The translations under genes were made by a program, and so were the position numbers. From positions 1 to 64,000 of the forward strand of contig NZ_CALFBQ010000008.1 in NCBI RefSeq assembly GCF_937951745.1: a DNA stretch of 64,000 bases, in the 5' to 3' direction. A model generated the notes under the pieces. It worked only from the letters and a program-made list of their open reading frames with translations, was not told where the DNA came from and made no database searches. This stretch comes from an uncultured Chloroflexus sp. (lineage in GTDB: Bacteria > Chloroflexota > Chloroflexia > Chloroflexales > Chloroflexaceae). How positions within the stretch are numbered: position 1 is the first letter of the stretch; the number at the start of each line of letters is the position of its first letter. This document shows, piece by piece, positions 1 to 64,000 of this stretch.

Positions 1-681
1 GATTACCAGCGCCTACTAGAGATGTACCGCCTGCTGCGCGCCGCTTACGAGCCGCACGTCCAAGTGGACAAATCCTTCTTGCGCAAGACTGCCGAAATCG
101 TTCAGCAGCACAGTCACGTCGGCGCCATTCGCGAACCGCAAACGACCTACGAATTGGGGCCAGCAGCACTGCTGAACCTACTGCGTGCGGAAAAACCTGA
201 AACGGTCAAAGTCTTCAACTTGCTCAAAGAATTGCACCATTTGGTAGACGAACAGGGGAGCACCGCGCCCTACCTGCTCTCGATTGGCGAGCGTGCCGAG
301 GAAATCCGCCGCCGCTTCGAGGAACGCCAAATCGAATCAGAGCAAGCGCTGCGTGAACTAGAGGAGCTGGTGCGGCAACTCCAAGAGGCCGAAGAAGAAC
401 GCCGCAGCAAGATGGGCGATCTGTCCGATCGTCCCTACGCGCCCCAAGCCTTTGCTGTCGAGTGGTGGCTGCGCACTCATCAAATTGACCCTGGGCAGGC
501 GCTTCAGGTGGCGCAAGCGATGGAAACCGCCTTTGCCAAATTCCCACATTGGACGAGCAACCGTAGACACGAGAGTGAGCTACGTGCTCGACTCTATCGC
601 GCCTTGCTGAACATCGGCGTTCGGGATGTGGTCCCCTGGGCCGATGCCATCCTGAACCTGCTGCGGAGGTCAAGCAGATGA
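1..681 (+). CDS. hsdR: Type I restriction enzyme HsdR, C-terminal part (5' end outside window)
   Basis: The reading frame is open from the first base, so the first in-frame ATG at 22 is not the true start. Only about 226 C-terminal residues are visible; full-length HsdR proteins are roughly 1000 residues. The visible part is helical: a segment around KTAEIVQQHS, a LNLLRAEKPETVKVFNLLKE stretch, then a charged coiled-coil-like section (IEEIRRRFEERQIES-type) and a closing helical domain with EWWLRTHQ. This resembles the helical C-terminal domain that docks HsdR onto the HsdM/HsdS methylase core. The nuclease and helicase motor domains would lie upstream. The stop overlaps the start of the next gene (ATGA), so the two are translationally coupled. 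Assignment rests on the pattern of this tail and on the neighbour, not on catalytic motifs, so it is moderately sure. Confidence 0.65.
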   Translation, partial: DYQRLLEMYRLLRAAYEPHVQVDKSFLRKTAEIVQQHSHVGAIREPQTTYELGPAALLNLLRAEKPETVKVFNLLKELHHLVDEQGSTAPYLLSIGERAEEIRRRFEERQIESEQALRELEELVRQLQEAEEERRSKMGDLSDRPYAPQAFAVEWWLRTHQIDPGQALQVAQAMETAFAKFPHWTSNRRHESELRARLYRALLNIGVRDVVPWADAILNLLRRSSR

Positions 682-1013
682 GAAAAGCTGCATCCTCTGA
701 ATGGCAGACCTTGGAACAGGCTGTCCCAATTGATCTCTTTCGTGCCGAGGTAACAGCTTGGGCAAAACACCTTGAGGTCTCGCCACGTGAGATCCATATC
801 CGTCCAATGAAGCGCAAATGGGCAAGTTGTTCTTCACGTGGCCGGCTTACATTCGATACCGATTTGCTTCGCCAACCAGCCGAATTCCGTCGCGAGGTTA
901 TTATCCACGAACTACTACACCTTAAAGTTCCTAATCATGGAAAGGTTTTTAAAGCGCTGCTCAGAGCCTACCTAGAATCAGCAAAAACGAGTGTTCTTAC
1001 CGAGAGCAAATAG
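678..1013 (+). CDS. Small YgjP/DUF45-type zinc metallopeptidase-like protein
   Basis: The 111-residue protein carries the compact DUF45 (YgjP, M48-like) signature: KRKWASCSSRG followed by HELLHLKVPNHGKVF. HELLH supplies two zinc-binding histidines and the catalytic glutamate; the histidine of NHG would be the third ligand. Longer family members are about 170-240 residues, so this is the short form, holding little beyond the catalytic core. The ATG at 678 overlaps the TGA of the HsdR gene by four bases. Small metallopeptidases of this kind are repeatedly found beside type I restriction genes, but their role there is not established. The substrate is unknown. The short acidic tail after the active site has no recognisable motif. 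Confidence 0.8.
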   Translation: MRKAASSEWQTLEQAVPIDLFRAEVTAWAKHLEVSPREIHIRPMKRKWASCSSRGRLTFDTDLLRQPAEFRREVIIHELLHLKVPNHGKVFKALLRAYLESAKTSVLTESK

Positions 1014-1319
1014 TGAATAGTGAGGAGCGAATATGTGGGAGGGCGTCATTGCGCAGCACCGCATCCAATCTATTCTATTACTACACCATTCCGACCCTTA
1101 ACAAAAACACTGACCACGCGCCATGCCCCATAGGAGCACACCGTCGTGCCCCACCACCGTATGACCCCCATCGCCGCGTGCCCACATCCTTTAGGATACC
1201 CCAGACACTGCATCCTCCCACCCTTACCCCAACCACCAACGTGGTACAATACGAGCAAATAGATTGCCAACAGTAAATCGCTTTGCGCCCTTGCCGTGAG
1301 CTTTCTCTATCACACCGCT
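1014..1319. other. Intergenic region with degenerate GC-rich repeat remnants and a -10 element
   Basis: No convincing gene is present. The middle part has several imperfect GGGGCAC/GTGCCCC-like words (around 1125-1190) resembling the dispersed hairpin family seen at 2195-2225 and 16910-16965. A TACAAT hexamer at 1245-1250 could be the -10 element for the gene starting at 1320; no clear -35 accompanies it. Confidence 0.4.
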
Positions 1320-2165
1320 ATGCAGCCCACCACAACATCCATCCTCATCGTCGGCGCCGCCGACACCGGACGCGCACCGATCGCCGTTGCGCTGCTACGC
1401 CGCATAGCGCAAGCACACAGTTACCAATGGCACATTGCCTCGGCTGGCGTTGTCGGTCACGACGACGACCCATTGCAACCAGCGGCGCGCGATGCGTTGG
1501 CCGTGCTCGGCATTGATTGCGAGGAACACATTGCGCGCTCGCTCACTGCCGAGCTGGTCGAGAACGCTGATCTGTTGATCGCTATTGACAGCGGCATCGC
1601 CCGTGTAGTACGCGGTCGTTACCCACAAGCACGAGTCGTTACCCTCGGCGAACTGGCCGGACGGGCGCGGGATATTCCCGATCCCGCCGGGATGCAGGTC
1701 GGCGCGTGGCTGCACTATAGCCGCGAAATGGAACAGTTGCTGCACGAGGGGTTTGCGCGCATTGTTGCTATGCTCAGCGGTAAAACTGCACCGGCACCGC
1801 CGGAACCGGCAGCAGCGCCGCCGCTAACTCCGCCAGCCCCAGCGCAACCGCCTGCCGAACGGCAAGCCATCTGTACTCGCGCCACCCGCCTGATCGATGC
1901 GATACAGGCTATGCCTGACGTGATCGACTGGCCGGCAGCGCGTGGCCGCATTCAAAGCACCTTAGCCGAACTCGTCTCACTGGTGACCGAACCAAACGAC
2001 CTTACGACCCTTTACGTCGAAGCGATCAACCTCTGGCTCACACGGCAAACCAGTATGCCCGCTACCAACCAGCTCGAACGCCTGCGCGCCGCCATCGAGC
2101 GTGTGCAACAGCCGGTCGGTCAAGCTGAGGTAGCCGAGGTCATGCGCTGGGGAATCGAGAAGTAA
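1320..2165 (+). CDS. LMW protein-tyrosine-phosphatase-fold protein lacking the catalytic cysteine
   Basis: This 281-residue protein starts with a low-molecular-weight phosphatase/arsenate reductase fold. The usual P-loop CxGNxCRSP is replaced by GAADTGRAP, so the nucleophilic Cys is Gly and the second Cys is also Gly, while the Arg and Pro are kept. The downstream general-acid region RDIPDPAG is conserved. Residues about 5-150 form this domain. A Pro/Ala-rich linker (about 155-185) then leads to a helical C-terminal domain of about 90 residues with no recognised family. The ATG at 1320 is preferred over an in-frame GTG at 1296 because the fold begins immediately after it. Without the cysteine, phosphatase activity is not expected. 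A binding or regulatory role is plausible, but nothing in the context names a partner. Confidence 0.7.
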   Translation: MQPTTTSILIVGAADTGRAPIAVALLRRIAQAHSYQWHIASAGVVGHDDDPLQPAARDALAVLGIDCEEHIARSLTAELVENADLLIAIDSGIARVVRGRYPQARVVTLGELAGRARDIPDPAGMQVGAWLHYSREMEQLLHEGFARIVAMLSGKTAPAPPEPAAAPPLTPPAPAQPPAERQAICTRATRLIDAIQAMPDVIDWPAARGRIQSTLAELVSLVTEPNDLTTLYVEAINLWLTRQTSMPATNQLERLRAAIERVQQPVGQAEVAEVMRWGIEK

Positions 2166-2189
2166 GAGGCCCCCACCGGAACCGCCACC

Positions 2190-2230
2190 GTCCCCGTAGG
2201 GACGCAGCGATGCCGCGCCCCACCCCGCGC
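2190..2230. repeat. Short GTAGGG-type hairpin repeat
   Basis: CGTCCCCGTAGGGACG forms a short hairpin followed by GCAGCGATGCCGCGCC. The arrangement resembles the GTAGGGGCACAGC repeat at 16910-16965. It lies between two convergent genes and could contribute to termination, although no T-tract follows. Confidence 0.4.
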
Positions 2231-2237
2231 CACACCG

Positions 2238-3404
2238 TCACCCCACTACCCCGCCGATCACTGCCCACCCTATCACCACTGCCCACGGCGGAACCTGCCA
2301 AAGGTGCAGTGCAGCAAAGGCGCTTATCGCCAGCGCAACATCAATCGGGCCACGGATCGCACTGGTAATCACTGGCTGATACAAGGCCGCTAGCAAAATA
2401 CCCACCACTGCTGCATTGATCCCATTCATCGCCGCTTGTGCCGCCGGCTGCGCGCGCAACTCAGCCCAAAAGGGCAATGCCGCCCATACCAGCAAAAACG
2501 ACGGTAAAAAGATTGCGATCAGTGCCAATATTCCGCCAAGCCAACCACTGGGAGGCACCGCCACCACCGCCCCAAGGTAGGCGCTGAAGCTGAGCAATGG
2601 CCCCGGCAGCGCCTGCGCTGCGCCATAGCCAGCAATGAAAGTCTCGGCATTGAGCAAGCCCGACCCGACCACAACCGGTTCGAGCAGCGGTAAGACCACG
2701 TGTCCGCCGCCAAACACTAACGATCCGCTGCGCACCATGCCGGCCAACAAGACCAAGGTCGTATTGTCACTAAAGGTTGCTAACAATGAACCGCCGAGCA
2801 CAACAGCGAACAGTGCCCCGAACGCAAGGCCAGTACGTGGTGTAATTGGTGATAACACCACTGCCCCATTACGATCCGCTGCCCTCAGCAATCGCCATCC
2901 TGCCACCCCACCCAACCCGATCACCAGTAGTTGCACCCATGCATCCGGCCAGATCAGTAATAACATCGCCGCTCCAATCGCAATACTGGCTCGCAGCCGG
3001 TCTGGACAGAGGCGCTGTGCCATCTGCCAGATTGCCTGTGCGACTACAGCTACTACGACCACTTTCAACCCGTGCAACCAACTGCTGGCCGGGTCGCCCA
3101 GTACTTTCACTCCATACGCTACGCCGATCATGATCAGCGCCGACGGTAACGTAAAACCAAGCCATGCCGCTAGTCCGCCAGCTAAACCAGCACGTATAGA
3201 ACCAATGGCAATCCCGACTTGACTACTGGCCGGGCCGGGCAAAAACTGACTCAACGCGATCAGATCGGCATACGTTGCCTCGTCGATCCAGCGCCGTCGC
3301 TCAACCAGTTCGGTGCGAAAATAACCAAGATGAGCCACCGGCCCACCGAATGAGGTCAATCCTAAGCGCAGAAATACGAGGAAGATGGTGAGAGGTGAAA
3401 TCAT
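2238..3404 (-). CDS. chrA: Chromate transporter, ChrA (CHR) family
   Basis: The 388-residue membrane protein has the bidomain CHR architecture: two homologous halves, each of about six hydrophobic segments. The N-terminal half shows the family hallmark FGGPVAHLGYFRTELVERRRW followed by LPGPASSQVGIAIG. The second half repeats it as FGGGHVVLPLLEP and AQALPGPLLSFSAYLG. Characterised CHR members export chromate driven by the proton gradient; other members may move sulfate-like oxyanions, so the ion is inferred. The ATG at 3404 is preferred to an in-frame TTG at 3419. No chromate regulator (ChrB) or reductase is nearby. The gene ends convergently with the phosphatase-fold gene. Confidence 0.9.
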   Translation of the reverse strand: MISPLTIFLVFLRLGLTSFGGPVAHLGYFRTELVERRRWIDEATYADLIALSQFLPGPASSQVGIAIGSIRAGLAGGLAAWLGFTLPSALIMIGVAYGVKVLGDPASSWLHGLKVVVVAVVAQAIWQMAQRLCPDRLRASIAIGAAMLLLIWPDAWVQLLVIGLGGVAGWRLLRAADRNGAVVLSPITPRTGLAFGALFAVVLGGSLLATFSDNTTLVLLAGMVRSGSLVFGGGHVVLPLLEPVVVGSGLLNAETFIAGYGAAQALPGPLLSFSAYLGAVVAVPPSGWLGGILALIAIFLPSFLLVWAALPFWAELRAQPAAQAAMNGINAAVVGILLAALYQPVITSAIRGPIDVALAISAFAALHLWQVPPWAVVIGWAVIGGVVG

Positions 3405-3515
3405 TGAGAATACCCGCAAGGCATAACGTTCAGCTACTGACAGCTCCTGATTCGCAACAGACCAGCCGTGTGCCCTAACGCTAGGCAGGAGATACCCGTG
3501 TACTCTTCGCGCTGC

Positions 3516-4292
3516 TTATTCACCGTCAAACTGTTTCCTGTTGTACCATGCACACACTGCCTGCAACGGGCAACCATCATGCCGATCAAGAAAACTGTTA
3601 CGTCCCGGCTGGCGTGAATAGACCCGTCGCGCCGGCGGGCCATCACAGCGGGGCCGCACCAAACAATAACGCACAGCCAATTCATTCAATTGGGCATGGA
3701 AATCAGCCAACAACACCGGATCAGATGGCAATTCCTTGGCAATCGCCTGTTGCACTTGGCCGTAGCTCGCCCGCTCCCACGCAAGCCGATCCGGCGCAAG
3801 ACGAGCAAAGATGCGACGAGTATAAGCGTCAACCACAAACAGGGGATGCTGACCGGCGTAAAGTAAGATCACATCTGCTGTCTCTGGCCCAATCCGCGGC
3901 AACTGTAACAGTTCGGTCCGCAGCGTCGCCGTCGGGCGGCTAAGCATGGTTGCCAGATCGCCATACCGTTCTTGAATAGCGCGGGCCAGCGCGATCAAAC
4001 CGCTCGCCTTTTGCCGGTAAAACGCACAAGGATAGATCAACGCCGCCAACTGCTCGGCTTCAACATCCGCCAATGCCGCCAGATCAAGCAAACCGGCGGC
4101 GTGCATGCGCACCACCGCCGCTTCTACCGTCTCCCAGCGCGTCTGCTGCACCAGCACCGCGCCGATCACTATCTCAAGCTGTGGCCGATCACTAATGATC
4201 GGCCACCACGGACTAGAAGCCTCTGGCCCATACAGCGGGCCGAAGTGAGCCACTAGCCGGTGGTAGATATCAATGATCCGCTGCATCATCAT
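3516..4292 (-). CDS. Endonuclease III-like HhH-GPD DNA glycosylase with interrupted Fe-S motif
   Basis: A base-excision-repair glycosylase of about 258 residues. Visible motifs are QQTRWETV near the N-terminus, a helix-hairpin-helix LPRIGPETADVILLYA and the VVDAYTRRI loop holding the catalytic aspartate. No catalytic Lys is seen at the Nth position, suggesting a monofunctional glycosylase closer to MagIII/MutY-like enzymes. The C-terminal [4Fe-4S] motif is unusual: YCLVRPRC supplies two cysteines, but CPLQAVC follows only after about 24 residues, where the family normally has two. The intervening stretch is basic (ARRVYSRQPGRNSF). Three ATGs lie at 4292, 4289 and 4286; none has a strong ribosome-binding site. 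It is the minus-strand neighbour of chrA with no obvious operon partner. The substrate lesion cannot be told from sequence. Confidence 0.8.
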   Translation of the reverse strand: MMMQRIIDIYHRLVAHFGPLYGPEASSPWWPIISDRPQLEIVIGAVLVQQTRWETVEAAVVRMHAAGLLDLAALADVEAEQLAALIYPCAFYRQKASGLIALARAIQERYGDLATMLSRPTATLRTELLQLPRIGPETADVILLYAGQHPLFVVDAYTRRIFARLAPDRLAWERASYGQVQQAIAKELPSDPVLLADFHAQLNELAVRYCLVRPRCDGPPARRVYSRQPGRNSFLDRHDGCPLQAVCAWYNRKQFDGE

Positions 4293-4364
4293 TGCTAAAC
4301 ACAAAGGCGCGCCGAGAGCACGAGACGCCCATCACCCTCGCTGCGCGCCTTGGCGTTGAACACT

Positions 4365-6515
4365 TTATACCGTTGGCATCGCACCTTGCACCGCTACCGG
4401 CATATACATATCGCGCAGGTAATCGGCCAGCATCCGGCGCGTGCTAAAGATTGGCGCGACCGTTGCGACAGCCTCTTTGCAAATCTGCACCCACTCCACC
4501 GGAATACCGTTCGCGTCACGATTGTCGTAATAGCGCGGTACAATCTCGTGTTCGAGCAGGTGATAGAGCGACTGCGCATCATTCCAGTCTTGCTCGTCTT
4601 GATTGGCATACTCGCGCTCGTCCCCGATCGCCCAACCGTTCCGCCCATTGTACGCCTCTGGCCACCAGCCATCGAGCACCGAACAATTCGGCACGCCGTT
4701 CAAGCTAGCCTTCATCCCGCTGGTGCCGCTGGCTTCATACGGACGGCGCGGATTGTTGAGCCAGACATCAACCCCCTGCACTAACGCTCGCCCAACCGCT
4801 ATATCGTACTCCTCGAGGAAGACGATCCGGCCAGCTAAGCCCGGTTGCATCGATAGCCGGTAGACATCTTGGATGAATTGCTTTCCCGGATCATCTTTGG
4901 GATGGGCTTTACCAGAGAAGATAATCTGCACTGGTTTGCCCGGTCGATTGAGAATGGCCTTCAGTCGCTCAATATCTTTGAACAGCAACGTCGCCCGCTT
5001 GTACGTCGCAAACCGGCGGGCAAAGCCGATGGTAAGAATGTTCTCTTCGAGCACTGGCCACACCGGCGCCGGAATGCCGAGCCGCATGTAGTGCTGTTGC
5101 AGGCGTTGGCGACTGAACGCGATCAGATCGCTCTTGAGCTTTTGGCGCGTGCGCCAGAAGGTTTCGTCAGGAATCTGGTATACCTTCCGCCAAAGTTGCG
5201 GATCATCGAGATTATCTTCCCAATGCTTCCCAAGGTATGAATTGTAGAGCGTGCGCATTTCGGGTGCCAACCACGTCGCGGTATGCACACCGTTCGTAAT
5301 CGAAGTAATCGGTACCTCGTCCTGAGCACGTCCGGGGTAGAGCCATTGCCACATCCCGCGCGCCACGTGGCCGTGCAGCTTGCTCACGCCGTTGTGGTAG
5401 GCCGAGAAGCGCAGCGCCAGCGCCGTCATGGCGAAGGTCGGCCCCCAGTGCTGCTCTTGCAAGGCCAGATTCATAAACTCATCGCGGGTGAGGTTAAGCT
5501 GCGGCCAGAAGCTCCAGAAGAACTTCTCGATCATTGGTAGCGGGAAGGCATCGTTGCCCGCCGGTACCGGGGTGTGGGTGGTAAAGACGCAGTGCGCTTT
5601 GACCTGTTCCATTGCCTCTTCAAAGCTGTAGCCTTGCGCTACCAGCTCGCGGCACAGCTCAAGCACAAGGAAGGCCGAATGGCCTTCATTCATGTGCCAG
5701 ACAGTCGGTCTGTAGCCAAGCCGGCGCAACGCGCGCACACCACCGATCCCCAACACTAGCTCTTGCGAGATGCGCATCTCTTGGTCGCCGCCGTACAGCC
5801 GCGCCGATAACTCGCGATCTTGCGGGCTGTTCGGGTGGATGTCGGTATCCATCAAAAGTAACTCGGTGCGACCCACCTGAAATTTGTAGACTTTGGCATA
5901 AATTGTGCGTCCGGGCAGTTCAACTTCAACCACCACCTCGCGACCTTCGGGATCGAGCGCGGGCAACGCCGGCACGTCGGCAAAGTTGAGCTTGTTGTAC
6001 TCGGCATGTTGCCAACCGCTCTGATCGAGTCGCTGCCGGAAGTACCCCTGCGGGTAGATGAAGCCGACACCGACCAGCGGAATCCCCATATCGCTGGCCT
6101 CTTTGATGTGATCGCCCGACAAAATGCCCAAACCGCCCGAATAGATCGGCAAACTCTCGTGCAGGCCAAACTCGGCGCTAAAGTAAGCGATCAGCGTGTC
6201 TTTCGAGTCAGGGTAATGCTTGCTAAACCATGTCTTCTTGGCGCTCATGTAGCTGTCAAAACTTTTGAGCACCGCGTCGTACCGCTTGAGATACGCTGGA
6301 TCGTTTGCCGCTGCTTCGAGTTTGCGCTGACGAACATCGCGGAGAAATTCGACCGGATTGTGATACACCAATTCCCATAGCTCCGAGTCGATCGATCGGT
6401 ACAAGTCTTGCGCTTCAGGATGCCACGTCCACCAGAGATTGTAGGCAAGCTCACGGAGCCGAGCAATCCGTTCCGGACAGGGCGTGAACAGGATCTCGTG
6501 TTCAAACCGTAGCAT
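4365..6515 (-). CDS. glgP: Alpha-glucan (glycogen/maltodextrin) phosphorylase, GT35
   Basis: The 716-residue enzyme transfers terminal glucose of alpha-1,4-glucans to phosphate, giving glucose-1-phosphate. It belongs to the shorter bacterial/archaeal alpha-glucan phosphorylase branch: it begins with RIARLRELAYNLWWTWHPEA and lacks the N-terminal regulatory extension of animal enzymes. The active-site run FSAEFGLHESLPIYSGGLGILSGDH is split here across residues about 110-140. HMNEGHSAFLVLE follows in the middle, and the pyridoxal-phosphate site EASGTSGMKASLNGVPN near residue 605 carries the Lys that binds PLP. The ATG at 6515 has a GTGAGG ribosome-binding site a few bases upstream. It stands alone, with no other glycogen genes in the window. 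Chloroflexus stores glycogen-like polyglucose, which fits, but the exact chain length preferred is not shown. Confidence 0.95.
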   Translation of the reverse strand: MLRFEHEILFTPCPERIARLRELAYNLWWTWHPEAQDLYRSIDSELWELVYHNPVEFLRDVRQRKLEAAANDPAYLKRYDAVLKSFDSYMSAKKTWFSKHYPDSKDTLIAYFSAEFGLHESLPIYSGGLGILSGDHIKEASDMGIPLVGVGFIYPQGYFRQRLDQSGWQHAEYNKLNFADVPALPALDPEGREVVVEVELPGRTIYAKVYKFQVGRTELLLMDTDIHPNSPQDRELSARLYGGDQEMRISQELVLGIGGVRALRRLGYRPTVWHMNEGHSAFLVLELCRELVAQGYSFEEAMEQVKAHCVFTTHTPVPAGNDAFPLPMIEKFFWSFWPQLNLTRDEFMNLALQEQHWGPTFAMTALALRFSAYHNGVSKLHGHVARGMWQWLYPGRAQDEVPITSITNGVHTATWLAPEMRTLYNSYLGKHWEDNLDDPQLWRKVYQIPDETFWRTRQKLKSDLIAFSRQRLQQHYMRLGIPAPVWPVLEENILTIGFARRFATYKRATLLFKDIERLKAILNRPGKPVQIIFSGKAHPKDDPGKQFIQDVYRLSMQPGLAGRIVFLEEYDIAVGRALVQGVDVWLNNPRRPYEASGTSGMKASLNGVPNCSVLDGWWPEAYNGRNGWAIGDEREYANQDEQDWNDAQSLYHLLEHEIVPRYYDNRDANGIPVEWVQICKEAVATVAPIFSTRRMLADYLRDMYMPVAVQGAMPTV

Positions 6516-6809
6516 GGTTTCCTCACATCATCATCTGATGCTAACCACCGGCGATACCGGCATGATAACAGGATCTTGCTTGTAACCGCCACTCATGATC
6601 GCATGTGGATTCGAGAGTAGAAAATGACGGCTTGTCTGCATTGTAGCCGCTGAAGGCGAATTTGTCCACTATGCAACTAATTTCTGTGCGATTCCCGCCC
6701 GATCCGTGTCAATCCGTCCTATCCGTGCGCATCTGTTTCCTATCCCCCACGTCACCACTCCTGCTATAATAGCCGCGATATCCAACGTTGCACCGGCTCA
6801 GCACATGGC
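6516..6809. other. Divergent intergenic region with ATCCGTG repeat and extended -10 promoter
   Basis: Between the divergent glgP and the gene at 6810. At 6701-6740 there is a cluster of ATCCGTG words (three, two of them imperfect), a repeat family also seen near 45027 and 52781. At 6762-6770 the sequence TGCTATAAT is a good extended -10 element for the plus-strand gene; no good -35 is visible. A tiny ATG-GCA-TGA frame at 6805 overlaps the start codon at 6810. Confidence 0.5.
6765..6770 (+). promoter_or_regulatory. Extended -10 promoter element
   Basis: TG-C-TATAAT, an extended -10, lies 40 bases before the ATG at 6810. The same TGCTATAAT word precedes the tRNA pair and murF in this window. 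Confidence 0.55.
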
Positions 6810-8777
6810 ATGAACCATCTTCTCACCAGTCACTGGGCAATCGAGTTGCCGAGCGATCATTCTACGGCCCAGTTTGCCGCTCACGAGTTGCGCCGTGCCC
6901 TCCAACGGATGGGAGGGCCGGTGTTGCCAATCACCGGCGCTGCCGCCGGCCCGCGCATCGCGTTGCGCCACGGTCCCGACGGTGATGGCTTTGTGCGCAT
7001 GGCCGATGAGCGCGGTCTGGTGTTGATCGGTGAAGGGCCGCGCGGCTTGCTCTACGCGGTCTATAGCTTACTAGAAGCGTTGGGATGGCGTTGGATTGGC
7101 CCCGGCCCCGCCGATGAGCATGTGCCGCGCTGGGCCCAAATTCGCTTGCCTGCCGCAACGGTTGCCGAGCAACCAGCATTCGCGCGCCGCGGGTTGGTGA
7201 TCGGGCACGATCTCTTTCTCGCGCAGGCCGAAGCGTGGATCGCATGGGCGGCGCGGGCACGACTCAACACGATCTTCGTTCATACCATTGGCACCAGCGG
7301 GATGCCGCTCGGTGCATGCCGCTGGCGCTACTGGCAGCAACGCCGCCAACGACTCTGGCCGCTGATCGAAGAACGCGGCTTACGCCTCGAAATCGGCGGC
7401 CATCATCTGCGCGACGCCGTGCCACGTCAGCTCTTCCGCCAGCAACCCGATCTGTTCCGTCACGATGGTCGCCGGCGGGTGACCAGCGGCAACCCTTGCC
7501 CGACCAACCCAGCCACGCAAGCTATCGTGCGCGATTGGGCGCGTGGGTTGTTCGCCGCCGAACCCAACGCCAGCGTGTATCACCTCTGGCCAGAAGACCG
7601 ACTCGGCGGCGGCTGGTGTGTATGTTCGCGTTGCGCTGCACTCTCGCCGTCTGATCAGTCCTTGATCCTTGTCAATGTAATGGCCGCGGCCTTGGCCGAA
7701 TGCAACCCTACAGCCCGTATTTCCTTCCTCGCCTACCACGACACCTTTGCCCCGCCGCAGCAGATCGCGCCGGCAGTCAATGTCGAAGTGGTGATTGCGC
7801 CACGCCAACGCTCGTATGCCGCCGGGATCAGCGACACAACCAACCCGGTCAACGGGCCGCTGGCCGAGCAGATTGCCGCCTTGCGCGTCTCCTTCCCTGC
7901 TGGCGCGAGCATGTTTGAGTACTACCTCGACGGAATTTTGTTCAAATCGGCTTTGCCGCCGCTCGGCCCGACCATCGCCGCCGATCTGCGCGCCTACTAC
8001 GAGTGGGGGCTTGACGGCGTTCACGTTTTGCTAACTGGCGACCGGCCATGGCTAGCGGTTGGCCCCAACCCGCACAGCTTCGCGGCGCTGGCATGGCAAC
8101 CGCAACGCGAATCGGCGGCGCTGCGCGGTGAATACGCTGCGACCCGCGCCCCTGCTACAGCGGCATTGCTCGACACGGCCTACGCCGCCCTAGAGACGGC
8201 GTGGCGGCATGCCCTTGCCATCAAGCCCGCCGACGTGCGCCGCCAACACGACGGCCACCGGCGCGACCCGGTTGCGCACCCGCCGCGCGACATCCTCGAC
8301 AGCTATGATACGCCGCCGCCCCACTGCGAGCAGCGACTGGCAGCGCTGCACGAGGCGCTGGACGCGCTGCCCGCCGGCGAAGCAGCACTGGCCGCCGCGC
8401 AACACACTGCCGTCGCTGAGCAAGCCGCGCTCGCCGCCGATGCCGCCGAATGGTCAGCGAGTGCGTTGCTGCTCCGCTTTCTCGCTGCTCGCCAAGAAGC
8501 AGCGGTGGTGCAAGCGCGCCGCGCACCGCTGGCCCGCCAACGACAAGCACTCGCCGCCGCCCGCGCCGCCCACACCGATCTGCTCAACTGGGCCGCCCGC
8601 CACGTCCCACCGCCGGCCCGCGCCGGCCATCGCCTGCTGCGCATGTTGCTCGCGCTGCACCTCGATCAACTTGAGAGCCGCATTGCGCTGCCGTGGCGCA
8701 GCGCGCGGCTACGCTGGCAACGCTGGCGCGAATTGGTGCTGTTGTTGGCAAGATTGTGGTGGCAATGGCAGAGGTGA
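6810..8777 (+). CDS. DUF4838-type glycosidase-like protein with GH67/GH20-like N-terminal domain
   Basis: The 655-residue protein has no signal peptide. Residues 1-110 resemble the alpha/beta domain preceding catalytic domains of alpha-glucuronidases and hexosaminidases (FAAHELRRALQRMGG, then GPRGLLYAVYSLLEALGWRW). Residues about 125-430 fit DUF4838, a TIM-barrel-like domain: RGLVIGHD, RARLNTIFVH, then YHLWPEDRLGGGWCVCSRC with a conserved WPED and a CxxC, and FLAYHDTFAPP. The final 200 residues are Ala/Arg-rich helices without a recognised family. DUF4838 proteins are presumed carbohydrate-active, but the reaction is unproven; acidic residues of WPED or the EYYLDG segment could be catalytic. 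Codon use in the last third is highly GC-rich. It is monocistronic, preceded by an extended -10 element, and has no clear Shine-Dalgarno sequence. Confidence 0.7.
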   Translation: MNHLLTSHWAIELPSDHSTAQFAAHELRRALQRMGGPVLPITGAAAGPRIALRHGPDGDGFVRMADERGLVLIGEGPRGLLYAVYSLLEALGWRWIGPGPADEHVPRWAQIRLPAATVAEQPAFARRGLVIGHDLFLAQAEAWIAWAARARLNTIFVHTIGTSGMPLGACRWRYWQQRRQRLWPLIEERGLRLEIGGHHLRDAVPRQLFRQQPDLFRHDGRRRVTSGNPCPTNPATQAIVRDWARGLFAAEPNASVYHLWPEDRLGGGWCVCSRCAALSPSDQSLILVNVMAAALAECNPTARISFLAYHDTFAPPQQIAPAVNVEVVIAPRQRSYAAGISDTTNPVNGPLAEQIAALRVSFPAGASMFEYYLDGILFKSALPPLGPTIAADLRAYYEWGLDGVHVLLTGDRPWLAVGPNPHSFAALAWQPQRESAALRGEYAATRAPATAALLDTAYAALETAWRHALAIKPADVRRQHDGHRRDPVAHPPRDILDSYDTPPPHCEQRLAALHEALDALPAGEAALAAAQHTAVAEQAALAADAAEWSASALLLRFLAARQEAAVVQARRAPLARQRQALAAARAAHTDLLNWAARHVPPPARAGHRLLRMLLALHLDQLESRIALPWRSARLRWQRWRELVLLLARLWWQWQR

Positions 8778-8942
8778 TCGAAGGGTAAGAGGAGGCGAGC
8801 AACTCTAGATTTATTCGCCCACTCATCGTAAGATACGCGCTTTAATGTCTGGCGAAAGCCATATGCCTGAGCTGGCTAACCTCGATACATTCGGTCTAAG
8901 GTGCGCAATGAGACCATAGGTTTTAGCTTCCAACAAGACCTT

Positions 8943-9103
8943 CTATGTGCCCCACACGCGCAGACTCGCTCCCGGCGCAATACGGCGCGCCAAAGCGTTA
9001 TCAAGCAGCACGAGCCGGTCTGGATACTCTAACGCCGCCAGTCCCTTAAGCTGATACCAGCCATTCCGAAGGCGTCGTTGGATTGACCGCGCATAGCCAA
9101 TCC
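8943..9103 (-). pseudogene. Possible C-terminal remnant of an unidentified gene
   Basis: On the minus strand a 53-codon frame bounded upstream by TAA ends in TAG at 8943-8945. It contains NGWYQLKGLAALEYPDRL, then VLLDNALARR and a closing SLRVWGT. The composition looks like real protein (mixed hydrophobic and charged, normal codon use for the region) rather than a shadow of another gene, because no gene lies opposite it. It has no start codon or ribosome-binding site and is cut by stops upstream. I cannot assign a family. Confidence 0.3.
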
Positions 9104-9239
9104 GTTACAGAAGGCACATCACAGCCTTTATTCAGACCAATTTGCAATTCTTTTTTAGATAACCTCCGAACTGCATTCATCAACCGACACCTAGCGACAC
9201 CCCGGCAATCCTTCCCGCACCGCCATCCCCCCAACCGGG

Positions 9240-9245
9240 TATAAT
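9240..9245 (+). promoter_or_regulatory. -10 promoter element
   Basis: TATAAT, preceded by CGGG, lies about 30 bases before the preferred start of the next gene. It argues against the in-frame ATG at 9244, which overlaps it. There is no convincing -35 box. Confidence 0.5.
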
Positions 9246-9273
9246 GAACGTGAGGCATTCTACGACAGAGGGT

Positions 9274-9741
9274 ATGATGACCGCTATGAACGATAACTTC
9301 TTTGCTTTTCAATATCACGCCCTCAAGCCACTTGAACGATGGGGCGCCGGGAGCGTGATTGGCGGCGCAGTCTTAGCTTTGCTCCCCGGTTTCTGGCGTC
9401 ACTTCGGCTTACAGGCGATCAGTTGGGGTGTCATTGACTGGCTGCTGGCGATTGCTGGCCGTCGGCAAGCGTTGCTCAAGGCCGAAGATTTGGTTGCCGG
9501 CGATCTCGACGAATCGGTGGCACACGCCGCTGCTGAACGGTTCCGCACCATCTTGCTCGTCAATGCCGGTCTCGACCTGCTTTACATCGGCGCCGGTCTG
9601 TGGCTGCTGCGCACGGCAGGCGATCGTGCCGACCGACGCGGTATGGGCGCTGGCATCCTCGTACAGGGTCTCTTTCTCTTACTCTTTGATAGCATCCTCG
9701 CCGCTGAAATCAACCGGCGTTGGATTCCGCCATCGCCATGA
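9274..9741 (+). CDS. Small four-helix membrane protein, unknown function
   Basis: About 155 residues with four hydrophobic segments: GAGSVIGGAVLALLPGFW, ISWGVIDWLLAIAG, a TILLVNAGLDLLYIGAGLWLL segment and GAGILVQGLFLLLFDSILA. The pattern resembles the DUF6992-like membrane proteins of unknown role. ATGs at 9274, 9277 and 9286 are all possible. An upstream in-frame ATG at 9244 overlaps the -10 box and is less likely. The stop overlaps the start of the methyltransferase gene (ATGA), so the pair is probably co-translated and may act on the same lipid or membrane-associated substrate. That link is inference only. Confidence 0.65.
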   Translation: MMTAMNDNFFAFQYHALKPLERWGAGSVIGGAVLALLPGFWRHFGLQAISWGVIDWLLAIAGRRQALLKAEDLVAGDLDESVAHAAAERFRTILLVNAGLDLLYIGAGLWLLRTAGDRADRRGMGAGILVQGLFLLLFDSILAAEINRRWIPPSP

Positions 9742-10805
9742 TCAACCAACGCATCTTTCCACTGTTGCAATGCCCAACCTGCCGGGTACGTCCGCTCATT
9801 GTCGAAGCCGGTGGCGTGCGTTGCCCACGCTGCCAGACGCTCTACCCCTTCGGCGATGGCTTCATCGACCTGATGCCGCGCGGGGCCGAGTTCGATTACG
9901 TTTCTAAGTACGTCACCGACGAAGAGCAGTTGGCCGCTGAGCTTGACTACCGCGAACTGGCGCCGCCGCTGTTGGCCGCTGGCGTGCGCGACCGCACTCT
10001 GCGCCGCTTGATGCGCTGGCGTAAGAACGATGTGGTGCTGGATAACGGCTGCGGTACCGCCAAGCATGCCGTCTGGAACGCCAAGTATGTCGGGTTGATG
10101 GTAGGTTCCGATCCGGCGACGCTCTTTGCCGATGAAGCGGTGCGCACGGTGACGCTAGCCAAAGCCGATTCGCGTATGTTGCCTTTCGCCGACGGTAGTT
10201 TCGATAAGGTCTTCGCCATCGACATCCTTGAACATTTCCCGCTGCCGGTGATCGATGCCTATCTGGCTGAAACGGCCCGCGTGCTGCGCCCCGGCGGGCG
10301 TATGCTGGCCTTCTCGAACACCCGCGAACGCTCGCCGATCCAACCGGTTATTGACATTAGCCGCCATATCGGTCGCCTATTCGTCAAAGCCGGCGTCTAC
10401 GATTTTGAACGCGAAAAGCTGCGCAAGTCTGACCATATCAAAGCACTCGAAACGTGGGAAGACGTGCTGGCCGCTTTCGAGCGGGCTGGATTACGCCCGG
10501 TGAAAGTCATTTTCTGGAACAGCCTGTTTACAACGTTTGTGGAACATGTGCTGATGAAGCTCGGCGAGGCGATCATCGGGCGCGCACGCGGGCGCAAGGT
10601 AGCCAACAATCTGCCGGCAAGAGTAAGCGCCGGCGCAGCTCGCGAGATCCGCGCGCGCCAGCGTATGCGCGGCTATTTACGCAACAAGGGGCCGGTCTAC
10701 TACGTCTTGCTCGCCGTGACGTTGTTGATGGAGCTTGACCTGTGGCTGTTTGGCTGGATGCGCTGCGGCAGCTACTTTATTCTGGTCGAAAAGCCACGGG
10801 GGTGA
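9738..10805 (+). CDS. SAM-dependent methyltransferase with N-terminal zinc ribbon
   Basis: The 355-residue protein starts with a Trm112-like zinc ribbon, LLQCPTCRVRPL then RCPRCQTLYPF, giving four cysteines. A Rossmann methyltransferase domain follows, with motif I VVLDNGCGTAKHAVW and a later LEHFPLP/ARVLRPGGRMLAFSN pair typical of the type 11 family. After about residue 215 there is an alpha-helical region and two hydrophobic helices near the C-terminus (YYVLLAVTLLMELDLWLFGW), suggesting membrane association. The start at 9738 overlaps the stop of the preceding membrane protein gene. Zinc-ribbon methyltransferases of this kind often modify lipids, sugars or quinone-like compounds, but nothing here fixes the substrate. 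Confidence 0.8.
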   Translation: MINQRIFPLLQCPTCRVRPLIVEAGGVRCPRCQTLYPFGDGFIDLMPRGAEFDYVSKYVTDEEQLAAELDYRELAPPLLAAGVRDRTLRRLMRWRKNDVVLDNGCGTAKHAVWNAKYVGLMVGSDPATLFADEAVRTVTLAKADSRMLPFADGSFDKVFAIDILEHFPLPVIDAYLAETARVLRPGGRMLAFSNTRERSPIQPVIDISRHIGRLFVKAGVYDFEREKLRKSDHIKALETWEDVLAAFERAGLRPVKVIFWNSLFTTFVEHVLMKLGEAIIGRARGRKVANNLPARVSAGAAREIRARQRMRGYLRNKGPVYYVLLAVTLLMELDLWLFGWMRCGSYFILVEKPRG

Positions 10806-10838
10806 GGTTTACCGCCGCAGGCGCAGAGGATGAAGAAT

Positions 10839-10994
10839 AGTCACAAAAAGACGCAAAAGACACAACAATTTTTTGTGTTTCTTGCGTCTCTTCGTGGCTA
10901 TTCAAACAGCAGGGGCTGAAATTGCCACAAACAGACACAAAAACCCTTACCACTCTTTTCGTGTCTTTTGTGTCTCTTCGCGGCTATTCAAACA
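10839..10994. repeat. Two tandem copies of a CACAAAAAGAC/GTCTTTTGTG inverted repeat
   Basis: Two units, 10839-10908 and 10922-10994. Each has a left arm rich in CACAAA and GACACAA and a right arm TTGTGTCTCTTCG, ending in the shared word GGCTATTCAAACA. Each unit can fold back on itself. A related copy lies at 50629-50695. The second unit ends directly before the ribosome-binding site of the gene at 11009. Confidence 0.75.
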
Positions 10995-11008
10995 ATGGAG
11001 CGATCTGA

Positions 11009-12181
11009 ATGATCAGCTACCGGCAACTCACCCCAACCGACTTCGAGCAATTCTGGGCGCTTGACAGCTACGCTTTCGCCCGCCAGTACCACCGTGGTCG
11101 CTACACGCCGGACGTCATCGCCCAACTGCGCGGGTTATTCATTAATGGCGAGCACGTGGCCCAATTGCAGATCATGCCGTTTCAGATGCAGGCCGGCAAC
11201 GGCGAGTTGCCGGTGGGTGCGATCGGCAGCGTAGCGACATGGCCGCAGCATCGCCGGCGCGGCTATGCCGAGCAGCTCTTGCGCCACGCCTGCAACGAAT
11301 TGCGCGAGCGCGGCGCAGTGCTAGCCCTTCTCCACCCCTTCCGCCATGACTTCTACCACCGGCTAGGTTGGGCACTGGCCGGCGAACGGCGCTTGGTGCA
11401 GCCTACCCCGGCCCATCTGCGCGCCTTTCAGTCCGCTCCCGGCGTGTATATCCCCGTCGGCCCCACCCACATCGCCGAACTTGATGTCATCTACCGCGGC
11501 GCGTTGCGCGGGCGCTACGGCCCACTGGCGCGCTCACCGGAATGGTGGCAGGTCGATGTCTTGCAAACGTGGAGCGGCGAACCCTACCACGCCTTCATCT
11601 GGCGCGATGAGCAGGGCAATGGGCGTTCGTACCTGATCTACCGCTTTGAACGCAGCGATAATGGCGACCGCCTTGTCTGCCGCGATATTGTTGCCCTTGA
11701 CCCGCAGGCCCGCGCCCAACTCTTCGTCTTCATCGCCCGCCACGCCGATCAGATCGTCGCCGCCGAGATTCCTACCCCGATTGACGCCCCACTCAATGCG
11801 TTACTACCCGCACCGGCGCCAACCACCGTTGTGCCGCTCTTTATGCAGCGCGTCCTCGACGTGCAACGCCTGCTCAGCCTCTATCCCTTCGCCAACACAA
11901 CAGGCCAGCTTACCATCCAGATCGCCGATGACTGGATCACGGATAACGCCGGACGCTATCAGCTCGCGTGGCACAATGGCCGCACCACCGTCACCCGCCT
12001 CGGCTCCGGTGAGGGAGATCTCGCCTGCACCAGCGCCACCCTTAGCCAACTCCTCAGCCGCTACCTCCGCCCCCGCACCGCCGCCGCTTTCGGCCTGCTC
12101 AGCGTAAGCGACCGGCGTGCGCTGGCCCTGCTCGAACAGGCGCTGGCCGGCTTGCCGCCGTTTTGCGGTGATTATTGGTAG
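11009..12181 (+). CDS. GNAT acetyltransferase, Eis-like with C-terminal SCP2-type domain
   Basis: The 390-residue protein has the tripartite Eis layout. The N-terminal GNAT domain carries the acetyl-CoA loop VGAIGSVATWPQHRRRGYAEQLL (V..V.P..RR.G.A). A second GNAT-like domain follows, and the C-terminal sterol-carrier-like domain has QLTIQIADDW. Eis proteins acetylate amines, including aminoglycosides and peptides or proteins. Environmental members are mostly uncharacterised, so the substrate here is unknown. The HPFRHDFYHRLGW segment is typical of the family's second catalytic helix region. A GGAGCG ribosome-binding site lies 7 bases before the ATG. The gene follows two hairpin repeats and precedes a glycosyltransferase on the same strand. 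Confidence 0.85.
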   Translation: MISYRQLTPTDFEQFWALDSYAFARQYHRGRYTPDVIAQLRGLFINGEHVAQLQIMPFQMQAGNGELPVGAIGSVATWPQHRRRGYAEQLLRHACNELRERGAVLALLHPFRHDFYHRLGWALAGERRLVQPTPAHLRAFQSAPGVYIPVGPTHIAELDVIYRGALRGRYGPLARSPEWWQVDVLQTWSGEPYHAFIWRDEQGNGRSYLIYRFERSDNGDRLVCRDIVALDPQARAQLFVFIARHADQIVAAEIPTPIDAPLNALLPAPAPTTVVPLFMQRVLDVQRLLSLYPFANTTGQLTIQIADDWITDNAGRYQLAWHNGRTTVTRLGSGEGDLACTSATLSQLLSRYLRPRTAAAFGLLSVSDRRALALLEQALAGLPPFCGDYW

Positions 12182-12275
12182 AGGCTCAACCCATTCCCTC
12201 ATTGACACTCTCGCCAATCTGTGCCAAGATCGAGCGGTTGCGTGAAGGTTGGCCGCTGGATGGAGTTTTATCACT

Positions 12276-13319
12276 ATGCTGCGCCCACTCTATGTCTCGC
12301 CGCTTGGTCGCGGCGGCGTCGATTTTGGCATTCAGAATATCACCCGCGCCGTGCAAGGCGCCGGTTTGTCGCCGCAGTTGCTGCGCTTGCCAGAACTGTA
12401 CAACTTTCTACCTATGCTCATTCCTAATACGTTGCCCGCCGATGTGGCCCGCCGCTTCGATATTGTGCAGGGCCGCTCGCGGGTTGCATTTAGCCTGCGC
12501 GGGTATGGTTTGCCGGTGGTAACGACGGTACACCACCTCACCACCGACCCGGCTCTACAACCCTACAGCTCGTTGGCCCAGCGTCTCTTCTACCGGCTGG
12601 TCGAGTCACGCTACGATGGCATGTCCATCGCCTACGCCGATGCGGTGGTCTGCGTCAGCCGCTACACCCAGCGCATGGTGGAGATGACCTACGGACGCCG
12701 TGATACAGTGCTGATTTATGACGGCATTGATACTGATGTTTTTGTGCCACCGCCGGGTATGGTTCGCCGCGACGATGGCTTGCCGCCGAGTAATGCCCGC
12801 ATCCGCCTGCTCTTTGTCGGCAATCGTACCCGCCGCAAAGGGTTCGATCTGCTGCCCCGAATTATGGATCGGCTGCCGGAGGACTACGTACTCTACTACA
12901 CCGGCGGCTTTCAAGGGCGCGATGCCGGCTCGCCCCATCCGCGCATGATCTCAATCGGTTCGCCTGACCGGGCCGGCTTGGTGGCAGCCTACCAGAGCTG
13001 CGATATCTTGCTTTTCCCCTCGCGGCTGGAAGGGTTTGGGATTGTCCCCGCCGAAGCACTGGCCTGTGGCCGTCCGGTGGTGACAACCAACGTTGCCGCG
13101 CTGCCCGAAGTGGTTGACGACGGGCAGAATGGCTTCTTGGTCGCTCGCGACGATGTAATCGGCTACGCCGAAAAGGTGCGCACGCTCGGTGAAGACGCGG
13201 CGCTTCGCCGCCGCTTCGGTGAACACGGGAGAGAGAAGGTTGTCGCTAATTTCGGCTACGGCCCGCTTGGCGAGGGGTTCACGCGGCTGTATACCCGCTT
13301 GTTAGGGCGCGAGGGATGA
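12276..13319 (+). CDS. Family GT4 glycosyltransferase
   Basis: The 347-residue GT-B fold enzyme begins with the N-terminal domain (SPLGRGGVDFGIQNITRAVQ). It then shows the family 4 hallmarks in the C-terminal domain: RLLFVGNRTRRKGFDLL for nucleotide binding, and FPSRLEGFGIVPAEALACGRPVV holding the EX7E motif. It probably moves a sugar from an NDP-sugar to a lipid or polysaccharide at the cytoplasmic face of the membrane. The ATG at 12276 follows GGAG by 11 bases; an upstream in-frame TTG at 12249 is less likely. There are no neighbouring polysaccharide genes, so the acceptor cannot be inferred. Confidence 0.9.
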   Translation: MLRPLYVSPLGRGGVDFGIQNITRAVQGAGLSPQLLRLPELYNFLPMLIPNTLPADVARRFDIVQGRSRVAFSLRGYGLPVVTTVHHLTTDPALQPYSSLAQRLFYRLVESRYDGMSIAYADAVVCVSRYTQRMVEMTYGRRDTVLIYDGIDTDVFVPPPGMVRRDDGLPPSNARIRLLFVGNRTRRKGFDLLPRIMDRLPEDYVLYYTGGFQGRDAGSPHPRMISIGSPDRAGLVAAYQSCDILLFPSRLEGFGIVPAEALACGRPVVTTNVAALPEVVDDGQNGFLVARDDVIGYAEKVRTLGEDAALRRRFGEHGREKVVANFGYGPLGEGFTRLYTRLLGREG

Positions 13320-13322
13320 TCT

Positions 13323-13434
13323 AACGCAAAGGATGCGGAGAGCGCAAAGCCCACCAAGATATTGTGAGATTGGGCTAGAAGTGTCCTTGTGCCGCCTCCA
13401 TACCAAACCTTCGCGCTCTCTGCGCCTTTGCGTT
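13323..13434. repeat. Long inverted repeat with GCAAAGG/CCTTTGC arms
   Basis: The left arm is at 13323-13349 (starts AACGCAAAGG). The right arm is at 13409-13434 (ends CCTTTGCGTT) and is nearly its reverse complement, with about 60 bases between. It sits between the convergent GT4 and lgt genes and may help end both transcripts. The type is related to the GCGAAGGCGCAGAGA word at 50601-50616. Confidence 0.7.
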
Positions 13435-13483
13435 TACCCCTTTGCAACCTTAGCGTCTTTGTGTGTACTCCTTCGCGCCTTCC

Positions 13484-14371
13484 TTATCGCGGCTCGGTAA
13501 TTACCGTGCCGGCAAATGGCCGCCGGTGGTTGAGGAAGAGCAAAATCGCGCACAGCACAATCGCGATCACGCTCACCAACTGCGCTACCCGAATACTGCC
13601 CTCGCACGAACCGCCAACCCCGCTCGTGCATAAGCTATCGATCCGCAACCCTTCAATCCAAAATCGCCCACTTGAATAGATGATTCCGTACAAAAACAGC
13701 AGATCACCCGGATTGAGCCGGCGCCGTTCGGGCGGAGCTAAGCGACCAAACCGGCGATCAAGCCAGAGCAATAAGCCCACTCCGACCAGATTCCACACCG
13801 ATTCGTAGAGAAAGGTCGGATGGAAGAGGGTTGTAATCGGATAGGTTGTGAGATCGTTGTACGGCGGTACCCGATATTCGGGATCGATCCGCAACCCGAA
13901 TGGCAAATCGGTCGGGCGGCCATAGGCTTCTTGATTAAAAAAATTTCCCCACCGTCCAATGCTCTGGGCCAGCAAGAAACCGGGCACACAGACATCGAGC
14001 CAATCCCAATACGGCAATTTAGCGTAGCGCGTATAAATCACGGTCGAGAGCAGCGCGCCGATAATCGCGCCATGGATCGCGATCCCGCCAGTGGTGAGGT
14101 TGAACGCGCTCCATGGATTAGGCGCGAACCGTTCCCACTCAAAGGCGACGTAATAGATCCGCGCGCCGGAAATGCCGAGGATCAAACCTAACATCAACTG
14201 GTTCCAGACGTGATCGGGGTGATAGCCGCGCGCAACCGCCCGCCGCGACGCCAGTAGGGCCGCAATCAACGCCCCGGTCATGATGATTGCGCCATACCAG
14301 CGCACCACGATCGGGAACCCAAACAGGGTAAAGCTTATCAAAAATGGATCGTCAGGTGGGTAGAGAACCAT
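13484..14371 (-). CDS. lgt: Prolipoprotein diacylglyceryl transferase Lgt
   Basis: The 295-residue membrane enzyme moves diacylglycerol from phosphatidylglycerol to the lipobox cysteine of prolipoproteins. Family signatures are visible: an early WYGAIIMTGALIAALLA segment, GGIAIHGAIIGALL with the essential His, the Lgt signature SIGRWGNFFNQEAYG, and HPTFLYES. Seven hydrophobic segments fit. The ATG at 14371 has GGAG five bases upstream; the in-frame codons further upstream are not part of the gene. It lies 49 bases after purQ and is probably co-transcribed with the kinase and purQ. The window itself encodes two lipoproteins (21755 and 49545). Confidence 0.95.
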   Translation of the reverse strand: MVLYPPDDPFLISFTLFGFPIVVRWYGAIIMTGALIAALLASRRAVARGYHPDHVWNQLMLGLILGISGARIYYVAFEWERFAPNPWSAFNLTTGGIAIHGAIIGALLSTVIYTRYAKLPYWDWLDVCVPGFLLAQSIGRWGNFFNQEAYGRPTDLPFGLRIDPEYRVPPYNDLTTYPITTLFHPTFLYESVWNLVGVGLLLWLDRRFGRLAPPERRRLNPGDLLFLYGIIYSSGRFWIEGLRIDSLCTSGVGGSCEGSIRVAQLVSVIAIVLCAILLFLNHRRPFAGTVITEPR

Positions 14372-14420
14372 ACTTTCTCCAGCATCATACCTTGTTGTAG
14401 CAACATAGCACACTACGCCG

Positions 14421-15185
14421 CTACAACGACGCCGCATAGCGCACTGCGTTGCGGAAGATTTGCAAACCGTCACCCTCCCGCCGTGCGGGTTCGCGCGTCC
14501 AGCGTGGATGCTGGTGCGGCAACACCGCATTTTCCGGGTGCGGCATCAGGCCCAACACATTGCCCTGCGCATTGCACAAGCCGGCAATGTTGTGCGGCGA
14601 GCCATTGGGATTGGCCGGATAACCCTCGCCAACATAGCGCAGCGCCACCAAGCCAGCGGCTTCCAATTCAGCTAACGTTGCCTGATCACGCACCGCGATC
14701 CGGCCCTCGCCGTGAGCGACCGGCACTTCGATCGGGCGTTCGATACCGGAGGTAAACAAGCAACGGCTGTTACTTACCGCTTCCAACTGCACCCAGCGAC
14801 ATTCAAACTGACACGACTCATTCGTCGTGAGTGTGACCCGCGGCGCTTGGCGGGTGGGGCCGGGCAACAAGCCAGCCTTGACCAACACCTGAAACCCGTT
14901 GCAAATCCCGATCACCGGGCGACCATCAACCACAAATCGCTCTAACTCCTCGCCAAGGCGATGGATCAGATCAACCGCCAACAACCGGCCAGCGCCGAGA
15001 TGATCGCCATACGAAAAGCCGCCGGGGATGACTAATAATGCATAATCGGCCAACTTTACCGAACCTTCGGCAATTCGGTTGACATGCACCCGTTCCGGAC
15101 GCGCGCCGGCCAACTCGCAGGCCAGCGCCGCGTCGGCATCGCGATTGATGCCGGGAGCGCGCAAAATGAGAGCTTTCAGTTCCAC
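14421..15185 (-). CDS. purQ: Phosphoribosylformylglycinamidine synthase, glutaminase subunit PurQ
   Basis: The 254-residue class I glutamine amidotransferase supplies ammonia to PurL in de novo purine synthesis. The catalytic elbow GICNGFQVLVKAGLLPG contains the nucleophilic Cys. The His-Glu pair is in MPHPENAV, and FSYGDHLGAGRLLA is also conserved. It starts with GTG at 15185 (LILRAPGINRDADAA follows) and overlaps the end of the kinase gene by 10 bases. No purL or purS lies beside it, unlike many bacteria, so the complex must be assembled from genes elsewhere. Confidence 0.93.
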   Translation of the reverse strand: MELKALILRAPGINRDADAALACELAGARPERVHVNRIAEGSVKLADYALLVIPGGFSYGDHLGAGRLLAVDLIHRLGEELERFVVDGRPVIGICNGFQVLVKAGLLPGPTRQAPRVTLTTNESCQFECRWVQLEAVSNSRCLFTSGIERPIEVPVAHGEGRIAVRDQATLAELEAAGLVALRYVGEGYPANPNGSPHNIAGLCNAQGNVLGLMPHPENAVLPHQHPRWTREPARREGDGLQIFRNAVRYAASL

Positions 15186-16558
15186 CGAAACTCCATCTCC
15201 ACCTCACCGATCTGGATCAGATCACCCGATTTCAACCGTTGCGGCACATTCGGCGGGATCAAGACCCCGTTAATCCGGGTGCCGTTGGTGCTCTGCTGAT
15301 CGGTGAGGGTATAGTGATCGCCGCGCCGCTCGATAATGGCGTGCAGACGCGAGGCGATCCCACGGTCGTGTTCAGCCAGATCCAATTCAGGAAAGTGAGC
15401 GCGACGCGGATCGCGCCGGCCAATCCGCACCGGCGAGTGGTCGAGCACCATCTCCCAGTGGCGGTAAGGTGAACGGACGATCAAGCGGGCCGGCGGCAAG
15501 ATCGGCGCAGCAGTGGCAACCGGCCCGATTCGTTGTAGCGCGGTACCGCAACCGGCGCAAAACCGGGCCTGCGGCTTATTGACCCTCCCACACTTTTCAC
15601 ACACCACCCCATCTGCTGGCGCCGGCGTGACCGGCGGCGGGGCAACCACCGGCGGCGGGGCCGGGGGAACCACCGGTTTAACTGGCGGCACCGGCGCCAT
15701 CTGCACCGTCGGATCGACATACGGCCTCTTGAGACGCTTGTGCAGCGCCTGCTCAAACTCGGCGCAACTGGCAAACCGCTGCTCGCGTTCGAGACTCATA
15801 GCCCGAATAATAATTGCCTCGGTTTCCGGGGCTACCGAGCGGTTTATGCGCGTGATCTCGCCACGGCGCGGCGGCTGCAACGGGATCGGCGGCATCGCCG
15901 TCAGCAGGTGCAGCATAGTCGCCCCAAGCGCATAAATATCCGAACGGGCATCGGTCTGCCCTTTGCCGTACTGTTCGGGTGGCGCATACCCGGCTGATCC
16001 CATCGCGATCGTGTCTTTCGACTTGCCAATCTTGTGCTTACGAGCCACGCCAAAGTCGATCAGTTTGAGCACGCCGTCCGGGGTTAGGATTACATTTGGC
16101 GGCTTGAGGTCACGGTAGATGATTGGCGGCTGGCGCGTGTGCAGGTAGTGTAACACCCGGCAGAGCTGAATCCCATAGCCGATCACTTGTTGTTCGAGCA
16201 TCGGTGCATTCGCCTCGCGAATCATTGCCTCAAGCGTCTTGCCCGGCACAAACTCCATGATCATCGTCGGGCGACCTTCATACTCGAATAGATCGATCAC
16301 CACCGGCAGATTCGGAAACGAGAGCGAACGCAGCAATTCAGCCTCTTGCAGGAAGAGCTGGCGCGCCTCGAGCAACTCTTCGGCAGTCACCTCACCGGCG
16401 GGTCGCATCTCCTTCAGCGCCCAAATGCTGCCATCACTCACCCGCCGCACACGATAGACCGCACCCATCCCACCTCGCCCGATCAGGTTGAGGATAGTGT
16501 AGGCATCATCAGTGCCACGCACCGTTACATTGTCTGCTAGCCGGTCAAGTGTGAACAT
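15176..16558 (-). CDS. Ser/Thr protein kinase with zinc ribbon and C-terminal FHA domain
   Basis: The 460-residue protein has a Hanks-type kinase domain at residues about 20-285: glycine loop IGRGGMGAVY, Lys in ALKEM, HRD variant YRDLKPPNV, DFG and the APPEQYGKGQT activation segment. A Pro-rich linker follows (about 295-325), then a zinc ribbon CEKCGRVNKPQARFCAGCG. An FHA domain with IGRRDPRRAHFPELDL and TNGTRINGVLI ends the protein. FHA domains bind phosphothreonine, so the kinase may recognise its own phosphorylated partners. There is no transmembrane segment, unlike most PknB-type kinases with extracellular PASTA repeats, so it is cytoplasmic. It overlaps purQ by 10 bases. A TATAAT box lies on the minus strand at 16592-16597. 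There is no obvious Shine-Dalgarno sequence. Confidence 0.93.
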   Translation of the reverse strand: MFTLDRLADNVTVRGTDDAYTILNLIGRGGMGAVYRVRRVSDGSIWALKEMRPAGEVTAEELLEARQLFLQEAELLRSLSFPNLPVVIDLFEYEGRPTMIMEFVPGKTLEAMIREANAPMLEQQVIGYGIQLCRVLHYLHTRQPPIIYRDLKPPNVILTPDGVLKLIDFGVARKHKIGKSKDTIAMGSAGYAPPEQYGKGQTDARSDIYALGATMLHLLTAMPPIPLQPPRRGEITRINRSVAPETEAIIIRAMSLEREQRFASCAEFEQALHKRLKRPYVDPTVQMAPVPPVKPVVPPAPPPVVAPPPVTPAPADGVVCEKCGRVNKPQARFCAGCGTALQRIGPVATAAPILPPARLIVRSPYRHWEMVLDHSPVRIGRRDPRRAHFPELDLAEHDRGIASRLHAIIERRGDHYTLTDQQSTNGTRINGVLIPPNVPQRLKSGDLIQIGEVEMEFRWN

Positions 16559-16591
16559 AACGGGCTACTGTATCATTGCTGTGCTAGAGCA

Positions 16592-16597
16592 ATTATA
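16592..16597 (-). promoter_or_regulatory. -10 promoter element of the kinase-purQ-lgt group
   Basis: On the minus strand GGTATAATTGC gives a perfect TATAAT, about 34 bases before the kinase ATG. There is no good -35 box 17 bases upstream. Confidence 0.5.
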
Positions 16598-16602
16598 CCA
16601 CC

Positions 16603-16628
16603 CCCCTCTCTTTTCCGTGGGAGAGGGG
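16603..16628. repeat. CCCCTCTC...GAGAGGGG hairpin
   Basis: CCCCTCTC and GAGAGGGG form an 8-bp stem around a 10-base loop. Similar CCCCT/GGGGTGAGGG words occur at about 21391-21430 and 33870-33940, so this is a dispersed intergenic family. Confidence 0.5.
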
Positions 16629-16718
16629 ACACGGGGTACGGTTGTGAGGGGCACACAGTGCAGAGCACGCAAACACCTTACGGCCGTGCGGCGCACATAT
16701 CGCGTCACGCGCATTGCA

Positions 16719-17320
16719 CAGACGGGCCAGCACGGTTGGGATACAGGTCTGTATGCGCCGTTCTAGACTGGTGCGTCCCATCACCCTCTCCTTCTGGCAC
16801 ACGAGGGAGGTCTAGTAAGCGGAGGCTCGGGTTGACACGTCGCGCTCGAATCTCCCTTCAAGGTGGAGGCACACCACAAGGTGGGTCACACCGCACCGGC
16901 CGTATCGTTACACCGTAGGGGCACAGCATACTGTGCCCCCTACAGTACCCCTACGGTGCGGCACACAACGTTCAATACCATAAGGACGGGATACATGCCG
17001 TTGTTCGGCATAAGGACGGTCAATGCATATGCAACGGGACATTACCACCCGGAACCGGCGACGGCCCGGCGCACACCTACACGTGACCCCACAGCCACCC
17101 GTGGTAGCAGTGTCGGGTCATGCGCATCTGACCGTCACACCGCACCGGCCGTAGAGCCGTGCAGACGGGCCAGCACGGTTGGGATACAGGTCTGCGCGGT
17201 TCTAGACCGGTGCGTGCCATCACCCTTTCCTTCTGGCACACGAGGGAGGTCTAGTAATGAGGATGTTTGAACCAGTGCGGAGGTTCAAACAAGGGTTTAC
17301 ACATCGCGCTCGAATCTCTC
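16719..17320. repeat. Degenerate direct repeat pair in a 900-bp noncoding region
   Basis: Copy 1 (16719-16855) and copy 2 (17162-17320) share long blocks: CAGACGGGCCAGCACGGTTG, then GGATACAGGTCTG, then CCTTCTGGCACACGAGGGAG and GCGCTCGAATCTC. Copy 2 carries an insertion containing an inverted GTTTGAACC/GGTTCAAAC pair near 17266-17290. A further 20-base word (GTCACACCGCACCGGCCGTA) occurs at 16885 and 17134, and TAAGGACGG occurs twice near 16980-17030. At 16912-16966 GTAGGGGCACAGC and GTGCCCC make a hairpin. No gene is convincing in 16559-17477. Confidence 0.75.
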
Positions 17321-17422
17321 GTTCCCCGGTGAGGAGCGGGGGCACAAGGGCAAACACCAAATGATACGCAGTAAGTGAGTCTAGTCCGTAGCGAAGACAA
17401 TGGAACCACTCGCACCTAACAG

Positions 17423-17457
17423 AATGACTCCCGCCCCTGATAGGGGCGGGAGTCATT
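17423..17457 (-). terminator. Strong hairpin downstream of aioA
   Basis: A perfect 16-bp stem (AATGACTCCCGCCCCT with its complement) around a 3-base loop, beginning 20 bases past the aioA stop. The T-tract is weak on both strands, but the stem is strong enough to suggest factor-independent termination, possibly in both directions. Confidence 0.75.
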
Positions 17458-17477
17458 TGTGACGCACACCGACTGTA

Positions 17478-20063
17478 TCAACTAAACTTATTCTGCTGGA
17501 GGAAGCTCGCCGTCTGCTTGATGAACGGGATCGCCCCGGCCACCTTACGGACATTGGCTCGCGTTCCTTTGTACCACGGAATGGTTGTCTTTGGATCGGT
17601 ATAACCGGTTGTCAGCGAGTTCGACGTTCCACGCCAGTGGTACATCACCATAAAGATCGAACCCGGTTTCACCGCATCGGTCACGTATGCCATGTATATG
17701 GCATTCCCTTCCTCATTGAAAATCTCGATCAGATCTCCGGACTCGATGTTCAGCTTCTTTGCATCCTCTGGGTTAATCTCTGCATACGGCAGCGGATGCG
17801 TAATCACCCGCTCAGGCAATTGTCGATCGTGGTACGTTGACTGCCAGAGATGCTGGACCCGTCCGGTCGTAACCCAGAAAGGATACTCCTTCGCCTTGTT
17901 ACCTTCCAGATACTTCGCCACCTCAGCGGGATACCCCTCCCAGTCATCCGTGCCGTACCACTTGAACTTACCATCAGCGGTACCGAACTTCACCGTGTAG
18001 CGCCGGAGCGTCCCTACCAACTTCTTCGTCTTCGGATCAAGCCGCACCGGGGTACGGATACCCTCCTGACCAACCTGCTTCAGGAAGGCGTAAGTGACGC
18101 CCTTGTAGTTCTCGGCCTCCAGCTTCGCTTCGTCTTCCTCACTGACTTGATTGTCCGCAAATTCTTCTGAACCTGCGAGGAAGACATCCTCATCGGTCTT
18201 CCAGTTCTTGCCAAACTCAAACTTCGCTGCGACATCATTCTTCTTCTCGGCCCGATAGAGCTTGGCAATCTCTTCACCAACCAACTTGAAGATTTCCCAG
18301 TCAGGCTTCGCCTCTCCGGGTGGATCCATGAACTTCTCGTACAACCGCAACAGACGGCTGTTGCAGTTGATAGACGTCTCGTTCGCCTCACCCCAACCGG
18401 CAGCCGGCAGTACAAGGTGAGCATCGCGCGCAGTTTCGGTCATGTAAATGTCTTGCACAACCATAAAGAGCGCGTCAGGATCGGCATAGAGTGCCTTCAA
18501 GATGGCGTCAATCCGACCTTGAGTCGTGCTTGGCTCACCACTCTCACCTATCGCGCGCGTCAACTTCTTAGTCCGCTCGTGGATGCGCTTGCGGAAAATC
18601 TGGTTGTTTGGCGTCGAGAGGTACGGATCGTTTGCAATGACCCAGTAGAACTTACCTTTCCCGCTAGTGAGGAACTTATCAACATTGACGGGCGGACCAC
18701 CATTGTAGATAGAACCGGGTGTCGGTGATGGTGGACGGACATAACCCTCTTGGTGACCACCTTGGCGACCACAGCCTGTACCGGGCCGACCGATGTTATG
18801 CGTCAAGACGGCGAGCTGGACAAGGGCTGCCACTTGGTCATAATTTTTCATGTTCCAAATGATGCCCTTCTCATAAATGGTCAACGTGCGCCGCTTGAAC
18901 TTGTTCCCCTTTGGCTTTGCAATCCAATCGGCCGCTTGCTCAATTTGTGCCTTCGGCACACCGGTAATGCGCTCAGCTTGGGCCATAAACTCGTCATACT
19001 TCACATCCAGCTTGAGGCTCTTCTTCTTGTAATCCTCGAAGAGCTTCATATCGGTGCGTGCCTCTAGATAGGCTTTATCGTAGTAGCCACGCTCCCAAAC
19101 CACGCGCGCGATCGCGTTGGCCAAGATGTAGTCGGTGCCAAAGTTCGGCTGGAGCAACAGCACCCGATTCTTTGCAGCCGCTTCCGCAACGGTATACGAA
19201 GATGTCTTCCGTGGATCGATAACGATCAGATATCCTGCCTCGGCAGGTTCATCCTTGTCAAACACCTTCTTCTTCTCGGCAACCGTCGATCCTTGAATGT
19301 TCTCAAGAATATGCTGCGTGTAAAGAATGGTCGCCGTTTCGTAAGAGTTCGCTCCCCACAGCACGACAGTATCGGCAAGTCGAGCATCGCTGTAGTCGTA
19401 GTTTAGCTCATGCACACCCCGTTCACGGCTACCCCACACCTCCGAGTTGTAGGCCGGACGGTTGTGGATGGCAATGTGCTTGACCGAGAGCGCAGTGAAA
19501 AACAGCTTACCCGCACCATAGTTGTCTTCAAAACCAGCACCCGAACCGCCGTGGTCATAGCACTTTACGGCGATGTTATCATCGTTCTTGTCACGATCAC
19601 GAATACCCTTAATGATACCTGCCATGAGGGCAAGAGCGTCATCCCAAGTAATGGCTTGGAACTGATCACCTACCCGCAACAAGGGATACGTTAGCCGATC
19701 TTGCGTCCCGCGATCAAGGCTCCACATCGTCAGCGCATTGGAGCCACCGCGGTAGGAGTAATTGCCCTGATTAATCGGACTATTTGTTGCTGGTACAATC
19801 ACAATATTGTACTCTCGACCGTCCTTACCAACTGTCGTCGAGTGCATAGCCTCGGTGTAGCTCTGGCCTTTCAGCACTGCCTGCGGTTTCGTAAAATCGA
19901 CTTTGAACGCATTTTCATCTGCTTTCAAGCCGCCCTGCTCGCCGACCGGCCAAACGTACACCTTGTATCCACAACCGACATTGCAAAACTGGCAGACCGT
20001 GTTGTACTCAGTCGCACTGGTAGGTGGAAGGGGAACTTGATCAAAGCGCGGAAGAATGCTCAT
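17478..20063 (-). CDS. aioA: Arsenite oxidase large (molybdopterin) subunit AioA
   Basis: The 861-residue molybdopterin oxidoreductase oxidises arsenite to arsenate. The N-terminus has CQFCNVGCGYKVYVWP, the CX2CX3C ligand set of the [3Fe-4S] cluster seen in AioA, with a later YSYRGGSNALTMWSLDRG segment. It continues with YDHGGSGAGFEDNYGAGK, HNRPAYNSEVWG near the active site and a C-terminal MPT-binding domain (VTTGRVQHLWQSTYHDRQ and MVMYHWRGTSNSLTTGYTD). It has no signal peptide; in known systems AioA is exported piggyback with the Tat signal on AioB. The ATG has GAGGAG 9 bases upstream and lies 26 bases after aioB. Electrons would pass to AioB and then to a cytochrome c or copper protein. 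No aioX/S/R genes are in the window. The Lys/Glu-rich insert around residues 605-660 is notably more charged than the surrounding protein. Confidence 0.95.
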   Translation of the reverse strand: MSILPRFDQVPLPPTSATEYNTVCQFCNVGCGYKVYVWPVGEQGGLKADENAFKVDFTKPQAVLKGQSYTEAMHSTTVGKDGREYNIVIVPATNSPINQGNYSYRGGSNALTMWSLDRGTQDRLTYPLLRVGDQFQAITWDDALALMAGIIKGIRDRDKNDDNIAVKCYDHGGSGAGFEDNYGAGKLFFTALSVKHIAIHNRPAYNSEVWGSRERGVHELNYDYSDARLADTVVLWGANSYETATILYTQHILENIQGSTVAEKKKVFDKDEPAEAGYLIVIDPRKTSSYTVAEAAAKNRVLLLQPNFGTDYILANAIARVVWERGYYDKAYLEARTDMKLFEDYKKKSLKLDVKYDEFMAQAERITGVPKAQIEQAADWIAKPKGNKFKRRTLTIYEKGIIWNMKNYDQVAALVQLAVLTHNIGRPGTGCGRQGGHQEGYVRPPSPTPGSIYNGGPPVNVDKFLTSGKGKFYWVIANDPYLSTPNNQIFRKRIHERTKKLTRAIGESGEPSTTQGRIDAILKALYADPDALFMVVQDIYMTETARDAHLVLPAAGWGEANETSINCNSRLLRLYEKFMDPPGEAKPDWEIFKLVGEEIAKLYRAEKKNDVAAKFEFGKNWKTDEDVFLAGSEEFADNQVSEEDEAKLEAENYKGVTYAFLKQVGQEGIRTPVRLDPKTKKLVGTLRRYTVKFGTADGKFKWYGTDDWEGYPAEVAKYLEGNKAKEYPFWVTTGRVQHLWQSTYHDRQLPERVITHPLPYAEINPEDAKKLNIESGDLIEIFNEEGNAIYMAYVTDAVKPGSIFMVMYHWRGTSNSLTTGYTDPKTTIPWYKGTRANVRKVAGAIPFIKQTASFLQQNKFS

Positions 20064-20089
20064 AGAGTACCACTCCTCTTGGGTGTTCG

Positions 20090-20596
20090 CTAAATGTTCT
20101 TCGCTCGACCCCAGATAAGCCCATTAACTGCAGTTGCGTAGATATCACCCTTCTTGTCCACGGTTAACGTGATTTGCGGCAACCACGTACTAGCCAAACC
20201 TTGGTACGTCTGGCCCGCTTTGGCTGGATCGAACATTGAGTAGTGACATCTACAGACAAACCGCTCACCTTGGTACTGAATCGGACACCCCATGTGCGTG
20301 CAAACACCCGAGAACGCCACAATGTCATTTTGTGGACCGACACCGCCCAGAGCAGGCTTACCAAGCTTCACCAGAACAGCCGGAGTGTTTGCATCAGGAT
20401 AGTTGAACGTGACCGGCTTGTTAACAGTTAGATCGGCTACATTCCCTACCTTCACCGATTTGTAAGGCAAGCTTGGCGCTAGCCACGGTTTAAGCTTACT
20501 TCCAGCCGCCAGTGCAGCCTTCCCCCACGAGGAAAAAAGGGCTGCTGTCATCGCCATGACCTTCAGAAATCCTCTGCGACTGAGCATTCGTTGCAT
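20090..20596 (-). CDS. aioB: Arsenite oxidase small (Rieske) subunit AioB
   Basis: The 168-residue protein has a Tat signal (LSRRGFLKVMAMTAALF) and a Rieske [2Fe-2S] domain: CTHMGCPI and CRCHYSMFDPAKAG supply two Cys and two His ligands plus the extra cysteine pair that can form a disulfide. It passes electrons from AioA to the respiratory or photosynthetic chain outside the cytoplasmic membrane. The ATG at 20596 has GAGGTG 8 bases upstream; the longer in-frame start at 20644 lies inside the promoter and is rejected. It is the first gene of the aioB-aioA operon, the usual order. Confidence 0.95.
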   Translation of the reverse strand: MQRMLSRRGFLKVMAMTAALFSSWGKAALAAGSKLKPWLAPSLPYKSVKVGNVADLTVNKPVTFNYPDANTPAVLVKLGKPALGGVGPQNDIVAFSGVCTHMGCPIQYQGERFVCRCHYSMFDPAKAGQTYQGLASTWLPQITLTVDKKGDIYATAVNGLIWGRAKNI

Positions 20597-20643
20597 ACCA
20601 TTGCACCTCGCTGTCTTAACTTTTTGCGATCCACAGTGCATCA

Positions 20644-20672
20644 ATATTATCGCATTTCGTTATTTCTGTCAA
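20644..20672 (-). promoter_or_regulatory. Sigma-70-type promoter of aioBA
   Basis: Minus strand: TTGACA at 20672-20667, a 17-base spacer, and TAATAT at 20649-20644. An imperfect inverted repeat (ATTATCG/CGTTATT) lies in the spacer and could be an operator, although this is weak. No GG-N10-GC sigma-54 signature was seen. Confidence 0.65.
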
Positions 20673-21119
20673 TAGGGTTTGAATCAAGTACTCTATGTTC
20701 ACAAAAACCATTTGATAATTTCGATATTATATACTTAACAATAAAAGATTACTCAGGAACATGACTAGACAAACATCTTTTGTCAAACTATTGAGACATA
20801 CGCTAAAACCGCCTTCGTTACAAAATCTCTCTCGTTTCCACATAACCGTTTGGCTATTCCTTACAAAGAAAGTATGAAATGTTCAGAAATAGCATGCTAA
20901 ATGCTCTTACAAGATAATAACACTGCAAAACTGCTCGTTTCATAAAACTGAACTATTTTCTTCCAACCGATATCTTATTTTAAAAAGATGCCATTTGAAA
21001 TTAAAAACACTTTTATTCTTTAATTTTTGATTAAAATATGATAAATGCTAGTACAACTTTCAGTTAGCACTACAATAATGTTAGGATATTGACTCACTCC
21101 ATTGTTACTATGCCTCACC
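20645..21119. other. A+T-rich intergenic region upstream of aioBA
   Basis: About 450 bases that are clearly richer in A and T than anything else in the window, with A and T runs throughout 20690-21060. No reading frame of useful length, tRNA or clear repeat is present. It separates aioBA from the tRNA pair. It may be a curved upstream region or DNA of foreign base composition. Confidence 0.7.
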
Positions 21120-21148
21120 TTGACGAACAACGCAATGGCTGCTATAAT
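21120..21148 (+). promoter_or_regulatory. Consensus promoter of the tRNA pair
   Basis: TTGACG at 21120-21125, a spacer of exactly 17 bases, and TATAAT at 21143-21148 with an upstream TGC (extended -10). The mature tRNA begins 12 bases downstream of the -10 box. Confidence 0.85.
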
Positions 21149-21160
21149 CTGGACTGTCGC

Positions 21161-21248
21161 GCCGAAGTGGCGGAATGGCAGACGCGGCGGTCTCAAAAAC
21201 CGCTGGGGATCAACCCCCGTGTGGGTTCAAGTCCCACCTTCGGCACCA
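21161..21248 (+). tRNA. tRNA-Leu (anticodon CAA), CCA encoded
   Basis: Acceptor arms GCCGAAG and CTTCGGC pair perfectly, followed by A and CCA. The anticodon stem GCGGT/ACCGC encloses loop CTCAAAA, giving anticodon CAA, which reads UUG. The long variable arm (TGGGGATCAACCCCC) and the GTTCAAGTC T-arm fit class II tRNA-Leu. Confidence 0.95.
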
Positions 21249-21261
21249 CGAAAAAGTATAT

Positions 21262-21338
21262 CGGGGCGTGGCTCAGCCTGGTAGAGCGCCGCGTTCGGGT
21301 CGCGGAGGTCGGTGGTTCAAATCCACTCGCCCCGACCA
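21262..21338 (+). tRNA. tRNA-Pro (anticodon CGG), CCA encoded
   Basis: Acceptor CGGGGCG pairs with CGCCCCG, followed by ACCA. The anticodon stem CCGCG/CGCGG encloses loop TTCGGGT, anticodon CGG. The T-loop is TTCAAAT. It lies 13 bases after tRNA-Leu and shares its promoter. Confidence 0.95.
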
Positions 21339-21344
21339 GATACT

Positions 21345-21376
21345 AAAAACGTCTGTGCGATCGCACAGACGTTTTT
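21345..21376 (+). terminator. Factor-independent terminator of the tRNA operon
   Basis: AAAAACGTCTGTGCGA pairs perfectly with TCGCACAGACGTTTTT, ending in five T. It lies 6 bases after the tRNA-Pro CCA. The A-run on the left also makes it usable from the other strand. Confidence 0.9.
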
Positions 21377-21754
21377 GGTTTATGTCCAGCCCTCAAGAAC
21401 CCTTACCCCAGCCCCGCTCCCACTGGTGCAAGAGCGAGCGTTGTTGGGTTCCGTTGCAGCAATGCCTGTGCTGCCATGCGACTCCCCCCTCGCCCGCCAT
21501 CGTGGCCGGGGAGGTGAGAGCCATCGTAACCCTAGCCCAACTCTTCCGCGGCGGGTCATTGCTAGTCTGATCGATGACCTCCCCAAACGGGACTCATCAC
21601 TCTTGTCACTCAGCCCTGTCGCTACCGCAGGTTTGATGCTAAGATTCCACTCGATCTGACACCCTCGCTTCAGCTACACAATTGGTAGACTGTTAGCAGG
21701 GAATATTTGCTGTCATTCCTCACCTCCGTGATCGCACGTGCAACAGGAACTCCT
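21377..21754. other. Intergenic region with degenerate CCCCAGCCCC/GGGGAGG repeats
   Basis: Contains the ACCCCAGCCCCGCTCCCACTGG word (21404 onward) and GGCCGGGGAGGTGAG (21503 onward), both of a dispersed repeat type also seen near 16603 and 33870-33940. No gene is supported here. Confidence 0.45.
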
Positions 21755-22198
21755 ATGAACCAAAAACTCTCTGCTTGGTGGTGGTGCCTGTGGTTGAGCG
21801 GTGCGTTACTGCTCACCGCCTGTACTGATCTGGCGGCAGCGCTGCCGCCTACTCCCAGTCCCTTCCCTACCTTAGCCCGCTTGCCGACTGTCACACCGGT
21901 GACGCCACAACCAACCCGTTCACCAGTCACGATTGTGCTCGTTCCGCCAAGCACGGTCACACCCACCGCTGAACGCTTGGTTGGGCGTGTCAACGTGGCA
22001 GCGAATCTGCGTAACGGCCCCGGTACCTCCTTTCGGATTATCACGGTCGTGCCGTCTAATACCGAAGTGCTACTCGAAGGCCAGCGCGCCAATTGGTACG
22101 TTGTGCGCCTACCCGATGGCCAGACCGGCTGGATGTCGGCAGCCGTGCTTGAGGTGGCGCCCGACATCGCGGCGAAGGTACCGGTAGCTACGCCATAG
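21755..22198 (+). CDS. Lipoprotein with bacterial SH3 domain
   Basis: The 147-residue protein begins with a lipoprotein signal (LWLSGALLLTAC; the Cys would be lipidated by Lgt). A Pro/Thr-rich spacer at residues about 30-80 follows, then one SH3b domain: RVNVAANLRNGPGTSFRII, EVLLEGQRANWYVVRL and GQTGWMSAAVLEV. SH3b domains bind cell wall peptides or other ligands, so an envelope-anchored sensor or wall-binding role is likely but not shown. The ATG at 21755 has AGGA upstream, and a hairpin at 22223-22249 follows. Confidence 0.85.
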   Translation: MNQKLSAWWWCLWLSGALLLTACTDLAAALPPTPSPFPTLARLPTVTPVTPQPTRSPVTIVLVPPSTVTPTAERLVGRVNVAANLRNGPGTSFRIITVVPSNTEVLLEGQRANWYVVRLPDGQTGWMSAAVLEVAPDIAAKVPVATP

Positions 22199-22222
22199 AA
22201 CTGGCCCATAGGTTTATGATCG

Positions 22223-22249
22223 AAGAGCCGGCCCCGGGGGCCGGCTCTT
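22223..22249 (+). terminator. GC-rich hairpin after the SH3 lipoprotein gene
   Basis: AAGAGCCGGCCCC and GGGGCCGGCTCTT form a 13-bp stem around a single-base loop, 24 bases past the stop. No T-tract follows, so termination strength is uncertain. Confidence 0.65.
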
Positions 22250-22346
22250 GATGAGTTCAGAGCAACGCAGCAATGTTAATTAGTGCTACCATAGTAGAGA
22301 GCAGCAGAATCGCGATGCCTGATGGCTTCAGCAAAGGACACTCTCT

Positions 22347-23549
22347 ATGCAGCTTTTTAATACGTTTTCCCGGATCCGCGAACCATTTACTATCCCCACT
22401 GACCGTCCGGTAACACTCTACGTCTGTGGAGTAACGCCTTACGATACCACTCATATGGGGCACGTGCGCACCTTTATCGTCTTTGACGTGTTGGTGCGCT
22501 ATCTGCAATGGCACGGCGCGACAGTACGCTACTGCCAGAACGTGACCGACGTTGATGATCCGCTCTTCGAGCGCGCCCGCCGCGATGGGGTGGATTGGTA
22601 CGAGCTGGCCGAACGCCAAATTGCCCAGTTGCGCGCTGATTGTGCCGGTCTCAACATTCTGCCGCCCACCTTCTTCCCACGGGTGAGCGAGGAAATCGGC
22701 ACGATGATTCCGATCATCGAGCGTCTCATCGAACTCGGCCATGCTTACGTCGTCGATGGCAACGTCTATTTCAGCATTCAAACCGACCCCGATTTCGGGC
22801 GGATGGCACGTATGGGTTATGCCGAGTTGCTGGCAATTGCCAATCAGCGCGGTAACAATCCCAATGACCCCTGTAAGCGCGATCCGCTCGATTTTGTGCT
22901 CTGGCAACGGGGGAATCCGGACGAACCGAAGTGGGCGAGTCCGTGGGGGATGGGTCGTCCGGGTTGGCATATCGAGTGCAGTGCGATGTCGAAACGCTAT
23001 TTAGGCGATCAGATCGACATGCACGGCGGCGGAGCTGATCTCATCTTCCCGCATCACTCGTGCGAGATCGCGCAGAGCGAATCAGCCACCGGCAAAAAGC
23101 CCTTCGCGCGCTACTGGATACACGTCGGATTGGTCTGGCTCGATGGCGAGAAGATGAGCAAGTCGCTGGGGAATTTGGTCTTTGCCCGCGATGCGTTACA
23201 GATCCACCACCCCGACGCGATCCGCTGGTATTTGCTCAGCGAACACTACCGCGAGGAATTTGACTACCGGCGCGATGCAGTGGCGCGCTACGAGCAGTAC
23301 GCTGCCGATCTACGCCGGGCCTTGACCATCAACAGTGGCGACCATAGTTCGCTCGATGTGAGCCGTGGCCGCGCTGATGTGATTGCGGCGATGGACGATG
23401 ATCTGGATACGCCGGCAGCATTGGCGACACTGCACACGATGGCCGGCATGATCATCGATGCCGCCACTGAGGGTCGCGATGTGAGCGCCGCTCAGGCGAT
23501 CGTGCGCGATTTGGCAACAATGATAGGTTTCACCCTGCGCGCACCGTAG
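22347..23549 (+). CDS. cysS: Cysteinyl-tRNA synthetase, short form
   Basis: The 400-residue class I synthetase charges tRNA-Cys. It has the HIGH-like PYDTTHMGH, KMSKS as GEKMSKSLGN, and zinc ligands in VCGVTPYD, WHIECSAMS and IFPHHSCEIAQSE. In most CysS the last motif reads HHENE; here it is HHSCE, adding an extra cysteine next to the metal site. It is about 60 residues shorter than the common 460-residue enzyme and ends just after the DALR-like anticodon domain (AAMDDDLDTPAALATLH), lacking the C-terminal minidomain. The MshC ligase of mycothiol synthesis is related and short, but the GGGADLIFPHH and AQSES motifs favour CysS. The ATG has AAGGA upstream. Confidence 0.88.
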   Translation: MQLFNTFSRIREPFTIPTDRPVTLYVCGVTPYDTTHMGHVRTFIVFDVLVRYLQWHGATVRYCQNVTDVDDPLFERARRDGVDWYELAERQIAQLRADCAGLNILPPTFFPRVSEEIGTMIPIIERLIELGHAYVVDGNVYFSIQTDPDFGRMARMGYAELLAIANQRGNNPNDPCKRDPLDFVLWQRGNPDEPKWASPWGMGRPGWHIECSAMSKRYLGDQIDMHGGGADLIFPHHSCEIAQSESATGKKPFARYWIHVGLVWLDGEKMSKSLGNLVFARDALQIHHPDAIRWYLLSEHYREEFDYRRDAVARYEQYAADLRRALTINSGDHSSLDVSRGRADVIAAMDDDLDTPAALATLHTMAGMIIDAATEGRDVSAAQAIVRDLATMIGFTLRAP

Positions 23550-23604
23550 CGGTGGGTGGAGCACCAAAGCGGGTTTGCGGTTGGGTTTTAGCTCCCCGGT
23601 TTCT

Positions 23605-23633
23605 GGAGTGCGGCAGTCTGACTACCGCACTCC
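23605..23633. terminator. Hairpin between convergent cysS and ftsZ
   Basis: GGAGTGCGG and CCGCACTCC form a 9-bp stem with loop CAGTCTGACTA. It lies between the two stops and may terminate both transcripts. A related degenerate copy (CAGCAGTTTGACTACCGCACGCC) lies near 44590-44612. Confidence 0.65.
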
Positions 23634-23687
23634 ATACATCACTGCTCAAGCGTTAGCCTGCTGTACTCGCTAGAACCGAACTTCATC

Positions 23688-24872
23688 TCACCGCTGGCGA
23701 TTGCGATCGCGCCCGCGCAAGAAGGGCGGGATGTCGAGATCGTCGTTGGGCATAGCCGGACGCACCGGTTGCACGGGTGGCTGCACCGGCGCCGGGGTCG
23801 TCTGCTTGGGGCGCTGGGCCGGCTGCCCGCCAATCTGCCCGGTCGCTTGGCTGGTGCTGGTCGCTGCGGTTGGATACGAGCGGGTGCGTTGCACGTTGGA
23901 GTTGCGGTTCATATCAAAACCGGTCGCGATCAGCGTGATCTTGATTTCACCGGGCGGGAAGTTGGGATCGATCACGGCGCCGATGATAATATTGGCGTCG
24001 GGATCAACCTGCTTGGCGACAATATCGGCTGCCTCGTAGACTTCCATAATGCCGAGATCTTCGCCGCCGGTGATGTTAAAGAGCACGCCCTTCGCCCCAT
24101 CGATGCTGACCTCGAGCAAGGGGCTGGCAATCGCCTGATTGACCGCATCAAGCGCGCGAGTGTCGCCCTTACCATACCCGACCGCCATCAAAGCCGAACC
24201 TTGCTGGGCCATAATCGTCTTGACGTCGGCGAAATCCACATTAATCAGACCGCGCTGGGTGATCAGGTCAGAAATGCCCTGAATGCCTTGGCGCAACACA
24301 TCATCAGCCATCAGAAACGCCTGTTGGAACGTGGTATTCTTGCTGGCCGTTTGCAACAGGCGGTCATTAGGAATGACGATCAAGGTATCAACCACCGGGC
24401 GTAACTGTTCGATGCCGGCCTCGGCCACTTTGCGACGGTGATTACCTTCAAAGGTGAAGGGGCGGGTCACGACGCCAACCGTTAGCGCGCCGAGGTCGTG
24501 GGCAATCCCGGCGATGATCGGCGACGCGCCGGTGCCGGTGCCGCCACCCATACCGGCAGCGACAAAGACCATATCAGCGCCCTTCAACTGCTCGTAGATA
24601 TCTTCCTGATTCTCCTCCGCCGCCTTCTGCCCAATCACTGGATTGCCGCCGCTGCCCAAGCCGCGGGTGAGCTTGTCACCGATGCGAATCCGCACCGGTG
24701 CCAACGAGTGCATCAATGCCTGCACATCGGTATTGACGGTAATAAATTCGACCCCCTGCACGCCAGCGGCAATCATGCGATCCACTGCATTGCTGCCGCC
24801 GCCGCCAACGCCAACCACCTTGATCTGGGCGAAGTCTTCGAGCGAGAAGCCATTGCTGCTCCGATCAACCAT
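23688..24872 (-). CDS. ftsZ: Cell division GTPase FtsZ
   Basis: The 394-residue tubulin homologue forms the division ring. It has [12 protein letters not shown] near the N-terminus, the tubulin signature [10 protein letters not shown], and the T7 loop [13 protein letters not shown] variable linker rich in Thr, Gln and Pro follows residue about 325. The C-terminal peptide [18 protein letters not shown] is intact and would bind FtsA. The ATG at 24872 has a perfect AAGGAGG 8 bases upstream; in-frame codons further up are not used. It is the last gene of the dcw cluster, 22 bases after ftsA. Confidence 0.97.
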
Positions 24873-24894
24873 GTGCGAACCTCCTTGGGTAGTG

Positions 24895-26142
24895 TTATGG
24901 CAATAATTCGCGCAACCAGCGGCGGAAGCGCTCGTATAGCGAACTCGTATCATCAGACGAAGACTGCTCAAGCGGCCGCCCGCCGTACCGCATTCCCCAT
25001 CGTAAAAGCCCAACGGCCGTTGCATACGCCGGCGAGTCAAGAGCGTCGTGTAAGCCGCCTAACCCGCTAGGAATGCCGATGCGTACCGGTAACCGCAAAT
25101 CGTCGCGCAACAAATCGTCGAACCGGCTGAGCTGCGCGCCACCGCCGGTCAAGACGATGCCCGCCGGCAACATGCTCTCGTAGCCGCTGCGCCGCGCTTC
25201 GTCGACGATCAACTCGATCAGTTCTTCGGCGCGCGCTTGCAAGACCTGTCTTAGCAGATAGGCGCTGATCTGCTGCTTTTCCCCTACCGTCAACGTCTCG
25301 GCATCAATCAGATCGCTTTCGTCACCCGGCGCCGGCGGGTTGCCGGCGATGGCGCTGCCATAGCGCAGTTTGAGATATTCGGCGGTGTTGGGCGGCGTGT
25401 GCAGCACGTAGACAATATCGTTGGTAAAGTGCTGACCGCCCACCGGGATCACGCCGGTGTGCCACACCCCGCCTTGGGCAAAAATTGCGAGGTCGGTTGT
25501 CGCGCCGCCAATATTGATCAGCATCACCCCGCGCTCTTTGTCGTCATCGCTGAGCACTGCTTCCGCAGCGGCTAACGGTTGCAAGACCAGATCGTCGATC
25601 TGGACCCCGGCCCGCTCGACGCTGCGAATCAGGTTTTGAATCGCCATTGCTTCGCCAGTGATGATGTGGGTCTCTACTTCCAACCGTAGGCCGCTCATCC
25701 CGATCGGATCGCGAATACCATCGTTGCCGTCGATCACATAGGCACGGGGAATAATGTGAATAATCTCGCGCTGGGTCGGCAATGCTACGGCCTGCGCCGC
25801 TTCGATGGCCCGCGCCACATCGTGGCGCGAAATCCCATCGGGATCCTGCACCGCCACCACCCCCCGGCTATTAAGTGAGGAAATATGGCGCCCGGCAATC
25901 CCAACAAAGGCATGGTTGATACGCAACCCGCTGGCCCGCTCGGCCTTTTCCAGACTGGCCTCAATAGCCGAGGCCGCATCGTCGATATTGACGACCACCC
26001 CTTTATCAATCCCACGGCTGGGCACCATTCCCACGCCAAGAATATTCAGCCGCCGACCATCGCCGATTTGGCCGACGATAGTACAGATTTTGTTTGTGCC
26101 AACATCTATCCCGACAATGGTGCGTGCCATGGTTCGTGCCAT
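24895..26142 (-). CDS. ftsA: Cell division protein FtsA
   Basis: The 415-residue actin-fold protein tethers FtsZ to the membrane. Phosphate-binding motifs [16 protein letters not shown] and [14 protein letters not shown], the adenosine motif [11 protein letters not shown], and the 1C domain specific to FtsA are visible. The C-terminal [16 protein letters not shown] is the amphipathic membrane-targeting helix. Two ATGs 12 bases apart begin nearly identical codons (MARTMART), suggesting a short tandem duplication; the first (26142) has GAGGAC at good spacing. Confidence 0.95.
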
Positions 26143-26172
26143 AGTGTCCTCGCTGCCTGCCGCAGACGGCGC

Positions 26173-26991
26173 TCACGGCCTGCCGTCGGTGCGGTTTTGG
26201 TAATATGGGTTGATCGGTCGTAAATCGAGATAGGTAAATGGTGTACCATCAGAAAGCACATACGCCAATATCGTCAGTTTGCGTTCGAGCCGCTCACTGC
26301 GGCCAAACACGATCATCTGATCTTGGGCGGTACGCACAAAGACGCCTAAACCGAAATCCCAGCCGATCTGGGCCGGTTGCAAACCCAACTCATTCGGCAA
26401 CAACAGAGCCAGTTCGCGCGCCAGCGCCAAAGCGTCGGTGTCGAGCCGCATATTCGGTTCGACCGGCAAATGAGAAGTATCAACGATGACAAGCGCATCG
26501 TCTGGCGGCGGCGCCGGCGCCGGCTCAATCACATAGCCCTGCCGGTCAACCAGATAATCGATCCCGCCAGTGCGCCAATAGACCGCCGGCTGGCGCTCGA
26601 CAATCACAATCCGCGCCCGGTCGGGCAGGATCAGACTCAGCCGGGCATGCTCGACAAAGGGACTAGCCAGCAACGGCGCGATCGTCTGCTCTTCATCAAT
26701 CAGCCAGATTGGCCGCCCGCGCAACGGGATAGCGTCCACAATCCGCTCAGGGCTAAGAAACTCCACCCCTACTACTTCGACAGTCTGCACGCGGAATTGG
26801 CTGCTGAAGAGCGCATAAAAGAGGGCCAAACAGCTCACGGCAAAGATTGCGCCGCTGGCAATCCGCCCGCTGTGCAAGCTATCAAGCAAGCGCCGGCGCC
26901 AACCCGGCACAGCCGGTTTATCACTGGGCCGGCGCGCTCGCTGCCGGCGCGCGGCAACTCGTTCGCGTGTGTTTGGCGGATTGTATTCCAT
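26173..26991 (-). CDS. ftsQ: Divisome protein FtsQ/DivIB
   Basis: About 272 residues: a basic cytoplasmic N-terminus (RERVAARRQRARR), one transmembrane segment (GAIFAVSCLALFYALF), a POTRA domain (RVQTVEVVGVEFLSPERIV through SLILPDRARIVIVERQPAVYW) and the FtsQ/DivIB beta domain. It links FtsL and the synthase pair to the ring outside the membrane. A GTG at 27012 would add seven residues; the ATG at 26991 is chosen, although its ribosome-binding site (AAGGG) is rather far upstream. It is placed between ddl and ftsA, as in many bacteria. Confidence 0.9.
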   Translation of the reverse strand: MEYNPPNTRERVAARRQRARRPSDKPAVPGWRRRLLDSLHSGRIASGAIFAVSCLALFYALFSSQFRVQTVEVVGVEFLSPERIVDAIPLRGRPIWLIDEEQTIAPLLASPFVEHARLSLILPDRARIVIVERQPAVYWRTGGIDYLVDRQGYVIEPAPAPPPDDALVIVDTSHLPVEPNMRLDTDALALARELALLLPNELGLQPAQIGWDFGLGVFVRTAQDQMIVFGRSERLERKLTILAYVLSDGTPFTYLDLRPINPYYQNRTDGRP

Positions 26992-27021
26992 AATCTTGTG
27001 TATACCCTTCACTCCCGCCGG

Positions 27022-28098
27022 TTATGCCCTATGTCCGGCCCGCGCTAACGCCAATGCCACCAGCCGGTCGAGCAGCCGGGGATAAGGCAGGCCGCTCGCG
27101 GCCCACATCTTGGCGTACATACTGATTGGCGTAAAACCGGGCATCGTATTCACCTCATTTAGCCAGATGGTGCCCTGATCGCGGTCGAGCAAGAAATCAA
27201 CCCGCGCCAACCCCGCCCCATCAATCGCTTGAAAGGCCTGTATCGCCAGCGCCTGCACCTGCGCGATCTGGACTGGCGTGAGCGCCGCCGGCACAATCGT
27301 TTGCGAGCCGCCATCGATATACTTGGCGTGGTAGTCATACCACTCACCGGCGGGAATGATCTCGCCGGGAATGCTGGCTTCAATCTGATCGTTCCCCAAC
27401 ACCGAAATCTCGATTTCGCGCGCCGGGATGCCTTGCTCGACCACGATCCGGCGATCGTAGCGGGCAGCTTCGTGCAGCGCAGCGATCAATTCCGCCCGAT
27501 CACGCGCTTTGCTGACGCCAACGCTACTACCGAGATTGGCCGGCTTGACAAAGATTGGGAAGCGTAACGCCGCTTCGATCCGGTCGCATACCGACTCGAT
27601 GGCCGCCAATTCAGCGCGCCGCACTAGCAACCACGGCAACACCGGCAAGCCAGCGGCGGCAAAGGCCGCTTTCATCAAGCCTTTATCCATACCGACAGCG
27701 CTGGCCGCGACGCCGCAACCGACATACGGCACGCCAGCCAGCTCGAGCAACCCCTGTATGGTGCCATCTTCACCATACGGCCCGTGCAATACAGGAAAGT
27801 AGACATCAGCCGCAGGCAAAGCCCACCCCGGCGCGCCAACTCGCCCTAATTCGCGCACCGGGCCGGGAGTAGCCATCGTAGCACTGGCCGGCAAGCGGGC
27901 CGGATCGGCGGTTGCCATCAACGCCGCTAACGCGCCGGTGCCGTGCCACCAGCAGCCGTCTTTGCCGATACCAATGGTTTCGATGTGGTATCGTTTGGGA
28001 TCGAGGTTATTGATCACGGCATGCGCTGAAACCAGCGATACCTCGTGTTCACCGCTCTGCCCGCCGAAGATGACGGCAATCGTGATCGGTTGGCTCAT
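27022..28098 (-). CDS. ddl: D-alanine--D-alanine ligase
   Basis: The 358-residue ATP-grasp enzyme makes D-Ala-D-Ala for the peptidoglycan stem. Motifs: VIFGGQSGEHEVSLVSA at the start, LHGPYGEDGTIQGLLELAGVPYVGCG, FVKPANLGSSVGVSKA, and a metal site in INEVNTMPGFTPISMYAKM (seen as LNEVNTMPGFTPIS). The ATG has GGGAGG upstream. The gene starts after a roughly 260-base gap from murB, the largest gap in the second half of the dcw cluster. Confidence 0.95.
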   Translation of the reverse strand: MSQPITIAVIFGGQSGEHEVSLVSAHAVINNLDPKRYHIETIGIGKDGCWWHGTGALAALMATADPARLPASATMATPGPVRELGRVGAPGWALPAADVYFPVLHGPYGEDGTIQGLLELAGVPYVGCGVAASAVGMDKGLMKAAFAAAGLPVLPWLLVRRAELAAIESVCDRIEAALRFPIFVKPANLGSSVGVSKARDRAELIAALHEAARYDRRIVVEQGIPAREIEISVLGNDQIEASIPGEIIPAGEWYDYHAKYIDGGSQTIVPAALTPVQIAQVQALAIQAFQAIDGAGLARVDFLLDRDQGTIWLNEVNTMPGFTPISMYAKMWAASGLPYPRLLDRLVALALARAGHRA

Positions 28099-28357
28099 TG
28101 GCCGCCTCCCGGAACCGTATCATCGATCGCTGAACCGATCGTTTTTTGAATAAACGAAGTAGTCAGGAAAATTTTGCGCAGGATTTCGTTCATGTTGATC
28201 TTGAATTTGATTTGAGCTAAGCATTTGAAACGATAGCAGACTCAGTAATGGATCAAGCAGGTTTTTCAGTACGCAACTTTTTAATCCTTCTGTGGGCCGG
28301 CATCCCACACCCTCTTCCCATCCTCGGAGCGCAGGCAGCTCAGCTCGCCCGCGCCCC
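28099..28357. other. Intergenic spacer inside the dcw cluster (murB to ddl)
   Basis: About 260 bases with an A+T-richer part near ddl (28140-28270) and a GC-rich part near murB. It could hold an internal promoter for ddl-ftsQAZ, but no clear -35/-10 pair was found on the minus strand. Confidence 0.4.
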
Positions 28358-29266
28358 CTATCTCCCCACGCCCTCAATCACCCGAACCTCAAGTTGCAAC
28401 GTTATCCCAAACCGTTCGGCAACAGTAGCGCGAGCCAGTTCGATCAGAGCCAGAATGTCGGCAGCACGGGCTTGGCCGCGATTAACGATGTAGTTGGCGT
28501 GGATCGGGCTGATCTCGGCGTCGCCGATCTGTACGCCTTTGAGACCGGCAGCTTCGAGCAAGCGCCCAGCGCTCTCGCCGGGTGGATTTTTAAATACGCT
28601 GCCGCACGAACTGCCCGCCGGCGTTTTGCGTTTCCGCTCGGCGGCAATCGCTGCCATCCGCGCCGCCAAGACCGCCGGATCGGCCCGCCGCAGGCGAAAG
28701 CGTCCGGCCAACACCAGCGGGGGAATGCCTTCCGCCACCAGATGCTTGAGCGCGCTCTCGCGGTACGCATACGCCAACGCGCTCACCGGCCACTCCACCC
28801 GTTCGCGTCCGTTGAGCAATAGCTCGGCAGCAATCAGCACACTGGCGGTATCGCCACCATAGCAACCGGCATTGCCGACAATCGCGCCGCCGATCGCGCC
28901 GGGCAACCCTTCGGCCCATTCCAAACCTGCCCAGCCCATTGCCGCCAACCGGCGCGCCGTGCCTGCCATCGGCGCACCTGCCTCGATCCACAACTCTGCC
29001 TCATCACCTGCTTCGCGCAATGCCCAGCGCTGGCCGCGATACGACGCGATCACACCGGCAAAGCCCTCATCACGCACCAGTAAATTGGTGCCGCGACCCA
29101 CCCAGATCAACGGCAAGCCTTGGGCGGTCGCCCACGCCGCCAATGCGATCGCCTCATCAGGGGTGGCCGGTTCAGCATAATAGCGCGCCGGCCCTCCTAC
29201 CCGCCATGAGGTATGGCGCGCCATCGGCTCATCGGTGTGAAGCGTGATTGGCAGCGTCTCATTCAT
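28358..29266 (-). CDS. murB: UDP-N-acetylenolpyruvoylglucosamine reductase MurB
   Basis: The 302-residue FAD enzyme reduces UDP-GlcNAc-enolpyruvate to UDP-MurNAc. Evidence: [30 protein letters not shown] for FAD binding, [19 protein letters not shown], the active-site [10 protein letters not shown] with the proton-donor Ser, and [11 protein letters not shown]. It belongs to the shorter type II MurB. Its ATG overlaps the murC stop by eight bases. Confidence 0.95.
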
Positions 29267-30692
29267 AGATGGCCTCCGTCTGCGCAGCGCGCAACCGTTC
29301 CAACGTCAACGCCGCTACCCGATCGCTATCGCCCGCACCGAGGGTCAAGACCACATCGCCGGGCCGGGCCACGGTGGCGATCAGCGTCACCGCTGCGGTT
29401 GGAGCGCCAGCGTAATGGGCAGTGATGCCGTGAGCCACCAGATGCGCCGCCAGCTCAGCCGCCAGTGCCGCCGGATCACCCTGCTCACGGGCCGGATAAA
29501 CATCGCCCACTAGCACCACCGCCGCTTCTCGGCAAGCATCGGGCCACGCTTCCCACAAACTGCGCGTGCGGCTGAAAGTATGCGGTTGCAGGTAGACGAT
29601 CACCCGCTGGCCGGGGTAACGCTGCTGCGCCGCTGCGATAGTGGCCTGCACTTCGGTCGGGTGATGCGCATAATCATCAATCACCGTCACCCCCGCCGCC
29701 TCGCCGCGCCATTCAAACCGCCGACTACTGCCGCGATACGTTGCCAGCGCCACCGCTGCTGCGTTGAGATCGGCCCCCCATAACGCCGCCGCCGCCAACG
29801 CCGCTGTCGCGTTGCGCACGTTATGCAAGCCGGGCACCGCCAACGTCACCCCCGCCGCCAACCGGCGGGCAAATGTCCGCCGGTCGTAATACCAGAGTTC
29901 GAACTGCTGGCCAGTCGCGGCGGCCTCCACCCGACTCGCCGTCCAATCGAGTGGGGCCAGCCGGCACGAAACCGGATCGCACGCAATCTGTTCGTCGATC
30001 CCATAGAGGCGAGCTTGGCCATCGCTATCCAACGCCGCCGCGCCGGGATCATCGGCGCAGAGCAACAAACGGCGCGGATCGCGCACCTGCCGGGCAAAGG
30101 TTGCAAACGCTGCGGCATATGCATCGGCAGATGGGTAGATATCGGGATGATCCCACTCGACGTTGGTGACAATCGCCAGCGCCGGCGTCAGGGCCAGAAA
30201 TACCCGATCATACTCATCGGCCTCGATCACCAGCGGCGCTGCCGGGTCGCCCCACTGCGCGCTTCCGCCAAGATCGGGCGCCTCGGCGCCGATGAGAAAG
30301 CCGCACGGAATGCCACCGGCCCGCAGGGCCAGCGCCGTCATCGCACTGGTGGTCGTCTTACCGTGGGTGCCAGCAACTGCGATGACCGGACGCTGGGCCG
30401 ACCATGTGCGCCAGAGATCGGCCCGGCTCAGGCGGGGAATACCGAGCGCAGCGGCTGCTTCGAGTTCAGGATGCGAGCCACGAATGGCGGCAGTGGCTAG
30501 CACAATATCGGCTCCACGTACATACGCTGCGTCGTGACCCTGCCAAATCTGCGCCCCCCGCAACGCCAACGCCGCCGTCGCCCGATTAGCAGCCAGATCA
30601 GACCCGCTAACCGTATGGCCTTGGTCAAGCAACAGGTGGGCAATGGCGCTCATGCCAGCCCCAGCAATTCCGATGATGTGATAGTGACTCAC
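29259..30692 (-). CDS. murC: UDP-N-acetylmuramate--L-alanine ligase MurC
   Basis: The 477-residue ligase adds L-Ala to UDP-MurNAc. [20 protein letters not shown] at the N-terminus binds the UDP part, [18 protein letters not shown] is the P-loop, and [28 protein letters not shown] and [16 protein letters not shown] are Mur ligase marks. It starts with GTG and overlaps the preceding membrane protein gene by four bases. Confidence 0.96.
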
Positions 30693-31333
30693 GGCTTCCA
30701 GACCTTTGGGAAGTTGAACAAGATTAGCAAACCCAAAATCATAAAGAAGATGGCAATCAGCGAAGGTAACAAGATGCTAACATCAGGCAACACATTCAAG
30801 AAGGTCGCAATCGGCCCTTCAAATGTGCCGCCGCCCTCGATAAACTCACGCCAGAACACGACTGCCGCGTTCGACCAGAGAAGCGCAATCAATGCACCTA
30901 CAAACAGGCCCAGCGGGCGAGCTAGCTTTTCCTTGGGCGGCCCCTTCCAAGCGGCCTTGCTATCAAAAAACATTCCCAGCAAGATCAATGCAATAAAGGC
31001 CATGGTGCGAAAGAAGAGTGGCACCTGAAATCCCGGCGTGATCAGCGGGTCGAGCGGCGGGGCTAGGGTGGGATCATTCCCGATCAGAAACGCCACGAAG
31101 CGCGGCGCATTGACCCACAACCGGTTAATCACCTCAACCACAAATGTACCGCCGCGCACGCACAACACATACGCAATAATTGTCCAAATCGCAAGGGTCA
31201 ACAGATTGCGCAAACCCTGCTGATAACCGGCATAACCACCCAACGCCATCAGAATGAGCAAAATCGTCACGCCGTTGAGATTAACAGTAATAGCTGTCTG
31301 CCCAAGGGGGAGCACCATCCATTGCTCAATCAT
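30689..31333 (-). CDS. Conserved-position membrane protein in dcw cluster, unknown
   Basis: The 214-residue protein has about four hydrophobic segments: [35 protein letters not shown], an [12 protein letters not shown] segment, and [16 protein letters not shown] at the end. The layout (small membrane protein with a GYxxGxRxxLLxL-like first hairpin) is reminiscent of CvpA/colicin V-production-like proteins, but I do not see enough to name it. It overlaps murG and murC by four bases on each side (ATGA and GTGA), so it is translated with the wall-synthesis enzymes. A role in lipid II or division is inferred only from position. Confidence 0.75.
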
Positions 31334-32529
31334 GCCGAACTCCTCTGCGCGAGGCCAATCAGCGCCATAGCCAAAGCGTGGGCCGCATCAGGACGGGCCA
31401 GCGCGCGGCTACGAGCTGCCATCTGCTTCCGCATCCCCCCATCCGTCAGTAATTGCCGCACCGCCTGCGCGAGCGGCCCTTCGGCTGGATCACCATTACC
31501 CAGCATCGCCTGATCGGCGACCTTCAGTGCCGCACCGCGTTGCACCAGATAATCAGCATTTTCATCTTGATGCACATACGGATAGGGTACCAACACCGCC
31601 GGCAACCCCACCGCCGGCAATTCGGCTAATGTCGAAGCGCCACTGCGGCAGACGGTCACATCTGCCGCTGCCAGCGCCGCCGTCATACTCTGTGCGCTGC
31701 CGCTTTCGAGATAGGGGAAGAGCAGATAGCGCGCGCGCAACGCTGGTTCAAGGCGCGCCGCCGCTTCTTCCAACCATACCTGATCGCCTTCGCGTCCACA
31801 GACGTGAATAATGGTACAAAGCGGCAGCAACGTTGGCAAGAGTGTAGCAATCGCCCGATTCACGCTCCGCGCCCCCCGGCTACCGCCATAAACGAGCAAG
31901 ACCATTTGGTCGGGCGCAATCCCAAACGCGGCCCGCGCTGCCGCCCGATCGATCGTAAACAGTTCGGGCCGCACCGGATAACCAGTGACAATCGCCCGGC
32001 GGTGGCCTTCGTGCAACCCCAGCCGCGGCAAGGCATCGCTCACGCTCACCGCTGTCAGATCGGCGATCCGGCTCAGCAACCGCACCGCCAAACCGGGCAC
32101 CACGTCGGGCAGGTAGATCATCGTGGGAATACGCCGGAGTTTGGCGGCAACGAACAATGGCACACAGACATACCCGCCGGTGCCGAGGATTGCGTCTGGT
32201 CGTTCGCGACCGAGCAACTGCACGGCCGCCACCACACCGCGTAGCAGGATCAGCAGTGACCGCATTATCTGCACCGGCCCGCGCCCGCGGATGGCCGCTG
32301 CCGGCAAGGCGCGAAACGGCAACGCGCTCTCGCGGGCGACAATCCGCTCTTCCATCCCGCCCACACTACCAACATACACTACCTGCACCCCTTCAGCGAG
32401 CGCGTTGGCGACGGCTAAGGCGGGATACACGTGGCCGCCAGTTCCGCCACCCGACAGGATCAGACGGAGGGGGTTCGGTTTGGAGGTAACGTTTGGATGT
32501 TGTACTAACTGGTTCTGACCGATCAACAT
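31330..32529 (-). CDS. murG: Lipid II glycosyltransferase MurG
   Basis: The 399-residue GT28 enzyme adds GlcNAc to lipid I. The N-terminal loop LILSGGGTGGHVYPALAVA is intact, as are VYVGSVGGMEERIV, GTGGYVCVPLFVAA and GASTLAELPAVGLPAVLVPYP. The only plausible starts are ATG 32529 and TTG 32526, because no other start codon lies before the glycine loop. The gene therefore overlaps the 3' end of ftsW by 137 bases in another frame, far more than a usual coupling overlap. There is no strong ribosome-binding site. Confidence 0.94.
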   Translation of the reverse strand: MLIGQNQLVQHPNVTSKPNPLRLILSGGGTGGHVYPALAVANALAEGVQVVYVGSVGGMEERIVARESALPFRALPAAAIRGRGPVQIMRSLLILLRGVVAAVQLLGRERPDAILGTGGYVCVPLFVAAKLRRIPTMIYLPDVVPGLAVRLLSRIADLTAVSVSDALPRLGLHEGHRRAIVTGYPVRPELFTIDRAAARAAFGIAPDQMVLLVYGGSRGARSVNRAIATLLPTLLPLCTIIHVCGREGDQVWLEEAAARLEPALRARYLLFPYLESGSAQSMTAALAAADVTVCRSGASTLAELPAVGLPAVLVPYPYVHQDENADYLVQRGAALKVADQAMLGNGDPAEGPLAQAVRQLLTDGGMRKQMAARSRALARPDAAHALAMALIGLAQRSSA

Positions 32530-33667
32530 GGCGTGAAATGTTCAACAAGATGCCCACTGCCATTAAACAACTGATCAGCGATGAGCTGCCATACGACAGA
32601 AACGGCAGCGTCAAGCCGGTAAACGGAATGAGCGCGACCGTGACCGCAATGTTAATAAATGCCTGAAACACCAACCACGATGTAATCCCGACCGCCATCA
32701 GTGCCGCGAACGGTGATGGCGCGCGCGCTGCAATCCGGTAGCCACGAGCGGCGATAATGACAAACGCGATCAAGACGGCAAGTGTGCCAACTAACCCCCA
32801 TTCTTCGCCGATAATCGCATAGATGGTATCGGTATGCGGCTGCGGCAACCAGAGATACTTTTGCCGACTCATCCCTACGCCTTGACCGAAGATCCCGCCA
32901 CTGCCTAGCGCGTACAGTGCATGGATGATCTGATACCCCTCGGCGCTGGCCCGTGACCATGGATCAAGAAACGCTTCCCACCGCCCGCTCCGAAAGGTCA
33001 CGATCAGCGCCCAAAATGCCGTTGCCCCCAATAGCGCCGCGCCGCCGACGTGCAAGAGATTCGCACCCGCAGCAAAGAAGATTGCGCCCCCGATCAAAAC
33101 TACCACGATGGTGGTGCCTAAATCGGGTTGTAGCATAATTAGACCGCAGATAAACCCTAGCATCACCGCAAACGGCGCTAACCCATACGTTACATTGCCG
33201 AGCCGGTGGCTGCGCCGTGAGAGCCAATGGGCAAAGTAGATAATCATCGCCAGTTTGGCAAATTCTGACGGCTGAAGACTGAAAATGCCAAGCCACCCTT
33301 CGCCGAAGCGGATCCACGACCGCGCGCCGTTGACCTCGGTCATACTGGCCGGCAAGATCAACACGACTGCCAACAAGACCAGCGCCCCAACCATCAGATG
33401 GATCGAATAGCGTTGCCAGATCCGGTGATCGATCCGTTGCACGACGAACATTATCCCAAAACCAATGAGCGCACCGGTAATCTGCCGCAAGGCATAGTAG
33501 AACGGATTGCTTTTGAACACCGCCGCCTCGACAAAGCTGGCGCTATAGACCATCACCAGCCCGAACGCTGTTAGACCAATTACGGTCGCCAGCAATACCC
33601 GATCAGGTGGGTGCGTGGCGCGATCGAACAGCGGGATTGTAGCAGGTGATGGTTCAGAGTTGGTCAT
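32393..33667 (-). CDS. ftsW: Peptidoglycan polymerase FtsW (SEDS family)
   Basis: The 424-residue SEDS protein has ten hydrophobic segments. It polymerises glycan strands at the septum with FtsI. Marks: VMVYSASFVEA, FSLQPSEFAKLAMIIYFAHWLS with the conserved region near TM4-5, LQPDLGTTIVVV, IIGEEWGLVGTLAVLI and TGLTLPFLSYGSSSLISCL. The last 45 residues (RSEPVSTTSKRYLQTEP, then basic) form a cytoplasmic tail encoded entirely within the overlap with murG. The ATG at 33667 has AGAGGAC five bases upstream; an in-frame ATG at 33682 is less well placed. Confidence 0.95.
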   Translation of the reverse strand: MTNSEPSPATIPLFDRATHPPDRVLLATVIGLTAFGLVMVYSASFVEAAVFKSNPFYYALRQITGALIGFGIMFVVQRIDHRIWQRYSIHLMVGALVLLAVVLILPASMTEVNGARSWIRFGEGWLGIFSLQPSEFAKLAMIIYFAHWLSRRSHRLGNVTYGLAPFAVMLGFICGLIMLQPDLGTTIVVVLIGGAIFFAAGANLLHVGGAALLGATAFWALIVTFRSGRWEAFLDPWSRASAEGYQIIHALYALGSGGIFGQGVGMSRQKYLWLPQPHTDTIYAIIGEEWGLVGTLAVLIAFVIIAARGYRIAARAPSPFAALMAVGITSWLVFQAFINIAVTVALIPFTGLTLPFLSYGSSSLISCLMAVGILLNISRHVDRSEPVSTTSKRYLQTEPPPSDPVGWRNWRPRVSRLSRRQRAR

Positions 33668-34153
33668 ACTGTCCTCTTTCATCGTGCTCGCAACTGTAGA
33701 CTGAATGTGATACTTCCGTCACCGGCTGCAAGGCGATCGGCGCTGAGCGAGCGATCTTCTGCTGCGAGCGCGGGCCGCTGACCCGCGTCCCTGTCTCGCC
33801 CCTTGAGGAGCGGATAGATCATTTGGTCGAGTACAACCGTTGATCGCTGTGCGCTGCCTCAAAGACCGGCTCTGCACTCCCCTTTTCCGCATTAGTGAAA
33901 GAGGGGCTGGGGGTGAGGGTGAACCGGCGCATCGCACAGCCATTACCCTCATCTTCGCTTATGGGTTCTCTCCACCCTTGAACTCGCACTTGGCGGGCCA
34001 ACGGCCCGCGCCCCTCTCACTCGCCCGAAACACGGGTGGCGCGATCGCAGCAATGCTTGCGCTAGCGCGAGCACACCTATCGGAAACGCCCGGTAGTTTG
34101 CTTGCCACACTCCCTATCGGCATGTTCATCGACAACCGGTGGCAAACCCGCCG
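33668..34153. other. Noncoding gap in the dcw cluster with dispersed repeat words
   Basis: About 485 bases between the rhomboid gene and ftsW. They hold a GC-rich GCGGGCCGCTGACCCGC palindrome-like word (33768-33784), a CCCCTTTTCC...AGAGGGGCTGGGGGTGAGGG hairpin (33880-33925) and GGCGGGCCAACGGCCCGC (33993-34010). No gene is supported. This gap splits the cluster into two tightly packed blocks. Confidence 0.55.
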
Positions 34154-34966
34154 TTACGCCGGGGTGACTAAACGCACTAGCGCCATCATCACCAGAGTAA
34201 TCGCCATTGCCCACAGCCAGCCCTGCGCCGGAAAGCGCCGGATCAGCAACGGCGGAAAGAAGCGCAGGTCAATCGTAAGCCGGGGCGACAGCGCCATCCC
34301 GATCAGCACGCCACTGACCAACCCTCCCAAATGCCCCCAATTATCGATGACCCCTTGCGCGGCAAACCCGATCAGCAGGTTGATAAAGGCAATCGCTGCG
34401 ATGCCGCGCACCTGATTGCGGCCGAATTCACCCAACGCTTGCCGGTTGAGGTAGTAAAAGATGCCTAAACCGCCGATCAAGCCGAAGATTGCACCACTCG
34501 CGCCAACTGCCGGCGCCGGTGAGAGCGCATACGACGCGATGCTGCCGCCTAGCCCGCTAAGCATGTAGAGCGTCAGAAACCGCCCGTGCCCATAGAAGCG
34601 TTCAGTTTCCGGCCCCAACACCGAGAGCGCGTAACCGTTGAAGAGGATATGGATCAGATTGGCATGTAGAAAGACGGCTGTCAGCAACCGCCACACTTCG
34701 CCGTTAGCGATCCGCTCATTCACCTTCGCCCCTAGCGCCACCAACACCGGAAACGCTGGTTGGAAGACGGAGCCGCTGAGGGCACTGGCTAACACATACA
34801 CCATCCCAATCGCCCAGAGCAGGCTATACGTCACAACCGGGCGCGGCGGCAGCAGGGGTGCGGGCCGCGGTGGCTCATCGGGCACATCAGACCGGCGGCC
34901 AAATTCCCGTTCGGCCCGGCGCAAAAACTCTTCGATCTCGTCGGGTTCATTAGGCGGGCGTGCCAT
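34154..34966 (-). CDS. Rhomboid-family intramembrane serine protease
   Basis: The 270-residue protein has an acidic/Arg-rich N-terminal extension of about 45 residues (PDEIEEFLRRAEREFGRRS), then six or seven hydrophobic segments. Rhomboid marks: HANLIHILFNGYALSVLG (the HxxxN region), VGASGAIFGLIGG with catalytic Ser in GASG, and NWGHLGGLVSGVLIG with catalytic His. The substrate is unknown. The ATG at 34966 has GGGAG upstream and overlaps the end of murD by 17 bases. Its place inside the wall-synthesis operon suggests cleavage of, or control over, an envelope or division protein; this is inference. Confidence 0.9.
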   Translation of the reverse strand: MARPPNEPDEIEEFLRRAEREFGRRSDVPDEPPRPAPLLPPRPVVTYSLLWAIGMVYVLASALSGSVFQPAFPVLVALGAKVNERIANGEVWRLLTAVFLHANLIHILFNGYALSVLGPETERFYGHGRFLTLYMLSGLGGSIASYALSPAPAVGASGAIFGLIGGLGIFYYLNRQALGEFGRNQVRGIAAIAFINLLIGFAAQGVIDNWGHLGGLVSGVLIGMALSPRLTIDLRFFPPLLIRRFPAQGWLWAMAITLVMMALVRLVTPA

Positions 34967-36365
34967 GAGCTTGCTCCCCGGCGCGAACGGCAGCCAACTC
35001 GCGCACAATGAGGCGAAACGCTTCGCCGCGATGAAATTCATTCCGAAACATGCCGAAACTCGCGCAGCCGGGTGAGAGCAATACAACGCCGCCGGGTTGA
35101 GCGAGCATGCGAGCCTGCGCCACAGCGACTCGCAAATCATCGAAGGGGCCGATCACCGGCAACGACGGCGCTTGCGCTTGTAACAATGCTCGCAGGGTCG
35201 GCGTAGCGCTGCCGGCCAAGAGCACGACCGCTGCGGCGCCTTTCGCAATGGAGTCTGCTAATGCCGCTAAATCCAGATTCTTGTCGGCCCCGCCAGCCAA
35301 CAATACGATTGGCCCCGGCACCGTCGCCAGCGCCACTGCGGTGGCTGCCGGATTCGTTGCAGTGGTGTCATTAATATAGCGTACACCATCGATCGTCGCT
35401 ACCAGTTCGAGCCGGTGTTCAACGCTGCTCACAGTATGCAGCGCCGCTGCAATGGCGGTAGGGTCAATCCTAAACCGGTAGGCCAGCGTCGCCGCCGCTA
35501 ACGCATTGGCCGCGTTGTGTTCCCCCGGCAACCGTAGATCTGACCGGTGAAACAGGATCACATCGCGATAGCGAAATGCGCCATCAGCCGTTACCGTCGC
35601 ATCAGCGGTCGGATCGGTCAGGCTGTAGCTGATCACCCCTTGCCTCCCGCCGCCCCACTCCTGCGCCTGTTCCGGCGGCAAGACCGCGACGCCGTCCGGC
35701 CCTTGATGGGCCATAATCTGCCGTTTGGCATTGGCATAGGCTGCGAGTGAACCGTGCCAATTAAGATGATCGTTCCCCAGATTGGTCAGAAGGGCGTATG
35801 CCGGACTCAGCCGCGCTTCACCCAATCGTTCGAGCTGAAAACTGCTCAATTCCAGCACCACCGGCGTCTGCGAACCGATCTGATCGAGCGCCTCGAGCGC
35901 CGAGACGCGCAGATTGCCTGCCACTACCGTATCGGGATAGCGTTGCCGGATCATTGCTGCCAACAACAAGGTGGTGGTCGTTTTGCCTTTAGTGCCGGTT
36001 ACACCGAGGATCGGGCCGGGGCAAGCACGGAAAAAGAGGGTCATCTCGGTTTCGATCGGCACGCCGCACGAGCGGGCCAGCGCCAGCCACGGCGAGTCGG
36101 GACGCACCGCCGGATTAACCACCAGCATCTCGGCGGCACGAATATCTTCGGCGCGATGTTCACCTAACGTATAGCGCACTTGCTTGCCGAGTTCGGCGGC
36201 AAAAGCGTTAAGGCGGGCAATCGGTTCGGCCAGCGCCTCTGGCGAAGCAAGGTCGGTCACTGTCACGTCGGCCCCGTGGCGCAATAGCCAGCGGGCCACA
36301 CCTAACCCGCCGCCATGCACGCCCAAGCCCATGACCAACACTCGTTTTCCGGCCACCGCAACCAT
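34950..36365 (-). CDS. murD: UDP-N-acetylmuramoylalanine--D-glutamate ligase MurD
   Basis: The 471-residue ligase adds D-Glu. Marks: VLVMGLGVHGGGLGVARWL, P-loop ILGVTGTKGKTTTTLLLAAM, NLGNDHLNWHGSLAAYANAK, LPGEHNAANALAAATLA and YINDTTATNPAATAVAL. ATG 36365 is joined to the mraY stop as TGATG; a GTG one codon upstream is also possible. The 3' end overlaps the rhomboid gene. Confidence 0.95.
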   Translation of the reverse strand: MVAVAGKRVLVMGLGVHGGGLGVARWLLRHGADVTVTDLASPEALAEPIARLNAFAAELGKQVRYTLGEHRAEDIRAAEMLVVNPAVRPDSPWLALARSCGVPIETEMTLFFRACPGPILGVTGTKGKTTTTLLLAAMIRQRYPDTVVAGNLRVSALEALDQIGSQTPVVLELSSFQLERLGEARLSPAYALLTNLGNDHLNWHGSLAAYANAKRQIMAHQGPDGVAVLPPEQAQEWGGGRQGVISYSLTDPTADATVTADGAFRYRDVILFHRSDLRLPGEHNAANALAAATLAYRFRIDPTAIAAALHTVSSVEHRLELVATIDGVRYINDTTATNPAATAVALATVPGPIVLLAGGADKNLDLAALADSIAKGAAAVVLLAGSATPTLRALLQAQAPSLPVIGPFDDLRVAVAQARMLAQPGGVVLLSPGCASFGMFRNEFHRGEAFRLIVRELAAVRAGEQAHGTPA

Positions 36366-37468
36366 CACCGGCCCCCATCACGCTCTTGCATAATAGCAGG
36401 CGCCTGATTCACCCGCGTCTCGACCCGTGGCGGCCCAAAGATCAGCGCCAGCGAAATCCCCACCATTGCCGCCACCGTCCCGATCAACACGAAGCGTTGC
36501 GTCACCTGTGGCTGGCTCCAGCCGAGCAATTCAAAATGGTGGTGGAGCGGGGCCATCTTAAACACCCGCCGGCCCTCACCGTAACGCCATTTCGTCCATT
36601 TAAAATAACCGGTCTGGATCATCGTTGAAAGCGCCTCAATCACGAACACAATTCCGATTACCGGCAAGAGCAGCCATTGCTGCGACTGCAAGGCCACCAC
36701 GGCGAGGGTTGCTCCCAACGCCAACGCCCCCAGATCACCCATAAACACCTGCGCCGGATAGGCGTTGTACCACAGGAAAGCGGCGCACGCACCGACAACG
36801 GTAAAACAGAACGCCATCAGGTTGGTGAGGCGCGGCTCGGCGAGAAAGGTGATTACGCCATACGCGCCAAAGGCGAGGGTCAAATTCCAGCCAGCCAGAC
36901 TGTCGAGGCCATCGGTAATGTTCACGGCATTCGAGATGAACACGATGATCAGCACCGCAAGCGGGATAAACCATAGGCCGATATTGACCTCGCCGACAAA
37001 GGGAATCTGCACCAAACCTTCGTGCTCTAACCCGTATGGCTGCGGTAGGTAGAGCGCAAGACTAGCGACGAAGGCCACCGCCATCATGATCCAAAACTTA
37101 AACCGGGCCGTGAAGCCATGCGTCTTGGAACGCGAGCCGGTCAGCGACAACCAATCATCGATCCCACCTAAGACGGCGAAACTCACCATCACGCCGAGCG
37201 GCAACAGCATTGACCAGCGATCAACCAGATTGAAGAGCGCGGTCAACACAACTACGGTGCTGACGATCATGATCCCACCCATCGTCGGCGTGCCCACCTT
37301 GACCAGATGGCTCTGCGGGCCATCGGGCCGGATGCGCTTGCCCAGTTTATGTTTGCGGGCGAATCGCACCCACCATGCGCCAACGATCAGGGTTAGCGCA
37401 AATGCAGCAGCGGCGAGCAACAGGGCGCGCGCCATATCTTGAACCAACACTGCACGCAGGACGCTCAC
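36365..37468 (-). CDS. mraY: Phospho-MurNAc-pentapeptide transferase MraY
   Basis: The 367-residue membrane enzyme forms lipid I on undecaprenyl phosphate. Marks: IRPDGPQSHLVKVGTPTMGG, GGIDDWLSLTGSR, the NITDGLDSLAG aspartate motif, MGDLGALALGATLA, and KMAPLHHHFELLGW with the HHH motif. Ten hydrophobic segments fit. It starts with GTG, preceded by AGGAG, and lies 30 bases after murF. Confidence 0.96.
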   Translation of the reverse strand: MSVLRAVLVQDMARALLLAAAAFALTLIVGAWWVRFARKHKLGKRIRPDGPQSHLVKVGTPTMGGIMIVSTVVVLTALFNLVDRWSMLLPLGVMVSFAVLGGIDDWLSLTGSRSKTHGFTARFKFWIMMAVAFVASLALYLPQPYGLEHEGLVQIPFVGEVNIGLWFIPLAVLIIVFISNAVNITDGLDSLAGWNLTLAFGAYGVITFLAEPRLTNLMAFCFTVVGACAAFLWYNAYPAQVFMGDLGALALGATLAVVALQSQQWLLLPVIGIVFVIEALSTMIQTGYFKWTKWRYGEGRRVFKMAPLHHHFELLGWSQPQVTQRFVLIGTVAAMVGISLALIFGPPRVETRVNQAPAIMQERDGGR

Positions 37469-37498
37469 GCAACTTCTCCTGTTATCATGGGGTAACGC

Positions 37499-38962
37499 TC
37501 AGGCTTGGAGCGCGGCAACGATTGTTTCCATCTGCACACCGCGCGATCCTTTAATGAGTAGACAATCACCAGAGCGGATCATCTGATTGAGCAGTTCGAT
37601 TGCCGATTCGTTATCAGGGCAGATTGCCACCCGATCGAGCGGCATGCCAGCCGCTAATGCCGCTTCAACCATTGTCTGTGCTTGCCGGCCAACCGCCACC
37701 AACCAATCAGCCGTCTGAGCAGCGGCAGCACCCACTTGCCGGTGCCCTTCTTCGGTTGCCGCCCCTAATTCGAGCATCTCACCTAACACGGCGATCCGGC
37801 GGCCCGGCGTCTCGGCCAACACGTTCAGCGCGGCGATCGTTGATAACGGTGCAGCATTGTAGGTGTCGTCAATAATCGTCACCCCGGTCTGGCTCTGCAC
37901 CACCCGCAGGCGCAACTGCTCACCGGGTTCGCGCAAACCGGCTTCAATCGCTGCCCAATCCAAACCTAACACCACACCAGTCGCGATTGCCGCCAGCGCC
38001 GTATAGGCGTGGTGCTTCCCGATCAAGGGGGTACGTAAGCGATACTGCTCGCCTTGATAGACGACCGTTAGCGCTATCCCGTAGAGACCATAGCTAATCA
38101 CTTCGGTCACGCGCACATCGGCGTGCGGCGCATAGCCATACGTTAGCACCCGCGCCGACGTGCGCGCCGCCATTGCTGCCACCCGCGGATCATCGGCGTT
38201 GAGGATGCACCAGCCATCAGCCGGCAACGACTCAGGCAATTCCGCTTTCGCATTGACAATTGCCTCGATACTGCCGAGCCGTTCGAGGTGCGACGGACCG
38301 ACATTGGTCACAATTCCAATGTGGGGACGAGCGAGCGCCGCCAAGAAGCGGATCTCACCCGCCGCCCACATCCCCATCTCGAGCACTGCCACTTGATGGT
38401 CGGCAGTTAGCCCGAGCAAGGTAGCCGGCAATGTCACATCACTATTAAAGCTACGTTGGCTTTTTAAGGTTCGCAATCGCTGGCTTACTACAGCCGCGAC
38501 GACCTCTTTGGTCGAGGTCTTGCCCACGCTGCCAGTGATACCAATCACCGTTGGCGTGAACATCTGCCGATGGTAGACGGCCACGCGCTGCAACGCTTGC
38601 AGCGGGTCGTCTACGGCGATGAGGAGGCATGCATCAGGCGGAACGTTCGCCAACAACGCGCTTTGGGTTGGCTCGATCAACCGCCATGGCCGGGCTGCCG
38701 CTGCCAGATCGGGAGCCAACGCCGCGAGCGTCACCGGCGACACCAACGCTGCCGCCGCGCCGCGCGCCACCACATCGGGTAAAAAACGATGCCCATCGGT
38801 GCGTTCGCCGGCCAACGCTACAAAGAGCGATCCCGGCGTCACCTCGCGCGAATCGGTCACCACCGGACCGATCAGCCGTCCGGCCCACAGCGGCGGCACT
38901 GCCACCTCCTGTCGCGTCGCGCGCGGTTGCACCCCATACAATAAATTGTCGAGCCTGATCAA
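37499..38962 (-). CDS. murF: UDP-MurNAc-tripeptide--D-Ala-D-Ala ligase MurF
   Basis: The 487-residue ligase adds the dipeptide made by Ddl. Marks: TDSREVTPGSLFVALAGERTDGHRF at the N-terminus, P-loop GITGSVGKTSTKEVVAAV, NVGPSHLERLGSIEAIVNAK, and IDDTYNAAPLSTIAAL. The start is TTG at 38962 with GGGAGGG upstream; no ATG is available in frame. murE, which often precedes murF, is not present; murF follows ftsI directly after a 135-base gap holding an extended -10 element. Confidence 0.94.
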   Translation of the reverse strand: MIRLDNLLYGVQPRATRQEVAVPPLWAGRLIGPVVTDSREVTPGSLFVALAGERTDGHRFLPDVVARGAAAALVSPVTLAALAPDLAAAARPWRLIEPTQSALLANVPPDACLLIAVDDPLQALQRVAVYHRQMFTPTVIGITGSVGKTSTKEVVAAVVSQRLRTLKSQRSFNSDVTLPATLLGLTADHQVAVLEMGMWAAGEIRFLAALARPHIGIVTNVGPSHLERLGSIEAIVNAKAELPESLPADGWCILNADDPRVAAMAARTSARVLTYGYAPHADVRVTEVISYGLYGIALTVVYQGEQYRLRTPLIGKHHAYTALAAIATGVVLGLDWAAIEAGLREPGEQLRLRVVQSQTGVTIIDDTYNAAPLSTIAALNVLAETPGRRIAVLGEMLELGAATEEGHRQVGAAAAQTADWLVAVGRQAQTMVEAALAAGMPLDRVAICPDNESAIELLNQMIRSGDCLLIKGSRGVQMETIVAALQA

Positions 38963-39009
38963 ATCGCCCTCCCAACGTCGCCTTGCACGCCAAACGCCTC
39001 GCGGAGGCC

Positions 39010-39015
39010 ATTATA
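39010..39015 (-). promoter_or_regulatory. Extended -10 element before murF
   Basis: Minus strand TGC-TATAAT-GG lies about 48 bases before the murF start. There is no clear -35 box. It could be an internal promoter of the dcw cluster. Confidence 0.5.
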
Positions 39016-39097
39016 GCATCTCCGTTCCAACCAGCTTGGTTGAGCGCCGACCGCGGCAGATGATAATCAACTGAGAGAGCGAATACCATACCAACAC

Positions 39098-40906
39098 CTA
39101 CGGTTGTCCCGGACTGACGAGCGACCGATCCGGCGGTACGTGTGCGTACCGCAGCAACTGATCAACAATGTTGTAGTAAACCGGAATCGCCGTTAACACG
39201 CCAAGCGTATCTTTCTTAGGCCGATCGATCTTGACCAAGACCACAAAACGTGGCTCATCAACCGGCGCAATCCCCAACACTGAACCGATGGTATAGATTG
39301 GGTCATAGCCGCCACCGGGCAACGGGATCGACGCGGTACCTGTCTTGGCCCCGACCCGATAGCCGGGGATCAACCACTGATCACGCCAATTACCGGTGCG
39401 CGGCCCCCAAACCACCGGAGCGTAGTGGTTCGCCGCCTCGACTAGCATCTCGCGCACAGCGCGAGCCACCTCCGGCTCAATTGGCTTGCCCGCCACCTGC
39501 GGTTGCATCGGTACACACTCATCGTTGCGGCAGATCCGCTGCACGACGTAAGGCTGCATCATCACCCCATCGTTGGCGATAGCCGCCGCCGCCTGCACCA
39601 ATTGTAACGGTGTCACCGAAATCGCTTGGCCGTAGGCGTTGATCAAAAAGGTCAGCGGATTGTAGCCAGCGCCGCCGTAGAAATTGACAATCCCGCTCTC
39701 TTCGCCAGCCAAATCAACCCCGGTCGGTTGACCGAAGCCGAAGCGGGTCAGCGTGCGGTAAAACGCTTCCGGGCCAGTCAGTTCGTTAAACTGCAACGCT
39801 GCCACATTACTCGAATAGTAAAGCATGCCGGCCAGCGTCAATGGCCCGCGCGGTGCACCGTCGAAATTACGCAGCGTGCGACCATAGCGCACTACCCACC
39901 CCGGATCATCCACGGTGGTACTCGTCGTCACCGCACCCGAACTGAGTGCAGCACTGGCGGTAAACATCTTGAAGGTGCTACCCGGTTCATAGACCACGCC
40001 AATCGCCGGATTGCGCCCGTACACCTCCGGCGGATACTCTTGCCAGCGGTTGGGGTCGAAGAACGGCCAGCTCGCCATCGCGAGGATCGCGCCGGTACGC
40101 GGATCGAGCACGATGATCGTGCCGCCGTCGGCATTTTGCTCATCAATTGCCTGCTTCAACTCGCGCTCGGCTACCTGCTGGATGAACGGATCAATCGTCA
40201 ATTGGAGGTTGGCGCCATCTTGCGGCGGCAGCGTGCGTGAGAGGCTGGTGGCAATCGGGTTGCGGGCCGGATCGAATTCTCCCTCCACCCGTCCTTCCGT
40301 GCCGCGCAGCATCTGATCGTAATACGCTTCGATCCCGCTAATACCCTCGCCATTCAGATTCAACGCCCCTACCACCTGCGCCGCCGTAATCCCTTGCGGA
40401 TAGAAGCGCATCGGCTCGTAGACCAGCCGGAGGCCGGGTAGTTTGAGTTCGGCCACTTTCGCCGCCACCTCTGGTTCGAGCCAGCGTGCCAAGCGCACCC
40501 ACTGCCGGTCAGAGCGAAGCGCCGACAGAATCGGCTCGGCGGGAGCGCCGGTCAGACCGGCGACCAGCAAGGCAATCTCAGCTTTACGGTCTGCCGGCAC
40601 CTGCGGCGGAATCGCAAAGAGGCTTTGCCGTTCGACATCCATCGCCAGTACCGTGCCATTCGCATCGGTAATTTGGCCCCGGCGCGGGGCCAGTAGCACC
40701 GGCGTTTCAATCTCTAGCCGCGCTTTGCTGACCAACTCTTGGCTGCGCACCACTTGTAAATCAACTAACCGCACGGTTACGATCAGCATGATCACCACGC
40801 AACCAATCAATAACACCTGCAGCCGCCAGCGGGCTAGACGCCCGACCGGCGGCGTGACAGCCGTTGCGGAAGCGGTCGAATGTGTACGGCGAGTGGTGGC
40901 AGCCAT
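39098..40906 (-). CDS. ftsI: Septal transpeptidase FtsI (class B PBP3)
   Basis: The 602-residue penicillin-binding protein crosslinks septal peptidoglycan with FtsW. It has one N-terminal transmembrane segment (LQVLLIGCVVIMLIVTV), a pedestal domain (RRGQITDANGTVLAMDVERQ), and transpeptidase motifs PGSTFKMF (active Ser), YSSNVAAL (SxN) and GAKTGTAS (KTG). There are no PASTA repeats at the C-terminus. It starts 6 bases after ftsL. Confidence 0.96.
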   Translation of the reverse strand: MAATTRRTHSTASATAVTPPVGRLARWRLQVLLIGCVVIMLIVTVRLVDLQVVRSQELVSKARLEIETPVLLAPRRGQITDANGTVLAMDVERQSLFAIPPQVPADRKAEIALLVAGLTGAPAEPILSALRSDRQWVRLARWLEPEVAAKVAELKLPGLRLVYEPMRFYPQGITAAQVVGALNLNGEGISGIEAYYDQMLRGTEGRVEGEFDPARNPIATSLSRTLPPQDGANLQLTIDPFIQQVAERELKQAIDEQNADGGTIIVLDPRTGAILAMASWPFFDPNRWQEYPPEVYGRNPAIGVVYEPGSTFKMFTASAALSSGAVTTSTTVDDPGWVVRYGRTLRNFDGAPRGPLTLAGMLYYSSNVAALQFNELTGPEAFYRTLTRFGFGQPTGVDLAGEESGIVNFYGGAGYNPLTFLINAYGQAISVTPLQLVQAAAAIANDGVMMQPYVVQRICRNDECVPMQPQVAGKPIEPEVARAVREMLVEAANHYAPVVWGPRTGNWRDQWLIPGYRVGAKTGTASIPLPGGGYDPIYTIGSVLGIAPVDEPRFVVLVKIDRPKKDTLGVLTAIPVYYNIVDQLLRYAHVPPDRSLVSPGQP

Positions 40907-40912
40907 CGTTCG

Positions 40913-41281
40913 TTACTCATCTAAATTCGGCAGATTCGGAATCCGCACATAACGCAACTGATCAGGCGTTGGTTGGCGGAACCCCAATTCGGCGGCCCGT
41001 TTGAGGCGCGCCTCGACCGATTGCACGCGCGCCAATTGCTCTTGCAACTGCGAATACTCGCGAGTCAGTTGCACCTGCTGCTGGCGCAGCTCCACCAGCT
41101 CGTAGTTCATCCGCGCCACCAATCCGCTCTGCAAGAGGGTTAACACACTCAACAGGCAGCAGATTAGCGCCAGCAACAGCATATAGCGCGCGCCATCGAG
41201 CTTGAGATACCGCGAGAGATCAATCCGGCGCAGCCGTACTCGCCCCAACAGAGCTGGAATCTGTTCGCTTCTGACTGCCAT
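40913..41281 (-). CDS. ftsL: FtsL-like division protein
   Basis: The 122-residue bitopic protein has a basic N-terminus, one hydrophobic helix (YMLLLALICCLLSVLTLL) and a coiled coil (LRQQQVQLTREYSQLQEQLAR), ending with a GFRQPTPDQLRYV segment like other FtsL/septum-initiator proteins. FtsL has low sequence conservation, so the call relies on topology and position between rsmH and ftsI. The ATG at 41281 follows AGAGGAGG. It would pair with FtsQ and a FtsB protein to activate FtsWI. Confidence 0.85.
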   Translation of the reverse strand: MAVRSEQIPALLGRVRLRRIDLSRYLKLDGARYMLLLALICCLLSVLTLLQSGLVARMNYELVELRQQQVQLTREYSQLQEQLARVQSVEARLKRAAELGFRQPTPDQLRYVRIPNLPNLDE

Positions 41282-41304
41282 CGCGTTTCCTCCTCTAGCC
41301 GCAC

Positions 41305-42210
41305 TCACGCAATCCGAACGGCAACTCGCAATTTGGCGCTCCGCGCCCGCGGATTGGCAGCGACTTCTGCATCGCTGGCTACCACCGGCTTCTTGGTGAT
41401 GATGGCTAAGCGTGGTGCTTCACCAGCGGCCTCAGCGCGCAGAAATTGCTTGACGATCCGATCTTCGAGCGAATGAAAACTGATCACCGCCAACTTGCCG
41501 CCAAGGGTGAGCAGCGCAACCGCCTGCGGCAACGCCGCCGCCAACTGGTCAAGCTCGTGATTGACCGCAATCCGCAACGCTTGAAACGTGCGCGTGGCCG
41601 GATGGATCCGCCCGTGACGGCCACCCACGGCACGGGCCACAACCGCCGCTAAATCGGCAGTAGACCGAAATGGCTGCGAGCGCCGGCGTTCGACAATCGC
41701 GCGCGCAACCCGGCGCGCCGCGTGCTCTTCGCCATACTGAAAGATGATGTCGGCTAGCTCGCGCTCGCTCAAACGATTCACAAGATCAGCCGCTGTCGGG
41801 CCTTGCGTCGGGTCAAGCCGCATATCAAGCGGGCCATCGGCGGCAAACGAGAAACCGCGTTCCGGCGTATCAAGTTGGTACGACGACACCCCCAGATCGA
41901 ATAGAATGCCATCAACGGCGGCAAAACCGGCCTCTGTGGCCAATGCAGCCAAATCGGCGAACGATCCATGGCGCAAGACGGCCTGCTGGCTGAGACCGGC
42001 CTCAGCCAGTCGCTCAGCAGTGGCGGCCAATGCCGCCGGATCGGCATCTATCCCCAACAACACCCCGCCGGGTTGGGCGGCTTGCAACACGGCCAGCGCA
42101 TGCCCGCCACCGCCAACGGTCGCATCGAGATAGCAACCGCCGGGACGCGGGGCCAGCGCCGCAATGACTTCAGCTAACAACACCGGCGTATGTTGGAACG
42201 TCACCACCAT
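41305..42210 (-). CDS. rsmH: 16S rRNA (cytosine-1402-N4)-methyltransferase RsmH
   Basis: The 301-residue methyltransferase has [15 protein letters not shown], the SAM loop [35 protein letters not shown], and a C-terminal [16 protein letters not shown], all hallmarks of RsmH (MraW). Its ATG is fused to the mraZ stop as TAATG. Confidence 0.96.
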
Positions 42211-42641
42211 TAAATCCCTAACTTTCGCATCTGTTCGTCAAAGCGCGGGCCTTGACTAGCGAGCCGCTCTTCGACCTCGCGCCAGCGATCAGGCGCCCAC
42301 ACCTCGATAAAGGTGTCAAGACCCACCAACACCGCCTGATCGGCCAAGCCGCCACCTTCACGCAAGCTCTGGGGCAGCAAAATCCGCCCCTGCCGATCCA
42401 TTTCTTGCTCGGAGGCGTTGGCAAACAGCAACCGGCGCAACATGCGCGCATCTTCATCGGTCAACGACAGCGCGCTCACGCGGCGGGTCAAATCACTCCA
42501 GAACGGCAAGGGGAAAATCAGCAGACAACGATCAAACCCGCGGGTCACGACCATCCCACCGGCCAGCTCAGCACGAAAGCGGGCCGGAATTGCCAGCCGG
42601 CCCTTCTCGTCGATGGAATGTTCGTGTGTCCCCAGAAACAC
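42210..42641 (-). CDS. mraZ: Transcriptional regulator MraZ
   Basis: The 143-residue AbrB-fold regulator represses its own dcw operon. Two SpoVT/AbrB repeats are visible: [20 protein letters not shown] and the second one [16 protein letters not shown]. The start is GTG at 42641 (GTG-TTT-CTG-GGG), preceded by GCAGGAG; the longer frame upstream would place the operator inside the gene and lacks family similarity. Its binding site is visible just upstream (next entry). Confidence 0.95.
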
Positions 42642-42672
42642 GCTCGTTGCTCCTGCGTAGATAGGGAAGTCG

Positions 42673-42696
42673 CCCACTTTTCCCCACTTTTCCCCA
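42673..42696 (-). promoter_or_regulatory. MraZ operator: three TGGG boxes at 10-bp period
   Basis: On the minus strand the block reads GTGGGGAAAA twice, then GTGGG. TGGG boxes lie at 42696-42693, 42686-42683 and 42676-42673, each separated from the next by six bases (a ten-base repeat). This matches the direct TGGGN repeats with 5-base spacers bound by E. coli MraZ. They lie between the -10 box and the mraZ start. Confidence 0.85.
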
Positions 42697-42707
42697 CCTG
42701 CCGCCAC

Positions 42708-42736
42708 ATTATAGCCGACCTAGCACCCAGTTTCAA
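42708..42736 (-). promoter_or_regulatory. Promoter of the dcw cluster
   Basis: Minus strand TTGAAA (42736-42731), a 17-base spacer, TATAAT (42713-42708). The start would fall near 42701, so the MraZ boxes occupy about the first 30 transcribed bases. Confidence 0.85.
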
Positions 42737-42847
42737 GCGGCTAAAGCATCTACAAACATAACAATTTGGTTTAAATATGAGTGTAGCCAAAGATCGAGTA
42801 GAATATTTGAGCGTATAGGAAGCGAAACCATAGTCAGTGAGGAACGC

Positions 42848-43345
42848 ATGAGCGAATCAGGGAACGAACTGAGCCACCTCGATGCAGCCGGGCATGCGCG
42901 GATGGTTGATGTCGGTAACAAGGCGATCACCGCGCGCGAAGCGATTGCGCGCGGAAGGGTCATTATGCAGCCGGCGACGCTCAGTCTGATTATGAGCGGG
43001 GGAATGCCTAAGGGTGACGTGCTGGCGGTGGCACGGGTGGCGGGGATCATGGCGGCCAAACGCACCTCTGAACTGATCCCGCTCTGCCATCTGCTCAACC
43101 TCAGCCATGCCAGCGTCACATTTACCCCTGACCCAGCCGGCAATGCGATTGAGATTGAAGCAACCGTGCGTTGCACTGGCCAGACCGGGGTCGAGATGGA
43201 GGCGCTCACGGCGGTGAGCATCGCTGCATTGACGATCTATGACATGTGCAAGGCAGTTGATAAGGTGATGCAGATCGATGGGATTCGCCTCATCGCCAAG
43301 CGAGGCGGGCGCAGCGGCGACTGGCAGCGTCCTGATCCGGCTTGA
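42848..43345 (+). CDS. moaC: Cyclic pyranopterin monophosphate synthase MoaC
   Basis: The 165-residue enzyme carries out the second step of molybdenum-cofactor synthesis. Marks: [23 protein letters not shown] at the N-terminus, [28 protein letters not shown], then [25 protein letters not shown] and a closing KRGGRSGDW. The ATG has GAGG upstream. It is divergent from mraZ and stands without moaA/E/D. The cofactor is needed by AioA and by the enzymes that XdhC and CoxE proteins would mature. Confidence 0.96.
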
Positions 43346-43370
43346 CACTGAACAAATGTTCTGATATACT
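43342..43370 (+). promoter_or_regulatory. Consensus promoter overlapping the moaC stop
   Basis: TTGACA at 43342-43347 overlaps the moaC stop codon. After a 17-base spacer comes TATACT at 43365-43370. It gives the downstream small gene its own strong promoter. Confidence 0.8.
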
Positions 43371-43405
43371 CAGCTCAGTAGTCATTCCACCACCGGGAGA
43401 ACGCG

Positions 43406-43717
43406 ATGCTGAGCTGGAAAACGTTACAAAAGGCGGCCTATCGACCGGTGCCGCAACGGATGCGCTGCCCACCGCGCAGCAAACCCATCGAGCGAGTCAC
43501 GCTGCGGTTTGGCTTCCTGCCAGCCGCATTCTGCTACGATGATCGCGTGTATCGGGTGAGCAGCATTGTCTGGATTCGTGATGTATGCCGTCACGACGGC
43601 GATTTACGCTACTATCGGGTACGTTGCACCGACAGCAGCGAGCAGACATTGATCCACGATCTGGTGACGGGCAAGTGGTATCAGCAACACGAGCGAGGGC
43701 ACTTATCACGTTGGTAA
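43406..43717 (+). CDS. Small unknown protein, 103 residues
   Basis: A basic protein with no membrane segment. The N-terminus is rich in Arg/Pro (AAYRPVPQRMRCPPRSKP); the rest looks like a small beta domain (ITLRFGFL-like start, CYDDRVYRVSSIVWIRDV, DLRYYRVRCTDSSEQTLIHD and GKWYQQHERG). The YDDRVYRV...RYYRVR pattern resembles small DUF6504-like proteins, but the match is by eye only. It is supported as a gene by a consensus promoter and GGGAG 5 bases before the ATG. Confidence 0.6.
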   Translation: MLSWKTLQKAAYRPVPQRMRCPPRSKPIERVTLRFGFLPAAFCYDDRVYRVSSIVWIRDVCRHDGDLRYYRVRCTDSSEQTLIHDLVTGKWYQQHERGHLSRW

Positions 43718-44169
43718 TCAGGCGCTAGCGCACATCTTACCGTCCCACTTTAGCGCACCCTTGCGGGGAAGGCAGACCTAAGCAGGCGCTTGACCGGCGA
43801 CTCACTCGGTTGAGAACGAAGGTTTAGCTCTTACGGCCCCAATTTCCCATTAGCAGAAAAATCAGACTATGTCGCGCGCAACAAGGGGTGGTGCAGAACA
43901 AAGCTTCTTCAAGACCGTCATACCGCAGACCACGCCGCGCTTGGAAGCTAGGGAGGGGTGCGTACAACGTCCTTCGCAGATCGATCAAGTGGTGTATGAG
44001 CATATGATGCGCTTGATCTCTTGTCATTATGAGGGCGTAATCCCGGCCACTACGCTCCTAAGATCCGCCCCAGCAGCCATCTCTTATGACAACCTGAGTG
44101 ACGCTGGGATTCGGTAGACTCACGCAGTTACGCGGTCGTTCCCGCAATTTGAGAGAAAGAGAACTGGTT
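43718..44169. other. Intergenic region, no supported feature
   Basis: About 450 bases. An 82-codon plus-strand frame (43869-44117) has no ribosome-binding site and an unremarkable composition, so I leave it out. No repeat or hairpin was found that I can support. Confidence 0.4.
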
Positions 44170-44496
44170 ATGGCTCGAAAATCATCAGCGCCGGTCAGCG
44201 CACCCGTCACGACGCTGGCACCCGTAGCTGCCGATCCCGCTCTTACATCGGTCAGTGATACTCTCATACGCCGGCAGCCACCCTTCTTGATGTGGTACGA
44301 CGACAATCCTAAAACACCGGTAGCGCAGAAGATCGCTGCGGCGATTGCCGCCTACAAGATGCGCTTCCCCGGCGTCGAACCGACCCTCGTCTTAGTCAAT
44401 GAAGCGGAAGTCACTCCAGTTGAGGGCATTGCCGTGCGCGGGATGGTGACGGTCAGCCGGCATACGTATTGGGTTGGGCAGGCGATGGCGAGGTAA
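44170..44496 (+). CDS. Small unknown protein, 108 residues
   Basis: The first 40 residues are low-complexity Ala/Pro/Val (SSAPVSAPVTTLAPVAADP). The rest is a compact domain with PFLMWYDDNPKTPVAQKIAAAIAAYKMRF, TLVLVNEAEV, then GIAVRGMVTVSRHTYWVGQ. It has no membrane segment or catalytic motif that I recognise. The ATG at 44170 follows a GAGAAAGAGAA tract; an earlier in-frame ATG at 44098 has no ribosome-binding site. No function is proposed. Confidence 0.6.
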   Translation: MARKSSAPVSAPVTTLAPVAADPALTSVSDTLIRRQPPFLMWYDDNPKTPVAQKIAAAIAAYKMRFPGVEPTLVLVNEAEVTPVEGIAVRGMVTVSRHTYWVGQAMAR

Positions 44497-44690
44497 GCGG
44501 CAATGGGGACACCTGAATGCTGTCTGATGGCGTGCATGTTGCGCAATTGATGAAGCGAGCGCCTTCTCCGCCAGACCACCGTTTGGTATGCAGCAGTTTG
44601 ACTACCGCACGCCATGCGCTTGTGCAGAATTGGTCGATATTCGGATGGCTTGGCGCGCTGACCCAATAACTGGTTCCTCATGCCATTTTG

Positions 44691-44951
44691 TCACCCCTGC
44701 GCATCGAGATACGCCAAGCCTTCTTGGGCATAGGGATTATCAGGGTCAAGCGCTAATACATTCTCAAGCGCAACCCGCTGATCGGCGGGATCATCAACCG
44801 CACCGCTCAGCCAAAGCCACGCTTCTGGGATCTGTTCGTTCAATTCAACCAGTTCTAGCAGCAACTCGCGCGCGCGTTCCCTATCCCCGCGCACTAGCGC
44901 CTGCGCGCCTTCATAGAGCAATTCGGCTTGACGGCGATCAAGCGGCGGCAT
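44691..44951 (-). CDS. Small TPR-like protein
   Basis: An 86-residue protein made almost entirely of two tetratricopeptide-like helical hairpins: LLYEGAQALVRGDRERARELLLELVELNEQIPEAWLWLSG and ENVLALDPDNPYAQEGLAYL. The pattern ...PEAWLWLSG...L is frequent in Chloroflexota TPR proteins. The ATG at 44951 has GAGGAGA upstream. It may be the last gene of the TRAP/XdhC group, about 120 bases after xdhC. Likely a protein-protein interaction module. Confidence 0.7.
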   Translation of the reverse strand: MPPLDRRQAELLYEGAQALVRGDRERARELLLELVELNEQIPEAWLWLSGAVDDPADQRVALENVLALDPDNPYAQEGLAYLDAQG

Positions 44952-45026
44952 GGTCAAGTCTCCTCGCTAGCACCGAGAGCATCTTCAACGATAATCACAG
45001 CGGGCTAATCACTTGCCCTATCTGAA

Positions 45027-45060
45027 CTCATCCGTCCCATCCGTGTATATCCGTGCCCCG
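45027..45060. repeat. ATCCGTG repeat cluster
   Basis: Three close copies of CATCCGT/ATCCGTG words, matching the family at 6701-6740 and the tandem repeats at 52781-52927. Confidence 0.5.
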
Positions 45061-45073
45061 TGTGCGTTGCCGA

Positions 45074-45796
45074 TTATGCCGTCCTACCCCGCCGGCCAAC
45101 TTGCACCACCTGCGCCAAAATGCTCAGCGCGATCTCTTCCGGCGTCTTCGCGCCGATCGGCAACCCAATCGGGCCGTGGATGCGGGCCAATTCCTCGGCG
45201 GTAAACCCCTCGGCGGCAAGCCGCTCGAGGCGACGGGCATGGGTTTTGGGGCTGCCCAATGCGCCGATGTAGCGCGCCGGTGAGCGCAACGCCACCCGCA
45301 AGGCCGGATCGTCAAGCTTGGGATCGTGGGTCAACACTGCCACACTGCTGCGCGCATCGAGCCGTCCGGCCAGCGCCTCGTCAGGCCATGCGATGACGAG
45401 TTCATCAACATGGGCAAACCGCTCACCGGTGGCAAACGCTTCACGGGCATCAATGACGACGGTGCGGAAGCCGACGACTTTGGCCAGCGCTGCTAGGGCG
45501 ATACTGATATGCACGCCACCGACCATAAACAGGGTTGGCGGCGGTACAAAACTCTCGACAAAGACAGTTGTGCCAGAGGCCAGCGTCATCGCTTGCGTTT
45601 CACCTTGCACCAGCAACGGCAACGCCGCCTGTACCGCTTGCGAGGTCAACTCCGCATCACCGAGATCGCCAACGGTCTGACCGTCTGGCATCAAGGCCAT
45701 CTTTGCCCCCACCGGGCCATCCGTTAGTACGGTGATAGTGGCCAGCGGTCGGCCACTGCGTACCGCTTCTCGCACCAGTTCGTAGAATGTGCTCAT
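45074..45796 (-). CDS. XdhC family protein, Rossmann (C-terminal type) domain
   Basis: The 240-residue protein corresponds to the part of XdhC that follows the N-terminal CoxI-like domain. A short linker domain leads to a Rossmann domain: TLFMVGGVHISIALAALAKVVGFRTVVIDAREAFATGERF, then SSVAVLTHDPKLDDPALRVAL, YIGALGSPKTHARRLERL and GPIGLPIGAKTPEEIALSILAQVV. XdhC proteins bind molybdenum cofactor and insert the sulfurated form into xanthine-dehydrogenase-type enzymes. The usual VxGAGH-type loop reads VGGVHIS here. The ATG at 45796 follows AAGGGAA. It is partnered with the separate N-domain gene at 45925-46236. Confidence 0.85.
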   Translation of the reverse strand: MSTFYELVREAVRSGRPLATITVLTDGPVGAKMALMPDGQTVGDLGDAELTSQAVQAALPLLVQGETQAMTLASGTTVFVESFVPPPTLFMVGGVHISIALAALAKVVGFRTVVIDAREAFATGERFAHVDELVIAWPDEALAGRLDARSSVAVLTHDPKLDDPALRVALRSPARYIGALGSPKTHARRLERLAAEGFTAEELARIHGPIGLPIGAKTPEEIALSILAQVVQVGRRGRTA

Positions 45797-45810
45797 ACTT
45801 TTCCCTTGGT

Positions 45811-45916
45811 CAACACCAAGCCACCAAGACGCAAAGATGCTGAACACAGTGTTGCCAAGACGCACAGCACTCAATAGGCGCCTATCACCTACACGCCTTG
45901 CGTCTTGGCGTTGATT
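45811..45916. repeat. Inverted repeat with CCAAGACGCAAAG arms
   Basis: The left arm (45811-45836, CAACACCAAG then CCACCAAGACGCAAAG) and right arm (45897-45916, CTTGCGTCTTGGCGTTG) are partly complementary, enclosing about 60 bases. The insert separates the two XdhC-type genes. Confidence 0.6.
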
Positions 45917-45924
45917 CAGCCACG

Positions 45925-46236
45925 CTACCGCAATGGCTCAACAAGCACATCGACCGACCCGCCACAAGCAAGCCCCACTTCCCACGCTGTCTCGTCGGCA
46001 ACACCAAAATGGAGCAGCCGCGTTTGACCGGTAGCAATCGCTTCTTGGCACGCTTCAAACACTGCGCCCTCGATACAACCGCCGCTGACCGAGCCAATCA
46101 TGGCGCCGCCCGACGACACCGCCATCTTGGCGCCCACCTGCCGTGGTGACGACCCCATTGTGCGCACAACTGTCGCCACTGCCACTCGCTCACCGCGAGC
46201 GAGCCAGCGATCAATAGCCTCAATTATGTCATGCAT
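45925..46236 (-). CDS. XdhC/CoxI family N-terminal-domain protein
   Basis: A 103-residue stand-alone XdhC_CoxI domain: RVAVATVVRTMGSSPRQVGAKMAV, then GGAMIGSVSGGCIEGAVFEA with the conserved GGCIE Cys, and ending GLACGGSVDVLVEPL. In many bacteria this domain is fused to the Rossmann domain found in the next gene downstream; here they are two genes separated by a repeat. The ATG at 46236 (GTG one codon earlier) has GAGGAT upstream and lies 18 bases after the TRAP permease stop, suggesting one transcript. Confidence 0.88.
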   Translation of the reverse strand: MHDIIEAIDRWLARGERVAVATVVRTMGSSPRQVGAKMAVSSGGAMIGSVSGGCIEGAVFEACQEAIATGQTRLLHFGVADETAWEVGLACGGSVDVLVEPLR

Positions 46237-46254
46237 CACAAACGATCCTCCACC

Positions 46255-48411
46255 CTAATCAGCCATGCTCGACTGCATCTTCGCCTGTCGCTGCCGACGC
46301 ACATCGTACCACTGCCACAACCACACACTACCGACAATTGCCACACCAAGGATATCAGTCAACAGGTTTGGCCAGAAGCAGAAAAATGTACCAACCGCAG
46401 CAATGATCCACTCCCACCATGTTGTCTTACGAACAAGATAGAACATGGTGACGGCTGAAAAAGCAATCGTACCCAGCGTAGCTGAGAACCATGACATCGC
46501 CACCTTACCCCATTCGATATCGACCAGCGGCTGACCACTTGAGCCAATCATGAGGATTTCAGGCGTAAAGGCAAACAAGATGGGCATCACGTAGAGCAGT
46601 TTCGCAAACTTGAACGACGTCCAGCCGGTCTTCCACGGATCGGCGCCAGCAATCGCAGCACCGGCATACGCCGCGACACACACCGGCGGGGTGATATTGC
46701 TGTCTTGGCTAAACCAGTAGACGATCATATGTGCCGCCAACAACGCGACACCGAGGCTGGTCAGCGCCGGCACCGCAATCACGGCAGTGATCAAATACGC
46801 TGCCGTCACCGGAACCCCCATGCCAAGCAAGAGGGAGGCCAGACCGATCAAGATGACCGCAGCCAAAACATCACCACCACTGAGGCTAACGATGATATTG
46901 GCAAACCGTTGACCAACACCGGTGGCGTAAATCGTACCGACGATCATACCAATGACGCCAACCGTCGCACCGATCACTAACGAATCGCGCACACCCTTCT
47001 GAATAGCTTCGTTGATCGTCTTCATTACACGCACCGTGCTGCGCGCAAATGCGTGTAGTACCGTCCCACCCTGTGCTGCCGGATTCTTCAAGTCAGCCAC
47101 GTTTTCCGGTAGCATATACATCAGTGGAATACATGATAAGATCGACCAGAAGGCAGCATAACCGGGTGAGTAACCAGAGGCCAACATAAAGATCACTACC
47201 AGCAAGGGCAGTGATAAATACCACTCGTTACGAAGAATCTGCCAAGCCGTTTGTTCAGTATGAATACCGCTGAGACCAAACTTCTTGGCCTCAAAATGCA
47301 CCATGGTCAACACCGACAGGAAGTAAAGAATGGCCGGTACGATAGAAATGGCCACAATGACCGAATACGGTGTATTGGTCAATTCCGACATCAAGAAGGC
47401 ACCGGCGCCCATCACCGGCGGCATAAAGGCGCCGCCAATAGAAGCCGACGGTTCGATAGCACCGGCCACATGTGGTCGAAAACCGGCCCGCTTCATCAAC
47501 GGAATTGTGAAAGTGCCAGTGCTTACCGTATTGGCAATCGCACTCCCTGAAATCGAGCCAAACAAGGCCGACGAGATCACTGCCACCTTCGCCGGCCCAC
47601 CGGTGCTGCGACCGGCCAACGCCAAGGGAAGATCGATAAAGAAGCGACTAGCACCAGCCTTGTTCAGAAATGCGCCGAAGAAGATAAAGATAATGACGTA
47701 GCTGACCAATACGTTGGCCATCACCCCAAACACACCCTCTTGATCGAGGAAAAGCACCGTCGCTACACGCTGCCACGGTTGACCGCGATGGGCAAACGTA
47801 TCAAGAATAGGAATATCGTAAAGTACAAAACCAAACCGCAAGTAGAGAATGAAAAAGAGGCCAATGAGCGTCATCGACCATCCAAGCACCCGACGAGCAA
47901 TTTCGAGCGAGACGATCAAACCGATCACACTCACGGTAAAATCGGTTTGGGTATAGGCGCCAGCTCGTCGTTGCAGTGCCGGATAGTTGACAATGAAGTA
48001 GCCAACCACCACAACGACCACCCCAATCAGGATCAGGTCAACAATGGTCGGCCCACCGCGCGGCATAACGATAGTGCGCAATCGCCCCGGCAAACGGTCG
48101 GCAACACGCCCCAGTGCAGGCTGTAGCACGCTTTTCTTTCCCACAGCAGGGTAGAGCAGTAACACGAGAATATACGTCAGCATCACATAAATGCCGCGTT
48201 GCCACTGCACCGGCGCTGGCAAGGTACCGGCAGTATAGATATAAAAACCGGCCATCCCGACCGCAACAAGCGCAACAACCACTCCCCAGAAGCGACCAAG
48301 TGTACGGGTTGGTTTTTCTTCCTGTTCAAGGTATTTACGAACCTTTTCCTGATCAATCTCATCGCTGGTCGGCGCAGATTCGATCGCACCAGACTGCTTT
48401 TGCTCAGCCAT
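46255..48411 (-). CDS. TRAP transporter fused permease (DctQ-DctM, TAXI type)
   Basis: A 718-residue integral membrane protein with about 17-18 hydrophobic segments: a short N-terminal four-helix part fused to a large DctM-like part. Typical segments are GSISGSAIANTVSTGTFTIPLMKR, IEPSASIGGAFMPPVMGAGAFLM, LLLGMGVPVTAAYLITAVIAVP and FSQDSNITPPVCVAAYAGAAIA. The Gly/Pro-rich IANTVSTG and NITPPV motifs mark the TRAP substrate path. It imports an organic anion using the Na+ or H+ gradient with the receptor encoded 93 bases upstream. The ATG at 48411 has AGAGGTGG upstream. Confidence 0.93.
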   Translation of the reverse strand: MAEQKQSGAIESAPTSDEIDQEKVRKYLEQEEKPTRTLGRFWGVVVALVAVGMAGFYIYTAGTLPAPVQWQRGIYVMLTYILVLLLYPAVGKKSVLQPALGRVADRLPGRLRTIVMPRGGPTIVDLILIGVVVVVVGYFIVNYPALQRRAGAYTQTDFTVSVIGLIVSLEIARRVLGWSMTLIGLFFILYLRFGFVLYDIPILDTFAHRGQPWQRVATVLFLDQEGVFGVMANVLVSYVIIFIFFGAFLNKAGASRFFIDLPLALAGRSTGGPAKVAVISSALFGSISGSAIANTVSTGTFTIPLMKRAGFRPHVAGAIEPSASIGGAFMPPVMGAGAFLMSELTNTPYSVIVAISIVPAILYFLSVLTMVHFEAKKFGLSGIHTEQTAWQILRNEWYLSLPLLVVIFMLASGYSPGYAAFWSILSCIPLMYMLPENVADLKNPAAQGGTVLHAFARSTVRVMKTINEAIQKGVRDSLVIGATVGVIGMIVGTIYATGVGQRFANIIVSLSGGDVLAAVILIGLASLLLGMGVPVTAAYLITAVIAVPALTSLGVALLAAHMIVYWFSQDSNITPPVCVAAYAGAAIAGADPWKTGWTSFKFAKLLYVMPILFAFTPEILMIGSSGQPLVDIEWGKVAMSWFSATLGTIAFSAVTMFYLVRKTTWWEWIIAAVGTFFCFWPNLLTDILGVAIVGSVWLWQWYDVRRQRQAKMQSSMAD

Positions 48412-48504
48412 AACCACCTCTTACGCAGGAGTGCCGGAGGGAGTTATCACTCCCTCCGGTTCCGCTTCAGCGACACCGTTGTCACTATGATCGTCATTCT
48501 TACA

Positions 48505-49545
48505 CTACTTCAGTTCGTCGGGAATCTGCACACCCTGCTCTGTCCAGAACTTGACTGCGCCGGGATGCAATTTGTTCGCGATACCGGTAATGCCAACGTC
48601 CAAACCCATCTCTTTGGCCGATGGATGGGCTTCGCGCAACCGGTCGAGACCGCCCTCAAGGTACACCGCCTTCAGCGCCTGATAGACGATCGATTCCGGC
48701 ACACTCGCATTCGCTACCCACAATGCTGTATCTTGGAAGCTCAGCACATCATTGGGGACGCCATCATACGCACCGCCGGTCAGGGCACGCTTCGAATAGA
48801 AGGGATACTGATCGAAGAAACCGGCAGCCGCTGCAGGGGTATAGATGTCGATCAATTTAATCTTGGTTGCCGCTGCCGCCTCACGTACCGAGGCATTAGG
48901 GAAACCAGCCAACACCCAGAAACCATCGAGTTGACCATCAGCCATCGCCGCCGCAGCTTGCGAGTAGCCAAGGTACTCGATCTTAATCTTATCGAATAGC
49001 CCTAACGCTTTAAAGTAGCGCTCGGCGCTCAACGCAGCCCCGGAACCGGCATTACCCAATGCAATCCGCTTCCCGACCAGATCTTCCACCGAATTAATCC
49101 CACTCTTTTCCGACACCACGAGATGCGCAACACCGCCGTAAAGTGGCGCTACTGGCATAACCTTATCGTACACAGTGGTGTCGTCGGGCAATTGACCCAG
49201 CGCCCCTAGGGCAACATCACCAGAATAGACAATCCCAAACTGGCGATCACCCGCGTTGACCGAGCGCAAATTCTCAGCCGAGCCGCCGGTACCCTCGGCA
49301 GTGATATCCACGCCGGGGACTTTCTCTTTAATGATTAGTGAGAGCACATCTGCGTAGACCTGAAATACGCCACCTACCGGCCCGCCACCAAAGGCGTAAC
49401 GGAGAGTCTGTGCAGGGGCAGGTGCGGGCGCCGCTTCGCCAGCAGCCGGCGCAGCGGTCGGCGCAGTAGTTGGTGTCGTCGTACCGCAGGCGCTTACGAG
49501 CAACGCTACCAGCACAAGCACGATTACACGCATGCGAGAAACCAC
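48505..49545 (-). CDS. TAXI-family TRAP substrate-binding lipoprotein
   Basis: The 346-residue receptor has a lipoprotein signal (VLVLVALLVSAC), an Ala/Pro/Thr spacer and a TAXI domain: RYAFGGGPVGGVFQVYADVLS, EGTGGSAENLRSVNAGDRQFGIV, RIALGNAGSGAALSAERYFKALGL, and MADGQLDGFWVLAGFPN. TAXI receptors bind small carboxylates such as glutamate or dicarboxylates. The GTG at 49545 is chosen because AAAGGAGG lies 6-7 bases upstream; the ATG at 49533 is too far away. It is the first gene of the TRAP/XdhC group. Confidence 0.92.
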   Translation of the reverse strand: MVSRMRVIVLVLVALLVSACGTTTPTTAPTAAPAAGEAAPAPAPAQTLRYAFGGGPVGGVFQVYADVLSLIIKEKVPGVDITAEGTGGSAENLRSVNAGDRQFGIVYSGDVALGALGQLPDDTTVYDKVMPVAPLYGGVAHLVVSEKSGINSVEDLVGKRIALGNAGSGAALSAERYFKALGLFDKIKIEYLGYSQAAAAMADGQLDGFWVLAGFPNASVREAAAATKIKLIDIYTPAAAAGFFDQYPFYSKRALTGGAYDGVPNDVLSFQDTALWVANASVPESIVYQALKAVYLEGGLDRLREAHPSAKEMGLDVGITGIANKLHPGAVKFWTEQGVQIPDELK

Positions 49546-49659
49546 GTCGTTTCCTCCTTTGCCTAAGATCAACGGTTACGCTGAATTCAGATAGACTAGA
49601 TTATACTCGATATGAAAACGAAATGGGAAAGGATTTCACAACTAATACGAGGTGGCAAC

Positions 49660-50541
49660 ATGACGATTATTAACGGATATACACCGTTTCGGCAACAGGT
49701 TCATGGGGTGACGATTGCCGGCGCGATCGGCGGCAGCGGGCCGCCGCTGTTGTTACTGCACGGTTACCCGCAAACTCATGCGATGTGGTATGCGATTGCG
49801 CCGGCGTTGGCAGATTCGTTTACAGTGGTAGCCGCTGACCTCCGTGGCTATGGCGATAGCGACAAGCCGGCTGACGATGCCGAGCACGCAACGTATAGCA
49901 AACGGACAATGGCCGCCGATATGGTGGGGTTGATGGAACTGTTGGGCTTTGCCCGCTTTGCCGTCGCCGGGCACGATCGCGGGGCACGGGTAACGCATCG
50001 TATGTGCCTTGACCATCCTGATCGGGTAACACGCGCCGCCATGCTCGATATTGTGCCGACTCATCATATGTACCTCACCGCTGACCGCGCCTTTGCCACA
50101 GCTTACTACCACTGGTTTTTTCTCATCCAACCGGCCCCGCTGCCCGAACGGCTGATCGGGGCTGATCCTGAGTTCTGGGTGCGCAGCAAGCTGGCGCATT
50201 GGGGACGCACGCCAACCGCTTTTACCGATCAGGCTGTAGCCGAATATGTGCGCTGTTTTCGCGATCCTGCCGCAATTGCCGCCAGTTGCGCCGATTACCG
50301 GGCAGCGGCCAGCATCGATCTCGCGCACGATGATGAAGATTTCCGGGCTGGACGCAAAGTGACGTGCCCACTGCTGGTGTTGTGGGGTAGCGACGGTTTT
50401 GTCGGCAAGCGTTACGATGTGCTGCAAGTCTGGCGGGAGTATGCCGTTGATGTGCAGGGCCATAGCGTTCCCGGCGGCCATTTCTTGCCTGAAGAGGCGC
50501 CGGCAGCGACGCTTGCGGCGTTGCGACAGTTCTTTAACTGA
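49660..50541 (+). CDS. Alpha/beta hydrolase, fluoroacetate-dehalogenase-like
   Basis: The 293-residue hydrolase closely follows the fluoroacetate/haloacetate dehalogenase pattern. LLLLHGYPQTHAMW carries the oxyanion region; GHDRGARVTHRMCLDHPDRV holds the nucleophile Asp (residue 106) and the two carboxylate-binding Arg. LDIVPTHHMY supplies the acid, YYHWFFLIQPAPLPERLIGADP the halide-binding His-Trp, and SCADYRAAASID the halide-binding Tyr. The catalytic His is in VPGGHFLPEEAP. The cap-domain halide pocket of characterised defluorinases thus appears complete. The real substrate could still be another ester or epoxide. The ATG has GAGGTGG 5 bases upstream. It is divergent from the TAXI receptor. 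Confidence 0.88.
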   Translation: MTIINGYTPFRQQVHGVTIAGAIGGSGPPLLLLHGYPQTHAMWYAIAPALADSFTVVAADLRGYGDSDKPADDAEHATYSKRTMAADMVGLMELLGFARFAVAGHDRGARVTHRMCLDHPDRVTRAAMLDIVPTHHMYLTADRAFATAYYHWFFLIQPAPLPERLIGADPEFWVRSKLAHWGRTPTAFTDQAVAEYVRCFRDPAAIAASCADYRAAASIDLAHDDEDFRAGRKVTCPLLVLWGSDGFVGKRYDVLQVWREYAVDVQGHSVPGGHFLPEEAPAATLAALRQFFN

Positions 50542-50600
50542 AGCGCGCGCTGCGGGGTGCTGCTGCATTTCGCCATCGCAAAGCCGTAGCGTGTCTGAAC

Positions 50601-50735
50601 GCGAAGGCGCAGAGAGTTTAGGGGAAACGCCACAACCAGATACAAGTGTTTACCAGACGATTTTTGGGGTCTTTTGTGTCTCGTCGTGGCTATTTCCTGT
50701 CCTCACCCGCCATCAGGTGGGCGGGGGCCATCCCC
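50601..50735. repeat. Dispersed intergenic repeats (GGCGCAGAGA and GTCTTTTGTGTCTC types)
   Basis: GCGAAGGCGCAGAGA (50601-50615) is of the type found at 13323-13434. The unit at 50629-50695, ending GGTCTTTTGTGTCTCGTCGTGGCTATT, is a third copy of the 10839-10994 repeat. TCACCCGCC and GGCGGG (50704-50730) form a short hairpin beyond. Confidence 0.65.
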
Positions 50736-50766
50736 AATATCTTCTACGCCTTGTTACGGCTATCCC

Positions 50767-51489
50767 TCACGCCAACAGATCGAGGATGCGATTAACAATC
50801 GCTGTATCAACCTCATCAAGACCATAAGTCAGACGCTGGCGGCGGCGCTCCCCCTGCCAGATTTGGCGCACAGCTTTGCGGATACGCCAACCCTTACGTT
50901 CGAGGTCATCTAACGCCTGCTCAACATCGGCGCGCTCGCTCTCATCACCGCGGGCAACGGCGGCTATCGCTTGCAACAACGGCTCAAACTGTTGTACGGC
51001 GTGGGCGGTATCTTCTTCACTATCGGCTAGGCTGATGAGACCAATTGCGACTAGCCGGTCGATCACCTGTTGCTGTTCAGAGAGTGGCAAGCCATTGATC
51101 GCAAACTGCAACGCCGCGCCGTCGCCTTGCTCGATCGCCTGCCGTACCGCTGGCGGCAAACTAGCGAGAAATTCGGGGGTCAGATCAGCGGCAATATCTT
51201 CGGCAGCGGCCCGATGACGCTCGGCGAAATCAGTCAGACCAAGATCGGCGAAAATCTCGGCGGCGCGAGCGAGATAGGGCCGAGCCAAATCGGGCCGACC
51301 CATGCGGCGCAACGCCCAACCGTAGTTGCCGGTCTGCGCCGCCGCACTATAGTATTCACCCGCTGCCCAATACAACCTGACTGCCTGATTGAGCAGGTCG
51401 GTCGCCTGCGGCAGATCGGTGGCAACTAACGCCTTGCCGTGCGCAATCAAAGCATCGGCTTCCGCCTTTAACTGATCAGGATTTGTCAT
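50767..51489 (-). CDS. TPR-containing helical protein, partner of CoxE-type gene
   Basis: A 240-residue all-helical protein. TPR-like repeats occupy residues about 5-95 (LLNQAVRLYWAAGEYYSAAAQTGNYGWALRRMG and ARPYLARAAEIFADLGLTDFAERH). The remainder is Ala/Glu-rich helix with no recognised family and a basic stretch (RKAVRQIWQGERRRQRL) near the end. The ATG is joined to the stop of the VWA protein gene as TGATG, so both are made together. It is probably a scaffold for the VWA protein. Confidence 0.7.
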   Translation of the reverse strand: MTNPDQLKAEADALIAHGKALVATDLPQATDLLNQAVRLYWAAGEYYSAAAQTGNYGWALRRMGRPDLARPYLARAAEIFADLGLTDFAERHRAAAEDIAADLTPEFLASLPPAVRQAIEQGDGAALQFAINGLPLSEQQQVIDRLVAIGLISLADSEEDTAHAVQQFEPLLQAIAAVARGDESERADVEQALDDLERKGWRIRKAVRQIWQGERRRQRLTYGLDEVDTAIVNRILDLLA

Positions 51490-52694
51490 CACATCCCTCG
51501 CACCGTCGTCATGCGCTGGCGGCGCGGTGGGCGCTGCGCACTGAGCGAGGCCAATTTCGCGCCGAGTTGCTCTAAACTCACTAAATTATGCACGGGTAAA
51601 AAATCATCAACAAACGGCAGCGCTGCTTGCATCCCGACGGTCAGCGGCTCGTAGCCGGGCGTACCGAGCAGCGGGTTTAGCCAAATAAGCCGATGGCACG
51701 ATCGTTGCAGCCGATCCATTTCGCGGGCCAGCAGTTCAGGCTCGCCACGATCCCAGCCATCGCTAATCAAGAGCACCACTGGGCTGCGACCGAGCACGCG
51801 CCGACCCCAGCGAAAATTGAACTCCTTGATCGCCTCGCCGATGCGGGTGCCACCACTCCAATCAACCACATGCTTGCTGACCGCATCAATCGCGTCGTCA
51901 ATGTCTTTGTGGCGCAACTGGCGGGTGATGCGGGTCAGACGAGTGCCGAACACAAAGGTCTCGACATCGCCCAAGCCAGCCGAAATCGCATGGGCAAACT
52001 GGAGCAGAATGCGTGAATATCGCTCCATGCTGCCGGAAATATCGCAAATCAGCACCAGCGGGCGCGGCTCGGTGCGAATATCGCGCCACGCCAATTCAAC
52101 CGGCTCACCGCCGAATCGCCAACTTTGGCGCAAGGTGCGGCGCATATCGAGCAGGCGACCGGCACGGGCCGGACGGCGCCGGCGGGTGCGGCGCGGCGGG
52201 ATACGCCATTCCATACGCCGGATCAGCTCTTTGCAGGCTTGCACTTCTTCCCACGTACACTGGGCGAAATCTTTCGTGCGCAATGCCTCGTCACGGCTAA
52301 AGGTGAGCTGAATATCGAACTCTTCCCGCTCTTGCCCTTCAGACGACTCGGCATCGTCGGCAGTGGGTTGGCGACGCGGCAAGCGCAACTGGCGGCGCGG
52401 AATCTTGACCTCTGGCAAGAGCATCCGCATCATTTCGCGTTCAAGATCGACGCCAAGCGCCTTCTTCCAAAAGAATTCAAAGGCCATCTCGAACAACGGC
52501 AGATCTTCGCGGCGCAAGACCAGTATGCAGCGCATCGTGGCCCGCAAATCCTCGCGGCGCAGCAAGCCAACGTGCTCGATGGCTTCGATCAGCTCGACGA
52601 TCTGGCCGGGACTGACCGGAATACCCATTTCGCGCAGTAGATAGCCGAAACTGACGATGTGAGACAAAATATTCCCGCTGGTTTGAGCGTTCAT
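51489..52694 (-). CDS. VWA domain protein of the CoxE family
   Basis: The 401-residue protein has an N-terminal helical domain (SFGYLLREMGIPVSPGQIVELIEAI), a charged Arg-rich middle (RRQLRLPRRQ and PPRRTRRRRPARAGR) and a C-terminal von Willebrand A domain with an intact metal site, LICDISGSMERYSRILLQ, then DWSGGTRIGEAIKEF and LISDGWDRGEPELLAREM. CoxE proteins work with the MoxR-type ATPase CoxD in maturing the Cu-Mo site of carbon monoxide dehydrogenase and relatives; no CoxD is in this window. The ATG at 52694 lacks a clear ribosome-binding site. Confidence 0.85.
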   Translation of the reverse strand: MNAQTSGNILSHIVSFGYLLREMGIPVSPGQIVELIEAIEHVGLLRREDLRATMRCILVLRREDLPLFEMAFEFFWKKALGVDLEREMMRMLLPEVKIPRRQLRLPRRQPTADDAESSEGQEREEFDIQLTFSRDEALRTKDFAQCTWEEVQACKELIRRMEWRIPPRRTRRRRPARAGRLLDMRRTLRQSWRFGGEPVELAWRDIRTEPRPLVLICDISGSMERYSRILLQFAHAISAGLGDVETFVFGTRLTRITRQLRHKDIDDAIDAVSKHVVDWSGGTRIGEAIKEFNFRWGRRVLGRSPVVLLISDGWDRGEPELLAREMDRLQRSCHRLIWLNPLLGTPGYEPLTVGMQAALPFVDDFLPVHNLVSLEQLGAKLASLSAQRPPRRQRMTTVRGM

Positions 52695-52780
52695 AGTGGA
52701 TAGATGACGGAGAATGCGCACGAATCAGACGATCCTGTAACGTATTGTAACACAGCACCACGCTGGCGTAGCATCTATGC

Positions 52781-52927
52781 ATGGATCGAGACAGATGGGC
52801 ACGGATCGGACAAGTCAACATCCGTGGCAAGCCGTGGCCTATTCCCGAGCGTGAGGGATCGAAATAGCCCACGGATGCACATGGATCGAGACGGATCACC
52901 ACGGATCGGACGAGTCAACATCCGTGG
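52781..52927. repeat. 47-bp direct repeat at exactly 100-bp spacing
   Basis: Copies at 52781-52827 and 52881-52927 share 42 of 47 bases, beginning ATGGATCGAGAC and ending CAACATCCGTGG, with CACGGATCGGAC inside. Each also contains internally inverted CACGGAT/ATCCGTG words. Related ATCCGTG words occur at 6701-6740 and 45027-45060. Confidence 0.8.
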
Positions 52928-52977
52928 TCATCTGCAGCCCATTTATCAGAAGCGGACTCGCAAACTGACCCTTCTGA

Positions 52978-55020
52978 TTACCGACTGATCAATGGAACAA
53001 AAACACTCACACTCGTCACCGCCGTCTCGGCAAACGGGCATACGAGCGAAAAGGTTTGTGGACCTTGCGGCACACTACTGCCTGTCACTCGCACTGTCCA
53101 CTCGCCAGCCATTGCATCGGCAACCACAACTTGCTCGACCGTATCAACAGTATTCAGTCCGGTCGTAGCGGCATTGGCCGGATTATTCTTATCCAGAACC
53201 CACGGCGAATACGTGGTATTATCCGGCGCAATCAAGGCAAGATCAAGGTTATTCACCAGCGTCTGGCTAGCCGGGAGCGTCGCCGGCACATCATCCCATG
53301 CTAACGTACACTTCAGCAAACCACCGGCATGATTCATCGAATACGTTTTTATTTCGGTATTCGTAATCGGCGCCGTCACGATATAGGCTGATGTATTGCT
53401 ACTAACAGTCGTCGTTATCACATTGATCGCCGTCAATGCATCAACGTGACCGTAACCGAAGCGGTAATCAGGGCCGGGATTGCCTAAATCTTCAGCAGTG
53501 TGGATCAACACTGCACGCAACGTTGAGGGAATCGGATCGGTATTGTAGGTCAAGTTATACGCTTCGAGCATTAAGCCAAGAATACCGGACACTGCTGGCG
53601 CTGCCATCGAGGTGCCACACCATTCGCTGCCCCCATACGTTTGCCCCGGCAACGTTGACCAGATTGCCGCTTCGCCACCGGCTTCACAACCCGGCCCAAC
53701 CACAACCGGATTCACGCGGCCATCTTCAGTTGGTCCAAATGAGCTGAAATTCGTCATCGTTTTATCATCAGAATTGGTTGCACCAACAGCGATCACATTC
53801 TTACCCATCGCTCCACCGCTTGAAGTACGCCAGCCATCAGGGCAATACGTTTGCTCGTTCCCATTGGCAAACACAACGTGAACGGTCTTTGTTATCGTCT
53901 CGGAAAAACTGCCACGCACGAGCGCATCAAACTCAGCCGCCGTCGTGTCATAGACACCTAGCACCGTGGTGTCACAGCTCCCCGGATCAGGCCCCTAGGA
54001 ATTCTGCGAAATATCGACATTGTAGTTCTGGATCGCCAGAATGACCTCTTGGGCGGCATTATCAACATCATACGAGAGCACCGTTGCTTGATCGGCATGC
54101 CCGCGCAGATCACGACCTGCCGGCCCTCCGGCACCGCTACCGGCGGCAGTACCAGCCACGTGAGTCGCGTGGTCATTGATACCAGCCGCACCTCCACAGC
54201 CATTATCGGTTGATGCCGGATCGCCAATGGTCAATCGTCCGGCAAAACCGGGATGATTGTTCTCAACCCAGCCACAATCCCACACACCGATCACAATACT
54301 GCCGGGCGCCGAAGCCGGATTACCGTGATACCCAGCCGCATGCGCCAGTGTGGTCTTGGTCGCTTGGCGACCACCATCATTCTTTTGGCCAAATGGCCCC
54401 GGCCACATATCAAGCCAGAACACGCTATCTCTCTGCGCCAGTGTGGTCAGCGCCGCTGCATCGGGCAACCACGCGAGCAAATACGAGCGCTCTAACACCA
54501 TCTTTTCGACAAGGCCACCGACGTGCGTGACAGCCTCGCCCACGGCTACAAGATCGCTATCGGGATATGTCATCACCAACACCGGTAACGGCGGTTGATC
54601 ACGATGATGCAGCAAGCGTGGCGACACCTTATCGCTCGGCTGGATTGCCACAATCGCTTGCACCTCAGCAGGGAACGTTGACTGGCGAAGCCATACTGAA
54701 GGGATCGAAGCGTACCACGTAGACTCCGGCACATATGCGAGCAACGTCACCCCGTCACGCGCAAGTTGAGAATGCACCTCATCACTCGGATGGTGCGCAA
54801 ATTGGATCAACACATGAACACGATCATCTGTCGTAGTCTCAGCTTGTGTGCGAAGTATTGCGCGTTGGTCAGCAGGAAAACCCGGTCGCGGCACGAACTC
54901 GCGCGAGCGTAGCCGTATCAGATAGCTTGACGGAGCGGTGAACGAGAGTGTTGGAAGCACTGACAACACAATCCCGATCAGCAACAACCCTACCACCATC
55001 GAACTGGTCCTTCTTCGCAT
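52978..55020 (-). pseudogene. Subtilisin-like (S8) protease interrupted by in-frame TAG
   Basis: One frame of 681 codons, signal peptide to C-terminus, broken by a TAG at 53995-53997. The N-terminal 341 residues hold a signal peptide (VVGLLLIGIVLSVLPTL), a long prodomain, then catalytic Asp (IGVWDCGWVE) and His (NDHATHVAGTAAGSG). After the stop the same frame continues GPDPGSCDTTVLG to catalytic Ser (GTSMAAPAVSGILG) and a C-terminal beta domain. The stop replaces the Trp of the subtilase NSWG motif (QNS-stop-G), so one G-to-A change (TGG to TAG) explains it. No frameshift and no other damage were seen, so the event is recent, a sequencing error, or read through. A GTG at 53964 could start the second half but has no ribosome-binding site. 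It is divergent from the BTAD regulator. Confidence 0.85.
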
Positions 55021-55178
55021 GAGATACCTCTTTCATCGTAATCATTAACGTATCGATACCTACCATGCTGACCATCGCTGTGCAACGTCTCGCTCACCGC
55101 ATCGTTTGCAACCAACACCTCCCCCTAACAGTTGGCAAACTCTGGCTTGAAAGCCCTTTCGTGGTCCTGTACAGATGA

Positions 55179-55184
55179 TATAAT
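55179..55184 (+). promoter_or_regulatory. -10 promoter element of BTAD regulator
   Basis: TATAAT about 40 bases before the ATG. A TTGAAA at 55147-55152 lies too far away (26 bases) to be a normal -35. Confidence 0.45.
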
Positions 55185-55221
55185 CAGAGACATGTAACAA
55201 AATCATTACAATCTTTCCATC

Positions 55222-58200
55222 ATGACAGAATGGCACATCCAACTGCTCGGCGGTTTCGACATTCAGCAGCGCGGCGTCTCGTTTAGCGGAGCATTCCAAA
55301 CTGACAGCGCACGGCTGCTCTTTGCATGGCTCTGCTGCCATCAGCGCCAAGCCGTGCGGCGTGAGACGCTAGCCAACTTGCTCTGGCCTGAACGACCGCA
55401 GAACGCTGCCCAGAACGCACTGCGCGTTACCCTAAGCCGTATCCGGCACGCCCTCGGTGACGCACAACACGTCCTCCGCACCGACTCCGCGACCGTCACC
55501 CTTGACTTACCCGATTCGTGGCGTGTCGATGCGCTAGACTTTGAACAAGCTGTCAAGGCCTACCGCACCCACCGCCATCGGTCGACCACAGGATGTCCAA
55601 GCTGTCAGACCCATTTGCGCGCGGCTGCCACGCTGTATCGTGGCCCATTTTTAGCCGGAATAACGCCGGAAAGCGAACCACTGCTCGAGTGGACGATACA
55701 TCAAGGCGAGGCGATCCATCGAGCTGCCATCGAGGTCTTTGCTCATCTTGCTGAGCACGCCCTGCGTGAACGTGACTGGCATACTGCTCAAACCTACGCC
55801 AGCAAACAACTGCAACTCGAACCTTGGCACGAAGCGGCTCATCGGCAACTGATGCTGGCGCTCGCGCAACAAGGCCAACGCACGGCTGCGTTGGCCCATT
55901 ATCAAAGTTGCCGCGACATATTACAACGCGAGTTGGGGATTGAGCCAGAGGCAGAAACGCAGCATCTGGTTGCGATTATTCGCACCGGTCATCTGCCAAA
56001 TGCCGTTGTGCCAACCCTCCCGGCGCAACAGCAAGCTCTCGCCATCGACCAATTACCCCTGATCGGACGGGCAAGCGAACTCGAAAAGCTGATCGGGTTG
56101 ATCAATGACTCCGACATCCAACTGATTAGCGTGATTGGGATGGGTGGCATCGGGAAAACGCGGCTGGCCATCCGCGCCGCTCGCTTGATGCAAGCCGCCT
56201 TTCACGACGGCGTGCAGTATATCTTTCTGCATCCCGAAGAGAGCGCGACGACTCCTGCCGATGACGCGGCAACACATCTGGCACGGGCCATTGCGATTGC
56301 TTGCCACATCGAACTGCACGACCGCCTGCCACTGTCGGCGCAAGTCATTGCCGCACTTCAATCGCGTGCCTACCTACTGGTATTTGACAGTTTCGAGCAT
56401 GCTGCCGCCGCCAACCTCTTTGTGAACGAATTGCTTGAAGCCGCACCCAACTGTGTCGCTTTGGTTACGGCACGTCAACCACTGCATCTGCGCCGCGAGC
56501 ACCTACTGAAGTTGGGGCCGCTACCCACGAAAGCAACTACCGAAGGGCCAAGCCCTAGCGCACAACTGTTTCTCGAACTGGCGCAGCGCAGCGGTACCGA
56601 GATCAGCGATACGATGGCGTTTGATGACATCGAACACATCTGTGCCGATCTCGCCGGCTTACCGCTCGGTATCGAATTGGCAGCAGCTTCGCTGCACAGT
56701 ATGGGTCTGGCCACACTACGCCAAACTGTACAACAAGGCCTCAAGGTATTACAAAGCCCACTCGCCGACACCCCGTACCGCCATCGCAGCCTACACGCCA
56801 TCTTCGAGTCGACATGGCAGACGTTGGCGACCACGAGCCAGCAGGCATTGGCAGTGCTTAGCGTCGTGAACGCACCATGCCCGATCGAGGCTGCGCTGGC
56901 GATTACTGGTAACCAACACGCGCTCGCTGAGTTATTCGATCTGGCATTAGCCCGTCGGCTGACCGACAGCACCGTATGGCTCCACGAGCATGTACGCCAA
57001 TTTGCTAGCGAGAAGCTCACCACCGACTTCACGCACGAACTGGCCGCCGAAGCCCGGCGCCGCCATGCCCGCTGGTTTCTAGATTGGCTTGCCAGCGCCT
57101 CCGTCGACATGCACGGTGCGGAAAGCTTTGCAATCCGCGAGCGACTCTTCGCCAGTTTGAGTGATCTTGAAGCAGCATGGCATTGGGCGTTGACCAATGG
57201 GGCATGGGATTGGGCAGCCGATGCAGTGATAGCGTATGAAGACCTCTTCTACCTTAGCGGACGATTCATCGACGGACTAGAACGCATGCAGCAGAGCCTC
57301 AGCTACGTCGGCCAACCGATTCAGCCTGCCGCCCAACGGCTACGCACGCATTTGCTGCTCGCGTATGCCACGATGCAACGGTACCGAAACCGTGGCATAG
57401 CGATTGAGCTGATGTTGCAAGAAGCTGTGGCATTGGCCGAACAACTGACCATTCCATTGCTCCGTGCGCAGACGCTCATTCGGTTGAGCTTGCAGCAGTG
57501 TATCGACGGCAACTACGTAGCCGGACGAGTCAACCTCGAACAGGCGCGTCGGCTCCTTGATCAGATGCCTTCTGCTGATGCGACCGAAGACCTGCTGACT
57601 ATCGAAATTACCTACTGGCGCTGTATGAGTGAGCTTGAGCTGGGATCAGGAAACGCAGTTTTAGCCGAACAGTATGCCCAAAAAGCCTTTCAGATCGCCA
57701 TTCAATCCAACAATCAGTTTGCCCTCGCACGCTGCTGCGAGTCATTGAGCACCGCAGCGAGCACACAAAGCAACTTGGCCGACTCAGAACGCTATCTACA
57801 GCAGGCATTGGCAATATATCAACGGCTACGGCTAATCTATCATCAAATCAACGTCCTTGACCTATTAGCGCAAAACGCTGACGCCTACGGTGATTATGCC
57901 CAAGCACAACGCTATTACTGGCAAGCCTTGGTGCTGGCCCGCGAATGCGGTAATCGGGATGCCGAGTTGGTAGCCCATATTAATCTCGGTATCTCTTACG
58001 ACCAGATGGGTCACTATGAACGAGCACTTGCTCACACCCAGATCGCACTGGCACTCTGTGATAAAGTCGGCAACCCGAAACATCGTACTGTGATACTGGC
58101 CAACCTCAGCTTGCATGCTCATCACAACCAACACCACGAATTGGCACTTGACTACGCACGCACGGCGACCGAACAGGCTCAGACCAAAGGCTTTCCTGAC

Positions 58201-58668
58201 CTAGAGGCATACGGATACGATTTTCAGGGGCATGCGTTACTAGCGCTTGGTCGAATCGACGAGGCCGAACAAGCATATCAACAGGCTCACACGATCCGTC
58301 AGCGGCTCCGGCGACATGTGTTGGCACTCGAATCACAGGCGGGCCTTGTGCGCGTTACCCTAATGCGCAATGACGCGGCTGAAGCGCTACGCCGGGCAAC
58401 ACCGATTATCGAGCATCTCCTCGGCGGTGGCAATCTCTACGGCGCCGAAGAGACGTTGCGCATCTATTGGACAGCTTATCAAGCGTTGGAAGCCAATCGC
58501 GATCCGCGGGCACAGGCTATTCTTGACCGAGGCCGCGCCTTGGTGCAAGAGCGGGCCAACCGCTTGAGCGATCCGGCTAGCCGCGCAATTTATCTGAACG
58601 CTGACGTAAACCGACTGATTGTGGCTGGCGGCCAACCAAGTTCGTGCCGCCATTCAACCGCCGCCTAA
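55222..58668 (+). CDS. BTAD/AfsR-like transcriptional regulator with NTPase and TPR domains
   Basis: A 1148-residue regulator. Residues 1-100 are a winged-helix OmpR-like DNA-binding domain (LLGGFDIQQRGVSF, RETLANLLWPERPQNAAQNALRVTLSRIRHALG). Residues about 105-255 form a bacterial activator (BTAD) domain ending in HYQSCRDILQRELGIEPEAET. A STAND-type NTPase follows, with P-loop GMGGIGKTRLA near residue 305 and VFDSFEHA as Walker B. After residue about 660 it consists of TPR repeats (YLQQALAIYQRLRLIYHQINVLDLLA, RYYWQALVLARECGNRDAELVAHINLGISYDQMGHYERALAHTQ in pieces). It starts with ATG 201 bases from the divergent protease gene, preceded by a TATAAT box at 55179. It may respond to an unknown ligand sensed through the TPR part. 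The protease is the nearest candidate target. Confidence 0.9.
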   Translation: MTEWHIQLLGGFDIQQRGVSFSGAFQTDSARLLFAWLCCHQRQAVRRETLANLLWPERPQNAAQNALRVTLSRIRHALGDAQHVLRTDSATVTLDLPDSWRVDALDFEQAVKAYRTHRHRSTTGCPSCQTHLRAAATLYRGPFLAGITPESEPLLEWTIHQGEAIHRAAIEVFAHLAEHALRERDWHTAQTYASKQLQLEPWHEAAHRQLMLALAQQGQRTAALAHYQSCRDILQRELGIEPEAETQHLVAIIRTGHLPNAVVPTLPAQQQALAIDQLPLIGRASELEKLIGLINDSDIQLISVIGMGGIGKTRLAIRAARLMQAAFHDGVQYIFLHPEESATTPADDAATHLARAIAIACHIELHDRLPLSAQVIAALQSRAYLLVFDSFEHAAAANLFVNELLEAAPNCVALVTARQPLHLRREHLLKLGPLPTKATTEGPSPSAQLFLELAQRSGTEISDTMAFDDIEHICADLAGLPLGIELAAASLHSMGLATLRQTVQQGLKVLQSPLADTPYRHRSLHAIFESTWQTLATTSQQALAVLSVVNAPCPIEAALAITGNQHALAELFDLALARRLTDSTVWLHEHVRQFASEKLTTDFTHELAAEARRRHARWFLDWLASASVDMHGAESFAIRERLFASLSDLEAAWHWALTNGAWDWAADAVIAYEDLFYLSGRFIDGLERMQQSLSYVGQPIQPAAQRLRTHLLLAYATMQRYRNRGIAIELMLQEAVALAEQLTIPLLRAQTLIRLSLQQCIDGNYVAGRVNLEQARRLLDQMPSADATEDLLTIEITYWRCMSELELGSGNAVLAEQYAQKAFQIAIQSNNQFALARCCESLSTAASTQSNLADSERYLQQALAIYQRLRLIYHQINVLDLLAQNADAYGDYAQAQRYYWQALVLARECGNRDAELVAHINLGISYDQMGHYERALAHTQIALALCDKVGNPKHRTVILANLSLHAHHNQHHELALDYARTATEQAQTKGFPDLEAYGYDFQGHALLALGRIDEAEQAYQQAHTIRQRLRRHVLALESQAGLVRVTLMRNDAAEALRRATPIIEHLLGGGNLYGAEETLRIYWTAYQALEANRDPRAQAILDRGRALVQERANRLSDPASRAIYLNADVNRLIVAGGQPSSCRHSTAA

Positions 58669-58683
58669 GTAGGCTGCGCTCGC

Positions 58684-58689
58684 TTGACA
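58684..58689 (+). promoter_or_regulatory. -35 element before the MarR gene
   Basis: A perfect TTGACA 58 bases before the ATG at 58748, but no good -10 at 16-18 bases. Candidates further along (TGTTAT, TACTAT) are poorly spaced, so the promoter is only partly supported. Confidence 0.35.
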
Positions 58690-58747
58690 ATCATGCAGTT
58701 TGTGGCAACATGTTATTAGCCAGCTTACTATTTGCCAGCCAATGATC

Positions 58748-59170
58748 ATGGATGATGACCTGAGCGTCTTGCTCGCCAACCTCTGCAAAGCCTATCGCAA
58801 CCAGCTTGACATTGCCCTCAGCCAGCACGGGCTGTACGTCGGGCAAGAGATGATCTTGCGCGCGTTGTGGGCTGAGGATGGCCAGAGCCAAGCCCGGCTC
58901 GCCGCTCGCTTACGCATCGAGCCGCCAACGGTCAGCAAAATGGTGCGCCGGCTGGCCCGCATCGGTCTCGTAACCCAACGCGCCACCGCTGGCGATGCCC
59001 GCGCTCGCCACGTCTGGCTGACCGAACGCGGGCGCGCGATCAGACCGGCGGTCGAAGCGGCCTGCCAAGCGGTGGCCCGGCAGGCGTTTGCAGGGTTAAC
59101 AGCGGCAGAAACCGCAGCGTTGGTCGCTGCGATGCAACGGGTGTATCGCAATTTAGCCGATCAGGTGTGA
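58748..59170 (+). CDS. MarR-family transcriptional regulator
   Basis: The 140-residue winged-helix regulator: DLSVLLANLCKAYRNQLDIAL (dimer helix), LVGQEMILRALW-like core seen as YVGQEMILRALWAEDGQSQARLAARLRIEPPTVSKMVRRLARIGLVTQR in pieces, and the wing DARARHVWLTERGRAI. It would sense a small molecule and repress nearby genes. ATGs at 58742 and 58748 are both possible; there is no ribosome-binding site. The downstream membrane protein is the likely target or partner. Confidence 0.88.
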   Translation: MDDDLSVLLANLCKAYRNQLDIALSQHGLYVGQEMILRALWAEDGQSQARLAARLRIEPPTVSKMVRRLARIGLVTQRATAGDARARHVWLTERGRAIRPAVEAACQAVARQAFAGLTAAETAALVAAMQRVYRNLADQV

Positions 59171-59332
59171 AAAAGGTTCCTATTGAAGACACGGAGGATC
59201 CGCCTACGTCTGCACCCTCCGCGATAAAAAAGCTGGCTCTAAAGGGCTGCTATGCCTTCCTAGCTCTCTATCTCACCCTAGCGATCAGGGATCTCAGGTG
59301 TTGCGTAACCATTTCCACCCAAGGATCTAACG

Positions 59333-59752
59333 ATGAATTGGCTCAACCAACCTATTAACTTACGTCGCTTACCGCTCGCCACTCTCATTGGCGCTACGCT
59401 CGGCCTAATCGCCAATTTGATCGTCTACTTCGCCGCGCGCGCCGCCGGGTTCGAGTTTCTCGCCCCAGCCCCGCCCACCAACGAACCAATGCCTCTACCG
59501 GTGGTAGCGGTGATCGTTTCAACCGTCATCCCTGCGATCGGCGCGGCCATTATCTTAGTGTTCCTCAACCGCTTCTCTGCCCGCCCGTTGCGTGCTTTTC
59601 TGATCATCGCAGCCGTGGTGTTGGTCATTTCATTTGCCGGCCCCTTCACCCTACCGATCAGCTTCATTGAACAGATGATCCTCAACGTGATGCACATAAT
59701 CGCCGCGGCAGCGATTGTCTGGGCGTTGGTGCGGTTTACGGCAGCGCAGTGA
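59333..59752 (+). CDS. Small DUF6069-like membrane protein
   Basis: A 139-residue protein with four hydrophobic segments: LIGATLGLIANLIVYFAARA, VVAVIVSTVIPAIGAAIILVFL, FLIIAAVVLVISFAGP, and MILNVMHIIAAAAIVWALV. The layout fits the DUF6069 family of unknown role, whose members are often next to transcription regulators. AAGGA lies 7 bases before the ATG. It lies 160 bases after the MarR gene. Confidence 0.75.
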   Translation: MNWLNQPINLRRLPLATLIGATLGLIANLIVYFAARAAGFEFLAPAPPTNEPMPLPVVAVIVSTVIPAIGAAIILVFLNRFSARPLRAFLIIAAVVLVISFAGPFTLPISFIEQMILNVMHIIAAAAIVWALVRFTAAQ

Positions 59753-59802
59753 GGTTCTTCCTTGAAAATCCGTACTTGACATGAGGATTTTCAAGGACAA
59801 GG

Positions 59803-61332
59803 TCACAAATCCAGCCGCAGTTGGCGCGCCGATCCGCGATCAGGTTTGCGTGGTCGCTGCGGCGGTGACCGACGCGAGCCGTGTTTCTGATGCACTGCGG
59901 CTACTTCCTGCGCCGTTTCTGGGCGAGCGCGCACAGCGGCGATTGCGGCCCGCGCCCGCCGGTAGGCGGCGTCGTGATCGACTATCGGTAGCGGGTAGTC
60001 GCGCCCGATCCGGCAGCCGGCTCGCTCTTGACCGGCCCGATCGAGTAGCCACGGCGTATGGATATATGCCGTTGGCACGTGCGCCAATTCGGGCACCCAA
60101 CGGCGGATAAAGACCCCGTCGGGGTCGTGGTCAATCCCTTGCTTGATCGGGTTGTAGATGCGGATGGTGCGATTGCCTGAGGTGCCGGCTTGCATCTGAA
60201 GCTGGCAGTAGTGAATCCCCGGTTCGTAGTCGATCCAGCGCCGGGCTAAGATCAAGCCCGGTTCGCGCCAGTGTTGCCAAAGGTCGTAGGCGACAAAGCT
60301 AACCAGCATCGCTCGCATGCGAAAGTTGAGCCAGCCGGTGGCGGTAAGCGCACGCATACAGGCGTCAACGAATGGGTAGCCGGTGCGTCCGGCGGCCCAC
60401 GCCGCGATCAGGTCGGGACGGTAGGTATCTTCGCGCAGGCCGTCATACGCCCGCACCAGATTGCGCACTTCGATCTCCGGTTCATCTTCGAGCTTCTGGA
60501 TAAAATGGCAGTGCCAGTGTAAGCGCGACTCGAAGGCAGCTAACGCCCGCAACCAACTTCCACTGGCCGGATCGGGTTGCTGGCTTAGCTCGGCGATGCG
60601 TTCGCGCGTTGCCTGTACAACTGTGCGCAGCGACAATGCCCCCCACGCCAGATAGGCGCTCAGGCGCGAACAGCCTTCCCACGCGGTGAGCGGGCTAGAA
60701 AGGGCGCGGTGGTAGTGGCGGCTGCGCCGGTAGAGAAAATCGGTGAGGGCTGCTAACGCCGCTGTCTCACCGGGTGGCTGGCGTTCGAGCAAGGTGTCGG
60801 GCGGTAACTCAAGCTCGGCGGCAGTGGGGATCGGGCCGTGGTCGATTGGCAACGGCGGCAACGCAGCGGGTGGTTGGGCTTGCGGCATCGCCATGCGCTC
60901 TTCCCAATGCGCCTGCCACTCATCGCGCGAAGGCAACCGACGCACAACGCCGTTTTGTGGCAGCTCGTGAAAGGGAATGCCGCGCGCCCGCGCCCATCGC
61001 CGCACCGCCCGATCACGCGCATAACTGAGCAGATTACCGGTCTCTTCGTGCGCCCAGATCGCCTCGATCGGCCATTCGCTTGCCAGTCGATCGAGTACCT
61101 CGACCGCTTCACCGACGCGCACCACCAACGGTTGGCCAAGGCGAGCTAAGCCGGCGCGCAGCTCGTGCAGACAACCGCTGATGAATGTCCAATGGCGCGG
61201 CGCAAAATCCGGGGCGTGAATGAGTGATGGCTCGACGATATAGAGCGGCAATACCGGCCCGCACCGGGCAGCGGCGCTCAGCGGCGCGTGATCGTGCAAG
61301 CGAAGATCGCGTTTAAACCAAACGAGCTGCAT
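59803..61332 (-). CDS. Photolyase/cryptochrome family flavoprotein
   Basis: The 509-residue protein has an N-terminal photolyase alpha/beta domain (LVWFKRDLRLHDHAPLSAAA and IWAHEETGN) and a C-terminal helical FAD-binding domain (CSRLSAYLAWGALSLR, LNFRMRAMLVSFVAYDLWQHWREPG). It should use blue light to repair pyrimidine dimers or to signal. In classical photolyases the FAD pocket carries a GGWQW run with electron-transfer tryptophans; here the equivalent is GIHYCQLQMQAGTSG, with neither Trp. It is followed by FIRRWVPELAHVP. This pattern marks a distinct subgroup whose exact chemistry I cannot tell. The ATG is at 61332. Confidence 0.88.
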   Translation of the reverse strand: MQLVWFKRDLRLHDHAPLSAAARCGPVLPLYIVEPSLIHAPDFAPRHWTFISGCLHELRAGLARLGQPLVVRVGEAVEVLDRLASEWPIEAIWAHEETGNLLSYARDRAVRRWARARGIPFHELPQNGVVRRLPSRDEWQAHWEERMAMPQAQPPAALPPLPIDHGPIPTAAELELPPDTLLERQPPGETAALAALTDFLYRRSRHYHRALSSPLTAWEGCSRLSAYLAWGALSLRTVVQATRERIAELSQQPDPASGSWLRALAAFESRLHWHCHFIQKLEDEPEIEVRNLVRAYDGLREDTYRPDLIAAWAAGRTGYPFVDACMRALTATGWLNFRMRAMLVSFVAYDLWQHWREPGLILARRWIDYEPGIHYCQLQMQAGTSGNRTIRIYNPIKQGIDHDPDGVFIRRWVPELAHVPTAYIHTPWLLDRAGQERAGCRIGRDYPLPIVDHDAAYRRARAAIAAVRARPETAQEVAAVHQKHGSRRSPPQRPRKPDRGSARQLRLDL

Positions 61333-61440
61333 ACCATAGCCGTACCAAACACAACCTCATGATGTATGGTACCACCATTTCAAGGCTGGCACCGGTGTGA
61401 TGGGGAACGGGATTGGTGGCTGAGGAAGCGGTAAAAACAT

Positions 61441-61498
61441 ACCGCAGGGGTCGCGAAGGACGTGATGAATTGCACAAGTCCTCTGCGTCCCCTGCGGT
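61441..61498. repeat. Inverted repeat ACCGCAGGGG/CCCCTGCGGT
   Basis: A near-perfect 21-base stem (61441-61461 with 61478-61498) around a 16-base loop, directly past the stop of the downstream-oriented EEP gene. It may act as a terminator for that gene; it is of the same GCAGAGGAC family as other intergenic hairpins here. Confidence 0.7.
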
Positions 61499-61505
61499 CA
61501 ACACC

Positions 61506-62534
61506 TCACCGCGCCACCAGCCGCGCTACGACCGGACGATGATCCGACAAGCCGTCCCATTGGCCAACCGCCGCTTCAGTACACATCAGCGCTGGCGACG
61601 TTAGGATGTAGTCGATTCGCACCAACCACGCTGGCAATGACACGCCGCGCACTGATTGCCCGGCGCTTGGCCACGTGAACCCGGCATCAAGCCCACATTG
61701 CGGCCAAACATCAACCAGACCACCATCACCGAGGATGTGGTAGGTACGGTTGTACGGCGTCGCATTCAGATCACCGGCCACAATCACCGGCTGGTGCTGT
61801 TCACGGGCAACAGCGACGATCGCCGCCACCTGCCGCTCGCGCTCGCCAATCGCCCACGTCATCCACCCCGGCGAGCCAACCGGCGGAATGGCATGAACAT
61901 TGAGCAAGACGACTGCTCTCAACGGCGCAGCAATACCGACGAGTTGCGGCGTCCCTACCCAATGCTCGCCGGGCAAGCGGGTCGCCAGCGGCTGCAACGG
62001 CCAGCGGCTGATCACCCCCATCCCGGTCACACCGGCGCGCGGATCAAGGAGCTGGAACGGATACTCGTCTATCAGATCACGCCGGAGCGCAGCGGCAATC
62101 ACTGGGTTCAGCTCTTGCAGTGCAACCACATCGGCCTTGGCAGCGCGAATCGCCGCGATCACCGGTTCGGATTGGTCATTGCCGCCGTAGAGGTTGTAGC
62201 TCATCACCGTGATCGCCGGTTTACTGAACTCTGGATCATCGCTAAAGCTCGGCACCCACACATCGAGCAGGATCGGCAACCCCGGCACGAGCAGGGCCAC
62301 ACTGAGCGCCACGCTCAGCCAGTGCCGCAGCGCCAGCGCAATCAACAGCGCCAGCGGCAACGGCAGCAACAGGTATGGCGTGGCGATGTTGAGCAAAAAG
62401 AGCCACCACCAGCGATCGCCGAGTACAGTACGCGCCGTCAGCCAGCCAATGAGGAAGAGCAGGTAGAGGAAGAGGGGAACAATCAGGATGGCCGGCCAGC
62501 GCAGACGGCGGCAGTGCGGAGGTTGATTGAGCAT
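61506..62534 (-). CDS. Membrane-anchored endonuclease/exonuclease/phosphatase (EEP) family protein
   Basis: The 342-residue protein has three N-terminal hydrophobic segments (ILIVPLFLYLLFLIGWL, LNIATPYLLLPLPLALLIALAL, VALSVALLVPGLPILL) and a C-terminal EEP fold. VMSYNLYGGN, VVALQELNP with the metal-binding Glu, IVAGDLNATPYNRTYHIL and RIDYILTS, then GLSDHRPVVARL with the catalytic Asp-His pair are all present. Such proteins cleave phosphodiesters of nucleic acids or lipids; the fold faces outside the membrane if the helices are counted as three. The substrate is unknown. It is on the minus strand with the photolyase gene. Confidence 0.88.
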   Translation of the reverse strand: MLNQPPHCRRLRWPAILIVPLFLYLLFLIGWLTARTVLGDRWWWLFLLNIATPYLLLPLPLALLIALALRHWLSVALSVALLVPGLPILLDVWVPSFSDDPEFSKPAITVMSYNLYGGNDQSEPVIAAIRAAKADVVALQELNPVIAAALRRDLIDEYPFQLLDPRAGVTGMGVISRWPLQPLATRLPGEHWVGTPQLVGIAAPLRAVVLLNVHAIPPVGSPGWMTWAIGERERQVAAIVAVAREQHQPVIVAGDLNATPYNRTYHILGDGGLVDVWPQCGLDAGFTWPSAGQSVRGVSLPAWLVRIDYILTSPALMCTEAAVGQWDGLSDHRPVVARLVAR

Positions 62535-62672
62535 AAAGGTTGTGTTTGGTAACCGATTATAAGGAAAGAATCACCGGTCTTTCCCAACTCATTATAGCAA
62601 GCGCAGTGAACTAGCTGAAGCGTGGGCCATCAGACGTCTATCAGCACATCTATCCGCACACCACCGTGCCCA

Positions 62673-64000
62673 CTACCGCACCTCCACCATCTCTATCACG
62701 ATCCCCAGCTCGCGTCCATCAGGCGCCGGCCACGGCGTGACCCGCAATTCGATTTCACGGAGCGGGGAGGTGGTTGTCACCGGCGGCAGTTGCACGATCA
62801 GCCAGCGCCACGCAACGCCGATAGTAAACGAGGAGCATCTCCCTTCGCTACAGATATGCCCAACCACCGGCGCGTCAGGCCGCAGCGCCGCTACCCGTAG
62901 CCGCGCCACGCGCGCCGTAGCCGGCACCCGAATCCGCGCTGCCGTTCCCGTCCACCGTGCGCGTGCGCCGGCTAACTCCTCGGCAGGGTAGAAACCGCTC
63001 AGATACCCGAAATCAAGCCCATCGCCTACGTTAATGACCGTCTGCGCAACCGGTAGCGTGTCACGCCACGCCAGATCGAGCACTGTCTGTTCGCTAACGT
63101 ATTGTGGCCGGTACACGCGGCGGGCTTCGTCGAGCTGACCCGTTTCACGCAAGAGATCGCCAAGGTACACATACGGCGGCGGGTAAAGGATGTTGCTGCG
63201 GATCGCGGCTCGGTACGCATCACTCGCGCCAGCGGTATCTCCCTGCGCGCGCAAGGTGTGTCCTAGCGCCACATACCCGTCAGGAGTGGGCTGCACAGCC
63301 AATGCCTGCCGGTACGAAGCCGCAGCGCGCGGCAGATCGCCGGCAGCGCGGGCCAGATCGCCGCTCAGCCGCCAGACGCTGCGCGCGCCGCCTTGGATGG
63401 CGTACTCCCAGTGGTAGGCGAGCAGCACCGAGAGGCCAACTGCACCCGCCGCCGCAAGCGCCGTCGCCATCGCTAGTTGGTGGCGACGGCACGCCAATGC
63501 CGGCAGCGCTAGCCATGCCCGCGCCGCATACGGGATCAGCGCGCAGAAGATGAAGTGTCGGTAACGCCCTTCGCCGTGCGTGACCAGCGATACAGCGATG
63601 AAATAGGCGAGCCACAACCCCAAGAGCATGGCCGGTGCGCGTCTGCGACAGGCAGCGTAGACCAATGCTGCGATCCCACCCACCGCGATCAATCCGTAGA
63701 GAAGGTCATCAAATATCAATGCAGCGAGAAAGATCAGCGGCGGCGGATCGGCCCGGTAATCGGTGAGCAAGAAGCGGTCTTGGATCGCTTTTACACGCCA
63801 GATTGCCAGCCAGTTCGGCCAGAGTTTGCGCAGCATGATCGTCGGGTCTTCGCGTAGACGAGCTAGCCCGCGTGCAGTGGCATAGGCCGCTCGTTCAGAT
63901 GGATCAGGGATGTTTTCGAGCACGCGGAAGATGGTCGCCATATCTTCACGCGGTTCGTTAAAGGCCCACACGTTGTACGAGAGGCCGGTCTCGATCAGAA
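62673..64000 (-). CDS. Membrane glycosyltransferase-like protein with C-terminal TPR (5' end outside window)
   Basis: The frame is open to the end of the window (it reads LIETGLSYNVWAFNEPRED at the edge), so the N-terminus is missing. The visible 442 residues have hydrophobic segments (LIFLAALIFDDLLYGLIAVGGIAALVYAA, AMLLGLWLAYFIAVSLV) with an SLVTHGEGRYRHFIFCALIPYAARAW segment typical of ArnT/PMT-like GT-C glycosyltransferases. TPR repeats follow (DLPRAAASYRQALAVQPTPDGYVALGHTLRAQGDTAGASDAYRAA in pieces) and a beta-rich C-terminal domain. It probably transfers sugar from a lipid carrier outside the membrane; the missing half would hold the catalytic Asp. Confidence 0.75.
   Translation of the reverse strand, partial: LIETGLSYNVWAFNEPREDMATIFRVLENIPDPSERAAYATARGLARLREDPTIMLRKLWPNWLAIWRVKAIQDRFLLTDYRADPPPLIFLAALIFDDLLYGLIAVGGIAALVYAACRRRAPAMLLGLWLAYFIAVSLVTHGEGRYRHFIFCALIPYAARAWLALPALACRRHQLAMATALAAAGAVGLSVLLAYHWEYAIQGGARSVWRLSGDLARAAGDLPRAAASYRQALAVQPTPDGYVALGHTLRAQGDTAGASDAYRAAIRSNILYPPPYVYLGDLLRETGQLDEARRVYRPQYVSEQTVLDLAWRDTLPVAQTVINVGDGLDFGYLSGFYPAEELAGARARWTGTAARIRVPATARVARLRVAALRPDAPVVGHICSEGRCSSFTIGVAWRWLIVQLPPVTTTSPLREIELRVTPWPAPDGRELGIVIEMVEVR

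Follow-up and report, generated by a model that had tools for sequence, protein, structure and literature searches.

The 64,000-nucleotide stretch of Chloroflexus DNA analysed here (the window) carries an arsenite oxidase operon, aioBA, and raises the question of how transcription of such an operon is controlled outside the Proteobacteria. Published accounts place AioXSR and sigma-54 boxes in Proteobacteria alone (PMC3834237, PMC2848651), and it is therefore not surprising that both are absent here. Indeed, the same papers already describe Chloroflexus and Thermus aio operons without sigma-54 boxes or AioXSR (PMC2848651, PMC3834237). The window genome (G000) was compared with seven congeners (G001 to G007; eight genus genomes in all) and with related aio loci.

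The aioBA operon and its sigma-70-type promoter

Judged from its predicted proteins, the aioBA pair is a canonical arsenite oxidase, with a Mo/3Fe-4S large subunit and a Tat-exported Rieske small subunit (Table 1). Structure searches matched AioA at an E value of about 1e-174 and AioB at about 1e-35. The Pfam Rieske match was scored on a longer mechanical open reading frame (20090-20644), whose listed start at 20644 is the first TTG of the aioB frame; the start of aioB is the ATG at 20596, which opens the Tat signal MQRMLSRRGFLK. An imperfect direct repeat of ~100 bp is present in two copies 3' of aioA (16719-16818 and 17162-17257), within the inserted segment described below.

Table 1. Features of the aioBA locus and its right flank, in window coordinates
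Feature	Coordinates	Strand	Basis
Inserted segment with aioBA and A+T-rich DNA, ~4.5 kb	16602..21117		site without aioBA in 7/7 congeners
Hairpin 3' of aioA, probable terminator	17423..17457	-	self-complementary match
aioA, arsenite oxidase large subunit (Mo, 3Fe-4S), 861 aa	17478..20063	-	Pfam Molybdopterin, Rieske_3, Molydop_binding
aioB, Rieske small subunit, 168 aa, Tat signal	20090..20596	-	Pfam Rieske, AioB structures
Probable ribosome-binding site GAGGTG, seven bases ahead of ATG 20596	20604..20609	-	read from sequence
-10 element TAATAT of aioB	20644..20649	-	sequence; identical in G004
-35 element TTGACA of aioB	20667..20672	-	sequence; TTGAC[AG] in 13/14 related aioB upstream regions
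A+T-rich upstream DNA, wholly inside the insertion	20673..21117		composition; site comparison
Native tRNA-Leu promoter TTGACG-N17-TATAAT, right junction	21120..21148	+	present in 7/7 congeners
tRNA-Leu(CAA), flanking gene	21161..21248	+	sequence

The original prediction placed a sigma-70-type promoter directly before aioB, and this promoter is present on the minus strand as TTGACA-N17-TAATAT, with 10 of 12 consensus matches and its end 47 nt ahead of the aioB ATG. Taken alone, the match is weak to modest evidence in such A+T-rich DNA: equally good ones turned up in 7% of 400 shuffled versions of the 150 nt ahead of aioB and in 18% of 300 shuffled versions of the 523-nt spacer. However, G004 carries a related aioBA copy with identical hexamers and 17-base spacing, at nearly the same distance from the ATG (75 versus 76 nt between the two copies), amid spacer DNA that otherwise shows no alignment above shuffles. 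Furthermore, 13 of the 14 loci examined (12 Thermaceae and 2 Chloroflexus, the window copy included) have TTGAC[AG] upstream of aioB at a distance of 54 to 85 nt, the exception being L035; L042, L040 and L063 had no usable aioB start and were left out of this comparison. Because the same hexamers and spacing recur in G004 within diverged DNA, and TTGAC[AG] in 13 of the 14 loci, the promoter is convincing.

The gap upstream had been described as strikingly A+T-rich, which it is. Its G+C content is 0.305 over 475 bases (20645-21119), compared with a window mean of 0.587 (sd, 0.045 at that stretch size), and it is the sole such stretch in the 64 kb, G+C elsewhere never falling below 0.47. Homology of this DNA to plasmids was considered and rejected, the one match (67 bp, 78%, in Cetobacterium; E 3e-3) being judged chance. 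Likewise, tblastn with eight Thermaceae ArsR proteins gave no relevant match to a decayed arsR in it.

Sigma-54 and AioXSR in the genus

No sigma-54 box was found in 20597-21119 when up to two mismatches were allowed, in agreement with the original prediction; the best scores there were 6/10 on the coding strand and 7/10 on the other strand. The sigma-54 box scan returned 102 matches with up to two mismatches versus 92 expected, including one perfect match at 51694. Single matches mean nothing, since their number is so close to expectation and the perfect one lies in a genome without intact rpoN. In G000, PF04552 matches one rpoN fragment only, with two in-frame TAA stops; it finds nothing in G001 to G006 and a remnant in G007, and a match was obtained in 34 of the 61 genomes searched. 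One strong sigma-54-activator protein is retained in each of the eight genus genomes. The G000 copy (contig C42:12134-12619 plus flanks), which survives in a genus without sigma-54, has its GAFTGA segment replaced, and no receiver domain was obvious when its sequence was read. With rpoN broken and the activator lacking GAFTGA, a sigma-54 promoter could hardly work in G000.

The absence of a nearby sensor gene was also confirmed, as neither a two-component nor an ArsR gene adjoins aioBA and no linked aioXSR occurs among the flanking genes. The nearest signalling gene encodes a Ser/Thr kinase (15176-16558), which is native and found at the same site in all eight genus genomes. The window copy thus shares its enzyme family with the AioXSR/sigma-54-controlled aioBA of Proteobacteria but has neither the box, nor an intact rpoN, nor linked AioXSR, and the expectation that arsenite control must differ from that system is borne out.

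A Thermaceae-type operon inserted before tRNA-Leu

In G001 to G007, the Ser/Thr kinase gene lies 41 to about 610 nt from the tRNA-Leu promoter with no aio between them. Because the two adjoin without aio in all seven congeners, the ~4.5 kb at 16602-21117 is an insertion. By inspection, neither a clear target-site duplication nor a transposase was seen at the G000 junctions. The G004 aioBA occupies another site, between CAAX-protease-like and carboxylase genes (names judged from sequence), which are neighbours without aio in the other seven genus genomes.

Of the 158 genomes in the class, G000 and G004 alone encode AioA of the window type; 11 others have a type that is 45 to 48% identical. Two loci with a 48%-identical aioBA type, in G002 and G006, have a NarL-like regulator gene upstream and a GAF/kinase-like gene 3' of aioA, as read from sequence. 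In an AioA tree of 28 rows, G000 and G004 form a pair (100/100) that groups with Thermus (100/100), inside the Thermaceae. A topology with Thermus as a clade excluding the pair was not rejected (p-AU, 0.411), and positions beside and inside Thermus both fit. Two rows had been dropped before this tree, L056 with a broken aioA frame and L156 with a long branch; in the first tree, with all 30 rows, the pair likewise grouped with Thermus. L056 is from Meiothermus granaticius (4916-7475, with 25 stops in straight translation), has no ArsR gene visible upstream and may be decaying or misassembled.

The G004 copy is probably that of Chloroflexus aggregans. It would share clade and promoter with the window copy but differ in genomic site, its AioA being 88% identical. 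Transfer of the C. aggregans aioBA from Deinococcus-Thermus has already been suggested (PMC3834237), and entry of a Thermaceae-type aioBA into the Chloroflexus lineage would be the likely direction. However, aioA has a G+C content of 0.53 in G000 and 0.515 in G004, versus 0.625 to 0.652 for two Thermus genes that were measured, which does not fit easily with recent direct transfer from a high-G+C Thermus. The two Chloroflexus copies are 88% (AioA) and 82% (AioB) identical, and three host proteins are 84 to 93% identical between these genomes. As this divergence is host-like, two insertions are no more likely than a single early acquisition with later relocation and loss.

Probable loss of the linked repressor and alternative modes of control

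Among the nine Thermaceae contigs that extend far enough upstream, eight have a divergent ArsR-type gene before aioB (11 contigs were examined, of which L035 and L038 end too soon), and the encoded proteins have the motif CG-x3-G-x-CFCH in common. The exception is the M. granaticius locus, a point against the reading preferred below. A divergent regulator gene is likewise present at 4/4 Thermus plasmid loci. None of the four Chlorobi contigs examined has such a gene. No divergent ArsR gene was found upstream of the window aioB, and no ortholog was found elsewhere in G000, the best genome-wide match to the aio-linked ArsR of Thermus and other Thermaceae being 32% identical. In Thermus thermophilus HB8 pTT27 (L152, 805-2989), ISTth4 lies between arsR and aioB, and the promoter and the repeat described next are intact.

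An inverted repeat with the core CGTTTGA-N6-TCAAACG was the best one upstream of aioB in four of eight Thermus loci, and all eight have a repeat like it (10 to 14 of 14 positions). Its distance from the start of the -35 element is 17 nt in every case, and it overlaps the -10 element. Other Thermaceae score 7 to 12 of 14 at this position (L035 was not placed), and the score is 6 in both G000 and G004, neither of which has a match exceeding shuffles anywhere else in the 120 nt upstream. Since these Thermus loci also supplied the consensus, which was defined here, their high scores involve some circularity and are not an independent test; the absence of the repeat from the two Chloroflexus copies is one. 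The TCAA in the half downstream of the -10 is kept in 8/8 Thermus loci, and we know of no role for this half in sigma recognition. The repeat is consequently put forward as a candidate ArsR operator, on its sequence and position. Clear dyads upstream of aioB were seen in only two Meiothermus-side relatives (L037 and L039). For T. tengchongensis arsR-aioBA, five other motifs have been listed and their verification called for (PMC8963470, section 17). In our search of open-licence papers, we recognised no description of a Thermus aio operator or of the control of aio expression in Chloroflexus.

The window copy thus has much in common with the arsR-aioBA loci of T. tengchongensis 15Y and T. thermophilus HB8 pTT27, namely, the AioA clade, the TTGAC[AG] -35, a GATA-containing -10 region and the order of aioB and aioA. 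It differs from them in missing both the divergent ArsR gene and the repeat over the -10, and its -35/-10 spacing is 17 versus 18 in the four Thermus loci scored. In T. tengchongensis, aioBA is inducible in strain 15Y, where ArsR is intact, and constitutive in strain 15W, where the linked ArsR is broken by an inversion and the sequence upstream of aioB is identical to that of 15Y (PMC8963470). The window copy likewise has no working linked ArsR but additionally lacks the site over the -10. By analogy with 15W, aioBA is probably constitutive in the window strain.

The remaining proposal of the original prediction was that an unlinked repressor acts on an imperfect inverted repeat in the spacer. 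The best repeat there scores 8, a value equalled by 35 of 60 dinucleotide shuffles, and is no better than chance; within the core promoter, none reached the threshold. An unlinked ArsR-family repressor of the aioB promoter is nevertheless conceivable, because G000 has 11 PF01022 hits, of which two are candidates with a link to arsenic: an ArsR bearing CVCH, encoded next to an ArsP permease, and a fusion of ArsR with ArsC. The latter (contig C68:9300-10300) joins an ArsR domain to an ArsC-like phosphatase domain, as judged from sequence. However, the Thermus-type site is lost from the window copy, and the closest G000 relative of the Thermaceae ArsR is the distant one noted above. The aioB promoter also shares no sequence with the two arsR upstream regions tested (C56 and C68), and operator words shared with five upstream regions (arsR of C56, arsP, ArrX, Ttr and arsR-arsC of C68) were none above shuffles. 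Overall, the original proposal is not supported and such a repressor appears unlikely; the joint absence of ArsR and the repeat suggests, rather, that repressor and operator were lost. It is more doubtful still that the A+T-rich DNA is itself regulatory, as a UP element or by binding an architectural protein. Both Chloroflexus copies have A+T-rich DNA ahead of the promoter (G+C 0.305 across 475 bp in the window, 0.18 to 0.30 across about 125 bp in G004), which would suit such a role, but the two stretches are unequal in length and not recognisably homologous, 101 of 200 shuffles aligning as well. This DNA probably has no specific regulatory role.

The main rival to constitutive transcription is adoption of aioBA by an unlinked host regulator acting on the sigma-70 promoter, since G000 does have other arsenic-related regulators that could act in trans. 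The best example is a system on contig C56 (26500-40500). From 1997 to 14001 of this locus, arsR, arsP and genes for TauE and SBF permeases are followed by an ArrX-like sensor, a NarX-type kinase, a NarL-type regulator and a TtrB/NrfD/TtrA-like Mo enzyme (1084 aa). Compared with known structures, the sensor gave E values of 3.5e-60 for ArrX and 1e-33 for AioX; it keeps the pocket cysteine of AioX/ArrX and is paired with a NarL-type, not an AioR-type, regulator. It is present in G000, G002, G004, G005 and G006 and absent from G001, G003 and G007; aio is present in G000, G002, G004 and G006. The sensor therefore accompanies 4/4 aio-bearing genomes and 1/4 of those without aio, an association that is suggestive but weak, the eight genomes being too few to count. 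However, the sensor system adjoins its own TtrA-like operon, its likely target, and no word above shuffles is common to the aioB core and the DNA upstream of ArrX or Ttr. Adoption by such a host regulator is improbable, about as much so as control by an unlinked ArsR, and the specific case in which the stripped aioBA has been rewired to the ArrX-like sensor, the NarX-type kinase and the NarL-type regulator is slightly less probable again. The C56 locus itself, with an ArrX-type sensor beside a tetrathionate-reductase-like enzyme, is possibly an arsenate respiration locus; a literature search on loci of this type found nothing. The G000 and G004 versions of its ArrX-like protein share 97% identity, above the range of the three host proteins, hinting at exchange of the locus.

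Constitutive transcription is the simplest reading, because repressor and site are gone and a near-consensus promoter is left. A Thermaceae-type aioBA would have entered the Chloroflexus lineage horizontally and been inserted, with its A+T-rich upstream DNA, just before tRNA-Leu. It would have kept a housekeeping (sigma-70/sigma-A type) promoter and lost the divergent ArsR-family regulator together with the CGTTTGA-N6-TCAAACG site over the -10. Transcription by the ordinary RNA polymerase holoenzyme would then most likely be constitutive or close to it. We give somewhat better than even chances that this hot-spring Chloroflexus aioBA is a transferred, regulator-stripped and largely constitutive Thermaceae-type operon.

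The missing sigma-54 box is explained by the loss of sigma-54 in the genus, and the comparison singles out a candidate operator for ArsR-aioBA in Thermus. If the rewiring were true, Chloroflexota would have a sigma-54-free analogue of AioXSR. On the preferred reading of stripping and constitutive transcription, the locus would allow a test of how control fares once a metabolic operon has moved between phyla, the core promoter being retained and the repressor gene and its site lost. The aioBA operon of the window would then be a borrowed gene losing its control, built from known parts, and an operon of a familiar kind that has been stripped of its regulator.

Follow-up and report, generated by a model that had tools for sequence, protein, structure and literature searches.

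Conserved position of a rhomboid gene within the dcw cluster of Chloroflexales, in the murD-ftsW interval

The rhomboid gene and the cluster that surrounds it

The window, i.e. the whole 64,000-nucleotide stretch of DNA from an uncultured Chloroflexus sp. that we have analysed, contains a dcw cluster with the gene order mraZ-rsmH-ftsL-ftsI-murF-mraY-murD-rhomboid-ftsW-murG-(CvpA-like)-murC-murB-ddl-ftsQ-ftsA-ftsZ; this order has been read from the open reading frames (ORFs), with tblastn matches to it in relatives, and Pfam confirms murD, ftsW and ftsQ. All of these genes are located on the minus strand: the upstream genes mraY, murF, ftsI, ftsL-like, rsmH and mraZ, identified from ORFs and tblastn, occupy positions 36365..42707, murD occupies 34950..36368, the rhomboid gene 34154..34966, ftsW 32393..33682 (its start is probably the second ATG, at 33667, with GAGGA upstream), and the downstream genes murG, CvpA-like, murC, murB, ddl, ftsQ, ftsA and ftsZ occupy 23688..32529. 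The arrangement resembles the standard dcw cluster (mraZ...mraY-murD-[ ]-ftsW-murG...ftsZ), with the difference that in Chloroflexales a rhomboid gene is inserted between murD and ftsW. An earlier note on this DNA had described a 17-base overlap of the rhomboid with murD and had placed the rhomboid before ftsW within the cell-wall operon: the final 17 bases of murD, which ends at 34950, do overlap the rhomboid start, and ftsW does follow, but 471 bp past the rhomboid stop, across a spacer that the note leaves unmentioned.

The gene encodes an intact rhomboid intramembrane serine protease of 270 aa, with predicted protease activity and seven predicted helices, i.e. a core of six and a C-terminal one. 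In the Pfam profile search, residues 89-228 match the Rhomboid family PF01694 (2.7e-36, 125 bits against a cut-off of 22.6), and the catalytic residues occur in recognisable motifs: Ser157 in GASG, His212, the other half of the dyad, in IDNWGH / NWGHLGG, and His106 and Asn110 of the HxxxN motif (106-110) in HILFN. The complete rhomboid that the earlier note had recognised by its GASG serine and its NWGHLGG histidine is confirmed by the profile match and by the full set of catalytic motifs, HxxxN included; HxxxN, GASG and IDNxxH do not vary across an alignment of 13 divergent relatives, and the catalytic motifs are present throughout a larger rhomboid alignment. Translation starts at the ATG at 34966, with a ribosome-binding-like stretch, GGGGAG, located 5' of it; a longer form (start at 35140, 328 aa) has been rejected, as it has no ribosome-binding-like stretch 5' of its start and overlaps murD deeply, while the relatives keep the start at 34966.

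The AlphaFold2 model of the protein (pLDDT 87.8, pTM 0.80) consists of seven long helices and the short L1 helices, and its best solved structural relatives are iRhom1/2 and GlpG. It adopts the GlpG fold (Foldseek TMt, the TM-score by target length, of 0.70-0.83), and it shares with GlpG of E. coli and H. influenzae, apart from the fold (TMt up to 0.83), the Ser-His dyad, HxxxN and the L1 loop helices; it differs from GlpG in its sequence (23-25% identity), its extra C-terminal helix and its dcw location. The protein stays below the cut-offs of both the GlpG equivalog TIGR04239 (53.7 bits against 250) and the rhombosortase equivalog TIGR03902 (43.3 bits against 84), and is therefore a rhomboid, but not GlpG in the narrow sense. 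YqgP/GluP of B. subtilis, another bacterial rhomboid protease and also of the 6+1 helix type, is likened to it here by description, rather than by direct sequence comparison. As regards family membership, the protein is an ordinary rhomboid. The N-terminal helix 10-22 of the model is present in members of Chloroflexaceae and absent in the Herpetosiphon-like rhomboids, so a conserved N-terminal docking helix has been discarded as a general feature.

In both structure and sequence, iRhom1/2 rank with the best matches, which would agree with a non-proteolytic protein of the rhomboid fold, i.e. an iRhom- or derlin-like chaperone or scaffold that serves MraY, FtsW or membrane proteins related to them; Ser, His and HxxxN are nevertheless invariant in the 13 relatives, unlike in inactive rhomboids, and we regard such a role as highly improbable.

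The rhomboid is separated from ftsW by a spacer of 471 bp (33683..34153, minus strand), expanded in comparison with the 30-66 bp of four other Chloroflexus genomes. The spacer contains a multicopy interspersed repeat of ~185 bp (33803..33987, minus strand), which is matched in part at 24 further places of this genome, parts the rhomboid from ftsW in the window and in its nearest relative, and is common to the window and genome G267 but absent from G198. Judged by these comparisons, the 471-bp spacer is a recent local change of the window; if it contains a terminator or a promoter, ftsW may be partly uncoupled in this genome.

Several other features of the clusters have been observed. A CvpA-like membrane protein is encoded between murG and murC (30689-31333; Colicin_V PF02674 with an E-value of only 0.44); the gene is kept in all families of Chloroflexales and has a possible counterpart in G281 (L052). 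In genomes of the Roseiflexus and Herpetosiphon types, the gene of a TPR-repeat protein is inserted between murC and murB (L048 13925-15202, with similar ORFs in L049, L061 and L062); Chloroflexus does not have it. The dcw cluster of G134 contains two tandem mraY-like genes (L057, G134:C13, 11664-13787), and upstream of mraZ in the window, the opposite strand carries an ORF (42848-43345) that resembles MoaC, by eye only.

Conservation of the position within Chloroflexales

The comparison of Chloroflexales genomes has revealed the rhomboid in the murD-ftsW interval in 59 of 63, across all four families sampled (f1 36, f2 9, f3 8 and f4 6, from tables compared by eye); the count includes each orthologue that adjoins murD and/or ftsW and shares their strand. 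For G304 and G331, two of these 59, the contigs carry the ftsW side only, and in a third, G314, the order is mraY-rhomboid-ftsW and the site lacks murD (L157 3173-5111, G314:C39). The four exceptions consist of three genomes where the contig ends at the site (G301, G315 and G334) and one apparent loss, G238. Named records with the murD-rhomboid-ftsW arrangement in the genome scan include Oscillochloris, Roseiflexus, Herpetosiphonaceae and Chloroflexales bins, and the arrangement is kept across genomes whose murD identity falls to about 49%. The earlier note had proposed a synteny check, with unrelated positions in related genomes as the outcome that would speak against its claim; since the position is kept throughout the order, that outcome does not occur within Chloroflexales. 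The placement of the rhomboid in the dcw cluster is not a local accident: chance placement is excluded because the synteny holds in 59 genomes, and the synteny, along with the sequence constraint, rules out chance or mis-annotation.

In G314, the best murD-like match (33%) occurs on another contig, by relocation, replacement or bin error.

In the genome of G238, which is 98% complete, no PF01694 match above threshold has been found, and the other dcw genes are kept. Its murD reading frame stays open across three short repeats and leads in frame into AALLLAIAAMALLLPPAS, a match to the C-terminal rhomboid helix of G061, a congener of G238; thus, G238 is an apparent loss of the rhomboid, with the last helix seemingly left joined to MurD, although the short repeats make an assembly artefact possible at this murD. 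The region itself (L054 8900-9170, G238:C150) may represent a natural MurD-membrane-anchor fusion, or such an artefact. As an apparent natural loss, G238 can serve as a strain or bin for comparison.

Among the genomes compared, the arrangement has been found only within the order. In three genomes of the same class that belong to other orders (G281, G118 and G295), ftsW directly follows murD across a gap of roughly 50-250 bp, and the rhomboids sit elsewhere, away from murD-ftsW; among 41 further Chloroflexota genomes with both coordinates, compared by eye, none has a rhomboid adjoining murD. Among the best 80 loci of the genome scan, where close relatives of the window are perhaps omitted, only loci of the Chloroflexales type have dcw neighbours.

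About 12 orthologues start by a 4-base overlap with murD (ATGA/GTGA), and the start of ftsW is usually located 27-100 bp past the rhomboid across the orthologue loci; the recurrence of the 4-base overlaps suggests that the rhomboid is co-transcribed with murD. The earlier note had also named a separate promoter of the rhomboid, with no division-linked expression, as an outcome against its claim: a scan with the sigma-70 consensus only has found no promoter-like site around the rhomboid (33600-36500), against 0.9 in shuffles.

Descent and selection

In a tree of 87 rhomboids, all 47 from dcw clusters fall on one side of a single branch (SH-aLRT 92), while those of other Chloroflexota and of Clostridia fall outside this clade. 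The tree comes from a quick search, with SH-aLRT values instead of bootstrap, and its inner branches are partly unresolved; within this resolution, it gives no evident sign that the families have exchanged their dcw rhomboids horizontally. The single clade is therefore consistent with one insertion on the stem of the order, followed by vertical descent.

Between the window and three Chloroflexus genomes, the rhomboid has a dN of 0.09-0.12 and a dN/dS of about 0.05 in two pairs, with dS saturated in the third; the dN/dS values are approximate because dS is near saturation. The other dcw genes have a dN/dS of 0.02-0.12 in the same comparison, and the rhomboid, like its dcw neighbours, is under purifying selection.

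In the open-licence literature that we have searched, we have found no report of a rhomboid arranged in this way with murD and ftsW in the dcw cluster. A survey of the dcw cluster that traces 17 genes has concluded that there has likely been no gene gain since the origin of the cluster, and its text mentions neither a rhomboid nor a protease (PMC8871954). The fixed dcw place, which we have not found described in this literature, belongs to a protein from a known family and represents a lineage-specific gain in a cluster that has been described as having mainly losses and relocations.

Possible roles of the dcw rhomboid

The physiological roles and substrates of bacterial rhomboids are mostly not known, and a rhomboid that an entire order keeps between murD and ftsW offers a concrete, testable lead by guilt-by-association. 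Several bacterial rhomboids have been linked to protein quality control (table in PMC12615303; PMC7231995), with YqgP/GluP reported in connection with FtsH-assisted quality control of membrane proteins (PMC7231995). The reading that we favour, with about as much confidence as doubt, is that a single event on the Chloroflexales stem would have brought an active rhomboid of the GlpG/YqgP type into the murD-ftsW gap, and that vertical inheritance would have kept it there as a gene co-transcribed with the rest of the dcw operon; the enzyme would most likely cut membrane proteins close to the outer surface of the cytoplasmic membrane, and this cleavage would serve membrane-protein quality control or processing, with the enzyme being made in step with envelope synthesis.

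The position alone is no proof of a shared function, because the cluster order is generally very stable here. The rhomboid might instead be a housekeeping protein unrelated to division that has been trapped in a strongly expressed, order-stable operon, where moving gains nothing. This is a real possibility, although we lean away from it: the nearest rhomboids of other Chloroflexota classes sit away from dcw, so that the ancestral function did without a tie to this cluster, the CvpA-like gene and, in some families, the TPR gene are also located inside the cluster, G238 has kept its other dcw genes without the rhomboid, and G314 has kept the rhomboid without murD at the site; against it, the position and its tight overlaps have been kept through the deep divergence seen in murD, with one apparent loss in 60 informative genomes. 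Two readings fit the data about equally: simple operon inertia, and quality control or processing that keeps pace with the synthesis of the envelope.

A closer tie to division has also been considered. The N-termini of FtsL, FtsI and FtsQ lie in the cytoplasm, a topology that rhomboid substrates do not usually have, G238 lives without any detectable rhomboid, and the other Chloroflexota examined have their rhomboid at a different location; a dedicated protease that cuts a divisome or wall protein and tunes septation, perhaps in filamentous trichome-formers, is thus unlikely, even though the murD-ftsW place is fixed in an order whose class has been described as having filamentous growth (PMC11218635), and an old report, cited in PMC7231995, describes an effect of B. 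subtilis yqgP/gluP on cell division that was not rescued. The broader proposal of a protease that was recruited once into dcw on the Chloroflexales stem and works specifically in septation or in the assembly of the envelope in these filamentous bacteria appears doubtful. A connection to trichome growth can only be suggested, because the Anaerolineae, which are also filamentous Chloroflexota, do not have the arrangement. The central claim of the earlier note, i.e. a division- or wall-coupled protease that cuts an envelope protein, is not supported: the loss of the gene in G238, where the rest of dcw is kept, and the location of other Chloroflexota rhomboids away from dcw speak against it, and operon inertia together with a housekeeping rhomboid for quality control accounts for the data about as well.

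The genome of the window encodes a second rhomboid (G000:C61), which resembles the dcw rhomboid in its PF01694 match and in having a GASG motif of its own, but is located outside dcw; it belongs to a second rhomboid family of Chloroflexales genomes that forms a separate clade (SH-aLRT 99). The gene immediately downstream of this second rhomboid encodes an SDH-type ClpP-like serine protease (PF01972, 1.4e-123; L162 6917-8521, G000:C61), and the two may form a two-protease unit.
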